From contig JAEHCK010000012.1 in assembly GCA_020696345.1 (NCBI GenBank), positions 1-64,000 of the forward strand: a DNA stretch of 64,000 nucleotides. Reading direction: 5' to 3'. The stretch comes from Thermoplasmata archaeon (GTDB lineage: Archaea > Thermoplasmatota > Penumbrarchaeia > JAEHCK01). The notes beneath the pieces are model-generated. The model saw only the letters and a list, made by a program, of their open reading frames with translations. It had not been told where the DNA came from and did no database searches. The position numbers and the translations under genes were made by a program. Positions 1 to 64,000 of this stretch are shown piece after piece; the stretch's first letter is position 1; every line of letters begins with the position of its first letter.

Positions 1-412
1 CATAAGCAGTGTAGAATAACATCACTTTATCATACGAATCAGCCTTTCTCGCAACATCTTGAATCGCCCTTAAAATGTTTTCTTTTCCAGTAGTACCACT
101 ACTCGTCACTTCTTTATCTCTCTCCAAATATGGAAAATCACAGGTTGATTTTGGAAAATTATCATGCACACCAACATAATTAATCTGATCCTGCAAGTAA
201 TATCCTGTATATCCCGGCCCGGGCTTGGTGTTATTGTGATGCTCTGTCAACATTAGACCCATCTCCTGGATGTGTCCTCGGAACTGGCTTCTATCAAAAG
301 CGATATCACCTTTGCTCCCCTCGATCAGTATCGCGAATCTATTATCACCGTTACCGTTATGTTTCGGTAGGTCCACGGCGTTCGCCAGCGTCCGGCTCAC
401 TGCTCGGGACAT
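1..412 (-). CDS. Caspase-like (clan CD) module, partial at window edge
   Basis: The frame is open on the minus strand from ATG at 412 to the left edge, about 137 residues, with the C-terminus outside the window. It aligns by eye, residue for residue, with residues about 2258-2385 of the 2671-residue protein at 5590-13605. Shared stretches include NGDNRFAILIEGSKG, the YTGYYLQDQI segment, KSTCD, YLERDK and ARKADSYDKV. The strand that should end in the catalytic His-Gly of caspase-fold proteases reads FYTAY at the edge, so the His is Tyr here as in the large paralogue. The large upstream region of the paralogue is missing: the frame continues only about 21 codons upstream of the ATG before a stop. 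I therefore suspect a truncated duplicate, either a short gene or a remnant. No good ribosome binding site is evident. Confidence 0.6.
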   Translation of the reverse strand, partial: MSRAVSRTLANAVDLPKHNGNGDNRFAILIEGSKGDIAFDRSQFRGHIQEMGLMLTEHHNNTKPGPGYTGYYLQDQINYVGVHDNFPKSTCDFPYLERDKEVTSSGTTGKENILRAIQDVARKADSYDKVMLFYTAY

Positions 413-716
413 TTGAGATTCATTATCGATATGGTCAAATGCCCTCGGGCTCGCCCCCTGATTAATTGTTGCTTACCATTCCGCAAACCCGCCCGAAACC
501 TCGTAAGGTTTCGGCATCGCCGTGATATGATTTTTTGCATTATATCCGCCTCCAACTCCGTTCCCCCTGACCCATGTTCCGCACCTGCGGTGGCACAAGC
601 CCATCCCCCCTTGTGCCGTCCTCGGCACGGATTGATTATTTAATTCCAATGATAATAATATATGGGTATGTCAATAATTATATTAAGAACTATGTTATTT
701 AAACTTAATCGTTGAG
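413..716. other. GC-rich intergenic stretch with two hairpins
   Basis: This 300-base stretch is far richer in GC than the AT-rich genes on either side. It has two perfect inverted repeats: a 9-bp stem with a 4-nt loop at 493-514 and an 8-bp stem at 592-617. Parts of it (about 435-455 and 575-592) resemble DNA at about 13970-14012. No convincing gene is seen here. Confidence 0.5.
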
Positions 717-1520
717 TTAAATTACATTTACATTTTGTCTTTTTATATCAAATAGCAATTGAATAAAAATTGAATATAAAATTACAAATTTTAATTTCAT
801 TTCAAACATATTAAATAATCCTACAAGGTCACCGTCATTAAGCGTAATTTCAAATGTTTTTTTACCAGATTTAATATCGGTAAATTTAATAGTATTATCA
901 TTTATAAATTCAAATCTTCCATGAGCTACGGAATTTCTAATATGAGTTATATCAGCTTTTCCTTCCGATCCTTGTTTTCTAATTGTAAAAAAATCCTCAA
1001 TTAGTTGATCTCTCTTCTTTTTATCTATTTTCATTCCTATATCTATAAGCATAACCATCTTTTTTCTAATAAATCCATTAGAACTGGCATATGCTTCGTA
1101 TCTAAGTATATGAGCTAAACAGAGTAAAAACATAAAATTTTTTTTAGATTTTCGAGATTTCTTTTTTTCAAAAGATTGTATTTCTTGAAATAATATTCCC
1201 AAAGAATTTTCAATTTTATCTAATCTTCCTGTTTCATCTTTAAGTAAATTTACTTTTTTCCCAGATTTTAATCTTTTTCCATAGACTTTAATAATAATTT
1301 TTTCAAAGATTTTATAAGATTTTTCATATGAAATATCTCTATTACAAAACTCTGAAATAAGCATATTTTCTCCTTTAAGTAACATTTGTTGTTTAATAAC
1401 ATTTTTATTATCATATCTCTTTAATTCTTGTATAAAAATTCTTTTTGTTTTGTTGAATTTGAATTTTTTTGTCATTTCTATTATATTTATTAAATTATTT
1501 CTAACATTATCAATTTTCAA
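717..1520 (-). CDS. HEPN-like domain protein (candidate RNase or defence protein)
   Basis: A 267-residue, Lys/Ile/Asn-rich protein. Near residues 192-201 it has the motif HIRNSVAHG, which fits the R-N-x3-H signature (R-x4-H) of HEPN domains. Many such domains act as metal-independent RNases in toxin-antitoxin, abortive-infection and CRISPR systems. The motif is followed by a beta-rich segment (GRFEFINDNTIKFTD) and a C-terminal hydrophobic helix, a layout I recall from several HEPN families. The start is TTG at 1520, chosen because GGAGGC (1528-1533) sits 7-8 nt upstream. The gene is very AT-rich compared with the housekeeping genes. A 62-nt structured inverted repeat lies just upstream. The target is unknown, and no separate antitoxin of the MNT type is adjacent. 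Confidence 0.5.
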   Translation of the reverse strand: MKIDNVRNNLINIIEMTKKFKFNKTKRIFIQELKRYDNKNVIKQQMLLKGENMLISEFCNRDISYEKSYKIFEKIIIKVYGKRLKSGKKVNLLKDETGRLDKIENSLGILFQEIQSFEKKKSRKSKKNFMFLLCLAHILRYEAYASSNGFIRKKMVMLIDIGMKIDKKKRDQLIEDFFTIRKQGSEGKADITHIRNSVAHGRFEFINDNTIKFTDIKSGKKTFEITLNDGDLVGLFNMFEMKLKFVILYSIFIQLLFDIKRQNVNVI

Positions 1521-1527
1521 TTTTTAT

Positions 1528-1533
1528 GCCTCC
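1528..1533 (-). promoter_or_regulatory. Shine-Dalgarno GGAGGC deciding the TTG start of the HEPN-like gene
   Basis: GGAGGC on the minus strand lies 7 nt upstream of TTG 1520. There is no in-frame ATG nearby, so this site supports the TTG initiation codon. Confidence 0.6.
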
Positions 1534-1575
1534 GTTAGATAATATTTAGTTTTAAATTTTGATATATTTTTTTTT

Positions 1576-1637
1576 ACAAAAACTTTATCTCCCGTCTTTG
1601 CACATTGTAATGCAAAGCCAGAAAGTAAAGTTTTTGT
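1576..1637. repeat. 62-nt nested inverted repeat (12-bp outer, 7-bp inner stem)
   Basis: Perfect 12-bp outer arms lie at 1576-1587 and 1626-1637. They enclose a symmetric 8/8-nt internal loop and perfect 7-bp inner arms CTTTGCA/TGCAAAG around an 8-nt loop. It lies between the divergently transcribed HEPN-like and PD-(D/E)XK-like genes. It could be a structured RNA, an operator or a small mobile palindrome; the sequence alone does not decide. Confidence 0.65.
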
Positions 1638-1723
1638 TCTCAGCAGATTTTCAGATTAATTTCGAACTTCTCTCCCAGATTTGAGTTTATAAGTTATAAT
1701 TTAATTTTATTTCCTTCCACCTT

Positions 1724-1766
1724 CTCCGATTTTTCCACTAGCAAAACCATAGAAAAATCTACGGAG
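1724..1766 (+). promoter_or_regulatory. Hairpin that could sequester the Shine-Dalgarno of the next gene
   Basis: CTCCG followed by ATTTTTC (1724-1735) can pair with GAAAAAT (1752-1758) and CGGAG (1762-1766), leaving a 3-nt bulge. CGGAG contains the likely ribosome binding site for the ATG at 1776, so the fold would mask it. Translational control is inferred. Confidence 0.45.
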
Positions 1767-1775
1767 TTGATATGA

Positions 1776-2102
1776 ATGAGTTGGATAAATCATTTGACGA
1801 GGTTATCGAACGAGCCATATAGGCATTTCATGGCGAAAGCCTGTATGTTCTGGATCCTACGTAAGTTGAAGCATGATGTTGCTACCGAGTGGGGTGTAGG
1901 TAATGGTTATGTGGATCTATGCGACAAGACAACCCGCACCCTGTATGAGATTGAGTTCCAGGTATCAGCCAAGCATTTCGCAGAGAAACGCGAACAGTAT
2001 AATATCAGCGGTTATGAAATTATAATCGTAAATTGTTCAAAGATGCCAATGGAAATCAATCAAATGATGAAGTTTCTTGAGCAGTATGTTGTTCCTGATT
2101 AG
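1776..2102 (+). CDS. Small PD-(D/E)XK-like protein (putative nuclease)
   Basis: A 108-residue protein. The central part reads EWGVGNGYVDL, then YEIEFQ, giving E37, D47, E58/E60 and Q62 on predicted beta strands. This matches the (E)-D-ExQ/K pattern of PD-(D/E)XK nuclease folds. The usual Lys is not in place; Gln62 or Lys66 may substitute. ATG 1776 is preceded by GGAG (1763-1766), which is why it was chosen. The last 47 bases overlap, tail to tail, the 3' end of the minus-strand surface protein gene. It stands divergently beside the HEPN-like gene, so the two may form a small defence or mobile-element islet. I do not recognise a named family, and the nuclease call is a motif-level inference. 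Confidence 0.5.
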   Translation: MSWINHLTRLSNEPYRHFMAKACMFWILRKLKHDVATEWGVGNGYVDLCDKTTRTLYEIEFQVSAKHFAEKREQYNISGYEIIIVNCSKMPMEINQMMKFLEQYVVPD

Positions 2103-5100
2103 GTGTGTTTTGTTCTTGTTCAGACCCAGATGAAGTTATGGTCTGCTCAACTAGCGATGGCTTCTCTTCATCTTTTGTTAAACTTTCTTCGGTTGTTTCA
2201 ACTTGTCCAGGCGGTAATCTCGGCACTTGTTTGGCCACTGGTACTGATATCTGTTCAGGTTCTTGCTTTTTAACGACGGGAGACAATATAGATTGTTTTG
2301 ATCCGTCAGATGTAGCTGAAACCGGCAATTGCTCAGAAGAGGATGCTGCCTGGATCTGCTCTTGAACTATTTCTGAAGTGGTCGCTACACCAGACTCCTC
2401 GATCTCCGCCTCCACGGTCGGCAGCGGTCTTTGTTTAGCACGTTTCTTGCGCGTCACGATCAACATGAATATACATATCAGGATCACAATGATAATAATT
2501 ACAAGAAATATATAAAACCAAATATTTTCGGAAATGGTATCGGTCGTTGATGTTTCCTTATCTTCAGTTATCTTGATGGTTAAGGTTACCTTTTTCTCGA
2601 GTATGAATTTGTGCATGGCTGCATTTCCGGAAGCTGCCACAATGGTTAGTTGTATCTCACCTTTTTTTACATCTTTCATAGCAGATATCGTTATGTTGAA
2701 TTCTGCAGTACCATTTGGGATAATATTTCTAATTTTTGGTCCGTTTATTGATGCATTAATGCCTTGAACAGCTTGATCCAGTGGTTTCAACACGATCATA
2801 TCGTCGACGTCGCCCAGGTTGGTCACGATGGCGGTGATGGATATTTGTTCGCCGGGCTTTATCTCCACCAGATCGGGTACGATTGTCAGTGTGAAATCAA
2901 AGTTTGGTGTGGGTATGATAGTTATTTTTACATTAGCTATAGATATCTCACCGGCGATGTCGGAAACTTCCAGTCTGATCTGGTGCTGACCAGATGGTAA
3001 TAAGATATAAGTTAGGTTTTTTCCTTCGCCAAATTTACCTGAGATGTTCGAATACCATTTAAATGTTAATCTATCCACGTAGATCAGGTCAGGGTCATCA
3101 CAGATCGCCGAGAAATTGATTTCTGTCCCGTTCTCGACCTCAACCCTATCCTTTGGTTCAATGATCACCGCCGGCCCGGGAGCGTCATTCACCGGTGTTA
3201 CGGTTATGGTAACATTGTCAGAAACATTGAAGACACTGTCGTTAGCATAGAAAATTAATGTCTCTTTACCGTTCCAGTTCTTTTCCGGAATCAATGTTAC
3301 GGTGCCGTTATTCTGATGAATGGTGACATTGAGATGTGCCTGGCCTTCGCATTGAAACACCAATGGGTCGTTGTTGATATCTTTGAACCAATGATAAAGA
3401 TTAATTGAGTTATCAATCGTATCCTCCGGTATCTCGAAATCCTTGATTGAATTATTGATCACCGGCCAGTGTTGTCCCAAAGTGGTTATTCCTTGCGCTA
3501 AATTCGAAAACCCTGATTCATTCGGTACTTCATCGAAGGCAGTAATGACATAATAATAAGTTGTTTCTTCATCCAGGCCAGTATCAATATATTCTTCATT
3601 GTTTTTTTCTATAGTATCAATGGGCTCGCCCCATTTGTTTGGATCTGATTTTTCACTTTTAAAGAGATTGTACCCTTCCAGATCAGGTTCAATGTTCGGG
3701 TCCCAAATCAATGTGGTAGAATTGTGGGTGGTAGAAATTACTTCTAATCCATTGGGTGGTTTTGGCGGGACAGAGTCCCATGGGATTCCTGAAACGATTA
3801 CAGAATAATTGGATAACTGCCCACGATGGTCTCTTGCCATGATACGATATTGATACGTTTCCCCGTCATTCAGGCCGGTGTGGTTATAAGTGAAACCGGG
3901 ATGTGTAATTGGTTCAATTTGTTCCCAATCAACCATCGTTTCATTCTTGAATTCCAAATCGTAATGGTCCGTATCCACTGTATTCAAGTCCCATGATATA
4001 TTGAGCGTGTTGCCAGGTGGGTATGTCGAGACTTGAAGATTCTCAGGTATGTTTGGGGGCCAGTCAACGGTGATATCAACGATGTTCGACCATACGCTTT
4101 GATATTTTTCGTTGTATGCTTTGACGCGGTAATAGTAAGTGTCATTTTTTCTGTTAGAAATATTAAAACTTAATTCTGAACCATTGTAGAGTTCTGTTGG
4201 TGAATTGAAATTAGAGTTATTGTCTTCTTGTAATATATATCCTGTTATCCTGGCAGTCACGTTCCATAATAAAGTGTAGTTTCCATCTGTATCGACTTCA
4301 CCGGGATCGCTCAATATCGGTATCCCTGGTTTTAACCAACCTAAAGGATTAATGAAGGGATAATAATCTAGTTTTAAAAATGGTAACTTTGTGTCACCAA
4401 TAGCATCACCTTTGATTAAATGTTTGTCAGTAATATCCCATGAATAAATCATAGCACCTGTATCATTGCCAGTATATTCTGACCAATAGTTGCCTTCTTG
4501 ATTACTATTATTATAATAATTATAAAAGGCATATCCTTCAACAATAGCTGCATCATAATAATTAGCTTTATTCGAAATGAAATTATTATAATAAAAATAA
4601 TTATCTTTCGAGCCGTATTGTAAACTAAAACCACTTTGATTATTGTATGATATTGTATTTCTATAAAAAGTATTATTATTTGATGTAAATAATTTAAAAC
4701 CATCTGTATTTTTTGTAATGGTGTTATTTATAATGAAATTTTTATTACATAGGATATCTAAGTGAATTCCAACATTTCCATTATAAGAACAATAATTATC
4801 AATAACTGTATTTGAATTGGATATATATAGGTTTATACCTACCCATTTATTAAAATTACAAGAATTATTTTTAATAATATTTGTATTTGAAATATAAAAA
4901 TGAATACCAACTCGACTATTATTATTGCAGATGTTATTTTTTATTGAATTTGAAGTTGAATTATAAGAATATATCCCAAAATCATTATTTGAACAATTAT
5001 TATTTTTAATAGTTACATTGTTAACATTCCTTAATTCAATACCCGCATCTAAATCTGTAAATGGAGTAATAAATTTATTACCGCTACCAGTTATAGTAAA

Positions 5101-5484
5101 TCCAGAAATACTCACGAAATTTGCGGAAATATAAACAACATCTCCAATTCCGCTTCCATTTATTATTGTGTTTTTTGTTCCGTTTCCTATTAATGTTACT
5201 GTTTTATTTACAATTAGATTCTCATAATATACCCCTGCCCACACATAAATAATATCTCCATTACTAGCGTTATTTATCGCATCCTGAATAGTAGTATAAT
5301 TTCCATTACCATTACAATCTACAATTATTATATTTTTAGCAGTTACATTATCAATATTAATTATTTTTTCAAATATGAAAAATCCAATTAAACCTGAGAT
5401 AATCAACACAAATACAATATAAGCAGATATTGCCCCCATTCTTAATTTGTTACCAGACATCTTATTCACATTTCCTAATGTCAT
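2056..5484 (-). CDS. Membrane-anchored surface protein: NosD-type beta-helix, FN3 and cadherin-like domains
   Basis: 1142 residues. An N-terminal hydrophobic segment (about 17-37) exports the chain. Residues about 50-335 form Asn-rich right-handed beta-helix repeats, opening with a YTTIQDAINNA motif and closing with the NYWSEYTG box typical of NosD-like proteins. Three fibronectin type III-like domains follow (about 380-660). After them come a cadherin-like domain (about 665-775, ending TITVTPVNDAPGP), a PKD/Ig-like domain (about 775-865) and a CARDB/NEW3-like domain (about 870-980). A transmembrane helix (about 988-1011), a basic stop-transfer patch and a Glu/Gln/Ser-rich cytoplasmic tail of about 130 residues end the protein. 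Abundant N-x-S/T sequons fit a glycosylated archaeal surface protein. Role is probably adhesion or envelope. The gene at 60702 is an architectural paralogue. Confidence 0.8.
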   Translation of the reverse strand: MTLGNVNKMSGNKLRMGAISAYIVFVLIISGLIGFFIFEKIINIDNVTAKNIIIVDCNGNGNYTTIQDAINNASNGDIIYVWAGVYYENLIVNKTVTLIGNGTKNTIINGSGIGDVVYISANFVSISGFTITGSGNKFITPFTDLDAGIELRNVNNVTIKNNNCSNNDFGIYSYNSTSNSIKNNICNNNSRVGIHFYISNTNIIKNNSCNFNKWVGINLYISNSNTVIDNYCSYNGNVGIHLDILCNKNFIINNTITKNTDGFKLFTSNNNTFYRNTISYNNQSGFSLQYGSKDNYFYYNNFISNKANYYDAAIVEGYAFYNYYNNSNQEGNYWSEYTGNDTGAMIYSWDITDKHLIKGDAIGDTKLPFLKLDYYPFINPLGWLKPGIPILSDPGEVDTDGNYTLLWNVTARITGYILQEDNNSNFNSPTELYNGSELSFNISNRKNDTYYYRVKAYNEKYQSVWSNIVDITVDWPPNIPENLQVSTYPPGNTLNISWDLNTVDTDHYDLEFKNETMVDWEQIEPITHPGFTYNHTGLNDGETYQYRIMARDHRGQLSNYSVIVSGIPWDSVPPKPPNGLEVISTTHNSTTLIWDPNIEPDLEGYNLFKSEKSDPNKWGEPIDTIEKNNEEYIDTGLDEETTYYYVITAFDEVPNESGFSNLAQGITTLGQHWPVINNSIKDFEIPEDTIDNSINLYHWFKDINNDPLVFQCEGQAHLNVTIHQNNGTVTLIPEKNWNGKETLIFYANDSVFNVSDNVTITVTPVNDAPGPAVIIEPKDRVEVENGTEINFSAICDDPDLIYVDRLTFKWYSNISGKFGEGKNLTYILLPSGQHQIRLEVSDIAGEISIANVKITIIPTPNFDFTLTIVPDLVEIKPGEQISITAIVTNLGDVDDMIVLKPLDQAVQGINASINGPKIRNIIPNGTAEFNITISAMKDVKKGEIQLTIVAASGNAAMHKFILEKKVTLTIKITEDKETSTTDTISENIWFYIFLVIIIIVILICIFMLIVTRKKRAKQRPLPTVEAEIEESGVATTSEIVQEQIQAASSSEQLPVSATSDGSKQSILSPVVKKQEPEQISVPVAKQVPRLPPGQVETTEESLTKDEEKPSLVEQTITSSGSEQEQNTPNQEQHTAQETSSFD

Positions 5485-5504
5485 ATATTTTTTATATATT
5501 CAAT

Positions 5505-5512
5505 AATATAAA
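5505..5512 (-). promoter_or_regulatory. TATA box, probably for a leaderless transcript
   Basis: TTTATATT on the minus strand lies 21-28 nt upstream of the ATG at 5484. That is the spacing expected between an archaeal box A and a transcription start at or next to the initiation codon. No Shine-Dalgarno sequence is visible. Confidence 0.5.
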
Positions 5513-5589
5513 TAATTTGAGTAAAAGATTTCAATCTAATAATCTCTAGTTTTTATGGATTTATGTGAACGATTACTGATTAATTAATT

Positions 5590-8500
5590 TCAGAATAAAT
5601 AATTATTTCCTTCTTCTAAGTAAGTATATTCTATTTTTGGTTCGTCATACCATGGATCAAATGCACCATTTTTATTCAATCGATAACCTAGATGCCAGAG
5701 TTTCATAAAATTATATGATTCTTCAGAAGATATATAATCATTTGAATACCCACTTATTGATGGAAAATGTGAATAACCATTTAATGCATTTGTAGTGCTT
5801 TCATCAGCATCTAATATATCATTACTTTGCACAGTACTTTGAGTAAATCTATCAATGTATATAGCTTCAGTTAATCCCGAAACAAATTCAACACCGTTAT
5901 CTCCCCAATTTTCATAAAAATCTATTCCATTCGAAGGTTTTTCTCTTTCAATTTCATATAACTCATCATTATACTTTGATAATTCATACTGCCAAACTGT
6001 TTGACCTGAGGTTGGATTATATTCTTCGTAATCAATCTTTGGAGCATCACCATCATCGTATTGTTTGCCTTGTGCAATCCACCACCCAACATAATAAACC
6101 TGTGTTGTTGAACTTATTTCCTTATTACACAAATCAAAATCATATTCTTTTCCATTTGTTCTGGATTCCCCAGCCTTATCACTCGTGATAATTACCCGAT
6201 TTGTCTCATCTTTATAAGTCGTAGATGTAATTTTATCCCGCTTTAATTCATCTATCCAATCACCAGAAAAATCCGGCTGCAAAATAATTGTCATATCTTT
6301 GCATTCAATGGTATCCAAATAATTGTCCAACCCATATAGTTTTTTGATTGTTATAATAGAATTTATATCTGGCGTTAAGTCAATGGGTGTAATTGAATTG
6401 CTATTATCCGCATCAAAGAAATATTCAGTTGTTCCTCCAAACGATTGCGTTCCACCGTATCCCGTATAAAAGAAAAGCACCTTATCATATGAATCGGATT
6501 TCCTGGCAACCTCTTGAATAGCCCAAAAAATGTTTTTCAAACCCATTTTTTGCGTAACTTGTTTATCTCTCTCCAGATACGGATAATCACAAGTTGATTT
6601 TGGATAATCATCATGTATACCAACATAGAATATCTGATCCTGCAGATAGTACCCAGTATATCCCGGTTCCGGTTTTATATTATTCTCGTGTTCGGTGAGC
6701 ATCTTCGCCATTTCGCGAATATTAGCTTCGAACTGTTCCTGTTGGAACGGTTCATTCGGATTTGCCTTGATACCTTTGCTCCCCTCGATCAGTATCGCAA
6801 ACCGATTATCACCGTTACCGTTATGTTTCGGCCCTGCCCCGAACATGCCCCACTTGATAGCTTCGGGGTAAGATTCGTAATCATCGGATTCTTTCAATCT
6901 CTCAGCCCCTGCACCCATAATGATCTCGACCTTTTGATTACCATCGGTGTCGGCTATTGCGGACGATGCGATATATGTTGGATATTCCACGCCCGTTCCC
7001 AGTGCGTAATAGCTGTAGTCCTCATCCACGGCACCCGCGGTATCCAGGCAGTAGATGTGTCCATCCGCGGACATTGCGACCGTTTCGTAGCCGCCGTCGG
7101 GGAATGAATTGAGGTCAACCGCCGATGGTGATACGCTGAACGCACCCTTCGTGCCTTCGCCTACCGCGGGGAACTGCCAGTTCAGGGTGCCATCCGAGTT
7201 TAAGCAATATGTGACGCCGTTATCGGAACCGATCACGACCTCAAGCTCTTCTGTTGAAATATCGACATTAGCGATGGAAGGTGATGAGCGGATTGGTGAG
7301 TAGGTGTTGAATGTCCATTTTAGTTTACCTTCATAATCTATGCAATAAATCTTACCATCATCGCAACCAACTACTATTTCCATATAACCATCGCGGTCGA
7401 GATCGCCGATGGCGGGGGTGGATTTGATTGGAGAGCCGGTATCATATGGTTGTAGCTCTTCTTTTGAACCTATCCATATATGATCACCCTTATGATTTAA
7501 ACAATAAATTTTTCCATTCTCATTACATATTATTATCTCTAATAAATCATTATTGTTTAAATCACCGATTACTGGCGATGAATATGTGTCTGCATTATAT
7601 GGATCTCTATAAAATAGTTCGCCTATCCAAGTATCACCTATTACCCCCAATGCTGGACTTCTTAACCCAGCATGTAATATAATCTTATTTGTATCATAAA
7701 ATCCTTCCATACCAAAAGAATGTCTGACACTCGGTTTGGTATTAGGTCTTGCTTTTGTTAAAGTCCATATGTTATTGCTTTGATCATACACCCAATTATC
7801 ATATATCATTCCAAGGCTCCCTCCGTATCCGCCAAATAGAAATGCTTTATCATCATTCCATATAGATGCCATTTCTCCTGATCTTTTGGTTGGGATATAT
7901 ATTGGATTAAATGTTAGTTTGATCCATTTGTTAGTAGGGGTATTTGAATTATATTCCCAAGTATCGTCAAGATAATTAGTTGTAATTCCATTAAAATTAC
8001 GACCACCAAAAAGTACTACATTATCAGTTCCATAGATAGTTGCCATTGAATGACCTTCTCTAGCATTTGGTTTAATTGACATTTTTTTCTCAGTCCACTC
8101 ATCACTACTATAATCATATTCCCAAGTATCATCAAAATAATTCCAATCGATAGAGCATCCTCCAAAAAGCACAACTTTATCTGTTTCGTGAATAGAGGCC
8201 ATTGCATGCCAAATTCTTTTACTTGGTTTAGGAGGTGATGGATTCATTTTTGTCCAACTGTTAGCACTGAAATCATATACCCAAGTATCATCGAAAAAAT
8301 TAGTTGAATTTCTACCGCCGAATAGTACAACCTTATCCGTTCCCCAAATAGTTGCCATTGCATGACTTTCTCTAGCATTTGGTTTGCTCCCTGAAGGATT
8401 TTTATCAGTCCAAGTTTTGGTACTTAAATCGTACACCCAAGTATCATCAATTAATGGGGATTTTTTACCACCAAAAAGCAACACTTTATCTGTTCCATGA

Positions 8501-11500
8501 ATGGTTGCCATTCCAAAATCAGATCTCTTACCTGGTGTGTTTGTTGGGCTTGGTGTAGATGGAGTCGTCTCTTCCCAATATATAGTTGATTTTGGTATTA
8601 AGGGATCTTCTATCCAGAGTACCTTAAGCTTATAATCAAAACAATAAATTCTACCAATATAATTTACCATTACTATCTCAAGATATTTATTCTGAACAAT
8701 ATTAGCAATGGCTGGTGAAGAATAAAATGGAGATGCGATCGGTGTGGTTTGGGGAATATTAATATCAAATACAGATGTGTCATAACTCCATTTGGTATTA
8801 CCATTTACATCTAATATATAAACCCAACCTTCAACCGTACCCACAACAATTTCCAACTCCTTATCATTATCCACATCAGCAATTGCGGGTGAACATACAA
8901 TATTCTTTCCAAGAAGTGCCTTCTTTATTGGAATTGGGTTATTATCTTCATAAAAGTATAACCCATAATCTTCACCGCTCCTACCAATCACTCTTCTAGT
9001 CTCTGTTTTATAAGATGTACTTCCACTATCCCATTTACTATACTGCAATATCGCCGGCGCGGCCTCGAAATGATGAAACTGGTACTCTGGATGGAACAAC
9101 CCCTGGTCTTTCGATTTTTCTTTACCATCTTTCGTTTCATCGGCGTCGGTATCCGGGTCGTTGGGATCGGATATATCGGGTCCCAGTTGGACACTGATAT
9201 CCAAAAGTTCGATTGTTTCTTCTACATTTGCTGAGAACTTCAATGGTATGGAAATATATCCATTCTCATCGATCTCATATTCATGATTTGCGATATAATC
9301 GTTCAACTCTGCCGAGAAATCATATATCGGGTACATGACTTCGTAATTCCCTGGCGTGTAATCCACCGTGCTATCGTCACCCACATCAAGGGTTGGGAGA
9401 GCAGGAATATTGTTATTTATATAATTATAACAGATATCTCCATCCTCAAGTGTACCAGCAGAAAAATCATTCCATACGACATGTATCTTACCGGTCCCGT
9501 CCGCCGCCGCCTTGGGGAATCGTGAGTCTTTTCCAAGATCTTCACTCAGTTCCACCGCCGAGCCCCAGGTAACGCCATTATCCGTGCTCCTTCTATATTT
9601 GATCTGGTAATTCGAGACTCCCGGTGGTTCTTCATATATATCTTCACTCCAGAATACATATAATAACGAATTTTTAACATCCACCACAATAGAGGGGTCT
9701 ATCGAATCCACTCCAGGCGATGCGGATATAACGAATACATTATCCCATGTTCTTCCATTATCAGTGCTCCTTTTATAGTAGACTTCTGTAATTGTAAGGT
9801 CTGGATAATCAACCCAAACGGCATGAACATTTTTACCGTCAACCGCAATGCAGCCCGTACTATCTCCGCTGTCCGTGCCAAACGCGGATCTAACATTATT
9901 ACCATCGGTCAATTGCTCACGCTGAACAGCCGTATTTCCGTTATTATACAGCCTCATATAATCGACCTCACAATCTTGACCGTCCGGGTCGTCATCGTTG
10001 AACACGACATGTACATTACTGCTGTCCACACCAATGTCCGGTTTGTTCGGCGAGCCGCCGGCGGTATTGTCCGCCCTGATCGAGTCCACAATCCCCCAGC
10101 TGTCACCATTTGTACTACTTTTACTGTATACTATCTCATCGTCATCAGGTGAAGTATACCAAACCACGTGAACATTCTTACCGTCAACCGCGATGTTTGG
10201 TTCATACGAATCGTCTATATCCGATAACCTAGTATCATCCAACGGCCATTCATTGTCATCACCCTCTTTTTCATTTTTCGAATAATATATCTTTCTTTCA
10301 TTCAGATCATCAACGGTCGCGTAAACTACATGGATATTGTCATCGTACACATCTATTGAAGGATAACCCGCATCGTATTGAGGCGGATTTGAAAACTCAT
10401 GACTTAAAGTCCATGAAGAGCCGCCATCATTGCTTCCTATATATTGCACACTATCCCCAGTCAAACCAGTTTCATAATTTTGAAAAACTACATGTATTCT
10501 ATCTCCACCACTAGTCACCGCTATATCCGGATATTTGTTCTCCTGCCCCGTAATTCCGTCTTGAGCGCCAAAGCCGGTTTCCTCGCTCCTAACCTTAATG
10601 TTCATACTGGCCTTTGTGACATATCTTCTGACGAGCCCCTGGATAGGAATTTCCAGATTTGTCGTACCCTGCCCACCTTCCAGAACCACCACATTATCCG
10701 AATCATCAGATATTGTGGTGACTTCCATTGGTTTATCGTTGGAAATTCTAACAAACACCCCTTTGTCAACATAAATTCTCTCAGTAATTGAAACGTCTAG
10801 AGCACTTAAGTAAATAATATTATGAGTTAATGTGATAATAGAATCAAATTTATACCATCTATAATAATTATCATAGATTGTTTTGGTTACATCATAATCT
10901 TCTTCTTGAATGGTATATCTTATTTTTAATTCAGCAGGTTCACCATCTTTCAATCTGGCTTTAATATAATAAAGATATGTATTTTCAATAGATAAACCTT
11001 GGAATTCCACATTTATTACCTCTCCATCGCCTCCTGATGCACTATATGCTGCATCATCACCTTTTGGCTTCGGATCATTTGCTGTAGGATCCTCTACTGA
11101 TATGCCACCAGAACCTAAGTTATCCTCGGCCTCGAACCAATATACTCCATTTTGGACTTCTCCATCATCATTTAATACATCGAAATCAGTATCAAATAAT
11201 ATGGGACTTGAAGAATAATTAATTAATTCAAAATAATCCGAGATAGTATCGAAATCCGTATCGGAATGTTCTGAACTTGTACAAAATTGAAATTCTTCCA
11301 GATTTACCAAATTATCATTATCCTGGTCCAAATTGGCATCATTGGGATCGTTTGGGTTCAGACCGTGCTGTAGCTCATACCAATCAGGCATACCATCAAA
11401 ATCCGAATCAGGTGCAGACATCCTTGAATAATCATATTCGGTCAAGTTGATAATTGGTAAAGAGTTCGAATCAACTTCAAGATCATAGATAATGCTATTG

Positions 11501-13605
11501 ATTATTACCGATAAATCGATTCCAGGTGAACTATCAATGAATTTGATACTTATATCATTAGTTGATAATTCATTATTCGATATATTTATCGAAGAGCTGT
11601 TAAATACAATACCAAAATCATTTTGTGAGATCGAATTATTGGTGATCGTACTATTTTCCGAATTTTGTGCTGAATCGTCAATATATATGCCATAATAACA
11701 ATTTGAGATAGAAGTGTTAAAAATTGTCGGATTGCTCTGGTTAATATAAATACCGCTTCCGGAGAAATTATCTATTTCGGAATTTATTATTATTGAATCC
11801 GAATATAGTTGAATTCCGCTTTTTGGCTCATTTGAACTGCCATTTATATTAAAAACCGAACATTCACTCATGGTCATATTGCCTTCGACTTTGAATTCAT
11901 AAGGATAATTCGCATTATAACTCTTAATTTCGGTGGAATATAACGATAAATTACCCCCTGGTTTCACCCAGATCATGTAGGTATCGCTGGCCGTACTGTT
12001 CATGATCAAATAACTGTTTGACAATATCAATGCCTGGTTATTATCAATTGTCAGGTTATTATTTAGAATTAAATATTCCTCGCCCGAAAACGGGTTCGTA
12101 TTCCAGATATTCAATTCTGCACTATCGTTCATCCCATCCGAGTCGGTATCCATGTTTATCGGGTCGGTACCATTTTGAAATTCTTCCAGATTGGTCAAAC
12201 CATCGGAATCGTAATCAAGATTAGAATCGCTGCTATTAGAATTATTCAGACCATATTGATATTCAAAATAATCTGGCATCGAATCGGTGTCATTATCGGG
12301 GGCGGATATTTTTGACCAATTGTATTCGGTTAAATATATATCGGGAAAAGAATTTGAAGATACATTGATATCTGCATTATTGTTTACAAATTTACATGAG
12401 AAGATCGATGAATAACTTTCAATCAATTTTAATCCGATTTCATTGGATATGAATTTTGTATCGGAAATCTCCGGAGATGCATTGTGCAAAACCATACCGA
12501 TTTCGTTATTCAAAATAGTATTTTTCATGATCAGAGAATCCTCATAATTATTTGTTATATCCTCAATTTCGACTAATGCCGATATTGTAGTGTTATTTGC
12601 GTCTACCACTTGAACAACGCTTATCCCTTCCCATTTTGCGGTATATGATCCATTTTGGTCAATCGAGCCAAAAGTCGAATTGTCTACTGTCCAGTTCAAT
12701 GGTGCGGTACCATTTGTAACATTAAATTGCAGATCATCGTCAATGTTCAATACAGCATATGTTGGTGATATTTTCATAGATGTATATGATTCCGGAATCA
12801 CCTGTACCAACGCTTTCCCTATAGTCGTATTATTATCTGCGACCGTAATAATACTCCCACCAATGTTTTGTGAAGTAAAAAAGCCAGTACTATTGATGGT
12901 TCCAACAGTTGTATTTGATGAGTTCCAGGTATAAGGCGGGTCACCACCTGTAACATTGAATTGTACCGAACGATTGGTAAGAATATCGACTTTCGACGGT
13001 GATAACCCCAAAACAGGTACTGGCCCTGCAAAATATATGCCGTAATAACAGTTTGAAACGGTGGTATTATAAATTGTCGGTGTACTTTCGTTTATATATA
13101 TTCCCGTTCCCAAACTGCTATTGATTTTGGAGTCGATAATTACAGAATTAGAATATAATTGAATGCCACCCGTTGGTGTAGATTGAATACCATATAAATT
13201 ATCCAATGTACAATTTTCCATATACATGTCCCCTTCGACAATGAATTCATAGGAATAGTCTATATTATAGCTATTTATTTTTGTAGATAATAAATTCAAA
13301 GTACCACCAGGTTTCACCCATATGTAATATCTATTGCTTGAAGTGCTATTGACTACCAGTTGCACTTTCGATAATTCCAATGTGCCGCTGCTGTTTATTA
13401 TTAAATTTCCGTTCAAGATCAAAGTTTCATTTTCCCTGGTTATATGATCACCATATTCGATATACCAAACATTGGTTGTCTCACCATTTGTAGACGGAGC
13501 ACCATATTCTGCTTCGGCATAAAACAAAATAAAATTCCAAGTTATTGCGGTCATTAAAAATACAACAAAATACGCTCTTATTTTCTTATACTTCTCCAGA
13601 TACAT
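5590..13605 (-). CDS. Giant secreted protein: beta-helices, Ig-like, BNR, nested propellers, pseudo-caspase module
   Basis: 2671 residues. A signal/anchor helix lies at about 10-30. Then come beta-helix repeats with Big_2-like domains (about 40-410) and a thrombospondin-3/EF-hand-like Asp-rich segment (about 436-500). A second beta-helix (about 500-730) and a second Asp-rich segment (about 735-820) follow. Residues about 822-980 resemble a CBM6/35-type domain (WFEAED). Sialidase-like BNR repeats span about 1020-1390. FG-GAP/PQQ-like propeller blades (from about 1565, SPAIADVDND) are interrupted by a kelch propeller (about 1680-1990) and resume to about 2225. A caspase-fold module (about 2260-2671) ends the protein. 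Its His-Gly position reads FFYTGYGG and its Cys position reads LQPDFSG, so it is probably not a protease. AAGGAGG 7 nt upstream supports the start. No C-terminal anchor is seen. Function unknown; a surface or secreted binding role is inferred. Confidence 0.8.
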   Translation of the reverse strand: MYLEKYKKIRAYFVVFLMTAITWNFILFYAEAEYGAPSTNGETTNVWYIEYGDHITRENETLILNGNLIINSSGTLELSKVQLVVNSTSSNRYYIWVKPGGTLNLLSTKINSYNIDYSYEFIVEGDMYMENCTLDNLYGIQSTPTGGIQLYSNSVIIDSKINSSLGTGIYINESTPTIYNTTVSNCYYGIYFAGPVPVLGLSPSKVDILTNRSVQFNVTGGDPPYTWNSSNTTVGTINSTGFFTSQNIGGSIITVADNNTTIGKALVQVIPESYTSMKISPTYAVLNIDDDLQFNVTNGTAPLNWTVDNSTFGSIDQNGSYTAKWEGISVVQVVDANNTTISALVEIEDITNNYEDSLIMKNTILNNEIGMVLHNASPEISDTKFISNEIGLKLIESYSSIFSCKFVNNNADINVSSNSFPDIYLTEYNWSKISAPDNDTDSMPDYFEYQYGLNNSNSSDSNLDYDSDGLTNLEEFQNGTDPINMDTDSDGMNDSAELNIWNTNPFSGEEYLILNNNLTIDNNQALILSNSYLIMNSTASDTYMIWVKPGGNLSLYSTEIKSYNANYPYEFKVEGNMTMSECSVFNINGSSNEPKSGIQLYSDSIIINSEIDNFSGSGIYINQSNPTIFNTSISNCYYGIYIDDSAQNSENSTITNNSISQNDFGIVFNSSSINISNNELSTNDISIKFIDSSPGIDLSVIINSIIYDLEVDSNSLPIINLTEYDYSRMSAPDSDFDGMPDWYELQHGLNPNDPNDANLDQDNDNLVNLEEFQFCTSSEHSDTDFDTISDYFELINYSSSPILFDTDFDVLNDDGEVQNGVYWFEAEDNLGSGGISVEDPTANDPKPKGDDAAYSASGGDGEVINVEFQGLSIENTYLYYIKARLKDGEPAELKIRYTIQEEDYDVTKTIYDNYYRWYKFDSIITLTHNIIYLSALDVSITERIYVDKGVFVRISNDKPMEVTTISDDSDNVVVLEGGQGTTNLEIPIQGLVRRYVTKASMNIKVRSEETGFGAQDGITGQENKYPDIAVTSGGDRIHVVFQNYETGLTGDSVQYIGSNDGGSSWTLSHEFSNPPQYDAGYPSIDVYDDNIHVVYATVDDLNERKIYYSKNEKEGDDNEWPLDDTRLSDIDDSYEPNIAVDGKNVHVVWYTSPDDDEIVYSKSSTNGDSWGIVDSIRADNTAGGSPNKPDIGVDSSNVHVVFNDDDPDGQDCEVDYMRLYNNGNTAVQREQLTDGNNVRSAFGTDSGDSTGCIAVDGKNVHAVWVDYPDLTITEVYYKRSTDNGRTWDNVFVISASPGVDSIDPSIVVDVKNSLLYVFWSEDIYEEPPGVSNYQIKYRRSTDNGVTWGSAVELSEDLGKDSRFPKAAADGTGKIHVVWNDFSAGTLEDGDICYNYINNNIPALPTLDVGDDSTVDYTPGNYEVMYPIYDFSAELNDYIANHEYEIDENGYISIPLKFSANVEETIELLDISVQLGPDISDPNDPDTDADETKDGKEKSKDQGLFHPEYQFHHFEAAPAILQYSKWDSGSTSYKTETRRVIGRSGEDYGLYFYEDNNPIPIKKALLGKNIVCSPAIADVDNDKELEIVVGTVEGWVYILDVNGNTKWSYDTSVFDINIPQTTPIASPFYSSPAIANIVQNKYLEIVMVNYIGRIYCFDYKLKVLWIEDPLIPKSTIYWEETTPSTPSPTNTPGKRSDFGMATIHGTDKVLLFGGKKSPLIDDTWVYDLSTKTWTDKNPSGSKPNARESHAMATIWGTDKVVLFGGRNSTNFFDDTWVYDFSANSWTKMNPSPPKPSKRIWHAMASIHETDKVVLFGGCSIDWNYFDDTWEYDYSSDEWTEKKMSIKPNAREGHSMATIYGTDNVVLFGGRNFNGITTNYLDDTWEYNSNTPTNKWIKLTFNPIYIPTKRSGEMASIWNDDKAFLFGGYGGSLGMIYDNWVYDQSNNIWTLTKARPNTKPSVRHSFGMEGFYDTNKIILHAGLRSPALGVIGDTWIGELFYRDPYNADTYSSPVIGDLNNNDLLEIIICNENGKIYCLNHKGDHIWIGSKEELQPYDTGSPIKSTPAIGDLDRDGYMEIVVGCDDGKIYCIDYEGKLKWTFNTYSPIRSSPSIANVDISTEELEVVIGSDNGVTYCLNSDGTLNWQFPAVGEGTKGAFSVSPSAVDLNSFPDGGYETVAMSADGHIYCLDTAGAVDEDYSYYALGTGVEYPTYIASSAIADTDGNQKVEIIMGAGAERLKESDDYESYPEAIKWGMFGAGPKHNGNGDNRFAILIEGSKGIKANPNEPFQQEQFEANIREMAKMLTEHENNIKPEPGYTGYYLQDQIFYVGIHDDYPKSTCDYPYLERDKQVTQKMGLKNIFWAIQEVARKSDSYDKVLFFYTGYGGTQSFGGTTEYFFDADNSNSITPIDLTPDINSIITIKKLYGLDNYLDTIECKDMTIILQPDFSGDWIDELKRDKITSTTYKDETNRVIITSDKAGESRTNGKEYDFDLCNKEISSTTQVYYVGWWIAQGKQYDDGDAPKIDYEEYNPTSGQTVWQYELSKYNDELYEIEREKPSNGIDFYENWGDNGVEFVSGLTEAIYIDRFTQSTVQSNDILDADESTTNALNGYSHFPSISGYSNDYISSEESYNFMKLWHLGYRLNKNGAFDPWYDEPKIEYTYLEEGNNYLF

Positions 13606-13612
13606 ATTTTCC

Positions 13613-13619
13613 CCTCCTT
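13613..13619 (-). promoter_or_regulatory. Strong Shine-Dalgarno AAGGAGG of the giant gene
   Basis: A perfect anti-Shine-Dalgarno match lies 7 nt upstream of ATG 13605. It fixes the start of the 2671-residue protein and shows that leadered translation is used in this genome. Confidence 0.75.
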
Positions 13620-13680
13620 ATGTCAAATATTCTTATCTTCCTCTCCCTGAATTATAATGTTATAGTGTTTCAAATTTTAC

Positions 13681-13716
13681 TCGATAGTCCACTCGATAGT
13701 CCACTCGATAGTCCAC
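13681..13716. repeat. Three tandem copies of a 12-bp unit
   Basis: The 12-bp unit TCGATAGTCCAC is repeated three times without change, followed by a partial fourth (TCGA). It lies upstream of the giant gene, about 76-111 bases from its start codon. It resembles the dispersed GACTC/TCGA intergenic repeats elsewhere in the window. Confidence 0.85.
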
Positions 13717-13920
13717 TCGAACTCTTACAATGATACAGGCAATCGATGTATTTGGATCTCTTTTTGCTATCATGTTTCAAATTTTTTAATTCTTGAAGTA
13801 AAGAGGACATAGTTAATAATTACATATAACTTTTTCGTATTCTTATGAAATATTGCTATTTTTATATTAAAAGATAAATATATTAAGGCTTATTATTTAG
13901 TTTTTTTATAAATTTGTTAT

Positions 13921-14050
13921 GATATGTCTTTCCATTATTGACTGATATCGCAAATCTATTATCCCCATTATTGATATTGTCAAATGCCCTTCCTGTTCCG
14001 CCCCTGCGGTGAGTCGCACCCGTCCCACTGCTCCTCTTCCTTTGCGAGAT
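13921..14050 (-). pseudogene. Remnant of the caspase-like module
   Basis: On the minus strand near 13940-13985 the reading NNGDNRFAI recalls NGNGDNRFAI, the opening of the module in the giant protein and in the partial gene at the left edge. The flanking DNA (TGTCAAATGCCCT, then TGTTCCGC and CCTGCGGTG) also matches DNA next to the left-edge copy. The similarity ends after a few tens of bases and there is no long open frame. A decayed duplicate is the simplest reading, but the match is short. Confidence 0.4.
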
Positions 14051-14174
14051 ACTAACGCAAATGGTAAGGAATGGGTTAATTGGTGCTTGTAGTGGAATGG
14101 ATTACTTGATGGGGAACCGATCACATTCCCCATTCCCATGTACAACATAAAATATTTACATTCCCCATCCTAAA

Positions 14175-14245
14175 CTATTGACTCCATGGACTCTCGACTC
14201 TTTAGACCCTCGACTAATAAGCATTAGTTTATCCATTTTCCACCC
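14175..14245. repeat. Dispersed intergenic repeat of the GACTC/CGACT type
   Basis: The GACTC-TCGAC-TTTAGAC words at 14180-14214, then TTTATCCATTTTCCACCCCTC, recur at 37047-37120 in the same order. Shorter, degenerate versions lie at 32478-32507, 47238-47269 and 56614-56630. All are intergenic. Confidence 0.6.
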
Positions 14246-14352
14246 CTCTCCAAATGTTTTTCAACAATAATTCTTAGCAATGGTCCCCCTTCCCCAAACG
14301 ATTTTATTTATTAAATAATCGTAGTGGTCTGCCGAAGGCTTGGCCGAAGGCC
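14240..14352 (-). repeat. About 110-bp dispersed repeat abutting the 3' end of secY
   Basis: This stretch matches 53720-53822 at roughly 85-90% by eye, in the same orientation. In the sense of the secY transcript it starts at the stop codon with GGCCTTCGGCC-type short hairpins. It continues with ACGATT...AATCGT inverted words, then a GGGGAAGGGGGACCA run. Its place after the last gene of the ribosomal operon suggests a 3'-end or termination element, but mobile-repeat origin is equally possible. Confidence 0.65.
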
Positions 14353-16106
14353 TATTCTCCGCCAAAGAATCCACGCAGTACCGGATGCATCTCCATCATT
14401 TGCTCTTTGCCGATCTCCTCGTATAATCTAATGATTATACCTACGGTTAATAACACGCCAGTTCCGCTTGAATTACCAACCGTTCCGATCATATCGGCTC
14501 CTGCAGCCAATCCGCCGACAAATGCTCCGCTGATCACGGTGACCATGGGAATATACCTCTCCAGTACTTTTCGCAATACACGCGGATCGCGCCTGAAACC
14601 AGGGATCTGCATACCGCTGCTCTCGATCTGTTTTGCCACGTCCTCCGGGCCCATATTGGTTGTCTCGATCCAGAATTTTGCAAATAATACGGAGCCAATT
14701 ACCATCACACTCATATAAATTACCACATGCAAGATGACTTGATATAACTCATGGCCGGTGACATAAGGCCCGTATCTGTCCCAATTTAACGCTGGCAATA
14801 GCCATTCGTGGACGCCACTGATCTGGGATAGATACCATGCACCGCCGTAAAGTGGTTTTGTAACATTTTCACCGGTTTCCGTGGTATATGCACCGATCCA
14901 CCATTGGTGACCTAATAATGGTATTTTCTGCAGCGTCGGATGGCTCCAGAGTAATAAAGAGAACATATTCACATTTGCCAATAATGCGGACATTAAGATA
15001 ACCGGAATATTTGATGCGTAAATAAGCCTGATCGGGTACCTGCCGCGCGCACCGCGTACCCTACCATGTGCCAGCGGCAGCTCGATGCGGGCGGATTCCA
15101 CATATGCCACGATCAAGAATATCAGGATCGTACCGATCAATGCGATGATCGGATTGGGCGGCCCTAAAAATATCTGCTCGAGCCCGCCGCCGTTCGCAAT
15201 ATCGCTCAGCGACATATCAGATAACAAGTCAATGGTTTTGGGTATGGTACCGCTAGGTGTACCCTTGGGTAGTCGATACTCTTCGTAGTTTTTTAACGGG
15301 ATCCAGTTCACGGTACCCGTGAATATTGCCTCGGAAACGCCCGCAGCTATGAATAGACTGATACCACTACCGATGCCCCATTTGGATACCAGCTCGTCCA
15401 TAAGGAACACCAGGTAGCTGCCTGCAATGAGTTGTACCACAATGATGAACCGTGCAAACCCGAGCCCCTCGGTACCTCCACCGAAGGCACTGATCAAAGG
15501 CGCACCGGGCATCAAGTATCCGAATACCTGCGGTACTGCTTCGATGACGATCATGGCGATTACAACAACTTTCTGGGTTCCTTGGTATACTGCCTTGTCC
15601 TCACTCTTTGTCAGGTCAAGAGAGATGATCTTGGCGCCAGTGAACAACTGCATGATAATAGACCCGGTGACGATCGGCCCGATACCCAGATGCATTAATG
15701 AGCCCGATGCACCGGCCATGATCGCCCGGAATTGTGAGAATATATCAAGACTGCCTTCCACATCAAGGCCGAAGATAAAAACATTTGTCAATATGAAATA
15801 GAATACCAAAATGCCCAGGGTCCACATCATTTTGGTGCGAAAATGAACATGTCCTTCTGCGCGTTTGATGGCCGGAAAGCGTTCGATAATGGGTTTTAGG
15901 CCGTATAATTTACTATGTTCGCCTTTATAGGAGATCACCAGATATACTAGCCAGAGTGTAACGCCCATTAGCGGTGGGAATAGAACAGCGCCCAACATAT
16001 CATTATCTTTCCAATAATAGGAGAAATAGATAACTAAAAGTAGGATGTAACCTACTATAATGGGTACTGCCCAGCCCTTTTTTCGTTCTACGGCTTCGCC
16101 TGCCAT
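14352..16106 (-). CDS. secY: Protein translocase subunit SecY (Sec61 alpha)
   Basis: The central pore of the Sec translocon in the cytoplasmic membrane. At 584 residues it is longer than archaeal SecY such as the roughly 436-residue Methanocaldococcus protein. The canonical start motif LKPIIERFPAIKR appears only at about residue 70. Before it lie two additional hydrophobic helices (about 13-31 and 37-60). The plug-region motif GSGISLFIAAGV, the loop ESARIELPLAHGRVRGARGRYPIRLIYASNIPVI (in parts) and a C-terminal RLYEEIGKEQ are present. An enlarged loop between TM7 and TM8 holds about 70 extra residues. It is the last gene of the ribosomal cluster. The adenylate kinase gene often found after secY in euryarchaea is not here. 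Confidence 0.95.
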   Translation of the reverse strand: MAGEAVERKKGWAVPIIVGYILLLVIYFSYYWKDNDMLGAVLFPPLMGVTLWLVYLVISYKGEHSKLYGLKPIIERFPAIKRAEGHVHFRTKMMWTLGILVFYFILTNVFIFGLDVEGSLDIFSQFRAIMAGASGSLMHLGIGPIVTGSIIMQLFTGAKIISLDLTKSEDKAVYQGTQKVVVIAMIVIEAVPQVFGYLMPGAPLISAFGGGTEGLGFARFIIVVQLIAGSYLVFLMDELVSKWGIGSGISLFIAAGVSEAIFTGTVNWIPLKNYEEYRLPKGTPSGTIPKTIDLLSDMSLSDIANGGGLEQIFLGPPNPIIALIGTILIFLIVAYVESARIELPLAHGRVRGARGRYPIRLIYASNIPVILMSALLANVNMFSLLLWSHPTLQKIPLLGHQWWIGAYTTETGENVTKPLYGGAWYLSQISGVHEWLLPALNWDRYGPYVTGHELYQVILHVVIYMSVMVIGSVLFAKFWIETTNMGPEDVAKQIESSGMQIPGFRRDPRVLRKVLERYIPMVTVISGAFVGGLAAGADMIGTVGNSSGTGVLLTVGIIIRLYEEIGKEQMMEMHPVLRGFFGGE

Positions 16107-16172
16107 TTGATATCACGTTGCATTTTATGTTGAATTATTTGTATGACCAAGTATCGAGATCCATGGCTTAAT

Positions 16173-16607
16173 TTACTTTTCTTCGATGATTTTGATATTA
16201 CCACCTGCATTCTTGACCTTTGAAATGGCCTTTTCCGTGGCTTCTTTTATCGTTACATTAACCGGTTTTGTTATTTTACCGGAACCTAATAATTTATCAT
16301 AACCCAACTTGTCAAGATCGATCTCATAATTATTTTTTACTTTTTTGATGTTACCCTCTTTGAGTAATTGGTCGATCTTCTCATCCAGGATAAATAAATT
16401 GATAGTGAGTTTAGCTCCGATCACACACTGTGGTCTTTTGAAACCATGTCTGCCGAAATGGTCGGGCATATATTTGACTAATTTGATATATTTATGTTTA
16501 TGGAGACCGGCATTGCCACGGCCGCCGCGTTTACCTGCACCACGACCCGCCTTCTTTCCACGTCCATGCGTGCGAGACCCAAGAAATTTCTTATCTCTAC
16601 TGGCCAT
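16173..16607 (-). CDS. rpl15: Large-subunit ribosomal protein uL15
   Basis: 144 residues of normal archaeal length. The Gly/Arg/Lys-rich N-terminus (SRTHGRGKKAGRGAGKRGG) is the tail that threads into 23S rRNA. The C-terminal KAISKVKNAGG helix is also typical. Its ATG overlaps the stop of rpl30 by one base (TAATG), indicating translational coupling. It sits between rpl30 and secY as in other archaea. Confidence 0.95.
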   Translation of the reverse strand: MASRDKKFLGSRTHGRGKKAGRGAGKRGGRGNAGLHKHKYIKLVKYMPDHFGRHGFKRPQCVIGAKLTINLFILDEKIDQLLKEGNIKKVKNNYEIDLDKLGYDKLLGSGKITKPVNVTIKEATEKAISKVKNAGGNIKIIEEK

Positions 16608-17071
16608 TAGATCATTCTCCTGAGCAAGTCGTTGATTTTTAAACCGCGATAGCCAAGGGCGCCGCCTAATGAAAATGGTCTTTTTACTCCACTATAACCC
16701 TTCCTGGGCGGGTGTAGTCGAATTACCGGTTTGAAATCTTTAATGTCTGTAAGCTTGGCATCGCCTTTCACGATATGTTTTGCCAGGTCTGAAAGTGATT
16801 TGAACTTTGAATTCGATTTTATATATTTATCTGTAACATCATTATCACCCATTAATTTGCCTCGTGCAGTTAAAAGCTCGGTGAGGGAACTCTCATCAAT
16901 TTCACCCCAGGTCACATAATCCTTAGACTTTTTCAACATACCCGCAAACACGGGTGATTCGGGGATGATCACACAATGGTTCACCCTGTTTAATCTAAGC
17001 ATAAGAAGAGTATCTTTGATAGTTCTTCTGACATTGATATTTCCTCGTACTCTTACAACCGCGTAAGCCAT
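16607..17071 (-). CDS. rpl30: Large-subunit ribosomal protein uL30
   Basis: 154 residues, the long archaeal/eukaryotic (L7-like) form. The N-terminal VVRVRGNINVRRTIKDTL and the LRLNRVNHCV segment are diagnostic. The C-terminal RLHPPRKGYSGVKRPFSLGG extension is the archaeal type. It is followed by rpl15 with a one-base overlap. Confidence 0.95.
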   Translation of the reverse strand: MAYAVVRVRGNINVRRTIKDTLLMLRLNRVNHCVIIPESPVFAGMLKKSKDYVTWGEIDESSLTELLTARGKLMGDNDVTDKYIKSNSKFKSLSDLAKHIVKGDAKLTDIKDFKPVIRLHPPRKGYSGVKRPFSLGGALGYRGLKINDLLRRMI

Positions 17072-17131
17072 GTTATCAGCTCCATTTTGTAGTCATTCCT
17101 TTATTTTATTATTTCATGCTTGTGATCTATC

Positions 17132-18277
17132 CTACGCTTCTTTTTTAACTTCTATACCTTCTTGACCTTTGCTGGTGATATCGGTTTCGGCGCCATTGGC
17201 CGATACCGACTCCTCTACTTCAATGGCAATGGCGCCACTTATTATATTAAGATCTTCAACCTGTTTCTCGGTAGTTTTAATTTTTGCAGTCTTTCGTAAG
17301 GCGTCGAAAACTGCTTTTGAATAATTAACCGTAGTACGCGTTTCACCACGAGTAAAGCTCCAGGCGTCCTCGATGCCGCTTAACCGTAGAATATGTTTAG
17401 CCACATCGCCAACTGCTAACCCCACACCACGCGGTGCAGGGCGGAAGGTTACTTCGGTGGAACCACTTTTACCTATAACCGTGAACGGAAGTGTATGGGG
17501 TTTTCCGCAACCACATTCCCAGGAACCACAGCCGCGGCGAATACTGATCATATTCAATTTTGCGTTGTCAATGGCTTTCCTGATCGCCGGACCCACCTCT
17601 TTACCTTTTGACCTTCCCAGACCAACATAACCGTTTCCATTACCGACAACGGTCGTGATCGAGAACCTAACACGCCTTCCCGAATCGGTCATGCGCTGGA
17701 CCATATTAACATCCAACACCTCGTCATCAAGGTCAGGTAATAGAATATCAACGATCTCCGCCTCTCTTATTGATAGCCCGGTCGCCAATGCATCTTGTAT
17801 GGTCGTGATCGTACCATCTTTTACCATGTTGCCCAGTCTGGTCTTTGGAACCCAAAAATCCGCACCATCCCTAGATTTGGTTACAAATTTTTTCACACCA
17901 TCAGGTTTAATTGACTTTAGACCCTTTTTCACGACATCTTTCGCGTTTATCTCTACCTTGGATTCCATCTCAACTTCGGGTTTGGTTGTTGGCGGTGTAT
18001 CCATTATCGCCTTTGATTCCGGTGGTTGGGTTGATTCTGTATTTGTGTCGGCAGTCACTGGCTCTGTTTCGATCTCATCAGGCTTGTCTTTATCTTTAGA
18101 TGGAGCCGGATCAGAAATCTTGCCGGTGTCCGCATCATTGGTCGCTTGCGATTGTGAATGTGGATCCTCAGTTTTAGTTGTTGGTGCTGGTGGATTGTCA
18201 TTATTATCATCAATATTGGTCTTTGACTTCTTAACTTCAAGTTCTTTGGATGATTTGTTTTCCGAATCGATAGGCAT
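17132..18277 (-). CDS. rps5: Small-subunit ribosomal protein uS5 with long acidic N-terminal extension
   Basis: 381 residues against about 210-240 usual in archaea. The S5 core runs from about residue 118 (dsRNA-binding N domain) to about 340, with [25 protein letters not shown] in parts and [18 protein letters not shown]. The first about 115 residues are Asp/Pro/Thr/Lys-rich and look disordered, and a short Glu-rich tail follows the core. S5 helps form the mRNA entry channel and accuracy centre. The ATG at 18277 lies 4 nt after the rpl18 stop. The extension is in frame with the core and has no internal strong start signal that I can see, so I keep the long form. Confidence 0.93.
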
Positions 18278-18281
18278 ACGA

Positions 18282-18803
18282 TCACACCTTGATATCTGAT
18301 TTTGATATAATTTTATTTTTTATTTTGTCGAATTCCTTTGTAACTTTATCTGAAATGTGTTTTCCGGAGATCCGATCCTCATTCGGGAGAATCTCTTCAC
18401 CATGTGCAATTTTGATCCCCGCATCGAGTATACCGCGTAATGATGCAAACATTTTCGAGCCTTTTACGGGAGTTGTAATGCCGATGTCCAGCACGGCAGC
18501 CTTGATATTTTTTTCAGCTGCGCGTTTACCTGCCAATAAACCGGTCAAATACGCCGCAGGTAAATTGCCCGTGGGTGCGTTCCAACCCAGCTTTCGCAGT
18601 TCAACCGATGACGCTGCGGCCAGTATTAAATCACCATTCATATTGAATTCAATAAACTGCACCGAAGTATGCTTCAGGCTCTTTCTTACTACAGCACGTG
18701 GTAGCTTTGATTTTAGTAACCTTAGACGATAACGATAATTGGTTTTACACTCACGTCTTCGTCTAAATGGTACTTTATGTCTTGGTCCAAACTTTGATGG
18801 CAC
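18282..18803 (-). CDS. rpl18: Large-subunit ribosomal protein uL18
   Basis: 173 residues, the archaeal/eukaryotic L5-like form that binds 5S rRNA. It opens with [27 protein letters not shown] and has the [13 protein letters not shown] segment and [18 protein letters not shown]. It is tightly packed between rpl19e and rps5. Confidence 0.95.
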
Positions 18804-18820
18804 TTAATCATCTCCGGTTA

Positions 18821-19303
18821 CTATTTTTTTTTTACCACATTATTTTTTGCATATGTTTGTAATAAGTTCTCAGCTTTTAAGTGTGCCATGAGGCGGCCTT
18901 TGTTCTTGAACATACCACCTTTGGCATACAAATAATATTTACGATAAATTTTCTTGTCAATTACCTTTTGTTCGCGTAATTCACGTAATCGAACTCGAAT
19001 CGGTCTGATGGTGGCGATCCAGCGTCGCTTTTTTGGGAACCTAGCATATTTACCGCCCTTGCGACTGCCTTGTCCTTTGCGTTTACCCTTCTTACGCTGT
19101 TTATTTGCTGCCCTGATCCGTCCCCGTGATATGCCACGTTTCTGTAGTGCTTTTATCAGTCCCGTCTTTATTAGATTCCGCACATCATCACGTGTTACGG
19201 CGTTCGCAATATCTTCTGTCTTGTTCGGGTCGATCCAGACTCGATTAGCTCCACACTTCAATAATGTTGCTGCAACTCGGCGGTGATTCGATAGATCTAC
19301 CAA
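18821..19303 (-). CDS. rpl19e: Large-subunit ribosomal protein eL19
   Basis: 160 residues. Typical motifs are VAATLLKCGANRVWIDP, ITRDDVRNLIKTGLI-like and the basic RGRIRAANKQRKKGKRKGQGSRKG region, followed by the long C-terminal helix with GGMFKNKGRLMAHL. Archaea and eukaryotes only. It sits between rpl32e and rpl18, as usual. Confidence 0.95.
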   Translation of the reverse strand: MVDLSNHRRVAATLLKCGANRVWIDPNKTEDIANAVTRDDVRNLIKTGLIKALQKRGISRGRIRAANKQRKKGKRKGQGSRKGGKYARFPKKRRWIATIRPIRVRLRELREQKVIDKKIYRKYYLYAKGGMFKNKGRLMAHLKAENLLQTYAKNNVVKKK

Positions 19304-19410
19304 TTCATAACCTCCTTCGTAGCATCTTTGAATTTTCTAAGTAATCCATCATGAGCTTTTACCAACCTATTCTGATTATTTTTATATTATTTCATTTATA
19401 TCTCTAAATT

Positions 19411-20109
19411 TTATCCTCGATTTAATACTCGAATTCCCAGCTCGTCTGCGTGCTCCTCGATATCTATCCGTTTCTTAGTACTGACAGAATGACCGATTCG
19501 TGCAGCTTCTATTTTTGGGTTAATATTTTCCAAATCTGATCTGTTATACACTAATTTCTCTTTGAATCCGGAAGAATGTAAACCACGAACGGTCTCGGGT
19601 GTCTTATATCCCACACGAACTTTGTTGATCCGATATTTCCTATTGGTTCGTAGTTTTGAATGAAGACCTCGCGGTTTCCGCCATGCATCGCCCAGCCGTT
19701 TATACCTGAACCATTCTTGGCGTTTGAACTTGGGTTTCTTACTTTTTGCTTCTCGACGCTTTCGGAGTTGTTTCTTTATCTCAGGAGTCAGTTCAGGTTT
19801 TTGTTTAACTAAATATTCTTTTTCTTCCTCCTCCTCTTCCTCTTCGAGATCCTCATCGACAATCTCAATTTCTTCTTCATCTTCTTCTTTTTTACTGGAT
19901 CTTTTTACCTTGGTTTTGTCTTTACCTTTCGCTTTTACCTTTTCCTTTGGTTTGGCTTTAGCCTTTGTTTCAGTTTTGGCTTTGGCCTTTGTTACAGCTT
20001 TGGCTTTGGCCTTTGTTACAGTTTTGGCTTTAGCCTTTGTTTCTGCTTTTGCAACGGTCTTTGCAACAGTTTTGATCTTGTCTTTCGAAGTTTGAGCCTT
20101 TTTTGCCAT
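19411..20109 (-). CDS. rpl32e: Large-subunit ribosomal protein eL32 with Lys/Ala-repeat N-terminal extension
   Basis: 232 residues. The L32e core is about residues 105-232: FKRQEWFRYKRLGDAWRKPRG, then HSKLR, VRVGYKTPETVRGLHSSG and a C-terminal RIGHSVSTKKRIDIEEHA. The first about 70 residues are repeats of KAKAKTVTKAKAK type, followed by an acidic run of Glu/Asp. Such charged tails are known on ribosomal proteins of some archaea but are not part of the fold. The repeat is encoded by in-frame 18- to 24-bp units and may vary in length between strains. Confidence 0.93.
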   Translation of the reverse strand: MAKKAQTSKDKIKTVAKTVAKAETKAKAKTVTKAKAKAVTKAKAKTETKAKAKPKEKVKAKGKDKTKVKRSSKKEEDEEEIEIVDEDLEEEEEEEEKEYLVKQKPELTPEIKKQLRKRREAKSKKPKFKRQEWFRYKRLGDAWRKPRGLHSKLRTNRKYRINKVRVGYKTPETVRGLHSSGFKEKLVYNRSDLENINPKIEAARIGHSVSTKKRIDIEEHADELGIRVLNRG

Positions 20110-20124
20110 TTTATTACCCCATTA

Positions 20125-20688
20125 TCATATTTTTTTCTTGGGATGCTCAACTAAATATATCCCATCCTGAAATACCCTCGGATCATAATTTTTGATCTTG
20201 GTAGTTTTCTCTATGTTTGCCATTGACTGTCCGGTTGCCTCAATATCTATACCGTTTATAATGATCTGGTCACCACTTATCTTGACCTTTGTATCACCAA
20301 TTATACGAGCTTTTCGCGGCAGTTTCTCACCTAAGAAATTTTCAATGATCAGTTCATTATCTTTTACATGGGTCTTAATGGGAAAGTGAGAATAAACGAT
20401 CTTCATTTTATATTCATATCCTTGGGCCACACCGTGAACCATATTCTTAATGTGCGCATGCCAAGTACCTAATAATGCATTATCGATTTTCTTGGGCAGT
20501 TCGCAAACAACTGAGATATTGTTTTTTTCAAGATTAATTCTGATCTTTGGATTTGTAAATGTCCTGGATAAATTTCCCAATGGACCAGTCACGGTCAAGT
20601 TTCCAGACTCTTTGGTAAATCTGACTTGCACACCCTCTGGTATGTCAATAGTTTTTTTTACAACGGCAGAAATTGGCATTTTGATCAA
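20125..20688 (-). CDS. rpl6: Large-subunit ribosomal protein uL6
   Basis: About 184-187 residues, two tandem L6 domains. IDIPEGVQV, VTGPLGNLSRTF and the second-domain KVKISGDQIIINGIDIEATGQ mark the family. The outermost start is TTG at 20688. An ATG at 20679, with GAG about 9 nt upstream, gives MPISAVVKK and is the more likely start. Confidence 0.94.
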   Translation of the reverse strand: MIKMPISAVVKKTIDIPEGVQVRFTKESGNLTVTGPLGNLSRTFTNPKIRINLEKNNISVVCELPKKIDNALLGTWHAHIKNMVHGVAQGYEYKMKIVYSHFPIKTHVKDNELIIENFLGEKLPRKARIIGDTKVKISGDQIIINGIDIEATGQSMANIEKTTKIKNYDPRVFQDGIYLVEHPKKKI

Positions 20689-20760
20689 CTCATATATTTA
20701 TGTCCTATCTTATTTATTCGTTTTGAAATTATCAGTTTGAAAAATTCCAAGTCAAGTAAA

Positions 20761-21150
20761 TTAATATACATAGGCTAATAATTTACCTCCGGTTTTGAGA
20801 TCCTTAGCAGTATTATGAGAAAGCACACCATGTGCTGTGGTCAAAATTAATACTCCAAAATCTTGAGCAGGTAGATACCGTGCCTCAAATCTCTCCAAAT
20901 CTCTACGTTTGACAGAATATCTAGGTTTAATAACACCACATTCGTTGATATTACCTATCAATTTGACTTTAAATACACCTGCCCGACCATCTTCAATATA
21001 TTCAAATTGTCCAATATATTGGTTCTCTTGCATAATCTTAAGAACTCTACCAATGAGTTTTGATGATGGCCGAACCAGGCAATCCTGTTTCCCTGAATGT
21101 TCAGCATTCTTGATTGAAGACATCGCGTCTGCCAAAGGATCGTGCTGCAA
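20761..21150 (-). CDS. rps8: Small-subunit ribosomal protein uS8
   Basis: 129 residues. [18 protein letters not shown] at the N-terminus and the C-terminal [20 protein letters not shown] (in parts) are diagnostic for S8, which binds the central domain of 16S rRNA. It lies between rps14 and rpl6. Confidence 0.95.
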
Positions 21151-21180
21151 TGAAATACCTCCGTTTTAATATCCACATAT

Positions 21181-21369
21181 TTACGAATATTTTTTAAAGC
21201 CTAGTTCTGGTGCAATCTCACGGAAACATTGTCTGCATAGATGCAACCCGTACCGGCGAATTATCCCGCGTTTACGGCCACAGCGTTCACAACCTCGCTT
21301 ATGTCCAAATACCTTTTTTTTCTGTGTTTGTTCTTCGGTTCCTGTTCTGGTTGTTGCCGCCGCGTTCAT
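21181..21369 (-). CDS. rps14: Small-subunit ribosomal protein uS14, zinc-binding form
   Basis: 62 residues. [22 protein letters not shown] supplies the four cysteines of the zinc knuckle, followed by the [14 protein letters not shown] tail. The start overlaps the 3' end of rpl5 by four bases (ATGA), so the two are coupled. Confidence 0.95.
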
Positions 21370-22289
21370 TCTATAACCTCAACATTGAATTGTGATTTGA
21401 TAAACTCCTTCGTTTCAATAGGAGTAATTCTAATTTTTTTTGGAATCTTTCTTCGATTTCTTTTTCGTATTGAAATATTAAATCCTAACCGTTTCATAGA
21501 AACTGAAATGTCCATGCCGAAGATACCTATCTCAGGATTGTACTTCATTCCACGAAACTCGGTATAATCCGGTATCCCGAACGAGAAATTCCCCTCAGGG
21601 TCGAACGAGTATGCTGGTATCTTATGGTCCTTAACCCAAAACGCCTCCTTTAAGAACTTATCCGCGGCACCCTTTCTCAGTGTGACCTTGCACCCGATCG
21701 GCATCTCCTTACGAATACCCAGGTCACGATTCGTGGTACGTGATATGGTTTGGATAGGTTTCCGATCGGTCAAAATCTTGATTACTTTCTCTGCCTTACT
21801 TAATTTATCACCTGCTTCACCAACACCGATGTTTATCACCACTTTAGCGATACTGATTTTGCGCATGGGATTGGCTAATTTATTTGGCCGAGCCGTGCCT
21901 GTTTTTACAGCTTTTATTGTTTTTGCGGGTTTTGGTGTTTTCTCGGCCTCAGCCATTTCCTGATCCTTCTCCTGTTCAGGTTCTTGTTTTTCCACAGGTT
22001 CTTGTTTTCCTACAGGTTCTTGTTTTTCCACAGGTTCTTGTTTTCCTACAGGTTCTTGTTTTTCCACAGGTTCTTGTTTTTCTACAGGTTCTAGTTCTTC
22101 CACAGACTCTAGTTCTTCTACAGGCTCTAGTTCTTCTACAGGTTCTAGTTCTTCCACAGATTCTAGTTCTTCGATTGTTTCCAGTTCTTCTATTTGTTCC
22201 TGTTCTGGCTCTTGTTTTGCGTCTGATTCCGGGGCACCTTTAGGTTTCTTTTTAGAATCTTGTTCAGTTACCTTCTCGTCAGGCATCAT
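21366..22289 (-). CDS. rpl5: Large-subunit ribosomal protein uL5 with Glu-rich repeat N-terminal extension
   Basis: 307 residues against about 170-180 for a normal L5. The core begins at about residue 137 ([21 protein letters not shown]) and includes [29 protein letters not shown] in parts and [13 protein letters not shown]. The N-terminal about 125 residues consist of [12 protein letters not shown]-type hexads, strongly acidic and probably disordered. They are encoded by 18-bp tandem repeats (about 21970-22170). The ribosomal role in 5S rRNA anchoring is certain; the purpose of the extension is unknown. Confidence 0.94.
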
Positions 22290-22380
22290 TCCACCTTTTT
22301 ACAACTTTATTTTGTTATTTTTATTAATCTTATTATTATTATAATTTAAAATTTGATATTAAATATTTAATTATTCGACT

Positions 22381-23133
22381 TTAATTCGCCTCCACGGTTT
22401 CTTCCGGTTTTTCAATATTTACATCCTTGAACACATTAACACTTGGCACAGCTATTTCTGGCTTTTCATGGCCAACGATGAACGCATAATCTTTAATGGT
22501 CGAGAAATCTTCGAAATATACTATATTTGCTTTGGGGCTCCTGACCTCCTCGTATTTTGTAATAGTGGCCAATTCACCTACATGGTTGCCGCCGATCAAC
22601 ATCGCCAGATTACCAGGTTCAAATGGATAATCGCCCAATATCTTTTGCTCCGGGATCTTGATTTTAAGCACATCACCAGTTTTGTATTTATTTTTCTTCA
22701 ATAGTATGTTTTTTCCATCATGAAGATTAAGCTGTGTGATTCCGCCGCGAACACTGGTTTTATTATCGATCCGAACCAACTTCCACTTGGCTTCATCTTT
22801 TGAGATCTTAGTGAATGTGATCTTCCCTCTGGAATCCAATAATAATCTATATTGCAGGTTAAGCTTTGGAATGGAAACCACGTCCATTAACCCGATCGGG
22901 CGTTTGTATTGCCTAGTGACCTTACCGTCGACCATGATATCTCCATTACCAATGATGCGCCTGGCTTCTCGAGCGTTATCGGCAAAACCCAGAAATTCTC
23001 GCACGCCTAATAACAGTGGTATCGCATTTTCGATGGAATGCGGGCCCGGCGATGGTTTCGTAACCCATTTTGAAGTTTTTCTGGGAATGGGCCATCTCCG
23101 CGGGCTTGCCAAACGCTTTAAATGTTTACTCAT
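22381..23133 (-). CDS. rps4e: Small-subunit ribosomal protein eS4
   Basis: 250 residues with the archaeal S4e layout: KHLKRLASPRRWPIPRK at the N-terminus, an S4-type RNA-binding fold (FADNAREARRIIGNGDIMVDGKV in parts), and a KOW-like C-terminal part (GGNHVGELATI). It starts four bases inside the end of rpl24 (ATGA overlap). Confidence 0.95.
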   Translation of the reverse strand: MSKHLKRLASPRRWPIPRKTSKWVTKPSPGPHSIENAIPLLLGVREFLGFADNAREARRIIGNGDIMVDGKVTRQYKRPIGLMDVVSIPKLNLQYRLLLDSRGKITFTKISKDEAKWKLVRIDNKTSVRGGITQLNLHDGKNILLKKNKYKTGDVLKIKIPEQKILGDYPFEPGNLAMLIGGNHVGELATITKYEEVRSPKANIVYFEDFSTIKDYAFIVGHEKPEIAVPSVNVFKDVNIEKPEETVEAN

Positions 23134-23513
23134 GTTTCTCCCTCGCTTTCAGTACTTGTTACACCCAACTTTTTCTTACGCCACGGGTCGCTGAGATCCA
23201 GTTTTGTAATAAGCAAATTAGAAGGATGGATCCATTTTGGCAGTTGGGTACCATCAGCTTTCGCTATTGTGGCATTTTCCACGGTCACCATACCCTTCTT
23301 CAAGCTCACTTTTGCCACTTTATCTACATGGCCCTTTAATGCACCGCGCATGATCTTGACCGTATCGCCCTTCCGCACAGGTACCGCGCGTATATTGTAT
23401 TTTAATAACAGATCCTCAGCTAGGTGTGAAGCTACATGTTTATGTTTAATATGCATGGGCGCATTAAAGTGGCTTTTGCGTTGTTTTCTTGGTTGTTTTG
23501 AACTGGTTCTCAT
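23130..23513 (-). CDS. rpl24: Large-subunit ribosomal protein uL24
   Basis: 127 residues with the KOW motif VRKGDTVKIMRGALKGHVDKV and the conserved SKQPRKQRKSHFNAP start. An assembly-initiating protein of the large subunit. Confidence 0.95.
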   Translation of the reverse strand: MRTSSKQPRKQRKSHFNAPMHIKHKHVASHLAEDLLLKYNIRAVPVRKGDTVKIMRGALKGHVDKVAKVSLKKGMVTVENATIAKADGTQLPKWIHPSNLLITKLDLSDPWRKKKLGVTSTESEGET

Positions 23514-23544
23514 TTTACCAACCTTTCCAAACTAATTTTTGATC

Positions 23545-23943
23545 TTAAACGATTATAGATGCCAATGCGGCGACACGTGACCATCGTTCTGCTGCCTCGC
23601 GTGCCACAGGGCCTTTGATATCAGAGCCTTTGGTTTCACCAGTAGGTGTAGTTATTACAACCGCGTTATCTTCAAACGCAACCATGGTTCCATCGGGTCT
23701 TCTAAATGGTCGCCTTTGCCTGATAACTACGGCATAAAGAACCTGCCTACGCATCTCTGGTGTACCCTTTTTTACCGTGACTACCAGCAGGTCGCCAATG
23801 CCTGCGGAGGGGTACCGTCTATGTTTACCATGGTACTTTGGGACCGTAATAATTTGAACCATTTTAGCCCCAGTGTTATCTGCACAGATCAATCGTGCTC
23901 CCACTGGAAGACCTCTAGTCTGCCTGCCAGGTATTCCTTTCAT
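23545..23943 (-). CDS. rpl14: Large-subunit ribosomal protein uL14
   Basis: 132 residues. [35 protein letters not shown] and the C-terminal [18 protein letters not shown] match L14 closely. It lies between rps17 and rpl24 in the usual order. Confidence 0.96.
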
Positions 23944-23964
23944 TTCAAATTTCTCCTTAATAAC

Positions 23965-24510
23965 TTACATTTTTTCAATTACTACGAATGATTTTGATTT
24001 GCTAAGCGGTCGACACTCCATAATTTTGACCAAGTCACCACGCTGCACATTCAAACACGGAGGGTTATGCACAGCATAGTTATGGGTACGCTTCTCATAA
24101 CGCTCATATTTTGGGATAAATCTCTTAACTTCCCTCTGCACAATAGCGGATTTATTCATTTTGGAGCTAATGACCACTCCATTTAGGATCTGACCACGAA
24201 CAGATAATGTTCCGTGGAAGGGACAAAACCGGTCGTCACAACTCTCGGTTGGTATTGTAACTTCCACACCAATATCACGCGCTTCTTTTACGGATTTAAC
24301 TGCACGAACAACCTTTCGAGCCCGTTTTTTTACCGTACGCTTGGGTCGAACCAGACGTTTCGACTGTGTCTTGTCGATCGCTGCCGCTTTAGCTTGTTTC
24401 TTTTTAACTTTTGGTTTTTCACTTTTTATTTTGTCCTTTGGTTTAGCGTTGTCTTTTTTATTTGACCTCTTTACTGGTTCAGCCTTAGGTGTATTTTTCA
24501 TCTTTATCAC
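23965..24510 (-). CDS. rps17: Small-subunit ribosomal protein uS17 with basic N-terminal extension
   Basis: 181 residues against about 105-115 usual. The S17 core starts at about residue 75 (ARDIGVEVTIPTESCDDRFCPFHG) and includes NGVVISSKMNKSAIVQRE and HNPPCLNVQRGDLVKIMECRPLS in parts. The first about 70 residues are Lys-rich and low in complexity. It starts one base after the rnp1 stop codon. Confidence 0.94.
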   Translation of the reverse strand: MIKMKNTPKAEPVKRSNKKDNAKPKDKIKSEKPKVKKKQAKAAAIDKTQSKRLVRPKRTVKKRARKVVRAVKSVKEARDIGVEVTIPTESCDDRFCPFHGTLSVRGQILNGVVISSKMNKSAIVQREVKRFIPKYERYEKRTHNYAVHNPPCLNVQRGDLVKIMECRPLSKSKSFVVIEKM

Positions 24511-24511
24511 C

Positions 24512-24850
24512 TTATAATTCTAATTTCATTCTTTTAGCGATCTTGGCTAATTTTTTGATCCTATCTTCCGGACGCTTGGTCAAAATCGTGCCTTTGATGT
24601 CAATGGTCATTGGCAATGGTTTGTTTTCAAATCTGGGTAATGTAAACCTGAATGTTGTTCCATGTTTTGGTACTATTATGATATTTGATTTTCCATCATG
24701 ACTGTACTCGAGTTTGAATGTGTTCATTGTTTCGTCTATGATCTGCCCTGAGATATTTTTCAAGGTTTTGCAACCTGTTTCGATTATCGATGCGTGCAAA
24801 CCGATAAACTCGTGTTGAATGACATTTTTCTCTGTAACTTTTCCAATCAT
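24512..24850 (-). CDS. rnp1: RNase P protein component 1 (Rpp29/Pop4 family)
   Basis: 112 residues, an Sm-like beta-barrel protein of archaeal RNase P, which matures the 5' end of tRNAs. HEFIGLHASIIETGCKTLKNISGQIIDETMNTFKL (in parts) and KHGTTFRFTL are family features. Its place between SUI1/rpl29 and rps17 is the euryarchaeal arrangement. A 174-base gap upstream, unusual for this operon, could house an internal promoter. Confidence 0.9.
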   Translation of the reverse strand: MIGKVTEKNVIQHEFIGLHASIIETGCKTLKNISGQIIDETMNTFKLEYSHDGKSNIIIVPKHGTTFRFTLPRFENKPLPMTIDIKGTILTKRPEDRIKKLAKIAKRMKLEL

Positions 24851-25024
24851 TGGTTAACCATCCGGATAATAACTATTACATGTAAATTGAAATTAATGCT
24901 AATTTGTTTATATTTTTCATTGAGTTTTTCTATCGATATCCTCCATTTCTACTAGAAAGATACATTAAATTTATATCAATAATATTTGAGTTTATATTGC
25001 TGAGACCTCTGGGTAAGTGTACTA
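24851..25024 (-). promoter_or_regulatory. Largest gap inside the ribosomal operon; possible internal promoter
   Basis: 174 bases of AT-rich DNA lie between the SUI1-family gene and rnp1. On the minus strand there is a TATA-like GATATAAATTT (about 24971-24983). No gene is visible. Other gaps in the ribosomal cluster are shorter (up to about 110 bases). Confidence 0.35.
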
Positions 25025-25321
25025 TTATTTACCGACATTAAATCCCATGCCAATGAGCGCCTCCATAACCTTTTTCTTATGGTCTCCTTGCAATTCTATA
25101 TTACCTTCTTTTACAGTACCACCAGATGCACATTTGGTCTTTAGCTGTCGTGCAAGATCGTTTATGTCAATATCGTTTGCATCTATGCCCTCAATAATTG
25201 TAACCATCTTACCATACCTGCGCTTTACGGTGAATATTTTAATATCCTGTTGCTCACGTGCAATCTCTTCACATACACAAAGTTCTTTTGGCAATCCACA
25301 AGTTTGACAAATTTCCGGCAT
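25025..25321 (-). CDS. SUI1-family translation factor (aIF1)
   Basis: 98 residues. A small N-terminal cysteine cluster ([13 protein letters not shown]) precedes the SUI1/eIF1 fold with [27 protein letters not shown] and IELQGDH. Archaeal aIF1 acts in start-codon selection on the small subunit. The ATG overlaps the rpl29 stop by one base. Confidence 0.93.
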
Positions 25322-25524
25322 TATTTTTCGCCCTCCTCTTTCATAATTGTTAATATTCTTGCTATGGAAATACGTAAGGCTCTAATCTTACCAGGGTTAG
25401 TAGGTGCGCCACCCATAGCGGCGATACCTTGTTCACGCATCAATTCATTCCTAAACTCATACAGTTTATCAGAACGTTCGGTTGAATTCATTTCCCGTAT
25501 TTCCTTAGACTTTAACACAGCCAT
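25321..25524 (-). CDS. rpl29: Large-subunit ribosomal protein uL29
   Basis: 67 residues forming two predicted antiparallel helices, [21 protein letters not shown] and a second helix [18 protein letters not shown]. It follows rps3 after 40 bases and overlaps the SUI1-family gene by one base. Confidence 0.94.
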
Positions 25525-25564
25525 TTATACAATGCCTCCTTTGGGTTACATTTTTTAATTTGAA

Positions 25565-26821
25565 TTAATCATTAGTTTTCTTTTCCTCGTCTTTTCCTTT
25601 CTTTTCTTCTTTTTCAATCCCATTTTCTTTAGGTTCAGCTTCAGGCACAGGTTCCGGTACGGGTTCAGCTTCGGGTTCAGGTACCGGTTCAGCTTCAGGC
25701 ACGGGTTCAACTTCGGGTTCCGGTACGGGTTTGGCTTCGGGTTCCGGTACGGGTTCAGCTTCGGGTTCAGGTACCGGTTCAGCTTCAGGCACGGGTTCAA
25801 CTTCGGGTTCCGGTACGGGTTTGGCTTCGGGTACCGCCTCGGGTTCGGGTTCCGGTACAGGTTCAGCTTCGGGTTCCGGTACGGGTTCAGCTTCGGGTTC
25901 CGGTACGGGTTCAGCTTCGGTTTCTGGTACAGGTTCAGCTTCAGGTACGGGTTCAACTTCAGGCACGGGTTCCGGCTCCACATCTTCTTTTACAGGTTCT
26001 GCTACCTCTACTTTTTCGGTTGGTTCTGGTGTTTCGGGCTCAACTTTATCTTCACTTTTCTTTGCAGCCTTCTTTTTGGTAGTAGTTTTCTTTTTCGAGG
26101 GTTTTGCGCGTTCTTTTTTCGGTTTTTCTTTCTTTGGTGTGGTTTCGGATACTGCCTCAGCCTCTGGTTCCACAAACGGTTGAGTTTCGCCATCCTCATT
26201 AACTATCTTAATATCTGCAACCTCTGAAAGCTCACGTAGTTCTATCTCATCTGGTAACTTGGCGTTCGGGTCCATGATCTGAACTTTAACACCGATCACG
26301 CCCAGTTTTTTCTTTGCAACGGCATAGCCTTCGTGCATCCAAATGAGTTTTGTTTCACCACAGTACTTGATATGGCCTTCTTTGAACTTTTCAGTTCTGT
26401 GCCTCTGGCCTGTTAGTTTACCAGAAATAATAATCTGACACCCCTTTGCACCCGCGCTCATGATCCGCCTGACTGTAGAATGCCCGGCGCGCCTGAAATG
26501 CCAACCACGTTCCAGTGCATTGGCAAGTTTTTGAGCCATGATATGCGGATTCAAATTGGCGTTCGGCACTTCTTTAACTTCGATCTGTGGGTTATCAAAT
26601 TTGAATTTATTCTGAACGTAATCTGTTAATTCTTTAATGGTTGCACCCTTTCTGCCGATCACCATCCCTGGCCGTTCGGCTATGAGTGTGACCCGAGTAC
26701 CCATTGGTGTACGCTGAATATCCAGTCCACCAAACCCTGAGCGCTCAGTCTTCTTTTTCAGAAACTCTTTTAACAGTACGCGTTTGACATTCTCCTTGAT
26801 AAATTTACGTTCAGAGGTCAT
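25565..26821 (-). CDS. rps3: Small-subunit ribosomal protein uS3 with long Pro-Glu repeat tail
   Basis: 418 residues against about 210-260 usual. The N-terminal KH domain has [14 protein letters not shown]. The C domain has [27 protein letters not shown] (in parts). The core ends near residue 215. A Lys-rich linker follows and then about 150 residues of PVPEPEAE-type octads, encoded by 24-bp units with a higher-order duplication of about 100 bp (25655-25970). Acidic S3 tails occur in some archaea from memory, but this one is long. S3 lines the mRNA entry site. Confidence 0.94.
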
Positions 26822-26826
26822 TATAC

Positions 26827-27318
26827 TTACTCCTTTCGTTCCTGAATTATTAATTCAACATTTGTAGTTACCGTGTTCCATGGTGAGCTTCTGCCGCGTG
26901 CACGCGCCCGCCAACCTTCGAATATACGGCCTCTATATGCGGAAATATGTGCGATGCTCATATTATCCGGATCCAATCCCTTATATTCTGCATTATTTTC
27001 TGCAACATTGATCAGATCCAGAATCGCTTTTGCCGCGTTAACTGGGAACTTGCCCGGGCCAAAACCAGAACCTTTCCTGTGGTTGATATGCCGAATATGG
27101 TGCCGAAATCGTACTGCCACCTTCTTATCGACCACCTTTTCCAGATAATTTTTTGCCTTTTCTAAGTGCATACCACGGACTGCTTGGCAAACTTCGATCG
27201 AGTTCTTATACGATATCCTTAGATCTTTACCAATTGCCCGTGCAGTAGTTTCCGGGTCCAGTTCTCGTGAATATCCTTTCATATCTATCACTTCAGGCTT
27301 TTCTATAATTATCCTCAT
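26827..27318 (-). CDS. rpl22: Large-subunit ribosomal protein uL22
   Basis: 163 residues. The C-terminal hairpin sequence [25 protein letters not shown] is the part that lines the exit tunnel. [19 protein letters not shown] is also typical of the archaeal form. It starts inside the end of rps19 (four-base overlap). Confidence 0.95.
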
Positions 27319-27779
27319 TTCAATGGCATAAATTTCGATGATCTGGTCGCACCCACACCGGGGCCGGTATGCTTTACACTCTTTCGAGTCAGGGCAAATT
27401 CGCCAAGATAATGCCCAAGCATTTCAGGCATAATAGTGACTTGCTGGAACTCCTTGCCACTGTGAATTCTGATAGTCCTTCCTACCATCTCCGGTAACAC
27501 GATCATATTTCTGTTATGTGTTTTGATCACGTCATCTGTCCTGCGTAAATGTTCAAGAAATCTTTGTTGTTGGTCAGTTATACCGCGTTTAATTGACCGT
27601 CTGGTCCGGGCATTTAATAGTGTTGTGAACTCTTCAATAGACATTTTTTTCAAATCGTCCATTGTCCTACCTCGATATGTGAACTCTTTTTTTCGCCGTG
27701 TTGTAGCTATTCCTTTTTTCTTTCGTGCTTTACGTCTTGCAGTTTTTGGAGTGGAACCTTTTGCCATTTGTAACACCAT
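27315..27779 (-). CDS. rps19: Small-subunit ribosomal protein uS19
   Basis: About 150-154 residues of archaeal S15-like form. MSIEEFTTLLNARTRRSIKRG and the C-terminal RTIRIHSGKEFQQVTIMPEMLGHYLGEFALTR (in parts) identify it. A second ATG four codons in (MAKGSTPKTARRK) may be the true start. Confidence 0.95.
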   Translation of the reverse strand: MVLQMAKGSTPKTARRKARKKKGIATTRRKKEFTYRGRTMDDLKKMSIEEFTTLLNARTRRSIKRGITDQQQRFLEHLRRTDDVIKTHNRNMIVLPEMVGRTIRIHSGKEFQQVTIMPEMLGHYLGEFALTRKSVKHTGPGVGATRSSKFMPLK

Positions 27780-27812
27780 TCAGATTTTTTTCTAATTAAG
27801 TATTTTGATCAT

Positions 27813-28538
27813 TTATTTCTTCTTCTTTTTCTTTTTCGGACTTAATCGTCCAACCTTACGGCCTGGCGGTGCATGTTTGGAGACAGTGCTTGGTTTACCG
27901 ACATGTTGATGTGATCCGCCACCGTGCGGGTGGTCAACCGGATTCATAGCTACACCAGAAACCCGCGGATATTTCGTCCCCCTGCTTCTTAATGCATTGA
28001 ATTTCTTACCTGCGCGCATAAATGGTTTTTCTTTCCTACCGCCACCTGCCACTACACCAATAGTAGCTCTGCAGTTCGGATTGAACGGCTTGAACTGACC
28101 CGAGGGTAGCTGTACAATGGTTTTGGTGCCGTGACTAACTATTGATGCCATGGTACCGCCGGCACGGACGAATTTACCGCCGTCACCAGGCTGTGACTCG
28201 ATATTATAAACTGGTGTACCTTCAGGAATTTCGTGTAATTGTAGGATATTACCTGGACCAATGTCTCCACGGTCACCAATGCTTATATCTTGATTTATGG
28301 ATAGGCCCTCTGGTGCTATGAACTTGAATTTTCGACCAAGCTTCTCGCCGCTGGTTAGCTCGGCTTTGGCGAGCGGTGCGCTCCGGCCAGGGTCATGTAA
28401 AAGCTCAACAACCTTTCCTTTGGCATGGTTAATGGGTGGATATTTAATTCCATCCTTCCCACCTTTATGCCTATGGCTGGGTGAAGTGTATACACCAGTC
28501 GCCCGACCACGGCGTTGAGCTCCGATACGTTTTCCCAT
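27813..28538 (-). CDS. rpl2: Large-subunit ribosomal protein uL2
   Basis: 241 residues. The peptidyl-transferase-proximal motif VAMNPVDHPHGGGSHQHVG contains the conserved His. The start GKRIGAQRRGRATGVY is archaeal. A lysine run (KKKKKKK) ends the protein. Confidence 0.97.
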   Translation of the reverse strand: MGKRIGAQRRGRATGVYTSPSHRHKGGKDGIKYPPINHAKGKVVELLHDPGRSAPLAKAELTSGEKLGRKFKFIAPEGLSINQDISIGDRGDIGPGNILQLHEIPEGTPVYNIESQPGDGGKFVRAGGTMASIVSHGTKTIVQLPSGQFKPFNPNCRATIGVVAGGGRKEKPFMRAGKKFNALRSRGTKYPRVSGVAMNPVDHPHGGGSHQHVGKPSTVSKHAPPGRKVGRLSPKKKKKKK

Positions 28539-28598
28539 GTTGTCACCTCGAATATTTTCTAATTAATTTTGTAACCTTATAATACTTAATATTAATCA

Positions 28599-28919
28599 TC
28601 AGAATATTCCTATTCTCATACCGATCTCCTCTGCGGAGTACTCGGGTTTCATTTTAATGATGGCATGTTTGCCATCCTTTAGGTGCCTAGTATTAATCTT
28701 ATCGACTTTGACTTTGTATAATTTTTCAAATGCAACTTTAATTTGCTTTTTGTTTGCGCCCCGCGCAACCACGAACTCCAACCTGTTCAAACGCTCCATC
28801 AGGTTCATGGTCTTTTCTGTCACGAATGGATGATAGATAAACTCGAATGGATTCTTTTCCGGGTCTATCCTTTTTAATGACTTTGATCTATTCTTTGCCA
28901 TATCATCACCGATTATCAA
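28599..28919 (-). CDS. rpl23: Large-subunit ribosomal protein uL23
   Basis: 106 residues as written. An internal ATG at residue 7 (MAKNRSKSLKR) is a plausible alternative start. IYHPFVTEKTMNLMERLNRLEFVV and the KVDKINTRHLKDGKH-type C-terminus match L23, which docks SRP and nascent-chain factors at the tunnel exit. Confidence 0.94.
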   Translation of the reverse strand: MIIGDDMAKNRSKSLKRIDPEKNPFEFIYHPFVTEKTMNLMERLNRLEFVVARGANKKQIKVAFEKLYKVKVDKINTRHLKDGKHAIIKMKPEYSAEEIGMRIGIF

Positions 28920-28938
28920 TTATCAATTTTATTTTTAA

Positions 28939-29841
28939 CTACCAATCACCCATCATCTTCAACGCGCTTTCAGTAATGATAGTCAATCTTCCCGGGTCAC
29001 CCCCGGGCGCCAAGTCCTCGATGGACAATGAATGAGGAGTTACGAGGTCAATACCGGATAGGTTACCGATACCTTTTTTCAAAGCATCCATGTTAGCCGC
29101 AATGATCAGAACCGATCTGGGTCTGCGATAGATCCTACCTCGGCACTTTCCTTTGCCTGGACGTACGTGTTTTCCTTTAATAGCACGATCTACATCATCA
29201 AACACGCCGATCTTTTGAAACAGTTCGATGGCGTTTTTGGTTTTTTCTACATTTTCAAAATCGTCCTCCATTATTAATGGTAGAGTTAATTTGTTATCGA
29301 ACCTATGACCGCGTTTAGCAACAAGTTCCGGGTCGGTTAATGCAGCCAACGCAGCTCGTCGCGCCTTTTGGCGCTCTTTATAATTGATCTTCTCCTTCCA
29401 TACCTTGTCCGGGGTAGGTGGGTGAGCCCGTCTGCCGCCCACGTTGTTTGGCGACTCCACGGCACGTCGGCCATCCACCAGCCTCTGCACTCGTGCAACT
29501 CCACGGCCCTTGCCCCAGGTACTGGTAGAATGGCTCATGCCGGAAGTGGGTGATGGTCCGTATGGTTGGCGGCGGTTCGCCCGTGAAGCTTTAACTGCAC
29601 GCCGAATGAGGTCTAAACGGTAAGTCTCGTCAAATGCGATCGGTAATTTGATCTTTCCGGTGGATTTTCCCTTCACCGAATAAATATTAACCTCCTTGCC
29701 ACTAGAGATGAATTTGTTCGGTTTCTTAGTCTTAGTATTAGCTTTAACTTTAACTTTAGCTTTGGCTTTGGCTTGTGAGGACCCCTCAGACTTTTTTTGC
29801 TTACCTTTCTGTTCTTTTTTTGCCGGAGTCATATTACGCAC
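28939..29841 (-). CDS. rpl4: Large-subunit ribosomal protein uL4 (archaeal L4/L1e)
   Basis: 300 residues. The core from about residue 46 carries IALPIAFDETYRLDLIRRAVKASRANRRQPYG (in parts), the loop RLVDGRRAVESPNNVGGRRAHPP, and the C-terminal RSVLIIAANMDALKKGIGNLSGIDLVTP. About 45 N-terminal residues are Lys/Ala-rich. The start overlaps the rpl3 end by eight bases; a second ATG at 29832 is possible. Confidence 0.95.
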   Translation of the reverse strand: MRNMTPAKKEQKGKQKKSEGSSQAKAKAKVKVKANTKTKKPNKFISSGKEVNIYSVKGKSTGKIKLPIAFDETYRLDLIRRAVKASRANRRQPYGPSPTSGMSHSTSTWGKGRGVARVQRLVDGRRAVESPNNVGGRRAHPPTPDKVWKEKINYKERQKARRAALAALTDPELVAKRGHRFDNKLTLPLIMEDDFENVEKTKNAIELFQKIGVFDDVDRAIKGKHVRPGKGKCRGRIYRRPRSVLIIAANMDALKKGIGNLSGIDLVTPHSLSIEDLAPGGDPGRLTIITESALKMMGDW

Positions 29842-30835
29842 CTTGCTTGGATTCTGTAGAAATATAAGTAATTTCAGGTGCTCTTTCTACCTTTACACCT
29901 TTCATTCTAATGGGATCGCGTAATCTGATCAAACGTTTAACCGGTCCCGGGACCGATCCGTGAATTAGAATGTATTTGTTCTTTACAATACCATATTTAA
30001 TGAACCCGCCATTTGGCGTGATCTCCTCGCCGTTCTCACCGATCTTCAGTACACGTTTGTTGTACTCGGTTCTCTGATGATATCCAACTTGCCCAGCCTG
30101 CGGCACTTCGGATAACACATAACTTGGGTGCCATGGACCAAGAGTACCTACCATACGTCTATGTTTACTGTTCTTATGTGTTAATAATTTAACACCCCAG
30201 CGCTTCACGTGTCCTTGAAAGCCTTTACCTTTTGTCACGGCAACCACATCCACCATATTACCTTCATTGGTAAAATCCGTGATATGGATATCCTTTTCCA
30301 TGATGCTTTTGGCAAAATCGATCCGTTCAGGTATGGTTCCTCCGCCAACGCGCAGTTCCATGAGTTCGGGTTTCTTCTTTGGAATACCCTTTACTAATCG
30401 TGGCTGTGTATACGCGATCACACGTACATCATCAATTGTGTACTTATCCAGATCATCCCAGGCCTTTTTATTCTCCTTTTTCTTGGGAATTGGCAGTAAA
30501 CGACTGAGCTCTTTACGAATATTCTTCGACCAGATCTCTTTAATGGTTTTCATACCATACTGTGAGTCTTCATAGAACCTAACTGCTGCCGCGCGCATGG
30601 GTGGGGTCTCCAGAACCGTAACCGGTATTTGCACTTCCTGGCCCGTAGTAGTGCTGGTTGGCCGATAATCCTCGACAAAAGCATGGGTCATTCCTGCCTT
30701 GTACCCCGCAAAACCCTGAAGCTTAGGCTGGTCACCGCCCTCGGGCCATGTGGATAGCCGTGCTGTTTCGCGGCGTGCGCGTTTTCTTGGGCTGTAGCCC
30801 ATGGAACCACGTTTATGATGATGTGGTGCTGGCAT
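29834..30835 (-). CDS. rpl3: Large-subunit ribosomal protein uL3, first gene of the operon
   Basis: 333 residues, the archaeal/eukaryotic long form. It opens with HHHKRGSMGYSPRKRARRE and has FAGYKAGMTHAF and KGFQGHVKRWGVKLLTHKNSKHRRMVGTLGPWHPS (in parts). GGAGGT at 30842-30847 lies 6 nt upstream of the ATG. It heads the 24-gene minus-strand cluster. Confidence 0.96.
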   Translation of the reverse strand: MPAPHHHKRGSMGYSPRKRARRETARLSTWPEGGDQPKLQGFAGYKAGMTHAFVEDYRPTSTTTGQEVQIPVTVLETPPMRAAAVRFYEDSQYGMKTIKEIWSKNIRKELSRLLPIPKKKENKKAWDDLDKYTIDDVRVIAYTQPRLVKGIPKKKPELMELRVGGGTIPERIDFAKSIMEKDIHITDFTNEGNMVDVVAVTKGKGFQGHVKRWGVKLLTHKNSKHRRMVGTLGPWHPSYVLSEVPQAGQVGYHQRTEYNKRVLKIGENGEEITPNGGFIKYGIVKNKYILIHGSVPGPVKRLIRLRDPIRMKGVKVERAPEITYISTESKQGA

Positions 30836-30841
30836 TCTTTG

Positions 30842-30882
30842 ACCTCCATCGAAACATTTCTACATTCGTTTACATTATAATC
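30842..30882 (-). promoter_or_regulatory. Likely promoter and ribosome binding site of the ribosomal superoperon
   Basis: A TATA-like GATTATAATG (about 30873-30882, minus strand) sits 38-47 bases upstream of the L3 start. GGAGGT at 30842-30847 is the ribosome binding site. A transcript starting about 25 bases after the TATA box would have a leader of only some 15 bases. Confidence 0.45.
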
Positions 30883-31257
30883 TTTGTGTGATCAGAGTGA
30901 GATAGCTCCAAATCAATTGATTGGCGAACAAAGGCAAATTTTAATTATTTGTTCTGGTAGTATATTGCACAACAGTATCAATCAATACTGTACCAGTATT
31001 GGGTAATTCACGAGTATTTCTGTTCTAGTCAGTGCAAGCGACCGTTACGCTTATACCGGTTGTAAAAACTTGGACCAACAATGCGATCCATCTCCAATCC
31101 GGTCCTGGGTCGTAGAAATTTATTCTTCTTTACCCAATGCGTATGGTCAACTTCTTCTGAATGTGGGTTTCACTTGATATAAATTCGTGTATATATACTT
31201 TAGGGCAAGCAGCTTATAGCAAAGTAGAATTATTATAGGAAAGTAGCCGTGATGGGT
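30883..31257. other. Intergenic region before the tandem arrays
   Basis: About 375 bases with no supportable gene. It contains an AT-rich stretch and a TATA-like TGTATATATAC near 31182-31192, with no gene obviously served by it. Confidence 0.4.
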
Positions 31258-31365
31258 TGTTGATTGACAGATGCCGGGATTAATTGTTGATTGGCAGATG
31301 CCGGGATTAATTGTTGATTGATAGATGCCGGGATTGATTGTTGATTGACAGATGCCTTGATCGAT
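31258..31365. repeat. Four tandem 27-bp repeats
   Basis: Units lie at 31258-31284, 31285-31311, 31312-31338 and 31339-31365. The first three differ by one to three bases; the fourth diverges at its end. The unit contains AGATGCCGGGATTAAT. There are no spacers, so it is a minisatellite rather than a CRISPR array. Confidence 0.9.
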
Positions 31366-31419
31366 TATCGATTAATTGAAACCTAGTTTTAAAGACAAAT
31401 CCTGGAATCAACTCAGCAC

Positions 31420-31608
31420 CAACCCAGCACGGTATCTGCTCAGCACCAACCCCGCCAGGTATCTGTTCAGCATCAACCCAACACGGCATCTATTCAACAT
31501 CAACCCATCCAGGTATCTGTTCAGCATAAATTCATCACGGTATCTGTTCAACATCAACTCAGCCCGGTATCTGTTCAACATCAACTCAACCTGGCTTCTG
31601 TTCAGCAT
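31420..31608. repeat. Seven tandem 27-bp repeats, inverted relative to the neighbouring array
   Basis: Units start at 31420, 31447, 31474, 31501, 31528, 31555 and 31582, with a partial copy after. Each contains a GGTATCTGTTCAGCAT-like core. The reverse complement of the first array matches this unit at about 18 of 27 positions, so the arrays look like diverged, oppositely oriented relatives. The array ends 25 bases before the stop codon of the nucleotidyltransferase gene. Confidence 0.85.
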
Positions 31609-31633
31609 CAATCAAGCCCACCTACAATACAGA

Positions 31634-32383
31634 TCATTCTTTCCTATTTTTCAACCCCGCCAAAAATGTGCTTGCTTTTAATAGCGTTTCAAATTTACCA
31701 GCATCTGACCAGAAACCTTGTATCTTGAACGCTTTTACCGTGTTGCGTTTTACATATATATTGTTCACATCCGTGATCTCAAGTTCATTCCGATCAGAAT
31801 ATCCGATAGTTTCCACTACTTCCCTGATCAAATTGAAAACATTGTTTCTGTAAAAATAAAGCCCGGTAACAGCCTGATCACTTTTAGGTGTTTTAGGTTT
31901 TTCTTCTATATTAATAACATTATTATTGTCATCCATTTCAGCGATACCAAACCGCTCTGGGTCCGGGACCTCTTTTAAAAATAGAAAACATTCGGATGAC
32001 CTATCCTCGGAAAATTGTTTTACATGTTCTCCGAACGTGTCTTCAAATATATTATCGCCCAGTATAACCGCCATATCATCCTCGCCAATAAAATCCTCTG
32101 CCAAACTAAGCGCCTCGGCGATCCCGCCAGCGCCATCCTGGTAAACATACGTGAGTTTTGCATTGAATATCTTACCAGAACCCAATAGCTTAATAAAATC
32201 ACCCACACTTTCGCCGCCGAGCACGATCAATATGTTTGTGATCCCCGAATTGGTCAGGGTCTTAATGACCCTGAATATCATGGGCTCATCATAGATCGGC
32301 AACAAATGCTTATTCGTCACCTCGGTTAATGGACGTAATCTGACACCGTAACCGCCAGCAAGAACTACACCTTTCAAGGTCAT
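31634..32383 (-). CDS. Sugar-1-phosphate nucleotidyltransferase (RmlA-like)
   Basis: 249 residues, the short RmlA/RfbA-like form. The nucleotide-binding signature VLAGGYGVRLRPLTEVTNKHLLPIYDEPM is nearly complete. GDNIFED carries the metal-binding Asp, and EKPKTPKSD and VTGLYFY are family motifs. It probably transfers dTTP (or UTP) to glucose-1-phosphate, feeding surface glycan or protein glycosylation, which fits the sequon-rich surface proteins. No other dTDP-sugar genes are adjacent. Its 3' end abuts the 27-bp arrays. Confidence 0.85.
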   Translation of the reverse strand: MTLKGVVLAGGYGVRLRPLTEVTNKHLLPIYDEPMIFRVIKTLTNSGITNILIVLGGESVGDFIKLLGSGKIFNAKLTYVYQDGAGGIAEALSLAEDFIGEDDMAVILGDNIFEDTFGEHVKQFSEDRSSECFLFLKEVPDPERFGIAEMDDNNNVINIEEKPKTPKSDQAVTGLYFYRNNVFNLIREVVETIGYSDRNELEITDVNNIYVKRNTVKAFKIQGFWSDAGKFETLLKASTFLAGLKNRKE

Positions 32384-32883
32384 GGTCGTGTTGCTCCGTT
32401 TGTGTTGAATAAATTATTGATATTGTGAAACTGATTTTAATATATAGTATTTTTCTTGTATATTTAGTGATCAATAGTCGAGAGTCTAAAGAGTCAGGAG
32501 TCGACTCAGTAGAATTGATGGTTAGGGAATTGGAAATTTGAAATTGTAAAAGTTAAACTAGGCCAATTTACTTGCTTAAATTGTCTCGCTCTGAAAAACC
32601 CTTCAGCTTTTTCAAAGTTAAAAAAGTAAAAAGTAAGAGTTAATTGTTAGATGGTCAATCGGTCCATCGGTCTATCAGTCTAATGGTCTACCGGTCCGTT
32701 AGTCTACCGGCCAACCAGGTGACCAGGTGACGGGTTGATTAGCTGGCCCTCCACAATTCATTAAATTTTTCAACTAACAAAATAGTACTAGGTCCTTGCA
32801 ACTATAGAAAATCCCCTAAACTCCTATAACTCCCTAAACCCCCATAACTCCCTAAACTAATACTAAAAAAATACAAAATCAGA
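32384..32883. other. Repeat-rich intergenic region
   Basis: 500 bases with no gene. It holds a GACTC-type dispersed repeat (32478-32507), a run of degenerate GGTC-TACC-GGTC words (about 32652-32735), a 27-bp sequence found identically at 60570-60596 (32755-32781), and CCCTAAACTCC microrepeats (about 32812-32866). Confidence 0.6.
32755..32781. repeat. 27-bp sequence repeated exactly at 60570-60596
   Basis: The 27 bases are identical to 60570-60596, and the flanking bases are also similar. Both copies are intergenic and in the same orientation. Confidence 0.85.
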
Positions 32884-33339
32884 TCAAAATCTCATCGAAA
32901 CACAATTACGATCTTGTTCAAAAACGTGGAGTATGTGCTCCTGCTCATCGGTCTGGACCGCCATGGGTATACGTGCACGTACCTGTCTGAGCGCGGAATT
33001 TACCGATTGACCCTGACTTATCAAATATGCTGCAGCCACCGTGCCAGTCCGGCCGATGCCGGCCCTGCAGTGCACCAGAACAGGTTTGAATTTTTCGGTC
33101 ATTGCCTCGATGAAACTTATTATTCTTTTCAACTGTGCAAGAGATGGTGCTGTAAAATCGGGTATGCCGATATTAAGGTGCTCCATACGCCACTCGGCGA
33201 TTGCCTCGGGTTCGGTATAATGCTCCAGCGAAACGATTGCACGAATTCCCTGTGAATAAAGGTCGTCCAGGTCGGTCGGATCCGGGTATCGCGAACCTGC
33301 CAATTTGTTTGCTACGATCCAGTTAATTTGGAACATCAA
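32884..33339 (-). CDS. Dual-specificity/tyrosine protein phosphatase
   Basis: 151 residues. The P-loop VHCRAGIGRTG (about residues 91-101) has the catalytic Cys and Arg of the CX5R family. IPDFTAPS supplies the candidate general-acid Asp. RYPDPTDLDDLYSQGIRAIVSL is the substrate-recognition region of small archaeal/eukaryotic DSPs. It is expressed from its own promoter (TATA at 33371-33378). Target proteins are unknown. Confidence 0.88.
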   Translation of the reverse strand: MMFQINWIVANKLAGSRYPDPTDLDDLYSQGIRAIVSLEHYTEPEAIAEWRMEHLNIGIPDFTAPSLAQLKRIISFIEAMTEKFKPVLVHCRAGIGRTGTVAAAYLISQGQSVNSALRQVRARIPMAVQTDEQEHILHVFEQDRNCVSMRF

Positions 33340-33370
33340 AATCCTCGATTCTGGGTATGTTAAAATTGCT

Positions 33371-33378
33371 ATATAAAT
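33371..33378 (-). promoter_or_regulatory. TATA box of the phosphatase gene
   Basis: TTTATATA on the minus strand lies 32-39 bases upstream of the ATG at 33339. Transcription would begin near 33350, leaving a short leader that includes GAGG about 8 nt before the ATG. Confidence 0.6.
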
Positions 33379-33610
33379 GCTAATATAGTTTTAAAGCAAT
33401 TTTAATTACTTTATGAAACAAAGGGAATGGATTATATGTTGTTGAGAGGGGAATTTGTTATTTGTTGCTGAGGGGGGAATTGGAAGTATGGTCAGGCATC
33501 TCATTCTCTAACCTTTCACAAATTCTGCACATTCCCATATTCAACAATAATAACTTGCAATCCCCTGCTCAGTAATAATAGATCGCATTCCCCATATCTC
33601 ATGATCTATT

Positions 33611-34183
33611 TTATTCCACTGGCTTGAACAGCCAATGCTTTGAATCAACTATTGATCTCATCATGGTTTTGACATACTCGGGCTCTTCCCCGTCCTTCCA
33701 TTTCGGCATCCCGCCGCGCCAGATATAACTTATTACTTCATGGAACTGGTCTTTCGAGAATACATATTCACCGATGGTTATAGTTCCCGAACCTTTCGAG
33801 ATCATGATCTTGATGTCTTCTTGCTTGCCAAATCTTTGAATTATATCTTCCACCACCGACCGGTTCTGAGCTCCATCTGGCTTTTGTCGGAACTCCTCGT
33901 GTTTCTGGGGGAACGGATAGATCTTGTAAACCTCGCCTATGAACCCGGTAAAGATCGTGCCAGAGATCGCACCCATGAGGTTGCCGATATTCTCGGGTTT
34001 TTTGATCACATATATCTCCACCGTGGTCTCGAGATCATCATCAACCGCGGCCCACCCAGATATCCAGCCACAGAGATCGCTGGCGAAACAGAAATAATTC
34101 TTGATCAGGATCATGTCGGTATCGATATTGAAAAATCCGATGGCTATCTCTCCATGGTTCTTGGTATCAAAACTTAAAGGCAT
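33611..34183 (-). CDS. Conserved hypothetical protein, 190 residues
   Basis: I do not recognise a named family. The protein opens MPLSFDTKNHGEIAIGFFNIDTDM and has a Cys/Trp-rich part (FASDLCGWISGW). It also has a C-terminal IWRGGMPKWKDGEEPEYV segment. No signal peptide or transmembrane helix is seen. The N-terminal sentence-like motif feels familiar from uncharacterised bacterial and archaeal proteins, which is memory only. It stands alone, divergent from moxR. Confidence 0.7.
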   Translation of the reverse strand: MPLSFDTKNHGEIAIGFFNIDTDMILIKNYFCFASDLCGWISGWAAVDDDLETTVEIYVIKKPENIGNLMGAISGTIFTGFIGEVYKIYPFPQKHEEFRQKPDGAQNRSVVEDIIQRFGKQEDIKIMISKGSGTITIGEYVFSKDQFHEVISYIWRGGMPKWKDGEEPEYVKTMMRSIVDSKHWLFKPVE

Positions 34184-34352
34184 GGAGAGTCTATAAATCT
34201 TGATTAATATTTAAGAGCTTGGGTGTTGTTAATGTGTTAATCGATGTGAAGTTGAAAATATCACTTAATTGATAGGATGTTCTATTTTTCGATTAATTAT
34301 CAAGATGTTTGATTTATTATTGTTAATTCATTTGTGCATCCTGTTATATAAG

Positions 34353-34436
34353 CGACATTTAGAACATCCCGACATCTCTTCGACATTTAGAACATCCCGA
34401 CATCTCAGCGACAATTAGAACATCCTGACATCCCAG
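34353..34436. repeat. Three tandem 28-bp repeats upstream of the moxR-like gene
   Basis: Units lie at 34353-34380, 34381-34408 and 34409-34436, with a partial fourth. Each carries CGACATTTAGAACATCCCGA, and AACATCC also occurs inverted (GGATGTT) at about 34267. The array ends about 20 bases before the probable TATA box of the next gene, so it could bind a regulator. Confidence 0.85.
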
Positions 34437-34454
34437 CGACATATACAACCTCCA

Positions 34455-34462
34455 ATTATATA
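34455..34462 (+). promoter_or_regulatory. Probable TATA box of the moxR-like gene
   Basis: ATTATATA lies 40-47 bases upstream of ATG 34502 and just after the 28-bp repeat array. Confidence 0.45.
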
Positions 34463-34501
34463 TTCTACATAATCCGAAACGTTTATGTAAAGTATTCAAA
34501 T

Positions 34502-35401
34502 ATGTATCAGCACCGGATGTATACAATGAATAAGAGATCAAAAACATTCACAGGCACCGACAAATACTACCTGGCCGAGGACCTGGGCGAGATCGTGAAT
34601 ATCGCTATGCTCATGGAAAAGCCGCTCCTGCTCATGGGCGAGGCAGGTACAGGTAAGACACAGTTGGCATTCGAGGTTGCGCGTGCGCTGGGTATGCGCA
34701 TCGAGGTTGCGCGGTGTAAATCCACCATGAAAGGCGAGGAGATGTGCTACAACCATGACTCGGTGCTGCGGCTTTACGATTCACGGTTCGGCTCGGGCGA
34801 GACCGGGCGTTCTGTGGAGAAGTTCAATGATTACCTGACCTATGGCCCCATCGGAAAAGCGTTCACGTCGGACGAGCGTGTGGTATTGTTATTGGATGAG
34901 ATCGACAAGACCGAGTCGGATGTACAGGATAATCTGCTGGACGTGCTCGAGGAGAACCAGTTCACAATACGCGAGATCGACATGACCATTACTGCCAAGC
35001 ACCGGCCGTTCATATTCATCACATCCAATGCAAAGCGCGAGCTTTCCGACCCGTTCCTGCGCAGATGTTTTTGTCATTATATTGATTTTCCCAATAACAA
35101 CCAGATGCATGAGATCGTGGGTTTGCATTACCCGGGTCAAAACGAGGTCTTCGTGGATTGTGCACTGAATATCTTTTACCAGCTCCGCGACCTTGGCTTC
35201 GAGAAACCACCGGCCACCTCGGAGTTACTGGATTGGATCGGTGCATTACGCGAGCATGGCTACCGTGCAAAGGAATTGAAAGAGATCGAGAAAGACCTGG
35301 CCACGGTCCCATTGAAGGGCACACTGCTCAAGCGGGTTAATGATATCAAAAAGTTCATGACCAGATCGCAAACGAAGCGAAGACAAGTGTTTAGAGTTTA
35401 A
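34502..35401 (+). CDS. MoxR-family AAA+ ATPase
   Basis: 299 residues; the start may be ATG 34502 or, more likely, ATG 34526 (MNKRSKTFTG). Walker A is GEAGTGKT, Walker B is VVLLLDEIDK, and FIFITSNAKRELSDPFLRRC gives sensor 1 and the arginine-finger region. MoxR ATPases act with VWA-domain partners as chaperones that insert metals or remodel complexes. Here the VWA gene follows on the same strand after 205 bases. The upstream region carries a 28-bp repeat array. The client protein is not evident. Confidence 0.88.
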   Translation: MYQHRMYTMNKRSKTFTGTDKYYLAEDLGEIVNIAMLMEKPLLLMGEAGTGKTQLAFEVARALGMRIEVARCKSTMKGEEMCYNHDSVLRLYDSRFGSGETGRSVEKFNDYLTYGPIGKAFTSDERVVLLLDEIDKTESDVQDNLLDVLEENQFTIREIDMTITAKHRPFIFITSNAKRELSDPFLRRCFCHYIDFPNNNQMHEIVGLHYPGQNEVFVDCALNIFYQLRDLGFEKPPATSELLDWIGALREHGYRAKELKEIEKDLATVPLKGTLLKRVNDIKKFMTRSQTKRRQVFRV

Positions 35402-35482
35402 TTAATGATCTATATTAGGGGTCTGGGGTCAGGAGTTCGGGGGTCGGGGTGCTGAGAATCCACACACCCGTAACTCCCATAA

Positions 35483-35570
35483 CCCCCAAACCCCCCAAAC
35501 TCCCCAAACTCCCTAAACTTCCCAAACTTCCCAAACTCCCCAAACTCACACACTCACAAACTCACACACT
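35483..35570. repeat. Short CCAAACT microrepeats between moxR and vwa genes
   Basis: About nine copies of an 8- to 9-bp unit (CCCCAAACT, CCCTAAACT, TCCCAAACT, CACAAACT). The same words recur near 32812-32866 and, in other orientation, near 53451-53480. The DNA is C-rich on one strand. Confidence 0.7.
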
Positions 35571-35606
35571 TCAAATAAATAATCCATTAATTAAAAGTGA
35601 TCAAAA

Positions 35607-36815
35607 ATGAAACATACCGGCTTCTTCTACGAACTACGCGACCACGGCGTACCGGTGAGCGTGAAGTATATATTAGACTTCCATGAAGCGCTCAATTGCG
35701 GTCTTGGCCAGGGCGGCCTGGACCAGATATATACCTTGCTCAGACTTATCTGCATAAAACGCCTCGAGCATATCGACCCCTTCGAGCGCGCGTTCGCCAA
35801 GTATTATCTTGATCTGGAACTGCCGCCGCCCGGTGAGCCCGTAGATCTCGATGCATTGCTCGAGAGCAAACCGTTCAAGAACTGGCTGGAGGGGTATCTT
35901 GAGGCCGAAGGGCTCGATCTAAACGATTTCTACCACTACGAACGTGCCGAGGAGCTGCTGAAGAAATTCCTGGAGACCATTGCAGCCCAGACCGGTGCAC
36001 ACCACGGCGGCGGCCGGTGGGTCGGTACTGGCGGGTACTCGCCGTTCGGGCACTCGGGGCATGCGCGGCGCGGATTTCGTATCGGTGGTGAGTCAAGAAA
36101 TCGCTCGGCGATCAAGGTACTGGGCGAGCGTAGATACGCTGACTACAGCCCGCGCGCAGAGCTAAAGGCCGAGAATATACGCCAGGTCCTGGGTTCGCTG
36201 AAACGATTGGTGCCGGCGGGGCCCAAGACCGAGCTTGACCTTGATGAAACAATACGACTAACCGCAAAAAATGCTGGTGAGATCGAGCTGGCGTTCCAGG
36301 CCGAAATCCGCGATAAGATACGGGTAATTTTGATGATCGACAACGGTGGGTATTCCATGGATACTTATGTACCGTTGGTACGGCTGGTGTTCTCAAAGAT
36401 GCACGACCGCTTCAAGGACATTAATACATATTTCTTTCACAACTGCATTTATGCACATGTCTTCACCGATGCACACAGGACCAACCCCGTTCTCACCGAA
36501 AAACTGCTCCAAGAGAGCAAGAATACGCGTGTGTTCATCATCGGCGACGCCGCCATGGCGCCGGAAGAGCTCATGCTCGCAGGCGGTGCGATCTCGTGGC
36601 GCAGCTATCACCCCGAGACGGGAATATCGTGGCTCAATAGGCTGCGCGAGCATTTTTCGTACAGTATCTGGCTCAACCCGATACCACGTGCCGATTGGAA
36701 CTTTACTTGGGGTAACCTCACCATACAAAAGGTCGGCGAGGTGTTCCACATGGAGGACCTGACATTGGCCGGGCTCAAAAATGCGGTGGAGTATTTGAGC
36801 ATCCAGCGACGATGA
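35607..36815 (+). CDS. VWA domain protein, CoxE-like, partner of the MoxR ATPase
   Basis: 402 residues. The C-terminal half (about 230-395) is a von Willebrand A fold of the CoxE type. The first strand ends LMIDNGGYSM, where the usual DxSxS MIDAS motif is replaced by D-N-G-G-Y-S. I recall this variant in relatives paired with MoxR. The N-terminal half is helical with HGVPVSVKYILDFHEAL and a Gly/His-rich linker (about 130-155). Gene order moxR-vwa supports a joint chaperone role. Confidence 0.82.
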   Translation: MKHTGFFYELRDHGVPVSVKYILDFHEALNCGLGQGGLDQIYTLLRLICIKRLEHIDPFERAFAKYYLDLELPPPGEPVDLDALLESKPFKNWLEGYLEAEGLDLNDFYHYERAEELLKKFLETIAAQTGAHHGGGRWVGTGGYSPFGHSGHARRGFRIGGESRNRSAIKVLGERRYADYSPRAELKAENIRQVLGSLKRLVPAGPKTELDLDETIRLTAKNAGEIELAFQAEIRDKIRVILMIDNGGYSMDTYVPLVRLVFSKMHDRFKDINTYFFHNCIYAHVFTDAHRTNPVLTEKLLQESKNTRVFIIGDAAMAPEELMLAGGAISWRSYHPETGISWLNRLREHFSYSIWLNPIPRADWNFTWGNLTIQKVGEVFHMEDLTLAGLKNAVEYLSIQRR

Positions 36816-37238
36816 TTCTAAATACCCATTTTGCCTAATGTTTCCATGTAGAAATTAAATGAACAAAGCATTTTTTTATAAGGTATCACCCCTATAAGGT
36901 AGAGAATATCAGAAAAGTGCACCTGTATATGGGGGTGCTTTTAAATAGTTCAAATAAATAAAATTATTTATTCTATTTTTTTAGATTCATCATTGCTACT
37001 ACTCCTCGATAACCCATCACCGCCACTGCCCATCGATAACTCATTTGACTCTTTAGACTCCCGACTCTTTAGACTCTCGACTTATCTTCACCAGCTTATC
37101 CATTTTACACCCCTCACACCTAAGCAAGCAATAAAAAAGTAGAGAAGAGCTATAATTTATTCTCCATCACATCTCTCAGGTTAGTTTTTAATACATTGAA
37201 GTAATTTCTCATCTGTATTAAAAACCAGGAGAAGATAA
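36816..37238. other. Intergenic region with hairpin and dispersed repeat
   Basis: Near 36914-36941, AAAAGTGCACC and GGTGCTTTT can form a stem and may end the moxR-vwa transcript. At 37047-37120 lies a copy of the GACTC-type repeat seen at 14180-14245. AGGAGA about 6 nt before ATG 37239 is the ribosome binding site of pheS. No gene is visible. Confidence 0.5.
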
Positions 37239-38768
37239 ATGCCCAGCGAGACCGAGAAGATCAAAGACGAGCTGAGTTACAACGAGATCAAGGTACTTTT
37301 GACGCTGAAAGACATCGAGCTTGCCACACCCGAGCAGCTGGTCCGGAAGGGCGGGTTCAGGGAGCTTGTGGAAGTGATGAATGCAGTGTCATGGCTGCAG
37401 GCAAAGCAACTGGTGAACGTGAGCCAAGAGGTTTCCCTATTGTATTCGTTGGCGAAAAAACAGTATGCAACCAAGGCGCTCCCCGAACGACGGACACTAA
37501 AACTGCTCAAGAGATTCGACGGTATCATGTCGGTGAAAGAGCTTGAGAAGACGAATAAGCTGGCCAAGCCAGATATACCGATCTCACTCGGTTGGCTCAA
37601 GCGCAAGGGTTGGGCGAACATCTTCAAACGCGATGGTGAGACCATCCTGGAGCTTACCGAGCGCGGCCGCGAGGCCATGTCCAAACCGGGCTCGGACGAA
37701 AAACTGCTGGACAGATTGGCCAAAGGCGAGGTTCGTGCCGAGGATGCGGAGAAAAAAGCAGTAGAGAGCCTGAAAGCGCGCAAGAAGATACTGAAAGAGC
37801 GTAAGGTTGTTAAACGCCTGGTAACCCTAACCGATCTTGCCAAGGAAATTATCAACATGGGGCTATTGCTCAAGGACCGCGTGACGCAGATCACGCCCGA
37901 GCTTTTGCAGAGTGATAAATGGAAGGATGTTGAATACCGCAAGTACGATGTGAATACGTTCGCACCCGCAGTATTTGGCGGCTGCAAACATCCGTTAGCA
38001 CAAATAATTGCAGAGATACGCATGATCTTCGTTGAGATGGGGTTTACCGAGATACATTACGATTTCATACAGTCCTCATTCTGGAACATGGATGCACTGT
38101 TCACGGCCCAGGACCACCCCGTGCGCGACCTGCAAGATACATTCTATTTATCCCACCCCGAGACACTGTCCCTGCCCGAGGGCGAGTTGGTGGAGCGCGT
38201 ACAGGCGATGCACGAGCACGGCGGCGATATTGATTCCAAGGGTTGGCAGTACACCTGGAATCCCGATGACGCGCGCAAGCCATTACTGCGCACACACACT
38301 ACCGTGAACACAATAAGGCATTTGACCGAGCACCCGGAGCCGCCCGTAAAAGTGTTCTCCATCGAACGAAATTTCAGGAACGAAACCATAGATCCTACCC
38401 ATACCCCGGAGTTTTACCAGATCGAAGGCATAGTCATGGAAGAGGATGCGTCCTTCCCAATGCTGATCGGTATGCTCAAGGAATTCTACAGGCGCATGGG
38501 GTTCGAAAAGATCCGGCTCAGACCTGCATATTTTCCATATACCGAGCCCAGCATGGAGGTCATTGTGTGGTTCAACAATTCATGGCTCGAGTTGGGCGGC
38601 TCGGGTATTTTCAGACCCGAGGTCACCGAACCGCTTGGGGTTAAACACCCGGTCCTGGCGTGGGGTCTCGGCCTGGAACGTCTGGCCATGCTCAGGCTGG
38701 GGATCAAGGATATACGTGAATTATATATCAGTGATATTGATTGGCTCAGAAAAGCGCCCATGGTGTAA
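37239..38768 (+). CDS. pheS: Phenylalanyl-tRNA synthetase alpha subunit
   Basis: 509 residues, normal for archaeal PheS. An N-terminal winged-helix region (about 1-200) precedes the class II catalytic core. Motif 2 region: FSIERNFRNETIDPTHTPEFYQIEG (in parts). Motif 3: GVKHPVLAWGLGLERLAM. It charges tRNA-Phe with PheT as an alpha2-beta2 enzyme. pheT is not in this window, so the two subunits are split here. AGGAGA precedes the ATG. Confidence 0.96.
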   Translation: MPSETEKIKDELSYNEIKVLLTLKDIELATPEQLVRKGGFRELVEVMNAVSWLQAKQLVNVSQEVSLLYSLAKKQYATKALPERRTLKLLKRFDGIMSVKELEKTNKLAKPDIPISLGWLKRKGWANIFKRDGETILELTERGREAMSKPGSDEKLLDRLAKGEVRAEDAEKKAVESLKARKKILKERKVVKRLVTLTDLAKEIINMGLLLKDRVTQITPELLQSDKWKDVEYRKYDVNTFAPAVFGGCKHPLAQIIAEIRMIFVEMGFTEIHYDFIQSSFWNMDALFTAQDHPVRDLQDTFYLSHPETLSLPEGELVERVQAMHEHGGDIDSKGWQYTWNPDDARKPLLRTHTTVNTIRHLTEHPEPPVKVFSIERNFRNETIDPTHTPEFYQIEGIVMEEDASFPMLIGMLKEFYRRMGFEKIRLRPAYFPYTEPSMEVIVWFNNSWLELGGSGIFRPEVTEPLGVKHPVLAWGLGLERLAMLRLGIKDIRELYISDIDWLRKAPMV

Positions 38769-38771
38769 CAC

Positions 38772-39650
38772 TTGACTTTATTGACCTTATTTTATCTACA
38801 ATATATGTTGCTCAGCAGTCAGAATCTATCGAGCCTAGATACATTCTTCCTGATAATAACCGAATTTGGCTCGGATATTTTCTATATTATCATAATCCCA
38901 CCGATCTTCTGGTGCATCAATAAGAAATTAGGTATCAGGCTGTTGATCATAACCACGCTCGCCGCGTATGCCACCACGGTGCTGAAAAACCTGTTTAAAT
39001 TACCCAGGCCAATACATCGTATCGGCGGGGAACAAGATGGAACATACTCGTTCCCATCAGGGCACGCATACGGTACGACAACTTTCTGGATATATTCGAT
39101 ATATTACACGCACAGGAGAATTATATTTGTAATTGGTACATTGTTAATTGTTCTCGTTGCGATCTCACGGGTGTACTTGAGTGCACATTATCCCGGTGAT
39201 GTGTATGCCGGGATCGCACTGGGCGTGTGCACGGTCGCTCTGTTCTTATATTTCGAACCCAAGGTTATCCATATTTTCCGGGGATTCTCGCTGGGCCAGA
39301 AGCTTTTCTTTGCGGCAGTTCCCGCACTGTTATTGGTTTTATATGGCACATTATTTTTCAGCCAAGATGACCGCGGCGTAAAACTCGGGGCGGGGTTATT
39401 TGCCATTTTCACGGGCACCATTCTTGAAGCCAAGTATTTGAAATTCAAAGTCGATGTGCCGATGAGAGTAAAGGCGACCAGGATCGCCATTGGCCTCTCC
39501 ATTGCGTGGCTGGCGTATTTTGGCCTGGACATGGTGCTGCCCCATAATATCGCCACATGTTTCTTGGTCTCGTGGCTAGGCGGATTCACAGTGGTGTTTG
39601 TTGTACCGTGGGTGTTTCTGAAAATTGAAGGGGAAGGCTGTCGAATTTAA
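38772..39650 (+). CDS. PAP2-family membrane phosphatase
   Basis: About 281-292 residues. TTG 38772 is the outer start, three bases after pheS; ATG 38805 is the alternative. The three PAP2 motifs are present: KNLFKLPRP, SFPSGH and SRVYLSAHYPGD. The rest is hydrophobic with about seven to eight transmembrane segments and an extra C-terminal membrane domain. It probably dephosphorylates a lipid or polyprenyl phosphate. The link to pheS is likely only positional. Confidence 0.85.
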   Translation: MTLLTLFYLQYMLLSSQNLSSLDTFFLIITEFGSDIFYIIIIPPIFWCINKKLGIRLLIITTLAAYATTVLKNLFKLPRPIHRIGGEQDGTYSFPSGHAYGTTTFWIYSIYYTHRRIIFVIGTLLIVLVAISRVYLSAHYPGDVYAGIALGVCTVALFLYFEPKVIHIFRGFSLGQKLFFAAVPALLLVLYGTLFFSQDDRGVKLGAGLFAIFTGTILEAKYLKFKVDVPMRVKATRIAIGLSIAWLAYFGLDMVLPHNIATCFLVSWLGGFTVVFVVPWVFLKIEGEGCRI

Positions 39651-40113
39651 AAGATTGGAGTCCATATATCTATTTAGATAAAGAATGTACTTATAAGTTA
39701 GGGATGCGAGATGTGGACGCTTGGTGATTATCAACAAATTGTTAAAGTCATTCATCACCGGGATTCGGACGCTACAACGACTTTTTGATAATAACTGCTT
39801 GAGGGATTAGGGTTTTTACAATAATATGACAACCCGCTTCCCACATCCCAAATCCCTAAGTGTTTAATAATTAATTTCCATTGTGCGGAAAATTTGAGAA
39901 GATTCAGAAGATATAACAATGGGAACATATTGTTTGAAGTCATAAGTAAATGGCTAATACAACGTCGTCTTTACGGGGTATCCGATAATTGCGTCCAATA
40001 CAACCCCAAATGGAGGTTTATGCGACATTAATGTCGGATACAAACTAGATATCCGCCATTTTGCCATATAGCCTTAGGATGAGAACAGTTATTAATAAGA
40101 ATCAAAAATAGAT
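39651..40113. other. Intergenic region with dispersed repeat and 14-bp palindrome
   Basis: No gene. At 39709-39861 are words (GATGTGGACGC, GGGATTAGGGTT, CCCACATCCC) shared with 56213-56340 and 60416-60455. CGACATTAATGTCG (40023-40036) is a perfect palindrome about 80 bases before the transporter gene. Confidence 0.55.
40023..40036. promoter_or_regulatory. 14-bp perfect palindrome, possible operator
   Basis: CGACATTAATGTCG reads the same on both strands. GTATCCGATAA at about 39979 and TCGGATAC at 40034-40041 extend a looser inverted arrangement around it. It lies 78 bases upstream of the acetate-transporter-like gene. Regulation is inferred. Confidence 0.4.
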
Positions 40114-40731
40114 GTGAGAAAAATGCAAAAGGAAAATAAACAGAAAATAAATGAAATAACAAGAACGGTAAAAGATACTACGGCTAACCCTGCACCTCTT
40201 GGTTTGATGGGGTTTGGCATGGCGACTGTGCTCTTAAACCTGCATAATACTGGCTTTTTTGCCTTAGGAAGTATGATACTGGCCATGGGAATATTTTATG
40301 GCGGCTTAGCTCAGGTTATTGCAGGAATTATGGAATGGAAGAAAAACAATACATTTGGAACAACAGCATTTTCATCTTATGGTTTTTTCTGGCTTTCTCT
40401 TGTTGCTTTATTAGTGATGCCTAAAATAGGATGGTGTGAGGCGCCTGAGAGTTCCGCAATGGTAGCATATCTCTTTATGTGGGGCGTATTCACCGCAGTT
40501 ATGTTTATAGGCACACTAAAATTAAATTGTGCACTACAGTTTATATTTGCTACATTGGTGTTGTTGTTCTTCCTATTAGCTCTTGCAGAAGCTACTGGTA
40601 GTCCCATAATAAAACAAATCGCAGGTTATGAAGGGATCATCTGTGGGCTTTCTGCGATATATACCGGTTTAGCTCAAGTGCTAAATGAGGTATATGGAAG
40701 AACCATAGCTCCCATGTGGCCTGTGAAATAA
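40114..40731 (+). CDS. Acetate uptake transporter family (GPR1/FUN34/YaaH, SatP-like)
   Basis: About 202-205 residues, six predicted transmembrane helices. The family signature [14 protein letters not shown] is present near residue 25, and [30 protein letters not shown] (in parts) is typical. GTG 40114 is the outer start; ATG 40123 (MQKENKQK) is the likely one. It probably moves acetate or another small monocarboxylate, or ammonium, across the membrane. Confidence 0.9.
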
Positions 40732-40891
40732 ATTTAGCATAGGCATACGAGTGATGGATGAGGTCAGAGTATGTGGCAAAACAGCGTTATAGATTATGCT
40801 ATACAAATGCTTCCGGTTTGCAGTAGCATGTGCTGGCCACCATGTCATCGGGAAATTTATTACATTATAAAAATTGCCCTTCAAAACATCA

Positions 40892-41626
40892 TCATTTCGT
40901 AATATTTTTTTCATTGTGAAATATATCAAATATGATCTCGGCCTTTTTTTTACCGATCCCCTTTACCTGTTTCAACTCGTCCACCGATGCCTGGGCAATA
41001 TTTGCAATTGATTTGAGATCACCCAATAATCTTTTGCTTAGAGTGTAATTGATCAAAGGAATTGAACAAAGTAAGAAAAGTTGATTGTTTTTCAACGGCA
41101 ACCCAAGTCTTGACCTTTTATTATACGCTCTCGATCCAAAGATCCAATGATCGTTACGATCTATATTGCGGGCCATCAAGATCTTTAGAAATTTATACAG
41201 TTGCTCATTATTTGAAAAAAATAATAAAGGAATTCGATAAATAAAGATAATGTCAACTACCGCCAACATCATAAATCTCCAAAATGCGCGGTGATCTCTT
41301 TTTACTTGTTTATGAGAACGAGGTATTTGTTCAAAATATTCTTTAAAACTTCCCTGAACGATCACTATTTTATGGTCCACTTTATGGCCCAGAATATATT
41401 CTGCCTGCATTAATCTTAACAATTGGTTCCAGATCCGATTTGATCTGATGGAGCTGACAAAATCAAAGATGGTTTTCCGCTCGATAATAATTGCACATCT
41501 TTTACTGTTTTCCTTTAAAATTAGGATGTCGCCCACAGGTAAACAGGTGACTTCTATCTCAGAACATATCCTATTGAGTTCTCCAATGATCTTTTTCTCA
41601 CGATGATCAACGATTATCTTTACCAT
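40892..41626 (-). CDS. ERCC4/XPF-type nuclease with helix-hairpin-helix tail
   Basis: 244 residues. The N-terminal nuclease has IIVDHREKK, then PVGDILI and IIIERKTIFDFVSSI, the GDx(n)ERKx3D active site of ERCC4 nucleases. The C-terminal (HhH)2 region ends VDELKQVKGIGKKKAEIIF. No helicase domain is attached, unlike Hef. It probably cuts branched or flap DNA during repair. Confidence 0.9.
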   Translation of the reverse strand: MVKIIVDHREKKIIGELNRICSEIEVTCLPVGDILILKENSKRCAIIIERKTIFDFVSSIRSNRIWNQLLRLMQAEYILGHKVDHKIVIVQGSFKEYFEQIPRSHKQVKRDHRAFWRFMMLAVVDIIFIYRIPLLFFSNNEQLYKFLKILMARNIDRNDHWIFGSRAYNKRSRLGLPLKNNQLFLLCSIPLINYTLSKRLLGDLKSIANIAQASVDELKQVKGIGKKKAEIIFDIFHNEKNITK

Positions 41627-41808
41627 AAATGTTCTCCTCGCCCTGCTCGTAATAGAAATATTGAATTATCGAAAATATAATATTGTGTTAAAATATCAAG
41701 ATCATTCATGGAGTGGTAAGTGAAACTACTCGGTAGAACAAAAAATAAAATAATAAGTAATATTTACGACATTGAATATCAGCATCAATTCACCTTGGAG
41801 GCTAAATC

Positions 41809-41955
41809 ATGAATGTAGAGATAAAAATTGACGGCGAAGACTTGGATATAAACGATTTCGTGCAAAAAATAACATTTGAGATCAACAAAGCATTGATAAG
41901 TTCTTTGAACGCCAAACAGGATTGGTCTACTATCGAGATCAAAATGGAAAAATAA
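41809..41955 (+). CDS. Small conserved-looking protein, 48 residues
   Basis: ATG 41809 is preceded by GGAGG (41797-41801). The product starts MNVEIKIDGEDLDINDFVQ and ends WSTIEIKMEK, an acidic beta-alpha-beta-like sequence. It resembles small archaeal proteins of the form beta strand, x-x-FV helix, I-E-I strand, that I recall from methanogens (not verified). It converges with the AAA ATPase gene, leaving 9 bases between the stops. Confidence 0.65.
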   Translation: MNVEIKIDGEDLDINDFVQKITFEINKALISSLNAKQDWSTIEIKMEK

Positions 41956-41964
41956 GGTTTATTA

Positions 41965-43119
41965 TTACATAAAGTTTCTTTTCAACCAATCCATCAAAAT
42001 TGGATCTGTTATTTCATATCTTCCACGAGCTGTTTTTTCTATCAGTCCAACTTTTTGCAGGTAAGTAATTTGTCTCATGGCTTTACCCAGATCATAACCA
42101 ATAAATCTACCGGTATTGCTCAATGAATCATATCTACTCAAGCCCGTTAGTATAGCGCCGTATATCCCGGATCTCTGATTTAATTTAGATAACATTTCTC
42201 TAAATTCGCTATCAAGTTCGATGAGCATATCTTCATAAGCCTGCTCGATCACATCTTGTGTAATATCTTTTGATATGTGACTGGCTATTAAGCCAAGACG
42301 TTGTACATAGTCTGGTATAGAATGTGTAAACTCCATAAATTTGTTTATTACTTCATCAGATATAACGTAACTACATAGTTGAAATCGTCGTTTAACAAAA
42401 CGTTTTACATCTTTACCTGGCAAAGACTTTACCGCAATCTTGTACAATTGTCTGTAAAAAGGTGATTTGGCGTCTTCAACTAAAGAACTCATGAAAGTGA
42501 TCGAACTCCCACAGAACACATAACATACGTTTTTCTGTTTTTCTACTATCGATCTTAATCTCTTCAAAAAGTCCTCACCCCATCTTGAGCCAATATCCTG
42601 AAATTCATCCAGCATAAGGACAAACCTTTTTCCTTTACTTTTACCTAGTCTCTCTGCATAATTAAAGGCGTCTTCCATTATGATATCCGGATCAATGTCT
42701 TTTTGTTTTATTCCCATCCTTATTTTGAAATACTGCCCAATGCTCACATCCATATCAGTCAATTGATAGGCGATCTTACCAACACTCTCTTTTACATATC
42801 TCTTGATCGCAGTTTTGTATTTTCCATCACCGGTGTAAGTTATGTAGCCATCTCTTATGCTATCTGAAAGCATGGAAGCAAATCGTCTTTTATCTGGAAT
42901 GCCATAACAATTCACATAGATAGGTATGGGGTCGTTTATTTGTTTAACAACTTTGAAAAGAATGGATGTTTTACCCATTCGCCTCAGTCCCAATAGACAA
43001 ACATTTGACATTGATTTGATCTGTTTTGCCAACTCCCGTATTTCACTTTCTCTGTCTATAAAATATTGATCTTCAACTGGCTTTCCAGCCTTGAATGGAG
43101 TTTTCATGTTACTTTGCAT
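41965..43119 (-). CDS. Archaeal AAA ATPase (ATPase_2/STAND-like) with winged helix
   Basis: 384 residues; an internal Met at residue 5 is an alternative start. Walker A region is LLGLRRMGKTSILFK and Walker B is FVLMLDEFQDI. The FCGSSITFMSSL segment is the sensor. A C-terminal winged-helix part follows (LSRYDSLSNTGRFIGYD, ITDPILMDWLKR). This family is abundant in archaeal genomes and often linked to mobile DNA. The function is undefined. Confidence 0.85.
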   Translation of the reverse strand: MQSNMKTPFKAGKPVEDQYFIDRESEIRELAKQIKSMSNVCLLGLRRMGKTSILFKVVKQINDPIPIYVNCYGIPDKRRFASMLSDSIRDGYITYTGDGKYKTAIKRYVKESVGKIAYQLTDMDVSIGQYFKIRMGIKQKDIDPDIIMEDAFNYAERLGKSKGKRFVLMLDEFQDIGSRWGEDFLKRLRSIVEKQKNVCYVFCGSSITFMSSLVEDAKSPFYRQLYKIAVKSLPGKDVKRFVKRRFQLCSYVISDEVINKFMEFTHSIPDYVQRLGLIASHISKDITQDVIEQAYEDMLIELDSEFREMLSKLNQRSGIYGAILTGLSRYDSLSNTGRFIGYDLGKAMRQITYLQKVGLIEKTARGRYEITDPILMDWLKRNFM

Positions 43120-43267
43120 GAATAATAGTATGCAATCATCACATATATGTTTTTCTGCATATTCACATACATGTTATATTACATAAGAAAAAGTACGTAC
43201 CTATTGCAGATATGTTTTGGTGCATGAATTATGATCTTAGGTTTTTATACGACAATATAAAACTGAC

Positions 43268-44038
43268 CTATTTTTTTCCTTTCTCTTTGGTAAGGCTCTC
43301 GAAGACCGACGGCAGATGGACCAAATATGTGCCGTCGCGGTTAATTATAATTGGAAAACCCTTCAGAAGTTTGTTGAGAGATATATTGTATACTCCCGGC
43401 TCTTTTACGGTGATCACTTCCGGATAGTGGCCTTTCCTTTTCACACGCTTTGGTATTCGCTTGCGCTTGTGCTTGATCTTGGCCTTTCCGGTCTCTGTTT
43501 TTGTTTTCGGCGGCCTGGTCATTGCAGGTGCGTGTTCCAATTTTTCACCCTTGGCCATCTCTTCTTCCTTTAATTTTGATTTCCTTTTGAGCTCTTTGAG
43601 TATCTCTTTTACAGTGGGATGCTTAGGTGTTGGTGCTGGTACTGATGTTGATGCCGATACCGATGGCGCGTTTACAGGTTCTACTTCCGCCTCGAGGTCA
43701 CCTTCTTTACCTTTACCGGGTGAGATCTTGACCCAATCAGAAGCGATCTTGCCGGAAACCTCGGTGCCTGGCACGTTCGGCACTGCCTCCATCTCCACAT
43801 CTACCGACCTACCACCGGAATCATAGGTCTTCAATGGTTCATGCTTGGATAGAATCTCGCGGATCAAAACCTTTATGTCCTTATTAGCCTGCTCGGTAAG
43901 CCGCTCTCGCTCTACCTCTGATACGGGCTGCTCGGTGTAAAAGAATTTCTTGCCACCGCAATCACTACATCCCTTTAGTATCTCGGACGATCCGCTTGGG
44001 AATACCTTACCGCATTTTAAGCACTGGTGGGGCATCAC
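43268..44038 (-). CDS. Zn-ribbon protein of the DUF2073/GTPase operon
   Basis: 256 residues. The N-terminal zinc ribbon is CLKCGKVF (C-x2-C) with CSDCGG. A charged, low-complexity middle (about 65-180) follows. The C-terminal domain KEPGVYNISLNKLLKGFPIII is the conserved end. This matches the archaeal Zn-ribbon family (COG3364 from memory) that clusters with a DUF2073 protein and an Era-like GTPase in euryarchaea, as here. It overlaps the DUF2073 gene by four bases. Confidence 0.85.
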   Translation of the reverse strand: MMPHQCLKCGKVFPSGSSEILKGCSDCGGKKFFYTEQPVSEVERERLTEQANKDIKVLIREILSKHEPLKTYDSGGRSVDVEMEAVPNVPGTEVSGKIASDWVKISPGKGKEGDLEAEVEPVNAPSVSASTSVPAPTPKHPTVKEILKELKRKSKLKEEEMAKGEKLEHAPAMTRPPKTKTETGKAKIKHKRKRIPKRVKRKGHYPEVITVKEPGVYNISLNKLLKGFPIIINRDGTYLVHLPSVFESLTKEKGKK

Positions 44039-45258
44039 TCTTCCTCGGCATTCATCTTAATTCTTTTAAATAAAAATCCCACAGACTCCTGCTCTTCTTG
44101 CTCTTGTGGTTGGGCATGTTGTTCATATTCTCCTTCAAGTTCTCCCTCTCCCGGTGATTGTGGCTGTGGAGATTGTGGCTGTTGTGGAGATTGTAGATGT
44201 TGTGGAGATTGTAGATGTTGTGGAGATTGTAGATGTTGTGGAGATTGTAGATGTTGTGGAGGTTGTGGAGATTGTGGGGGTTGTTGTGATGGTGAAAATG
44301 ATTGTGATGGCGATGGTAATGGCTGAACTGGTGACTGTACTGACGCCATATCTTGCTCGGTCGGCGGGAAGTGTGGTTCATGTGGCGGCTCGGGTGGTGG
44401 TTCACTTGGTGGATGATATGGAGGTTGAACAGGTATAGATTGATCATTGGGACGCGCATCCACATTTTCCATGTTTGTATGTATGGTTTCTTTTTCTTCT
44501 ACGGGCGGCATCATTGGCAGTCCCTGGTCCATACCGGTTTGGATTGGCCGCGGTATTGGTTGTGGCTGGTTATCTTCGGGTTCGGCGGGTACAGATGCAG
44601 GTACAGGGGCCATCTCTGGTAAGGGTGAGGTGTCCATGCTTGCAGGCTCGGTTTCAGATGGTCCTGTCGGTTCAGACGGTTCAGTTGATCCGACATTTTC
44701 AGCTCCATCTCCAGCACTAACCATAGCCATAGGGGCCGGACCATTTGCAGGCGTACCGAAAACCTCGCCCGTGCTCATGCCATCCTGTCCTGGCATATCA
44801 ATATCTACACTAGGTGCAGTAGATGTAGATGTAGATGTGTCTGTGCCTTCCACCATGGCGGGGGTCTCGGAGACAATGGGTTTACCCGTCAATATCATTG
44901 CCTGGATCATGCTGCCATCTTTATGAATGGTCTTTAATAAGTTAGCGGGGCCAATTACACTCATTTTTGGAATTTTGGATCGTCCCAATAATTTATCGAG
45001 CCATGTGCCGCTCGCCAGATCTTGCGATGAATATGACTGCATCTCGAGACCAATAAAAGTTTGATGATTGATCTCGCTCATGGTTGCTTTGATCAGATCG
45101 ATCTCCTCCACGGCGGTCAACCCGCGCTCAAGTACCAGTACCGTACCCCTCTTAACCTCATCAAGAATAAATCTAAGCTTCTCTTGCGAAGTCATGGTAT
45201 CAAGTTTTCTACTTGAGATCAGGTTGATCTTCACACCTTCATCGGTATTGTCGTCCAT
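44035..45258 (-). CDS. DUF2073 protein with long Pro/Gln-rich tail
   Basis: 407 residues. The first about 125 residues are the DUF2073-type domain (GVKINLISSRKLDTMTSQEK, ERGLTAVEEIDLI, GRSKIPKMSVIGPANL). The remaining about 280 residues are Pro/Glu/Gln/Ser-rich and look disordered. They include five PQHLQS hexads encoded by 18-bp tandem repeats (about 44180-44270). The family is conserved beside a GTPase and a Zn-ribbon protein in many euryarchaea, function unknown. Confidence 0.82.
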   Translation of the reverse strand: MDDNTDEGVKINLISSRKLDTMTSQEKLRFILDEVKRGTVLVLERGLTAVEEIDLIKATMSEINHQTFIGLEMQSYSSQDLASGTWLDKLLGRSKIPKMSVIGPANLLKTIHKDGSMIQAMILTGKPIVSETPAMVEGTDTSTSTSTAPSVDIDMPGQDGMSTGEVFGTPANGPAPMAMVSAGDGAENVGSTEPSEPTGPSETEPASMDTSPLPEMAPVPASVPAEPEDNQPQPIPRPIQTGMDQGLPMMPPVEEKETIHTNMENVDARPNDQSIPVQPPYHPPSEPPPEPPHEPHFPPTEQDMASVQSPVQPLPSPSQSFSPSQQPPQSPQPPQHLQSPQHLQSPQHLQSPQHLQSPQQPQSPQPQSPGEGELEGEYEQHAQPQEQEEQESVGFLFKRIKMNAEEE

Positions 45259-45338
45259 CTCAACACCTAATCATCACATACACATATCACATCAAAGGAC
45301 GGATGTAACAACATAATCATAATAATGATCATAAATGT

Positions 45339-45962
45339 TCAGAAGTACTTCACCATGGTCTTATACAGGTTTTGCATATTATAACCTGTAAGCGCACTCA
45401 CAGGGATCACCGGGTGCTGGGGAAACGCACTTTTTATAGTTGCGGGTGAAGACTCCTCCAGATCGATCTTATTGGCCACAATAAGCACCGGCAGCTCTCG
45501 TGCTTCAAGATTGCCAATGATCGTGATATTTACCTGGTTGAACGGGTCCTGAGAAGAGTCCATTATGAGTAAAATCCCATCCATCTCGTCCAGCCATCGT
45601 ATAGCTTCTATGACGCCTTCGGTGGCCTCTTTCGCTCGCTGCAAACTGCCTGCCTCATCCATGCCGTGTTCTTCTATGAAATTATGGAAATCTATTTTTG
45701 TAGCGATCCCGGGCGTGTCCACGATATCAAAAGTAACTGATGAGCCTTCCGATTCGATCTTCACCTCTTTCTTTTCAACGGCATGCCGGGTCTCGTGCGG
45801 AACTTCGGATACCAAACCCATCTCTTCGCCAACCCAATCACGTGTGATGCGATTTGCTAGGGTGGTCTTGCCCGCATTGGGGGGGCCGTAGATGCCGACT
45901 TTAAGATGTTTCTTTTTAAAAATGGCTTTAAGCCATTTATTTATTTTATCAAAGAATCCCAT
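45339..45962 (-). CDS. Era/Obg-like small GTPase
   Basis: 207 residues. G1 is GPPNAGKTT, G3 is DIVDTPG, G4 is NKID and G5 is SAL. A basic N-terminus (KINKWLKAIFKKKHLK) may contact RNA or membrane. It heads the GTPase-DUF2073-Zn-ribbon operon. From memory this is the COG1100-type partner; a ribosome or membrane role is only a guess. Confidence 0.88.
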   Translation of the reverse strand: MGFFDKINKWLKAIFKKKHLKVGIYGPPNAGKTTLANRITRDWVGEEMGLVSEVPHETRHAVEKKEVKIESEGSSVTFDIVDTPGIATKIDFHNFIEEHGMDEAGSLQRAKEATEGVIEAIRWLDEMDGILLIMDSSQDPFNQVNITIIGNLEARELPVLIVANKIDLEESSPATIKSAFPQHPVIPVSALTGYNMQNLYKTMVKYF

Positions 45963-46194
45963 CCTTAATCAGCCTCCGAAGATACTCAGATCGGTTAAGA
46001 AGCAAAAGCCGCTAATGATAGTCACCGGAGTTTGCATATTGTAATTATGTTTATTATAGTCTAACATTAATGATTTATAAATTTTTCTAAAATAGATATA
46101 ATTTAACCCTTTATTAAATTATCTTAAAAATTGAAAGTAAAATGTATTAATATTGAACACTATCCAGTGCATATCGAAATAGAGGTTTTGACAA

Positions 46195-47238
46195 ATGTTA
46201 CCCGAGGAGATCGTAACCAAAAAGGCCGAGCTGATAAATTACGGCATGATCCGAATACCGCCGGAGATAACATTACCGTATTACCCCAGCCGGTCCTCTG
46301 CCGGACCAGGGGCGGGTTCACGCGCAATGGTATTCAGCTTTTCAGGTACCCGAATAAAGCTCGGAATAGTCCGTGACAAGCCCGCAATTTACACTCTTGC
46401 CCTGAAAGATAACAGATACTATAATATCTTGAAACACGGCGAGCCATACTTGGATAACGTAACCATCGAACCCACGGTCATGCACGCACCTGGACAGGCG
46501 TTCATCAACATAACGAATGAATGTATCTACAACTGCAGCTTTTGCGTTACGCCGAATTTGGATCGGGATGATAGACACAAGAAGTGCACGGTCGAGCGTT
46601 GGGGAGAATTAATACTGGCACAGGCTAATAACCGCAACCTCGAGTGCGTGGCCATCACCAGCGGTGTGAAAGTGTCGCCCCATAAAACCGTGCTGGACAT
46701 GGTAAACATCATAAAAACGGTTCGTACCCAGCTACCCGAGATACCCATCGGTGTCGAACCATACCTGACCGCACAAGAGGACATTGATATATTGTTCGAG
46801 GCCGGTGCGACCGAGATCAAACTTAATTTGGAAACACCCACCCGCGAGTTGTTCTCCAAAGTATGCCAGGGGATGGATTATGATGGTATTAAACACGCCT
46901 TGAAATATGCAGTGGCGCACTTCGGCCCAAATAGGGTATGCTCGAATATTATAATCGGCCTGGGCGAGACCGACGAAGAGGTTTTAACTGCCGTGGAGGA
47001 TCTAGCGAAGGATGGTGTAGTGGCTACACTGCGTGCATTGAGGATAAATGAAATTAATATGCCAAAATTGAAAGATGCCCTGGGCTTTGAACCGGGACCG
47101 GTGGAACCTGAGCGGCTGCTCAACCTTGCCAGAAAACATAAGGAGATATTGGATAAATACGATCTTTCCACGCTGGAATTTCAAACGATGTGCCATAAGT
47201 GCAAATCGTGCGATATAGTGCCGCAGCAGGACCTCTAG
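46195..47238 (+). CDS. Radical SAM protein
   Basis: 347 residues. CIYNCSFC (about 104-111) is the CX3CX2C cluster motif. A second conserved cysteine group CHKCKSC near the C-terminus (about 334-340) suggests an additional metal site. GLGETDEE and VATLRALRINEIN fit biotin-synthase/MqnC-like archaeal relatives. The substrate is unknown. ATG 46195 follows a region shared divergently with the GTPase operon. A GACTC-type repeat begins at its stop codon. Confidence 0.83.
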   Translation: MLPEEIVTKKAELINYGMIRIPPEITLPYYPSRSSAGPGAGSRAMVFSFSGTRIKLGIVRDKPAIYTLALKDNRYYNILKHGEPYLDNVTIEPTVMHAPGQAFINITNECIYNCSFCVTPNLDRDDRHKKCTVERWGELILAQANNRNLECVAITSGVKVSPHKTVLDMVNIIKTVRTQLPEIPIGVEPYLTAQEDIDILFEAGATEIKLNLETPTRELFSKVCQGMDYDGIKHALKYAVAHFGPNRVCSNIIIGLGETDEEVLTAVEDLAKDGVVATLRALRINEINMPKLKDALGFEPGPVEPERLLNLARKHKEILDKYDLSTLEFQTMCHKCKSCDIVPQQDL

Positions 47239-47318
47239 TCGAGAGTCCAAAAGTCATGAGTCGAGAGTCAAAATACGGGAATGCAAAGAATCTAAGAATT
47301 TATAATCCAGACGAATAA

Positions 47319-47325
47319 TTTATAT
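47319..47325 (+). promoter_or_regulatory. TATA box of the Trm9-like gene
   Basis: TTTATAT lies 29-35 bases upstream of ATG 47354, a standard archaeal spacing for a very short leader. Confidence 0.55.
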
Positions 47326-47353
47326 CCAAGAAATTTATGAATTAAGTGGTCTG

Positions 47354-48061
47354 ATGCAGGCAAATAACCACGAACCCAGAATTGAACTACAAACTATTCA
47401 AAACACATTTAATGCTATTGCAGCAGAGTTCGATATCACTCGCTATAAGCCATGGCCGCAAACGATCGAGTTCATTAACGAGCTTCCCGAGGATGGAACC
47501 ATTCTTGACCTTGGTTGCGGCAACGGGCGGAACATTGAGTATTTAGCGTCTGTTGGTCGCGGGTTTAGGATAATCGGTCTTGATTTTTCCATGAAAATGT
47601 TAAGGATCGCCAAAAGAAAGCTTGGTCAGGTCAAGTTTGGAAGTATGATTGATTTCATACTGGCCGATGTGGTGAGATTACCGGTGAACGAATCCTCATT
47701 GGACGGCGCGTTATATGTAGCCGCCCTACATCACCTACCCGGAGCAGAGCTGCGGTTGGCTAGTCTATTAGAGCTTGAACGCTGCCTGAAGCCTGGTGGG
47801 AGAGGGTTCATCAGTGTCTGGGACTTCGAGCAGGAACGGTTCGGAGACGAGCTGGCCAAGCAGTTGTCCGAGCCGCCGGCAGAGGGCGAGTTCGGGGATG
47901 TATATGTGCCCTGGGTGGGTAAGCGCGGGGTAACCAAACAGAGGTTTTATCATCTGTTTTATAAGAATGAACTGGAAGTATTAGTGGAAATGACTGAGCT
48001 GGAGATCGAAAAAATGTTCAGAGTTGCGGATAATTACCATGCAGTGGTGAGGAAAGCATAG
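47354..48061 (+). CDS. SAM-dependent methyltransferase, Trm9/ALKBH8-like
   Basis: 235 residues. The sequence NTFNAIAAEFDITRYKPWP followed by ILDLGCGNGRNIEYL is close to Trm9, which methylates modified wobble uridines in tRNA. IIGLDFSMKML is the acidic motif II and DGALYVAALHHL is motif post-II. Archaeal Trm9-like proteins acting without Trm112 data are poorly known, so the tRNA substrate is inferred. Confidence 0.82.
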   Translation: MQANNHEPRIELQTIQNTFNAIAAEFDITRYKPWPQTIEFINELPEDGTILDLGCGNGRNIEYLASVGRGFRIIGLDFSMKMLRIAKRKLGQVKFGSMIDFILADVVRLPVNESSLDGALYVAALHHLPGAELRLASLLELERCLKPGGRGFISVWDFEQERFGDELAKQLSEPPAEGEFGDVYVPWVGKRGVTKQRFYHLFYKNELEVLVEMTELEIEKMFRVADNYHAVVRKA

Positions 48062-48078
48062 TTTTGGAGTTTATTTAA

Positions 48079-48296
48079 ATTCCAAGTACCAAATCCAAAT
48101 GACCGAAACAATGATTTGTTTGGAAAGTGGGAGGTGGAAAGAGGAAAGTGGGTTGATGATTAAGTGTATAAACTCTCTATCCACTAGCGAGAGAAACGAG
48201 CGTCCTCTCCCCTCTTTCCTGTTTGGAATTTGGTCATTAGTTATTGGAACTTATTTGGAGCTTGGTGTTTGTTTTTTGGAATTTATGAATTTCAAA
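48079..48296. repeat. Fold-back (inverted) intergenic element left of the toxin-antitoxin pair
   Basis: TCCAAATGACC (48094-48104) and GGAATTTGGTCATT (48225-48238) plus GGAACTTATTTGGAGCTTGG form imperfect arms. GGAAAGAGG words pair with CCTCTTTCC inside. GGAATTTGG-type words are a widespread repeat class in environmental genomes from memory. Confidence 0.5.
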
Positions 48297-48309
48297 ATCA
48301 TTAAACAAT

Positions 48310-48531
48310 TTGATATTCATTATATTATGTAGTGATAAGTTGGTGAAAAACCTCGACATCAACCATTGCAAACTCGAAGCAAGCAAACATTTTAAAAATA
48401 CCTGGATGCGAAAATGGGACTGGGATTACCAAGATCTAAGAGATGCTATTAAAAAAGGAGAAAAGAAGTTGATCATCGTCTATTATTGGGAATTTGAAAC
48501 CATCTTTATCATCACAGGATCCGAGGGATAG
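48310..48531 (+). CDS. Putative toxin of a type II toxin-antitoxin pair
   Basis: Up to 73 residues. TTG 48310 is the outermost start; GTG 48343 (MKNLDINHC) is more likely, giving about 62 residues. The end KLIIVYYWEFETIFIITGSEG (in parts) and the middle WDWDYQDLRDAIKKG match small alpha/beta proteins that I recall beside YgiT-type zinc-finger antitoxins in archaea. It is followed, 1 base apart, by such a gene. Toxicity is inferred from the pairing. Confidence 0.55.
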   Translation: MIFIILCSDKLVKNLDINHCKLEASKHFKNTWMRKWDWDYQDLRDAIKKGEKKLIIVYYWEFETIFIITGSEG

Positions 48532-48532
48532 T

Positions 48533-48886
48533 ATGCAAGAGAAAGAGTGCCCAGTATGTGAAAAAGGCAAATTAGTACAGGTAGAGGACATTCTATCTGA
48601 GATCGACGGCTACGTTTTTGTGGAAAAAGGTAACAGGTGCACGCACTGCGGCGAAGAGTTCATACCGGAAGAAGAAGGAGAAAGGATGATCAAGATCGCC
48701 AGGAGATTGAAATTATGGGGTGAACCATTGAAATTGTACAGAAAATTATCACACAGCGCACGCGGAATCGTATTAAGAATACCGTCGGACCTGGAAAAGA
48801 ATCTTGGGATCAAGGGTGATGAGGAGATAACGATCCAAAAGGTAGGGAAAAAGAAGATCTTGATCGAGGTAGGAAGCAGCAGATGA
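48533..48886 (+). CDS. Zinc-finger (YgiT-type)/AbrB antitoxin
   Basis: 117 residues from ATG 48533, preceded by GAGGGA. The N-terminal zinc finger has CPVCEKGKL and CTHCGEEF, as in MqsA/YgiT antitoxins. The C-terminal part (HSARGIVLRIPSDLEKNLGI) is a SpoVT/AbrB-type DNA-binding swapped hairpin rather than the HTH of MqsA. It directly follows the small putative toxin gene. It probably neutralises the toxin and represses the operon. Confidence 0.7.
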   Translation: MQEKECPVCEKGKLVQVEDILSEIDGYVFVEKGNRCTHCGEEFIPEEEGERMIKIARRLKLWGEPLKLYRKLSHSARGIVLRIPSDLEKNLGIKGDEEITIQKVGKKKILIEVGSSR

Positions 48887-48918
48887 AAGAGGGGGTTTAG
48901 GGTCACTGGAAATAAGTT

Positions 48919-49028
48919 AAAATAGAAAAAAGGGAACCGCAGATGAACACAGATAAACAGAGATACGGATAATAAATAATTATTTACATCCGTGTTTATC
49001 GGCGTTAATCTGCGGTTTTTTCTATTTT
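48919..49028. repeat. 110-bp fold-back element with 13-bp perfect ends
   Basis: AAAATAGAAAAAA at 48919-48931 and its exact complement at 49016-49028 bound the element. Inside, ACCGCAGATGAACACAGATA pairs with TATCGGCGTTAATCTGCGGT at about 16 of 20 positions, around an AT-rich loop (about 48971-48986). The CCGCAGAT-ACACAGAT wording is a palindromic repeat class I recall from many environmental genomes. It resembles a MITE or a strong bidirectional terminator. Confidence 0.75.
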
Positions 49029-49320
49029 AGAAAGGCCTTTTTTGCCTTCGGCACAACACGATAGTACTCTTCGAGTACAATCGAGACCTCAAAATTCGGT
49101 TATTAATCAATAAATTGAATTTTTACGTATCCCTCGGGGAAATTGTGAAAAGATAATGGTTCACCTTCTTGATGGTTAGGGATCACAATTTGGGGGTCAC
49201 AACTCAGAATTTTTATTACTTTGGGCTATTTGAAATTGAAAATTGAAGAATGAATACTGAAAAATGAAAAGTAAAAAGTTATGTACTCAAAAGTGTATTT
49301 AATGCTGGTAGGCAGTTTTA
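49029..49320. other. Intergenic, no gene seen
   Basis: 292 bases with no supportable gene. It holds AAATTGAAAATTGAAG filler and a TGTATTTAATG TATA-like word about 30 bases before the next start codon. Confidence 0.4.
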
Positions 49321-51021
49321 ATGAGATCGAGGGTCGTCATTTTCGTAATTATTATTTTTATCATGTCCATTAATATTCAATTCAAAAATATTGATGCCGG
49401 TAGAAGCAATGAGATCAATACTAATGAAACCTGGGACACAGATAAGATAATACTAGAAAACCTAACGATCAATGCCATGGTAACAATAGAACCGGGTGTT
49501 ACAGTATATTTGGGTGAAAATGTCGATCTAAAAGTCAAAGGCGGTTTGAAGGCAGTTGGTACGGAAAACAAAAGAATCACCTTCACAAAATATGGTGAGG
49601 CAAGCTGGGGACATATCATATTAAAATCCAGCGGAATATTCGAATATTGTGACATCGAAGGCACTAAAGGAATCGCAGATTATACTGGAATTTACATCAG
49701 GCACAGCAAAATAGACTCTGATGGCTATGGAATTGCTCCGTTTCATAGTGATATGATCAATAACACAATTATTGCTAGAAATGGCGATGCGCTAAATTAT
49801 TATTATGACCCGCTTGGAAATTGGGATTATATATCGAGGCATTCTCCTCATAAATGGGTTAACGATTATTATTTTACCATAGCCAATAATACGATTAGTG
49901 CTAAGAATGGTTATGGAATTCAAATACCAAAAGCGTATGTTTATAATAATTATATAATAGATGTATCTCAAGATGGAATAAATACGAAAGGTATAATCAA
50001 AAATAATGTTATTATTAATAGCACCATTGGCATTTTATCTGATGGCGTTATTGAAAATAATTCGATAGAGAATTCTCATGTTGGGATTTCAGGTATGGAA
50101 GTAAAAATGATAGCTAATAATAGTATTCAAAATTGCAGCTCTGGTATCTCTGTAAGTGCATACGAATTCAATAATTATATTTATAACAACAACATTCAAT
50201 ATAATGAGAGGGGAATTGCTTTTGGGGGTAATGGGATTGTTTCGAATAATATCATAGAAAATAATAATATTGGCATTAAGATAGATAATTCACCAAGTGC
50301 ATATATGGAAGATGGCAAGTTTAAAGATCTAATAATAACAAACAATTCTATAAAAAATAATACCGAATATGGAATTTATATGGAAGGTTCTTTTCCAAAA
50401 ATTAAAAACAATAATATTTCATACAACGGAAATGGTGAAAAGTTTCACGGTGGAATATATATTAGATCATCTTATGGAAACCAACGTCATATCATCGAAA
50501 ATAATATAATATCATTCAATAAGAATTTTGGAATATCATTTGGTTATCATAGCATTGGTATTGTAAAAAACAATTTAATAATAAATAATGGGAAATATGG
50601 TATAAGTTGTAATGAAACATTAAATATTAAAATTGATGGAAATATAATTTTAAATAATAATAAATTTGGCATATATATAAATAAACGTTCTTTCCCTATA
50701 ATAACAAATAATTTAATTACAGATAACAATCAATATGGCATTTATACAAAATATAAATCCTGGCCGACAATAGAAAATAATGAGATCTCTGGTCATAAGA
50801 TCGGAATTTACATTGATTCAACATCGAATGCGACAGTATTAGAAAATGAGTTTTATGATAATGAAAAGAATATTGTTGATAAGTATCATAAAAAGGATGA
50901 TGACGGTTCCAATCCCTTATATGCCATCGAAAATCAAATTGTAATCATTTTAATGTTGATAATAATTGTTGGAATAATTACTTGGGCTTATAGAAGAAAA
51001 AAATTATGTAAACAGAACTAG
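49321..51021 (+). CDS. Membrane-anchored beta-helix surface protein
   Basis: 566 residues. An N-terminal signal segment (about 5-22), then Asn/Ile-rich right-handed parallel beta-helix repeats (about 40-520; NNIIENNNIGI, NYGISFG and similar turns), then a transmembrane helix (about 540-557) and a short basic tail. Numerous N-x-S/T sites suggest glycosylation. Related in repeat style to the larger surface proteins here but without FN3 or cadherin domains. Its stop is 1 base from the end of the convergent thiolation gene. Confidence 0.82.
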   Translation: MRSRVVIFVIIIFIMSINIQFKNIDAGRSNEINTNETWDTDKIILENLTINAMVTIEPGVTVYLGENVDLKVKGGLKAVGTENKRITFTKYGEASWGHIILKSSGIFEYCDIEGTKGIADYTGIYIRHSKIDSDGYGIAPFHSDMINNTIIARNGDALNYYYDPLGNWDYISRHSPHKWVNDYYFTIANNTISAKNGYGIQIPKAYVYNNYIIDVSQDGINTKGIIKNNVIINSTIGILSDGVIENNSIENSHVGISGMEVKMIANNSIQNCSSGISVSAYEFNNYIYNNNIQYNERGIAFGGNGIVSNNIIENNNIGIKIDNSPSAYMEDGKFKDLIITNNSIKNNTEYGIYMEGSFPKIKNNNISYNGNGEKFHGGIYIRSSYGNQRHIIENNIISFNKNFGISFGYHSIGIVKNNLIINNGKYGISCNETLNIKIDGNIILNNNKFGIYINKRSFPIITNNLITDNNQYGIYTKYKSWPTIENNEISGHKIGIYIDSTSNATVLENEFYDNEKNIVDKYHKKDDDGSNPLYAIENQIVIILMLIIIVGIITWAYRRKKLCKQN

Positions 51022-51022
51022 A

Positions 51023-51955
51023 TCACTTTCCTTTTTCCATCCTTTCCACCAGCCCAGCCTTCAGCTCACAAGTCTTACAGGTCTCTTGTATGGTGGGTTC
51101 ACCGCACGTCTTGCACGTACTCAGTTTCGCCGGCCCGAATTTCCCCGAGATCGCATCTATGGTTTGGTCGTAGAAGCTCAGGATCGCATGCCGGCTGCCG
51201 GGGGTGCCCTCCTCGGCGCGTGCGAGCATGTCGCGGAAGAACCCACGCTGGGCAAACTCCGCATACGGGCACTCGCCATGGTAGATGTCCAGGCCAATCA
51301 ACATGGCATATAAATACGACTCTTTCTCCGGTATGGTGCGCAGGGGTAACAATCTTGGAATTAGTCCTGGCTGTATGTTACGGTGCGGGCCGAGACGTGC
51401 CAGTTTTTGTGAATCACCACGAAAGACGTTCATTATTATTGATTGGGCAGTATCGTCCAGGTTATGCCCCGTTACCAGCCATGACACATCCAACTCTTTT
51501 GCCTTCTTGTTCAGGCAGAACCTCCGGAACACACCGCAGTATGTGCACGGGGTCATCTCATGTGTGTACGGTTCTATGTGGTCAAGTGTATGGCCGATCA
51601 GATCCTGAAAAGATACGATATGATGTTCAACCCCCAGGTCTTTGCACGTCTGTTGAGCGCTCTTGATGGACTCCGGCCTATACCCGGCAATACCCTCATC
51701 CACAGTAATTGCCAGCAGTTCAACACCTCTATGTTTCTCGAAGATATTTTTCATCGAGTAAAGCGCAAGTGTGCTGTCTTTACCACCGGACAGTGCAACT
51801 GCCAGACGGGCACTTTTAGGCAACCGGTATTGTCTGCTTATCTCCTTTTTAACGCGCCTATCCACGAACTCGATGAAGTGCTCTTTGCATAGATGTGCCC
51901 CACTGTAGCGAATGAAGGTTACTGCTGGTTGAGTGCATTTGTCGCAAGTTATCAT
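51023..51955 (-). CDS. tRNA 2-thiolation enzyme, TtuA/Ncs6-like
   Basis: 310 residues. N-terminal zinc finger (CDKC, with C-x-x-H near 24), PP-loop ALSGGKDS (about 53-60), CTYCGVFRR with the catalytic Cys pair, GHNLDDTAQSI, and C-terminal CKTCGEP...CKTCEL zinc site. This is the TtuA/Ncs6/CTU1 family, which adenylates and thiolates uridine in tRNA. The sulfur carrier partner is not in the window. Confidence 0.9.
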   Translation of the reverse strand: MITCDKCTQPAVTFIRYSGAHLCKEHFIEFVDRRVKKEISRQYRLPKSARLAVALSGGKDSTLALYSMKNIFEKHRGVELLAITVDEGIAGYRPESIKSAQQTCKDLGVEHHIVSFQDLIGHTLDHIEPYTHEMTPCTYCGVFRRFCLNKKAKELDVSWLVTGHNLDDTAQSIIMNVFRGDSQKLARLGPHRNIQPGLIPRLLPLRTIPEKESYLYAMLIGLDIYHGECPYAEFAQRGFFRDMLARAEEGTPGSRHAILSFYDQTIDAISGKFGPAKLSTCKTCGEPTIQETCKTCELKAGLVERMEKGK

Positions 51956-52078
51956 TGTTTGTGAATTGTAGGATTGGTATATAGTTATTATGAATTAATG
52001 TTGAAAAGGGGTCGGGGGTTACAATTAAGGGGTCAGGATGTTGGATAAAATTATTATTAAAATAAAATCGTTGGCAGA

Positions 52079-52123
52079 CCGGCAGACTAGCAGACCAGCA
52101 GACCGACAGACCGGCGGACAGGG
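52079..52123. repeat. Short CAGACCGG-type microrepeats
   Basis: Five degenerate copies of an 8- to 10-base unit such as CAGACCGG and CAGACTAG. Similar reverse-complement words occur near 32652-32735. Between the thiolation gene and the reductase gene. Confidence 0.6.
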
Positions 52124-52219
52124 GGACTACATCTCATTACCATATTTTTATTACTCATTCTACCTGATCATAAATGCTGCCACCGGTGATTACCAATACA
52201 CTAATATAGTAAATTTTCC

Positions 52220-53452
52220 ATGGTTCTTTCCGAGACCATGGCTAAGGTAAATGAGTATGATGCGGTGATCGTTGGCGGTGGAATTGCAGGCAGCACCACC
52301 GGTAAATTTATCGCTGAGCACGACCACAAAGTATTGATCGTTGAAGAGCATCGCGAGGTGGGGAAACCTCTTCAATGTGCCGGGCTGGTCACGCCGCGGA
52401 TATTTGACTTCATGCCAGAGAACGGCTGTGTTTTGAACAGAGTTCGCGGTGCTAAAGTTTATTCGCCCAGCGGTAAAGAGCTCGTGATCGATGCAAAGAA
52501 AACCAAAGCGGTTGTAATAGATAGGGTCGGCTTCGATCGATCCTGCATGGCCATGGCCGTACGCGCCGGCTGTGAGCTGAGTCTGGGTGCAAAGGCACTG
52601 GCGGCCAAATATGACGGCAATACCGTTTCCGTTAAGATCATGAAGGGAAATAAAATATTTTCAATGAACACTAAATTATTGATCGGTGCCGATGGTGTTC
52701 AGTCTCGAGTGGGGCGCTGGTTCAACTTAAAGAGACCACCATTATTAATATCCGGGTTCGGCGCCGAGCTTTCGGGTGTGAATATAGATCCACGGTTCGT
52801 GGAGATATATCTGGGTAACGATGTTGCACCAAACTTTTTCAGCTGGGCAATACCGAAATCTCCAAATACCGTCGATGGTGTGGTACCTGCGCGGGTGGGC
52901 CTGGCATGTGACAGTTCAACACATTGTGCATTTCAATATTATCATCAATTATTCTCACATCCCATCCTAGGGCCAAAACTGATTAGGTCTAAACCTATTC
53001 AATATATTGCAGGTGCCATACCTCTTGGTCCCGTACCAAAAAGCTATACCAATAATGTAATGCTCGTGGGCGATGCTGCTGGCCAGGTCAAACCTACCTC
53101 GGGGGGCGGCGTATATACTTCAATTTTATGTGCAAAACATTGCGCGAAAGTGGCAGATCATGCACTACAAATTAAAGATCATTCTGCAAAATGTCTAAAG
53201 GAATATCATAAGGCCTGGATGAACGACATCGGCGTGGAATTAAAACACGGTCTACGGTTGCACAAGGTATACATGCATCTGAAAGACAACCAACTCGAGG
53301 ACGGCTTCAACCTTTTAAGTGAAAAAAGTATTTTAAGTTTGATCTCGACACATGGCGATATCGACTTCCCGTCAAAGCTCACAACAGTTCTGTTTAAAAA
53401 GGTGCCTGCACTGTTGAAGTTTGCCAGGCCATATCTCAGGTCGTTCTTTTGA
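52220..53452 (+). CDS. Geranylgeranyl reductase-family flavoprotein
   Basis: About 404-410 residues. The start is ATG 52220 or, more likely, ATG 52238 (MAKVNEYDAV). The FAD motif is AVIVGGGIAGSTTGKF with EEHREVGKPLQCAGLV, and the second FAD motif is VMLVGDAAGQVKPTSGGGVY. This family saturates the isoprenoid chains of archaeal membrane lipids (digeranylgeranylglycerophospholipid reductase). The two-helix C-terminus fits too. Its 3' flank carries several copies of the AATCGTTTGGGG repeat. Confidence 0.9.
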   Translation: MVLSETMAKVNEYDAVIVGGGIAGSTTGKFIAEHDHKVLIVEEHREVGKPLQCAGLVTPRIFDFMPENGCVLNRVRGAKVYSPSGKELVIDAKKTKAVVIDRVGFDRSCMAMAVRAGCELSLGAKALAAKYDGNTVSVKIMKGNKIFSMNTKLLIGADGVQSRVGRWFNLKRPPLLISGFGAELSGVNIDPRFVEIYLGNDVAPNFFSWAIPKSPNTVDGVVPARVGLACDSSTHCAFQYYHQLFSHPILGPKLIRSKPIQYIAGAIPLGPVPKSYTNNVMLVGDAAGQVKPTSGGGVYTSILCAKHCAKVADHALQIKDHSAKCLKEYHKAWMNDIGVELKHGLRLHKVYMHLKDNQLEDGFNLLSEKSILSLISTHGDIDFPSKLTTVLFKKVPALLKFARPYLRSFF

Positions 53453-53531
53453 GTGTGTGAGTTTAAGAGTGTGTGAGTGGAAGAGTTGGGGCATGTAAAT
53501 AGACCGTTTTGCTTTTATATCGATGTAAATC

Positions 53532-53673
53532 ACTGGTGGAGGGGGGACCACTTCAAGTAATTATCGCTTGGGATCGTTTGGAGACCACTTCAATGATTTA
53601 TTGTTTACAATCGTTGGGGGAGGGGTGACCACTTCAATTTTTTATTGAATTAAATCGTTTGGTGAGGGGGGAT
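53532..53673 (+). repeat. Clustered copies of the AATCGTTTGGGG repeat after the reductase gene
   Basis: GGAGGGGGGACCACTTCAA, ATCGTTTGGAGACCACTTCAA, AATCGTTGGGGGAGGGGTGACC and AATCGTTTGGTGAGGGGGG lie at about 53537, 53570, 53611 and 53656. They are the same word as in the 14240 and 53720 elements, here on the plus strand, so the region between two convergent genes is an inverted pair of this family. Confidence 0.6.
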
Positions 53674-53719
53674 AGATGTTTTTCGATTTTAGAGAGAGAA
53701 AGCAAATAATTTTTTTTGT

Positions 53720-53822
53720 TCCACCCTCTCCAAATGTTTTCCAACAATAATTCATAATAATGGTCCCCCTTCCCCAAACGATTCTGTTTATTATATAATC
53801 GTAGTGGTCGGCCGAAGGCCAT
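53720..53822 (-). repeat. About 103-bp dispersed repeat, second copy
   Basis: Matches 14240-14352 with few differences (CTCTCCAAATGTTTT, CAACAATAATTC, TGGTCCCCCTTCCCC, AAACGATT, ATAATCGTAGTGGTC, GCCGAAGGCC). It lies 24 bases after the stop codon of the minus-strand gene at 53846-54775, a position like that of the first copy after secY. Confidence 0.75.
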
Positions 53823-53845
53823 AACTCACACACTCTCCAAACTCT

Positions 53846-54775
53846 TCACTTCCGCCGGTACCTGAAATCATGAACCTTCTTCGCCAGATCATCCAATTCC
53901 TTTTTTGTTTTGGGGAATTTACCTTTCTCGTCCATAAAGTAAAAGACCACCGCAAGTACCGCAAAGATTATCGCAGGGATGACAAAAATATAAAGTCCCC
54001 AGCTCGGTAGAGGTTTAAGAACTCGAATGGATGTATCCGGGATAAGCCCGTCAACATCGAGCACGCCCAGATTCAGCCTGCCTGTGATGTTTGGGTCACC
54101 TTCAGCGTCATCGGGTATATCTTTTTGGGCATTTTCCCATTGGCTATCTAAAAAATACCCGCGCGATCTCAGGTCAAAATATTCGTCATTGAACGAAAAG
54201 TTCAGGTGCATGCGTATGAAATACCGACCCTGCGGTGTATTTGAATAAGATTTAATAGAAAGCTTAACCTGGACGGTTTCATTCTCTATTCTCGGCCAGT
54301 AAAACTCCGCGGTCCATTGGTCGGCAAGATCGCGAAACCCGCCTGAGGTATCACTGGAACCACCCGTAAACTTTGGCGAATGCGAGATCTTTTGCACATC
54401 TTCACTCTCTTCCAAAGTTGAATATCTATAGATATTTACAATAAGTGTCGTATTGGTCATGGTCATGGTCATGGTCGTATTGGTCGTGGAATTATCATCA
54501 TTGGATTCGTGTCCGTTCGTGACAGTGAAATTGTATCTGTTCGTGATCTTAAACCTTAGTTTACCACTACTACCGGGAGTTATTGTAGGAGTGTGAAAGT
54601 CATTAAAGTCGGGTACTTGCCCGGGATTGGCGATATCTTTTCTCAAAGGCGACGAATAATTCCCATCACCAACTATTGTGTTGGTTAATAATACCATGAT
54701 CAGTAAAACGACGAAGAACGGTCGAATAAATAGTAAAGAAAATGATCTTGACATTAATACCATGTTACCTACCAC
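53846..54775 (-). CDS. Secreted membrane-anchored protein, unknown
   Basis: 309 residues. An N-terminal signal helix (about 15-35), a beta-rich extracellular part with many N-x-S/T sites and an MTMTMTNTT run (about 102-110), then one transmembrane helix (about 260-285) and a basic cytoplasmic tail. No catalytic motif. The extracellular part could be an Ig-like fold. I do not recognise the family. Alternative starts are Met5 and Met8. Confidence 0.68.
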   Translation of the reverse strand: MVGNMVLMSRSFSLLFIRPFFVVLLIMVLLTNTIVGDGNYSSPLRKDIANPGQVPDFNDFHTPTITPGSSGKLRFKITNRYNFTVTNGHESNDDNSTTNTTMTMTMTNTTLIVNIYRYSTLEESEDVQKISHSPKFTGGSSDTSGGFRDLADQWTAEFYWPRIENETVQVKLSIKSYSNTPQGRYFIRMHLNFSFNDEYFDLRSRGYFLDSQWENAQKDIPDDAEGDPNITGRLNLGVLDVDGLIPDTSIRVLKPLPSWGLYIFVIPAIIFAVLAVVFYFMDEKGKFPKTKKELDDLAKKVHDFRYRRK

Positions 54776-54942
54776 AATATCAGTTTGGGTTTTGTTATAC
54801 CATATTAACGCATTTGCTTTAATATTTTTGCCGTATAGCGTGAACGTTTCCGTTATATTACAACAAACTTAACATCGATCTAATAATCACATATAAGTAT
54901 AACTAAGGTCATTATTATACAACCCGATCAAGCAAATATTCG

Positions 54943-55761
54943 GTGCCCATTATGTATCTAGAATTATACCTCCAGGAAGATAGCGGATTTGGAGATATCA
55001 CCTCCGATACCCTCTTCACCGACGAAAAGGTCAAAGCAGTAATTACTTCCAATAGCGATTGTTTGGTTGCAGGTGTGGAAGAGGTTGAGAAATTATTCAA
55101 ATTATTTGACCTGGAAGTCAAAACCAAGGTTTTAGATGGTGCCAGAGTTACAAAGGGTACGGAAATACTGTCCGTTGCCGGTGAGGCGCGCTCGGTTCTC
55201 AAATGTGAACGATTGGCACTGAACATTCTCATGCGCATGAGCGGGATCGCCACGGCCACGAACGACCTGGTTCGCCGGTGCAGGAAGATCGAGCCCGATA
55301 TCAAGATCGCCGCCACGCGGAAGACCACACCGGGATTCAGGTATTTTGAGAAACACGCCGTTGTGATAGGCGGCGGTGAGGCGCACAGGCTCTCCCTTTC
55401 CGACGCAATTATGATCAAAGACAATCACCTGAAGATCATAGGCTCGATAGAAAAGGCAATGGCAAAGTTCAATTCTGAAAAGAGTACTACAAAGGTCGAG
55501 ATCGAGGTCACCACAAAAGAACAGGCACTTGAGGCGGCCCGGGTCGGTGCGGACATCATTATGTTGGATAACATGACCCCTGGGCAGGTGAAAGAGATCG
55601 GCGCCGAGGTCAAGAGGCTGCGGCCCCAGACGATCCTGGAGATCTCGGGCGGCATCACACCCGATAATATCGAGGCCTATGTGCCGTATGCAGATATGAT
55701 CTCGCTGGGCTGGTTGACGCATTCAACACCGGCGAAAGACTTTTCAATGGAGGTGGTTTGA
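54943..55761 (+). CDS. nadC: Nicotinate-nucleotide pyrophosphorylase (carboxylating)
   Basis: About 269-272 residues. QEDSGFGDITSD, LNILMRMSGIAT, RKTTPGFRYFEKHAVVIGGGEAHRLSLSDAIMIKDNH (in parts) and LEISGGI match quinolinate phosphoribosyltransferase. It turns quinolinate and PRPP into nicotinate mononucleotide for NAD. GTG 54943 or ATG 54952 starts it. nadA and nadB are not adjacent. Confidence 0.95.
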   Translation: MPIMYLELYLQEDSGFGDITSDTLFTDEKVKAVITSNSDCLVAGVEEVEKLFKLFDLEVKTKVLDGARVTKGTEILSVAGEARSVLKCERLALNILMRMSGIATATNDLVRRCRKIEPDIKIAATRKTTPGFRYFEKHAVVIGGGEAHRLSLSDAIMIKDNHLKIIGSIEKAMAKFNSEKSTTKVEIEVTTKEQALEAARVGADIIMLDNMTPGQVKEIGAEVKRLRPQTILEISGGITPDNIEAYVPYADMISLGWLTHSTPAKDFSMEVV

Positions 55762-56195
55762 TGAAAGATGCAAAGGTTAGCAGTAAAAAGCCAGTTACGG
55801 AAAAACCGATAACAAAGATCAAGATCGATGAAGATGGTAAGTGCGATGGTTGCAAACGACGATCATCAGAGCCCGTCAAGGTGGATGGTCCACTTACACC
55901 ATACCGTGAGATCACACTATCGGATGGGCACGGATTTTACATCAAAACCACCTGCAGCTTGACCAAGGATGAGCGTGTACTGGTTCAGCAATATCGCGAG
56001 TATAACGAGCCGGACGGTATAAAGTTCCAATGTACGGACCCTATTTATTTTGAGAACAAAGCCGAATTTCTTGAATGGCTAATTGAATTGTTAAAGAACA
56101 ATTTTGAGAAGATACCGTTTATTACGATCGCTCCAATAAAGGATGAAGATATTAAAAAACACGAGCGCGAAACAACAGATGCGATGTATTTATAA
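55761..56195 (+). CDS. Hypothetical protein, 144 residues
   Basis: ATG 55761 overlaps the nadC stop (TGATG) and has GGAGGTGG at 55749-55756, so it is co-translated with nadC. The product has one cysteine pair CDGC near residue 30 and a central stretch LTPYREITLSDGHGFYIKTTC. Its C-terminal half is helix-rich. I do not recognise the family. It ends about 160 bases from the convergent zinc microprotein gene. Confidence 0.75.
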   Translation: MKDAKVSSKKPVTEKPITKIKIDEDGKCDGCKRRSSEPVKVDGPLTPYREITLSDGHGFYIKTTCSLTKDERVLVQQYREYNEPDGIKFQCTDPIYFENKAEFLEWLIELLKNNFEKIPFITIAPIKDEDIKKHERETTDAMYL

Positions 56196-56212
56196 AATCA
56201 TAAAGGATTTTT

Positions 56213-56340
56213 AGATGTGGACGCTCCTTTGCGTTAATGAATTAAATCGCTTGTGAGATTAGGGTTATATTGATATTTTATCAACCCCCATCCCTCAGAA
56301 ATATTCAATAATAATTTATTCCACATCCCACATCCCTCAA
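56213..56340. repeat. Dispersed intergenic words shared with 39709-39861
   Basis: GATGTGGACGCT, GAGATTAGGGTT and CCCACATCCC occur in the same order as near 39718-39853. AAATCGCTTGTGAGATTAG is a degenerate form of the AATCGTTTGGGG family. Confidence 0.5.
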
Positions 56341-56355
56341 AAAATCAAAAATGAA

Positions 56356-56472
56356 TCATTCTCTACATCGCGGGCATAACTGGACCCACTTGCGGCATTT
56401 GCAGGAGCGTTCGGATTTGCCGCAGTTCTTACACACCGCTAGACCAATATATCCACAGTTATTGCATTTCAT
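56356..56472 (-). CDS. 38-residue zinc-finger microprotein
   Basis: An open frame from ATG 56472 to TGA 56356-56358. The product begins MKCNNCGYIGLAVCKNCG and continues with CKC and CPRC, ending RE. Eight cysteines in four C-x1-2-C pairs can bind two zinc ions, and the rest is Lys/Arg-rich. This density of cysteine pairs is very unlikely in random sequence. It is convergent with the nadC-linked gene. Function unknown; nucleic-acid or protein binding are the usual roles of such ribbons. Confidence 0.7.
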   Translation of the reverse strand: MKCNNCGYIGLAVCKNCGKSERSCKCRKWVQLCPRCRE

Positions 56473-56713
56473 TGGTTCGGGAAATATATTTCCGGTATTT
56501 AATACTAAGGACACTTCGTTATATTAGCGTTGTTAATCATGGGTCAGGGGTCACAATTTAGGTGTGAGGGGGATAAGGAATTCAGGGATCGGAATTTTCG
56601 ATTATATTTTTTTGACTCCCGACTCTTGACTACTCACTACAATTTCTAAGCATAAAATATTTAGCTAAATCATCACTTCAGTACTCATAATCTAATCTAA
56701 CCCCGGTGATATA

Positions 56714-57862
56714 TTGGACCAATCTGGCAAGTCGAAAGAGCAGGTCATGGCCCACTTGAAGCGCGCATTCAGCAGCGACCACCATTTCAGGGACGGTCGA
56801 ATTCTATCGTCCATGTGCACTGCGCCGCATGAGCTGGCCATAAAAGCCCACATGATGTTCATTGAGGCCAACCTGGGCAACCCTGACCTGTACCCGGGCA
56901 CCAAACGGCTCGAAGGCGAGATCGTCAGAGTCCTGGGCGAACTGTTCCATGGTAAGAATTTAAACGGTTACATGACAAGCGGCGGCACCGAGGCCAATAT
57001 AACCGCATTATGGATCGCCAGAAAGCTCTCGGGTAAGAGGCGGGTATTATTCCCAATATCTGCACACTTCTCAATAACCAAGGCAGTTAACCTGTTGAAC
57101 ATGGAACCCGTGGAGATCGAGCTTGACGAGTCATTCAGAATGTCGGTTGACGATGTGGAAGATAATATCTCGGATAATTCCGCGGCGGTAATTTGCATGG
57201 CGGGTACCACCGAGCTTGGTGTGGTGGACCCGATCGAACAATTATCGCAAATTTGCCATGGCAACACCTTCTTACATGTGGATGCCGCGTTCGGCGGGTT
57301 TGTATTACCATTCTTGAAAGAGCTTGGATATGATGTTCCAAAATTCGATTTCCAGCTTTCCGGTGTGTGTTCGTTAAATACCGACCCGCACAAGATGGGG
57401 CTATCCACAATACCCTCGGGCGCGCTGCTGTACCGCGATGTAAGATTCCTGGAACATATTACCGTGGATGCGCCGTATTTGATAAGTAATAAACATTCAA
57501 CACTGACGGGGACCAAGAACAGTGCCGCCGTGGCGGCTACCTATGCCGTGCTGATGCATTTGGGCCGTGAAGGGTTCAAAAAGGTGGTCAAGCAGTGTAT
57601 GGATAATACCAATTATTTGGCATCTCGGGTGCAGGAGCTCGGTTTTGAGCTGGCAATCAAACCGGTCACAAATGTAGTGGCTATCAAACTCGCAAATCCC
57701 GAGAACGTGCAAAAAGAGCTCGTGAAACAGAACTGGTTCGTTTCCAAAGGACGGTTCCCGAAATGTTTGCGAATAGTGCTCATGCCGCATGTGACACGAT
57801 CGGCGCTCGAGGAGTTCGTGCCCGTGCTTGAGTCGACCTGCCGTAGCATGGGGGAGCTGTGA
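56714..57862 (+). CDS. mfnA: MfnA-type L-tyrosine/L-aspartate decarboxylase
   Basis: 382 residues, PLP-dependent group II decarboxylase. NGYMTSGGTEANITALWIAR, HVDAAFGGFVLPF and TDPHKMGLSTIPSG (Lys about 228 binds PLP) are the archaeal MfnA motifs. In methanogens it makes tyramine for methanofuran; in many other archaea it makes beta-alanine from aspartate for coenzyme A. No methanogenesis genes are seen, so CoA supply is favoured. The start is TTG 56714. Its end overlaps dph2. Confidence 0.92.
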   Translation: MDQSGKSKEQVMAHLKRAFSSDHHFRDGRILSSMCTAPHELAIKAHMMFIEANLGNPDLYPGTKRLEGEIVRVLGELFHGKNLNGYMTSGGTEANITALWIARKLSGKRRVLFPISAHFSITKAVNLLNMEPVEIELDESFRMSVDDVEDNISDNSAAVICMAGTTELGVVDPIEQLSQICHGNTFLHVDAAFGGFVLPFLKELGYDVPKFDFQLSGVCSLNTDPHKMGLSTIPSGALLYRDVRFLEHITVDAPYLISNKHSTLTGTKNSAAVAATYAVLMHLGREGFKKVVKQCMDNTNYLASRVQELGFELAIKPVTNVVAIKLANPENVQKELVKQNWFVSKGRFPKCLRIVLMPHVTRSALEEFVPVLESTCRSMGEL

Positions 57863-58911
57863 TCGTGATGTGTGTTGATGAAAACATATTCCAGGGATAT
57901 AACTTTGATCTACCCGAGCTTCTCGGTTGGCTCAGGAAAAATAAGGTCAAGTGTTTAGCTGTTCAGTTACCGGAAGGACTGAAGCGCCAGGCATTGGATC
58001 TAATTCAAACCATCGAGAAAGAATTGGGCATCCATGCAATTCTGGTTGCAGACCCCTGCTTTGGCGCGTGTGATCTTGTCCATGCCAAGCTCGAAATCCT
58101 GGATGTCGATGGGATCGTACATTTTGGCCATTCGGAGATACCCAACTGCCCTCAGGGGCAGATACCCATTAAATATATCGAGCTTAGAGCAGATGTTGAG
58201 TTGGGGAAATTGCTGCAAAAGAAACAGAACTTGGATGCTTTATTGGCCCATTATCAACCACCCGCAGCGCTTGGAATTATATCCAGCATACAATTCACAT
58301 CACATCTGAACACTGTTAGAGATGTGCTGGAAAATGAAGGGTACGGTGTGGAAATTGGCAATGGCGATTCCCGTGTCAAGTACCCGGGCCAGGTCTTGGG
58401 CTGCAATTTCTCGGCTGCGAGAAATATCCAGGACAAGGTAGATGTGTTCGTGTACATCGGTGATGGTACATTCCATCCACTGGGCGTTAGTCTTGCAACC
58501 AATAAAAAAGTACTGGTCTTCGACCCGTTCAGGGAAGTGTTCGAAGATATCGGCCCATTGAGAGATCGGATCTTGCGGCAGCGAAGCGGGGTAATTGCAA
58601 AGGCCAAGGATTGTAAGGATTTCGGTATTCTGATCTCCACAAAACCAGGCCAGAACAGGAAGGAGTACGCGCTCGAGCTGAAACAAAAAATTATAGAACA
58701 TGGCCATCGCGCACTGCTCATTACCGTAGATAATATTACACCCGATAAGATCGAATATCTACCATTCGATGGGTTCGTCAACACCGCATGCCCAAGGCTG
58801 ACCATCGACGATCTCGGCCAATACAAAAAGGTGGTTCTAACCCCGGTGGAGCTAATGACCGTGCTTGGCGAACGTGATTGGGATGGATATAAATTTGATG
58901 AGATATTGTAG
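57859..58911 (+). CDS. dph2: Diphthamide synthase subunit Dph2
   Basis: 350 residues (GTG 57859; an internal ATG follows three codons on). Three cysteines for the noncanonical [4Fe-4S] cluster are seen in GACDLVHA, LGCNFSAA and TACPRL. It transfers the aminocarboxypropyl group of SAM to the conserved His of elongation factor 2. The start overlaps the mfnA stop, so the two may be co-translated. Confidence 0.93.
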   Translation: MIVMCVDENIFQGYNFDLPELLGWLRKNKVKCLAVQLPEGLKRQALDLIQTIEKELGIHAILVADPCFGACDLVHAKLEILDVDGIVHFGHSEIPNCPQGQIPIKYIELRADVELGKLLQKKQNLDALLAHYQPPAALGIISSIQFTSHLNTVRDVLENEGYGVEIGNGDSRVKYPGQVLGCNFSAARNIQDKVDVFVYIGDGTFHPLGVSLATNKKVLVFDPFREVFEDIGPLRDRILRQRSGVIAKAKDCKDFGILISTKPGQNRKEYALELKQKIIEHGHRALLITVDNITPDKIEYLPFDGFVNTACPRLTIDDLGQYKKVVLTPVELMTVLGERDWDGYKFDEIL

Positions 58912-58963
58912 AGTGTTAGTGATCAATTGTCAGTTTGTAGTTGTTAGTTTAGTGTGTTATTGA

Positions 58964-59602
58964 ATGGAACGGTTATTTAATATGAAAAAACAATATTTGG
59001 AGATCGTTTTACAAAAGCTGCCGCCGCACCCGGCGCCAATGGTGAAGCTTGAACAATATTTTACACCTGCAAATATTGCCGCCGATATACTTTTTAGTGC
59101 ATATATTGAAGAAGATATTTCCGATAAGGTCATCCTGGACCTTGGCTGCGGTACCGGGATATTTGCAATCGGTGCAAAACTGCTTGGTGCGCGTGAGGTG
59201 CTTGCCGTGGATATCGATAGCACCGGATTGGTAATAGGTGAGGGGTATGCAAAGGCGCTGTCGCTGGATATTAACTTCCTGGAGGGGGACATTAATGAGC
59301 TGGAGATCGGAAATTTCACTGAAAACTCAATAGATACCGTATTCCAGAACCCGCCGTTCGGTGCGCAGAGATCGGACAAAGGCGCGGATAGGATCTTCTT
59401 AAAACAAGCGATATCAGTAGGAAAAACCATCTACTCACTGCATTTAACCAAGACCGAGGAGTTCGTGGAGTTGTTGATAGACAAACTGGGCGGTTCTGTG
59501 CTCTGGAAAAAAACGTATCTGTTTCCCATTGGTCATGCGTTCTCTTTTCATACAAAAAAAATAGTAAACTATAATGTGACCTTATTCAAGATCAAAGCTT
59601 GA
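58964..59602 (+). CDS. METTL5-like N6-adenine RNA methyltransferase
   Basis: About 206-212 residues; ATG 58982 (MKKQYLEIVLQKL) is the likely start. VILDLGCGTGIFAIGA is motif I, AVDIDSTGL is motif II and FQNPPFGAQ is the NPPF catalytic motif for N6-adenine. This is the archaeal METTL5/COG2263 type, which I believe acts on small-subunit rRNA. It overlaps the 3' end of psmA by 11 bases, tail to tail. Confidence 0.88.
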   Translation: MERLFNMKKQYLEIVLQKLPPHPAPMVKLEQYFTPANIAADILFSAYIEEDISDKVILDLGCGTGIFAIGAKLLGAREVLAVDIDSTGLVIGEGYAKALSLDINFLEGDINELEIGNFTENSIDTVFQNPPFGAQRSDKGADRIFLKQAISVGKTIYSLHLTKTEEFVELLIDKLGGSVLWKKTYLFPIGHAFSFHTKKIVNYNVTLFKIKA

Positions 59603-60308
59603 ATTTTTTTCTGATATCGTTAATTTCTTCATCAGGGATATTCTTGAACATATCTTTTTTGGTAATTGTTACGATATCTATATTGATCTCATTTATGTTC
59701 CTATTAAGTACCTTTGAAATTGCTTTTAATGCCAGATTGATGGCGCCCCGAAAGGTCATGTTATCTTTATACTTTTTCTCAAATATCTCTTCGATCCCGG
59801 CTTTACCCTCACCTATTACGCATGCACGATATTTTTTATATGAACCGCTCGGGTCGGTCTCGTATAGATTGATGCCGTCCGTATCAATGCCGCCCACCAG
59901 AAATGATACGCCGAACGGCCGGATACCGGCATGCTGGGTATATGTTCGCATGATTTCGCTTATACGTTCCACAAGCTCGGATATGGGTAGATCCTCGTTA
60001 TACTGGTTCATGTAACCCATGCGCTCCTCGCGCGCATAGTCCACCAGTATTCGAGAATCTGCGATCAATCCCGATGTGGAACACGCGATATTATCGCCAA
60101 GCTTGAATATCTTCTCGTATGATTCGATTTCGACCAGTGGCGATGGTATACGTTTTTCAACCATCAACAGTACACCGTCTTTATAGACCATACCTATCGA
60201 TATACTGCCCTTCAATACGGCCTCGCGGGCATATTCCACCTGGTACATTCGACCGTCCGGTGAAAATATGGTGGCGGATTGATCGTAGGATTCGCGTTCT
60301 TCATTCAT
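59592..60308 (-). CDS. psmA: Proteasome subunit alpha
   Basis: 238 residues. FSPDGRMYQVEYAREAVLKGS is the N-terminal gate/H0 motif of alpha subunits, and GIRPFGVSFLVGGID and DPSGSYKKYRACVIGEG are also conserved. Seven copies form the outer ring of the 20S proteasome. The beta subunit gene is not in this window. A TATA-like AATATTATA precedes the ATG by about 20-28 bases. Confidence 0.96.
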   Translation of the reverse strand: MNEERESYDQSATIFSPDGRMYQVEYAREAVLKGSISIGMVYKDGVLLMVEKRIPSPLVEIESYEKIFKLGDNIACSTSGLIADSRILVDYAREERMGYMNQYNEDLPISELVERISEIMRTYTQHAGIRPFGVSFLVGGIDTDGINLYETDPSGSYKKYRACVIGEGKAGIEEIFEKKYKDNMTFRGAINLALKAISKVLNRNINEINIDIVTITKKDMFKNIPDEEINDIRKKFKL

Positions 60309-60393
60309 TTTATCTCGTAGGGTATAATATTTTCTTGTACTTAATACTACTTCGTGGAAGAAATGTGCTTGATTATTGCTTAGGGAGGTTTGA

Positions 60394-60415
60394 AGTTTAG
60401 AGTGAACTCTAAACT
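60394..60415. promoter_or_regulatory. Perfect 10-bp inverted repeat
   Basis: AGTTTAGAGT and ACTCTAAACT are exact complements with a 2-base centre. It lies about 90 bases upstream of the psmA start and might bind a regulator. Confidence 0.4.
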
Positions 60416-60569
60416 TAGGGATGTGGGATTTGGAATGTGGGATGTGGGTTGCAGTAATTATGCAAACCCTCTCACCTCAAACGATTGATTTTAGAAAAAG
60501 ATCGTAGTGTACTCTTACCTCACACCTAATTCATTATCCACCATTCACAATTTTCCATTTATAATCCAT

Positions 60570-60596
60570 AATTCATTAAATTTTTCAACTAACAAA
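60570..60596. repeat. 27-bp sequence repeated exactly at 32755-32781
   Basis: Second copy of the exact 27-bp intergenic repeat, ending about 105 bases before the surface-protein start. Confidence 0.85.
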
Positions 60597-60701
60597 GTAG
60601 TGTTATGACATATATTTAACACAAATCTTCGATAATATAATGTATTTGAAAGTGTTTTCAAACGTTTAAAGGTCAAAGAGATCTACAAGTTGGGTATAAC
60701 T

Positions 60702-63700
60702 ATGAAACATACCACTACCGTTATATTGATCGTTTTTCTAATGCTGAGCGGCCTGGCAAACATGGTCGGACCTGTTGATAATGCAGTAAAAGAGCAAAAT
60801 TATGATGTTGTGGCCGAGAAAAGTGCATCTTCAGTTACTCGGCCAATGCCAAACTCACCCACTACAACAACCACAAATCGCGGTGTTTTGCCAACCGGAG
60901 CCCATGCACCCATCAGAATTAATAATAATACACATTTTCACACGGTTGCAGGTATTGAGGGTTGGTTGGGTATTGGAACATTAATTAGCCCGTATATCAT
61001 CGAAGACCTGATCATCAATGCCCAGGGTCAAGGAAATGCCATATACATCGGAAACGTCTCCACAGTATATTTTATCATAAGAAACTGCACACTGTTCAAC
61101 GCTTCGGGATCAACTCTGCCATGGGGTTATGGCGCCGGGATCACTCTTGCAAATGTGCCCACGTTTCCAGGACCAATCGGGGTAGTGCAGGCTAATAACT
61201 GCTCCAACAATAAGATAGGTATCTGTTTTTATGGAACTAACTACTGCGTTATTGATAACAACAACTGTTCAAACAATTCGCAAATGGGCATTTATGTGGA
61301 CAATAGTGATGATAATATAATAAAAAATAATATCTGCGTGGCGAATAATCAATCGGGTATTTTTTTAACATCCGGAAGATACAATAAATTTGAAAATAAC
61401 ACCTGTAACTCAAATACAAAAAACGGCATTTCACTCTACGTTTCTGCCATTAACAATAAGATCAATAATAACACTTGCAAATCAAACGATGTTGATGGTA
61501 TTAATCTGGAATCCACATGCAAAGATAATTATCTGTTCAATAATACTTGTACATTAAACGTCGGTGACGGTATTTCTTTACTGGATCTCAGTGATGATAA
61601 TCTTCTTGACCATAATAATTGCTCGAATAATTTTAATGGCATTTTTATTCAGTCAACCAACAATATGATTAAAAATAGCACCTGTACAAGTAATGAATTT
61701 GGCATTTCAATATTTACATCAGTGAACAAAATTTATGATAATACCTGTAAAAATAATAGCGAATCTGGAATTTATCTATACTTTTCAAATTCAAACATTT
61801 TGAAAAATAACCAGTGCACTTCTCTTAATAATAAAGGTATTTTATTCTATGATTCTGACGGTAATTCTGTATTTGGCAATAACTTTTCATTTAGCAGCGC
61901 CCATGGACTTTACCTGGAAAAAAACTCTGATGGTAATTATTTTTCGGAAAACCAAATTTCCCATAATTCAGCTAATGGTATCTTTATTGATACCAATTGT
62001 ATCAATAACCGCATTATATACAACAATTTCATCGACAACACGAACCAAGCAGATGATGCTTTCCCTACCAGCACTAACTGGGATAATGGAAAAGGCGAGG
62101 GAAATTACTGGTCGGATTATACCGGTTTGGACAACGGCGCCGATGACCGAACGGCCGGTGACGGCATCGGTGATACGAACATACCACATCCGGGTTCGGG
62201 GTATGATAATTACCCATTCATGAACCGGTCCGGTTGGTTAACACTTAACCCGCCAACCTTGAACGATCCTGGAGTGCTCGATACAGACGGATATTTTATA
62301 GTTAACTGGTCTAAGATCAAGAGGTCAACAAAATATCAATTACAGGAGGATGAGTCCAATCTGTTCTCTTTTCCCACTGACGTCTTTAACACCAGTGCTA
62401 CGGGCATTCATATCCCACGAAAAGGTAATGGAACATATTATTATCGCCTGAAAATGTTCAATCCTTATACAGAGAGCGGATGGTCCAATGTTGTGGATAT
62501 AGTCGTGGACTGGTCGCCGTCGGCGCCCACCGGGCTGGAGATCACTGCCAACACCGGCCGCACCATCGGGCTGTCTTGGAACCCAAATCCTGAACCCGAC
62601 ATAGATGGGTACCATATCTTGATGAACGACACCGGTGCGGGTCTGTATGGTCCATATCATAAGGTTGCTACTGTACCGCACACCACGACGAGTTACACTG
62701 TCACAGACCTGATGGAGGAGGTAAGATATTATTTTGTGATAACGGCCTATGATAATTTACTAACCAATTCGACACAATCAGATTTTGTATCTGATACCAC
62801 CCCGGATGTAACCGCACCAGCAGCGCCGAAAAACCTGTCCGCAACGGCACTACCGAGTGGTGGGATCGAACTTACCTGGGATGGAAACACCGAACCCGAT
62901 CTTGAGGGGTACTACATTTATTTGAGCGACCCAAATGTGGATGCCCCGGGCGAGTTCCATTATTGGGGTAGTGGCTCATCCGATATGGCCTATCATACTT
63001 TCGACAACCTTAGAGGAGACGCCACATATCATTTCAAGCTTATTGCACATGACGAGGTGCCAAATAACTCATCGGACTCGGAGATCGCTTCCGCAACCAC
63101 ATTTGATGATACACCTCCATGGAACCCAACCAATCTAACGATCACCGATATAACCAACAACAGCATGAAACTGTCCTGGACGGCAAGTGTAAGTCCTGAT
63201 GTAGTTGCCTATAATGTCACAAGAGGTTACTTTGACTATTATTCTGCGAGTTTTTACCCTGTTAATTCCGAACCCGTCACCGATACATGGTACATAGATA
63301 CCGGTCTTGAGGAGGGTACTGATTATTATTACAATGTCCGCTCCATCGACGATGCCGGGTGGGAGTCTGAATATGTGGTGTTTGCACATGCCAAAACCAT
63401 ACTGAGCCCCAAAAAACCGCAGATCCTCCAGCACCCCTTCGATTTCAAGATCATTGAGGATACGAATGATGATAGAACGATCAATCTTTTTAATTGGTTC
63501 ACAGATGCCAATGACGACCCGCTGAAGCTTCGGTGCACTGGCCAGAAGCACATACATGTTACCATAACCAAAGACACCGGTTATGTCCTGTTTGTTCCTG
63601 ACTCGGACTGGAATGGTAATGAAACACTGACCTTCTACGCGTCGGACGGCAAGCACGAGATATCCGATAATGTCACAATAACCGTAACACCGGTTAACGA

Positions 63701-64000
63701 CCGGCCGGCTGACCCGGAGATACTTCAACCCCAAAATGGCATTACGATCGAAAAAGGCGATACAATAGATCTCAAGGGCAACTGTACCGACCCCGACTTG
63801 CCGTACGGTGATAAATTAACCTTCGAATGGTCCTCGGACATCGTGGACGATGAGTTGGGGGTAGGTGAGAACCTACTCGATGTCACTCTACCCGCGGGTA
63901 AGCATTTGATCACATTATCGGTGTCAGATGAGTCGGGTCTATCCTCCAGTGCCTCGATCACCATTGAGGTAACTGGTGATATCTCAGGTTCCGGTGGGGG
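60702..64000 (+). CDS. Giant beta-helix/FN3/cadherin-like surface protein, partial
   Basis: The frame is open from ATG 60702 to the right edge, about 1099 residues so far. A signal peptide (about 6-22) precedes a Thr/Asn linker and right-handed beta-helix repeats (about 90-465; NNNCSNNSQMGIYVD and NCSNN turns). The box NYWSDYTG follows, then FN3-like domains (about 515-900). A cadherin-like domain ends TITVTPVNDRPADP, and a PKD/Ig-like domain ends near TLSVSDESG at the edge. The order and motifs match the 1142-residue protein at 2056-5484, for instance LNDPGVLDTDGYF against LSDPGEVDTDGNY. A C-terminal anchor is expected beyond the window. Confidence 0.82.
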   Translation, partial: MKHTTTVILIVFLMLSGLANMVGPVDNAVKEQNYDVVAEKSASSVTRPMPNSPTTTTTNRGVLPTGAHAPIRINNNTHFHTVAGIEGWLGIGTLISPYIIEDLIINAQGQGNAIYIGNVSTVYFIIRNCTLFNASGSTLPWGYGAGITLANVPTFPGPIGVVQANNCSNNKIGICFYGTNYCVIDNNNCSNNSQMGIYVDNSDDNIIKNNICVANNQSGIFLTSGRYNKFENNTCNSNTKNGISLYVSAINNKINNNTCKSNDVDGINLESTCKDNYLFNNTCTLNVGDGISLLDLSDDNLLDHNNCSNNFNGIFIQSTNNMIKNSTCTSNEFGISIFTSVNKIYDNTCKNNSESGIYLYFSNSNILKNNQCTSLNNKGILFYDSDGNSVFGNNFSFSSAHGLYLEKNSDGNYFSENQISHNSANGIFIDTNCINNRIIYNNFIDNTNQADDAFPTSTNWDNGKGEGNYWSDYTGLDNGADDRTAGDGIGDTNIPHPGSGYDNYPFMNRSGWLTLNPPTLNDPGVLDTDGYFIVNWSKIKRSTKYQLQEDESNLFSFPTDVFNTSATGIHIPRKGNGTYYYRLKMFNPYTESGWSNVVDIVVDWSPSAPTGLEITANTGRTIGLSWNPNPEPDIDGYHILMNDTGAGLYGPYHKVATVPHTTTSYTVTDLMEEVRYYFVITAYDNLLTNSTQSDFVSDTTPDVTAPAAPKNLSATALPSGGIELTWDGNTEPDLEGYYIYLSDPNVDAPGEFHYWGSGSSDMAYHTFDNLRGDATYHFKLIAHDEVPNNSSDSEIASATTFDDTPPWNPTNLTITDITNNSMKLSWTASVSPDVVAYNVTRGYFDYYSASFYPVNSEPVTDTWYIDTGLEEGTDYYYNVRSIDDAGWESEYVVFAHAKTILSPKKPQILQHPFDFKIIEDTNDDRTINLFNWFTDANDDPLKLRCTGQKHIHVTITKDTGYVLFVPDSDWNGNETLTFYASDGKHEISDNVTITVTPVNDRPADPEILQPQNGITIEKGDTIDLKGNCTDPDLPYGDKLTFEWSSDIVDDELGVGENLLDVTLPAGKHLITLSVSDESGLSSSASITIEVTGDISGSGG

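Follow-up and report, generated by a model that had tools for sequence, protein, structure and literature searches.

A predicted clan CD pseudo-peptidase domain with both catalytic residues replaced at the C-terminus of a secreted archaeal propeller protein

The window, a stretch of 64,000 nucleotides, encodes a 2671-residue secreted protein (here termed W_main). In a sequence-only reading, its last approximately 410 residues had been taken for a caspase-like module of clan CD in which both catalytic residues are replaced. The locus thus raises two questions: whether this module really belongs to the clan CD peptidases, and what a domain of this kind without its catalytic dyad may be kept for at the end of a giant surface protein.

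The W_main gene and its C-terminal domain

The window corresponds to contig C143 in a genome bin of 4.97 Mb (272 contigs; completeness 91%, contamination 6%) and carries an archaeal ribosomal operon (L3, L2, S3, S17, S4e, L6, L32e, L19e, L18, S5, L30, SecY). The W_main gene comes after SecY on the same strand, and its archaeal origin is therefore independent of binning. Long extra terminal regions were observed on the ribosomal proteins S5, L32e, S17 and S3 (window 17132-18277, 19411-20109, 23965-24510 and 25565-26821, respectively); the S5 domain begins at residue 183 of 381 and S3 has a length of 418 aa. At the opposite end of the window a further large beta-helix/fn3/cadherin-like surface protein runs off the edge (60690-63998, plus strand).

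W_main consists of a signal peptide, a right-handed beta-helix/NosD region, Big_2, TSP3 and BNR regions, a PQQ/FG-GAP propeller with an inserted kelch propeller and the C-terminal caspase-like domain. The features of the gene are:

5590..13605, minus strand: W_main, 2671-aa secreted multidomain protein (Pfam, sequence comparison)
13513..13605, minus strand: signal-peptide-like N-terminal hydrophobic segment, residues 9-31 (hydrophobicity)
6910..8910, minus strand: PQQ/FG-GAP-type beta-propeller, residues about 1566-2232, divided by the kelch insert (Pfam, C238 alignment)
7624..8613, minus strand: kelch propeller, residues about 1665-1994, between adjacent blades, missing in the C238 paralogue (Pfam, C238 alignment)
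5593..6831, minus strand: clan CD caspase-like pseudo-peptidase domain, residues 2259-2671, starting at PKHNGNGDNRFAIL (profiles, alignment, fold search)
6457..6459, minus strand: Tyr2383, codon TAC, in place of the catalytic His (intact paralogues: CAT; codon alignment)
6271..6273, minus strand: Asp2445, codon GAT, in place of the catalytic Cys (intact paralogues: TGT/TGC; codon alignment)

Residues 52-957 of C238, a paralogue of the intact type, align with residues 716-1664 of W_main and its residues 953-1603 with residues 1995-2671, and the C238 side of this alignment is gapless at the kelch position. Since the flanks in C238 align with neighbouring coordinates, the kelch block (1665-1994) is an insert in another propeller. 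That the domain belongs to a secreted protein and is fused to nested propellers, as proposed, is borne out by this alignment and by the single N-terminal hydrophobic segment, beyond which no second membrane-like segment was found in W_main.

The motifs named in the sequence-only reading are present in the frame given there. The Tyr of DKVLFFYTGYGG is residue 2383 and the Asp of IILQPDFSG is residue 2445, so that the residue identities were right and the numbering, about 2382 and 2440, was off by 1 and 5, respectively. Compared with intact paralogues, Tyr and Asp stand in the His and Cys columns, as had been claimed, and the replacement of Cys by Asp requires two base changes. A nearby His/Cys pair that could compensate for the loss, which would have spoken against a dead domain, is absent; C182, C240 and H385 of the domain are invariant and common to the intact paralogues.

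The curated Pfam cut-offs were not reached by the W_main domain (Peptidase_C14, 16.3 versus 21.4 bits; Peptidase_C13, no match), and the family evidence was therefore built from the genome's own copies. A first profile of seven copies from the same genome had Arabidopsis metacaspase-4 as its sole match in the PDB (E=3e-4), and the HG and CHSG columns of that enzyme align with Tyr and Asp. A second profile (A5), consisting of the seven copies and the two intact phylum relatives L025 and L027 aligned across the whole domain, matched metacaspase-4 (best E=1.3e-5) and peptide asparaginyl ligases/legumains at E<0.01. The profile search proposed as a check thus gave metacaspase-4 and legumain/ligase chains and bears out the assignment of the last approximately 410 residues to clan CD. 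At the level of sequence profiles, homology of the domain to clan CD peptidases is confirmed.

Among the known families, metacaspases (MEROPS C14B; Arabidopsis metacaspase-4, 6w8s) gave the best profile match to a structure and are among the best by fold, with Tyr/Asp in the His/Cys columns. Unlike metacaspases, the W_main domain has no dyad and no recognisable p10 and is part of a giant extracellular protein; identity to the metacaspases among the listed fold-search matches is 12-21%. In the legumains/asparaginyl endopeptidases (MEROPS C13), the profile match covers the N-terminal strand-helix (RFAILIEGS) and the His-strand region of W_main, whereas the W_main domain lies below the Pfam family cut-offs and has no dyad.

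A structure prediction had likewise been proposed as a check. The first prediction, with seven family members as input, had a pLDDT of 38.8 and was set aside as too poor for use. For the second, UBA33 and partial copies were added, while the phylum relatives from the genome search were left out; its mean pLDDT is 46.8, with about 55-77 in the p20-like core and the lowest values beyond domain residue 212. The first 210 residues are modelled as strand, helix, strand, helix, strand, hairpin, helix, strand, strand, and Tyr and Asp lie in loops after strands 3 and 4, the strands bearing His and Cys in caspases. The predicted strand and helix order of a caspase p20 domain was thus obtained, with moderate support because the confidence of the model is low. 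All 50 matches listed by Foldseek against the PDB are metacaspase, MALT1, legumain/asparaginyl endopeptidase or GSU0716, with TM-scores of 0.21-0.30 by query length; as these scores are low, the fold search is support and not proof. A separate p10 was not recognised, and the approximately 200 C-terminal residues of the domain align to intact relatives and are poorly modelled.

The catalytic His and Cys of active C14/C13 peptidases are replaced by Tyr2383 and Asp2445, and the domain can be classed, on its sequence, as a pseudo-orthocaspase, i.e. a p20 domain with a replaced dyad. The C-terminal module of W_main is accordingly confirmed as a predicted clan CD pseudo-peptidase in which both catalytic residues are replaced.

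Intact and dead paralogues in the genome and the phylum

Nine strong matches to the domain were found in the same genome, several of them cut by contig ends. In alignment A1, the inner C201 copy, C108 and C238 are intact (YTSHG and ILQPC(Y/F)SG) and 45-51% identical to the W_main domain, while W_main, C127_a and the two copies lying at the ends of C127 and C201 read YT(G/A)YG and ILQPD(F/Y)SG. Two more contig-edge fragments cover the Tyr site alone and read Tyr. In the caspase-like domains of L016, L015 and L017, intact copies included, the residue two before the catalytic Cys is Gln (ILQPC). Many clan CD enzymes have an Asp of the P1 pocket at this position, and the cleavage specificity of the intact copies is therefore probably unusual.

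When both catalytic columns were removed before tree building, the four Tyr/Asp copies grouped together (support 92/85), with the three intact copies beside them. The Tyr/Asp pair of W_main and C127_a (dS 0.70, dN 0.13) is under purifying selection and not decaying, because its dN/dS is 0.18; comparable ratios of 0.22-0.27 were obtained for pairs of intact copies. The pair of copies at the ends of C127 and C201 is less constrained (dN/dS 0.46) and patchy in identity, with 0.95-1.00 over the first 120 codons and 0.56-0.80 thereafter. Stops or frameshifts inside the domain were found in none of the copies, and a reading of the caspase-like copies as broken pseudogenes was rejected by dN/dS and open frames.

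A survey of the phylum gave a match in 40 of 390 genomes. Where both sites are readable, the distant matches have His and Cys in 28 of 29 cases, the exception being L037/L077 of genome G027. A single-domain search of the 56 nearest genomes gave no match, nor did a search of viral contigs; two scans of GTDB contigs yielded no close relative and only a distant planctomycete protein and UBA33 (L027). Behind a long run of TSP3-type repeats, a separate clan CD peptidase with an intact dyad (AAHG/IDACYSG) was observed (L018:473-3217, minus strand).

Genome G027 belongs to another family of the phylum. Its 3077-aa protein, with a beta-helix and a PQQ propeller, ends with TAYG...QASYSG (Tyr/Ser), and its gene is followed by one for a PKD protein that has a hydrophobic segment at its C-terminus. 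The contig also carries, some 12 kb away, an intact domain (SSHG...SSCFSG) of 54% identity, followed in turn by a PKD-TM partner; the two partners are 40% identical. The intact and dead domains of G027 are joined at 100/100 in the tree, a single origin of the Tyr/Asp and Tyr/Ser types was rejected (p-AU 5.5e-66), and loss of the dyad arose independently in the G027 lineage. A 270-aa relative in G016, of the same family as G027, has Arg at the Cys site.

The tandem array and its partner gene

The contig sequences place the window at one end of a tandem array in which at least five modules follow one another. Each is composed of a caspase-like domain, a beta-helix/fn3/cadherin-like/TM partner, a 108-aa ORF on the opposite strand and an edge palindrome. 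Within the window the following elements were located:

2056..5484, minus strand: partner gene, 1142 aa, with signal segment, NosD beta-helix, fn3, cadherin-like region, C-terminal transmembrane segment and charged tail
1776..2102, plus strand: 108-aa ORF with YEIEFQ motif, 95-98% identical in five modules
1577..1635, no strand: palindrome of about 60 nt where the repeated module ends sharply on its 3' side
717..1520, minus strand: non-homologous cargo gene between two modules, with RNSVAH (HEPN-type RNxxxH, by eye)
368..631, minus strand: conserved, array-specific structured 5' element, preceding truncated caspase-like copies
2..367, minus strand: start of the next caspase-like copy, 5'-truncated, Tyr-type, cut by the contig end

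The left end of C143 has a 134-bp exact overlap with C127 and C201. The order C143, C127, C201 on the minus strand, with five modules, would be the simplest; an alternative joining is possible. Working-type and dead-type copies stand together in this one array. The array, like the intact paralogues, the anchored partner and the independent case in G027, goes beyond what the sequence-only reading had described. The truncated copies have neither N-terminal domains nor a signal peptide; they have the PKHNGNGDN junction in common with W_main and are colinear with it from there.

The partner gene lies downstream of W_main and has been duplicated together with the caspase-like domain, one copy being present in each module. 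Its fn3 part is under strong constraint (dN/dS about 0.1), and dS along the partner genes is a mosaic of 0.07 beside values over 1, a pattern expected from gene conversion. C108, of the intact type, and its own partner gene overlap by 23 nt, and this partner is 52% identical to that in the window.

The YEIEFQ motif of the 108-aa ORF presumably resembles CoiA-type PD-(D/E)xK nucleases; a library search with this ORF gave no match. Diverged copies of the ORF were observed elsewhere in the genome (C118:9809-10126 and C227:1742-2023). Further cargo genes are present at L014:665-1549 and 7095-8105 and at L015:13029-14393, 14451-15044 and 6596-7200. The cargo genes are mutually non-homologous, lie on one strand and begin just outside the palindromic edge; three have an RNxxxH HEPN-like motif (by eye) and one is retropepsin-like. 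Searches of the cargo genes with PADLOC and PHROGs gave nothing usable.

The structured element (about 260 bp, G+C-rich) was found only in the array, before every truncated domain, in copies that are 84-95% alike (further copies with approximate ends at L014:368-640 and 6777-7040 and L015:12710-12980; partial copy at L015:6408-6510). Its folding is moderate (z -1.9) and the covariation term, from n=4 sequences, is not favourable; in one copy a hairpin is exchanged for an unrelated complementary hairpin (by eye). No match to Rfam was obtained even at E up to 5.

Possible roles of the dead domain

We consider it fairly probable that the dead domain binds rather than cuts and docks on the anchored partner, after loss of the dyad in a single lineage and tandem multiplication. 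The ancestor would have been a propeller-plus-caspase surface protein with an intact His/Cys dyad, which would have been retained in C238, C108 and the inner C201 array copy. In one lineage His would have changed to Tyr and Cys to Asp, and this lineage would then have been multiplied in tandem along with the membrane-anchored beta-helix/fn3 partner gene. The dead domain would retain the binding face of the peptidase as an extracellular recognition module and, by docking on the anchored partner from the adjacent gene, would tether the giant propeller protein to the cell surface. Partner docking is what we infer for the binding function; the partner is proposed as the ligand mainly because of the C108 caspase/partner overlap and the repeated pairing in G027, and every module carries a constrained partner with a C-terminal transmembrane segment. 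The original suggestion that the domain is used for binding or structure would likewise agree with purifying selection. As the truncated copies have no signal peptide, at least some dead domains may stay inside the cell or lack expression, and the Asp in place of Cys could take part in another kind of chemistry; both points count against docking.

It is conceivable, if doubtful, that the truncated copies act as cassettes and that recombination at the PKHNGNGDN junction substitutes their dead or intact C-terminal domains for the end of the single full-length gene, in the manner of antigenic-variation or orphan-module arrays. The shared junction with colinearity beyond it, the patchy identity in domains and partners, with blocks of 0.95-1.00 next to 0.56-0.61, the 134-bp exact overlaps and the uneven partner dS would all fit. 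However, C108 and C238, both intact, carry this junction outside any array, no rearranged allele was seen in the one assembly, and expression of each copy could explain the constraint equally well. Rhs/CDI orphan modules and silent-cassette arrays similarly combine a full-length gene with 5'-truncated C-terminal modules sharing one junction; unlike these, the array here has no recognised toxin/immunity pairs and has a recurring structured element and palindrome, and switching is only hypothetical.

Rather improbable is a regulator that would pair or compete with an intact paralogue (the C201 copy, C108 or C238) and tune its activity. Human FLIP(L), in which Arg and Tyr stand in place of the His/Cys dyad, forms heterodimers with caspase-8 (PMC7586951). 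Here too, intact and dead paralogues share a genome and an array, and G027 has a second such tandem pair, but no dimer interface was identified, and of W_main and the intact array copy only W_main has a signal peptide, so that the two may not meet. Outside the caspases, moreover, clan CD enzymes are often monomeric. FLIP(L) is similar as a dead paralogue beside an intact one and differs in its Arg/Tyr dyad, death-effector domains, cytosolic location and unrelated architecture.

Also unlikely is a wider reading as a new archaeal cassette array composed of structured element, swappable intact and dead ends, partner and possible nuclease, in which recombination would exchange the ends on a secreted receptor and collect defence-like cargo; different cargo genes of the same orientation, often with an HEPN-like motif, would be taken up at the fixed palindromic edge.

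An altered enzyme is very unlikely, be it with a Tyr/Asp chemistry or through loss of an ancestral self-cleavage that had released the protein. The clade is fixed for Tyr/Asp, and the C-terminal position makes self-processing plausible; we know of no clan CD enzyme with an Asp nucleophile, and the intact paralogues also have Gln two positions ahead of the Cys site, so that the active-site change is confined to the dyad. Drift of the catalytic residues in decaying, functionless duplicates can hardly be credited, since, despite the missing N-terminal domains and signal peptide of the truncated copies, all frames are open, dN/dS of W_main/C127_a is low, and every Tyr/Asp copy changed at the same two sites with the neighbouring motif residues kept.

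Prokaryotic pseudo-caspases have previously been tied to bacteria, mostly cyanobacteria and alphaproteobacteria. Asplund-Samuelsson et al. (PMC3501461) found Tyr to be the commonest replacement of His and all archaeal sequences to have intact dyads. In the survey by Klemencic et al. 2019 (PMC6426788), pseudo-forms make up 8.6% of bacterial orthocaspases and 0 of 93 archaeal sequences; the pseudo-dyads named in the passages considered are YS, YA, YN, YG, FS, QC and HA, and Tyr-Asp is not among these. Later reports of archaeal pseudo-caspases were not found in the open-access literature. Relative to the 0 of 93 in that survey, the new aspect is therefore that pseudo-caspases of the known bacterial kind occur here in archaea. 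Bacterial pseudo-orthocaspases (PMC6426788; SyOC of Synechocystis, PMC7889975) resemble the W_main domain in being p20-type homologues with both dyad residues replaced, and several independent origins have been proposed for them, as in the archaeal case. Unlike them, the W_main domain ends a giant secreted propeller protein and is accompanied by a tandem array and an anchored partner gene.

The dyad was lost twice independently in archaea, each time with an intact and a dead paralogue in one genome and an anchored partner adjoining. These are natural matched pairs for asking why a dead protease domain is kept, and the array may show how an archaeon diversifies its surface proteins.

What the first reader, a model, noticed from the sequence alone, without database searches (positions are those of the whole stretch)
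14240..14352. 110-bp repeat placed at the 3' ends of genes
Near-identical elements begin right at the secY stop codon (14240-14352) and 24 bases after the stop of the gene at 53846 (53720-53822), both in transcript sense. Related AATCGTTTGGGG words lie after the convergent reductase gene (53532-53673), again in transcript sense. This looks like a 3'-end element with GCCTTCGGC and ACGATT...AATCGT stems, or a repeat that targets such ends. A further copy at 60477-60513 is not at a 3' end.
Basis: partly seen in the sequence, partly recalled or inferred. Interest (0 to 1): 0.55.

Follow-up and report, generated by a model that had tools for sequence, protein, structure and literature searches.

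The report
Relics of a stop-codon-seeking mobile element
The repeat beside the archaeal secY gene looks like a stripped-down copy of a small mobile element whose full versions carry a mysterious gene known mostly from inserts in bacterial ribosomal RNA, and relatives of that element sit at gene stop codons in many bacteria.

Summary
The repeat is real and genome-wide. Its unit is a fixed 36-nt module (183 found in the stretches read, 0 in reversed sequence; 187 pattern hits genome-wide, control 1). In 19 of 55 clusters a "+" array faces a "-" array. [quoted passage not shown]). The window copy at 53502-53809 keeps that gene's leader and last codons, so it is an internal-deletion (MITE-like) derivative. 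The secY copy (14240-14352) is a solitary arm. The genome has 21 IVP matches; the family is rare in its phylum. In bacteria, IVP genes are flanked by inverted short-repeat arms (40/77 vs 12/260 other genes), the upstream arm starting within 16 nt of a co-directional stop codon at 23 of 35 sites. At Rhizobium nuoC-nuoD, three kinds of IVP element occupy one junction in 13 of 30 loci; 17 are empty. The "3'-end element" reading is half right: copies favour gene 3' ends and stop codons, but solitary arrays in tandem gaps follow no transcript-sense rule (7 vs 10). How it moves is inferred, not shown.

The parts
14342..14352 (-). GGCCTTCGGCC palindromic module abutting the secY stop codon; a second, GCCTTCGGC, at 14331-14339
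14294..14329 (-). 36-nt unit, type 1 (GACCACTACGAT...AATCGTTTGG), A arm
14286..14293 (-). 8-nt G-rich link between units
14250..14285 (-). 36-nt unit, type 2 (GACCATT...CATTTGG), A arm; this secY copy is a solitary arm
14352..16106 (-). secY, host gene whose stop codon abuts the arm
53502..53662 (+). B arm: four 36-nt units (53502-53537, 53546-53581, 53583-53618, 53627-53662)
53670..53687 (+). remnant of the leader just upstream of the IVP start codon (ggatagatgtttttcgat)
   Evidence: aligned to the two IVP-bearing elements
53688..53709 (+). remnant of the last IVP codons and stop (ends AAATAA)
53730..53809 (-). A arm: units 53774-53809 and 53730-53765
53810..53820 (-). GGCCTTCGGCC module
60477..60512 (-). 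single decayed unit (5.8 bits)

Best explanation
The repeats are the arms, and gene-less derivatives, of a small mobile element. Its complete form is: arm A, then the IVP/S23 four-helix-bundle gene, then arm B in inverted orientation. Shown: arrays of a fixed 36-nt unit; facing arms; an intact IVP gene inside two copies; internal deletion of that gene in the window copy at 53502-53809; solitary arms such as the secY copy; preference for gene 3' ends, often directly at the stop codon; the same architecture (inverted short-repeat arms around IVP genes, upstream arm at a stop codon) in many bacteria; presence, absence and occupation by different IVP elements at one orthologous junction in Rhizobium. 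Inferred: the IVP protein (a pentamer in its solved homologue; related to the retroelement helper Avd) binds the arms of its own family, as RNA or as single-stranded DNA, and takes part in copying the element to the 3' edge of genes, where an insert does least harm. Gene-less copies would move in trans. Whether the step goes through RNA or DNA is open.
For: 183 units, 0 in reversed control; 187 genome-wide pattern hits, control 1. 19 of 55 clusters have both orientations, always + then -. IVP ORFs of 134 aa inside two elements; 21 PF05635 matches in this genome, 5 of 194 phylum genomes over the cut-off, own included. Window copy keeps IVP leader and C-terminal codons. Own-genome IVP genes have inverted flanks: 12 of 18 testable (of 21) score 32 or more, against 3 of 237 other genes, p 3e-9. 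Named, nearly all bacterial loci: 40/77 vs 12/260, p 1.8e-18. Upstream arm within 16 nt of a co-directional stop at 23 of 35 deduplicated sites, chance about 0.12, p 1.6e-13. Rhizobium nuoC-nuoD: 13 of 30 loci filled, by three arm/IVP types; a type-a and a type-b genome share 95.6% nuoD DNA but 60% IVP protein. Homology to Xcc0516 (2gsc, E 3e-24), family TIGR02436, weak Avd match. RNA of the whole window element folds with z -5.5, another element with z -3.9.
Against: No transposition seen, no target-site duplication recognised, no empty site for the archaeal copies (the repeat is in none of 56 relatives, the nearest of the same class). 37 of 77 bacterial and 6 of 18 testable own IVP loci fall below the arm threshold. 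Only 2 of 19 two-armed elements are known to hold an intact IVP gene. The nuoD tree is weakly resolved (15 of 27 inner branches under 80), so its 10 state changes are rough; transfer of a filled junction between species is possible. Filled Rhizobium junctions also lack part of the spacer of empty ones, so it is not a clean insertion. Stop-codon proximity in bacteria could partly reflect tolerance for inserts in short operon gaps, or arms that grew to fill the gap.
Confidence: 0.8

Rival explanations
1. A 3'-end RNA element: terminator, processing site or mRNA stabiliser placed after genes.
For: Bias to convergent gaps and stop codons; covariation of columns 5-32 and 6-31; GGCCTTCGGCC palindromes.
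Against: Solitary arrays in tandem gaps 7 sense, 10 antisense; single units fold like shuffles, secY arm z -0.6; no Rfam match; an intact gene and its remnants inside.
Confidence: 0.08
2. MITE-like or REP-like repeat mobilised by a Y1 (IS200/RAYT) or other transposase; the IVP gene is a passenger.
For: 15 Y1_Tnp matches in the genome; inverted arms; modular palindromes.
Against: Units lie in 1 of 13 Y1 regions, about 850 bp away; 0 of 9 testable Y1 genes have inverted arms scoring 32 or more; the four tested by profile are IS200 family; the IVP-arm link recurs with unrelated arms in many bacteria. Other transposase families were not searched.
Confidence: 0.07
3. Local tandem-repeat expansion in spacers, without movement; IVP genes just tolerate such DNA.
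For: Many bacterial arms are short tandem repeats.
Against: Fixed 36-nt units at 55 clusters; gene remnants; different elements at one junction; other genes in the same loci rarely have such flanks.
Confidence: 0.05

Closest known systems
23S rRNA intervening sequences (IVS) with S23/IVP ORF (Salmonella, Leptospira, Coxiella)
   Same: S23/IVP ORF (PF05635), complementary ends forming a stem, sporadic distribution; the Coxiella IVS even has tandem heptamers before the ORF (PMC4990558, abstract and passages read)
   Different: Here in intergenic DNA at stop codons rather than in rRNA helices, in an archaeon, with arrays of 36-nt units and many gene-less copies
Diversity-generating retroelement Avd protein
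   Same: Same superfamily; weak Avd model match, E 5e-4, 20 bits against cut-off 80; resemblance stated in PMC10053308 (passages read)
   Different: No DGR-type RT found; the one RT is a group II intron RT
REP/BIME repeats with RAYT (recalled)
   Same: Short palindromic modules, facing orientation, often after genes
   Different: No association with Y1 genes here
IVP genes reported near CRISPR-cas genes
   Same: PMC3936711 (passages) lists 18 IVP genes in cas loci, one between cmr3 and cmr2; PMC10910872 (figure-legend passage) names IVP among the domains shown
   Different: Our reading is insertion into operon gaps rather than a cas function (inference)

Membership tests
23S rRNA IVS / S23 element | encodes S23/IVP protein | tested here: met
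   two full-length copies; not the window copies, which are deleted
23S rRNA IVS / S23 element | complementary ends | tested here: met
   facing arms, fold z -5.5 and -3.9
23S rRNA IVS / S23 element | inserted in an rRNA helix | tested here: not met
   55 of 55 clusters lie between called protein genes or at contig ends and none overlaps a called gene by more than 20 nt; rRNA genes were not searched for in all stretches
23S rRNA IVS / S23 element | RNase III excision without ligation | not testable with these tools
   needs RNA
MITE (internally deleted derivative) | gene-less copy sharing ends and interior with a coding copy | tested here: met
MITE (internally deleted derivative) | target-site duplication | tested here: inconclusive
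   no empty site for archaeal copies; none evident by eye at Rhizobium junctions
REP/RAYT | Y1 transposase gene flanked by the repeats | tested here: not met
Diversity-generating retroelement | Avd with dedicated RT and TR/VR repeats | tested here: not met
   the only RT is of group II type; TR/VR not searched
3'-end RNA element | transcript-sense orientation | tested here: not met
   7 vs 10 solitary arrays in tandem gaps

The most novel reading that the evidence does not exclude
IVP/S23 elements are a widespread class of mobile element, mostly overlooked outside rRNA, in which a four-helix-bundle protein with no known transposase or polymerase activity, together with inverted tandem-repeat arms, places copies at stop codons. 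The rRNA IVSs would be only the visible tip, and part of the unexplained short-repeat spacers of prokaryotes would be their gene-less relics.
Probability: 0.5. Interest if true: 0.85.

Novelty: new variant of a known kind. Interest (0 to 1): 0.72.

Why it matters
The S23/IVP protein has been known from rRNA inserts since 1993; recent papers still call it functionally uncharacterised (PMC11270868, passages) and the element's function and origin unclear (PMC4990558, passages). A genome with 21 IVP matches and about 190 arm units, plus Rhizobium species with filled and empty sites, turns "are these elements mobile, and does the protein act?" into a bench question. It also offers a source for intergenic short-repeat arrays and a plainer reason why IVP genes turn up inside cas operons (inference).

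Tried and rejected
Transcript-sense 3' element: rejected on orientation and folding. REP/RAYT: rejected. Retroelement with its own RT: the only RT is a group II intron RT. Rfam: nothing in the window. Relatives as empty sites for the archaeal repeat: none of 56 carries it and none is nearer than class. Hairpin at the empty Rhizobium junction as target: hairpins are visible, but z is modest (mean -0.67, 7 of 17 below -1), so it stays a lead. Literature: nine searches turned up no paper that, in the listings and passages I saw, links IVP genes outside rRNA to inverted repeat arms or stop codons; the library lacks most subscription papers and bioRxiv, so absence is weak.

Limits: clusters were chosen from hits, which favour the A arm; one search shows further copies that were not read, and its list was cut. 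Gene calls in the archaeal stretches come from my own hexamer script. The named set is the best 80 of 282 loci; 3 of 80 lacked flanks. The threshold of 32 was set. In one search, 4 of 39 rows were dropped by me as orthologous sites (L152, L162, L163, L173). Rhizobium states were assigned by eye; 30 loci came from 31 genomes; one IVP (L202) was not recovered by my expression and is left out of the protein comparison.

Full report
WHAT IS THERE. The window lies in a 4.97-Mb archaeal assembly (archaeal proteasome subunit and SecY; size). The genome holds many more: 64 matches to a junction word, control 0. I took 44 stretches around the hits. A weight matrix finds 183 units of exactly 36 nt in them plus the window, and 0 in the reversed sequences. 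A stricter whole-genome pattern gives 187 hits, control 1. Units read GACC-RY-T ... C-RY-TTGG; columns 5-32 and 6-31 stay complementary in 98-99% of 162 distinct units while changing among AC/GT, GT/AC and AT/AT, the two strongest couplings of all column pairs. Yet one unit alone folds no better than its shuffles, so a simple RNA hairpin is not supported. Units are joined by 1 nt or by 8 G-rich nt.

ARCHITECTURE. The 183 units form 55 clusters. In 19, "+" units are followed by "-" units, never the reverse, so two arms face each other; the other 36 are solitary arrays. One arm (A) often begins with GGCCTTCGGCC modules and a type-1 unit, the other (B) with GACCGTT units. The window element 53502-53809 is such a two-armed element, between a flavoprotein gene and the convergent gene at 53846. 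The secY copy is a solitary A arm.

THE GENE INSIDE. Two elements (L037 and L043; contigs C44 and C68) enclose a 134-codon ORF. It belongs to PF05635/TIGR02436, the 23S rRNA intervening-sequence or S23 four-helix-bundle family, and resembles Xcc0516 (2gsc, E 3e-24), whose assembly from five four-helix bundles I saw only as a reference title in PMC10053308 and PMC3936711. In alignment, the window copy runs with the coding elements through the B arm and the 18-nt leader before the start codon, then jumps to the last codons and the stop and runs on into the A arm. This is what an internal deletion leaves.

SCALE. The genome has 21 PF05635 matches. Of 194 genomes of the phylum, 5 including this one exceed the family cut-off. 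Other IVP genes of this genome lie between other repeat arrays, often inverted: 12 of 18 testable score 32 or more against 3 of 237 other genes (3 of 21 were too near a contig end). Several other repeat arrays of the window match those flanks.

BEYOND THIS GENOME. From a scan of named genomes, the best 80 of 282 IVP relatives were kept, nearly all bacterial. Comparing 400 bp upstream with the reverse complement of 400 bp downstream, 40 of 77 IVP genes score 32 or more, against 12 of 260 other genes in the same loci. The arms are mostly short tandem repeats. The upstream neighbour is co-directional in 66 of 76 (in other gaps of the same loci the left gene is "+" in 161 of 232, so this alone is a modest excess). 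Of 35 deduplicated loci with arms, 23 have the upstream arm within 16 nt of a co-directional stop codon; a random intergenic point would do so in about 12%.

A FILLED AND EMPTY SITE. In Rhizobium the IVP element lies between nuoC and nuoD (names from my reading of the sequence, not from a call), beginning at the nuoC stop. Of 30 loci of that group, 13 are filled by three kinds that differ in arms and in IVP sequence (a 3, b 4, c 6), and 17 are empty. Within each kind the two arms match each other (by eye). Genomes L200 (a) and L203 (b) share 95.6% of nuoD DNA but only 60% of IVP protein, while L203 and L214 (both b) share 89% and 92%. So the junction was filled more than once, or exchanged. 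The nuoD tree needs 10 state changes, but 15 of its 27 inner branches are poorly supported. Filled junctions lack part of the spacer of empty ones; the rRNA IVS is likewise described as replacing a tetraloop (PMC4990558, passages). That parallel is a lead only.

GENE 3' ENDS. In the archaeon, 41 of 55 clusters have both neighbours: 14 convergent, 24 tandem, 3 divergent, against 20, 81 and 38 other gaps of 100 bp or more (p 0.011 and 0.006). 45 arrays have a gene 3' end behind them, 25 a 5' end and 4 none; 15 of the 45 and 0 of the 25 begin within 20 nt of the gene. But solitary arrays in tandem gaps point with the genes 7 times and against them 10 times (counted). Insertion preference or tolerance explains this; a sense-strand RNA role does not.

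MECHANISM. Shown: anatomy, gene, deletion derivative, amplification, stop-codon placement, occupation of one site by different elements. Inferred: the IVP protein recognises its arms and helps copy the element. Whole elements can fold as RNA (z -5.5 and -3.9), the solitary secY arm does not. No Y1 or RT partner fits.

PRIOR ART. PMC4990558 (abstract and passages): Coxiella IVS called a selfish element, S23 ORF, inverted repeats, tandem heptamers before the ORF, mobility hypotheses of 1990 and 1993. PMC11270868, PMC10053308, PMC3936711, PMC10910872, PMC5524665: passages only. None of these passages describes arms around IVP genes outside rRNA. I therefore call it a new variant of a known kind.

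Noticed in passing
window 31228-31640 and 34337-34480: 27- and 28-bp tandem arrays that match flanks of IVP genes on contigs C158/C21 and C26: further IVP-type arm families.
   Followed up: partly
window 14174-14218, 32459-32515, 37043-37115: GACTC-type short repeats; parts of them match the flank of an IVP gene on C257.
   Followed up: partly
window 35453-35570, 49056-49128, 53451-53488: Other intergenic repeats that match flanks of IVP genes or fragments on C74, C158, C129 and C264.
   Followed up: no
L189 (G000:C220) 307-1630: Single group II intron with RT/maturase.
   Followed up: yes
L043 4706-4742 and 3090-3211: CRISPR-DR7 match and 5S rRNA near one IVP-bearing element.
   Followed up: no
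window 5590-13605: 2671-aa protein with kelch and FG-GAP-like domains and internal repeats spaced about 156 bp.
   Followed up: no
L199-L227, nuoC-nuoD junction: Empty Rhizobium junctions often carry a hairpin after the nuoC stop that filled junctions lack.
   Followed up: partly
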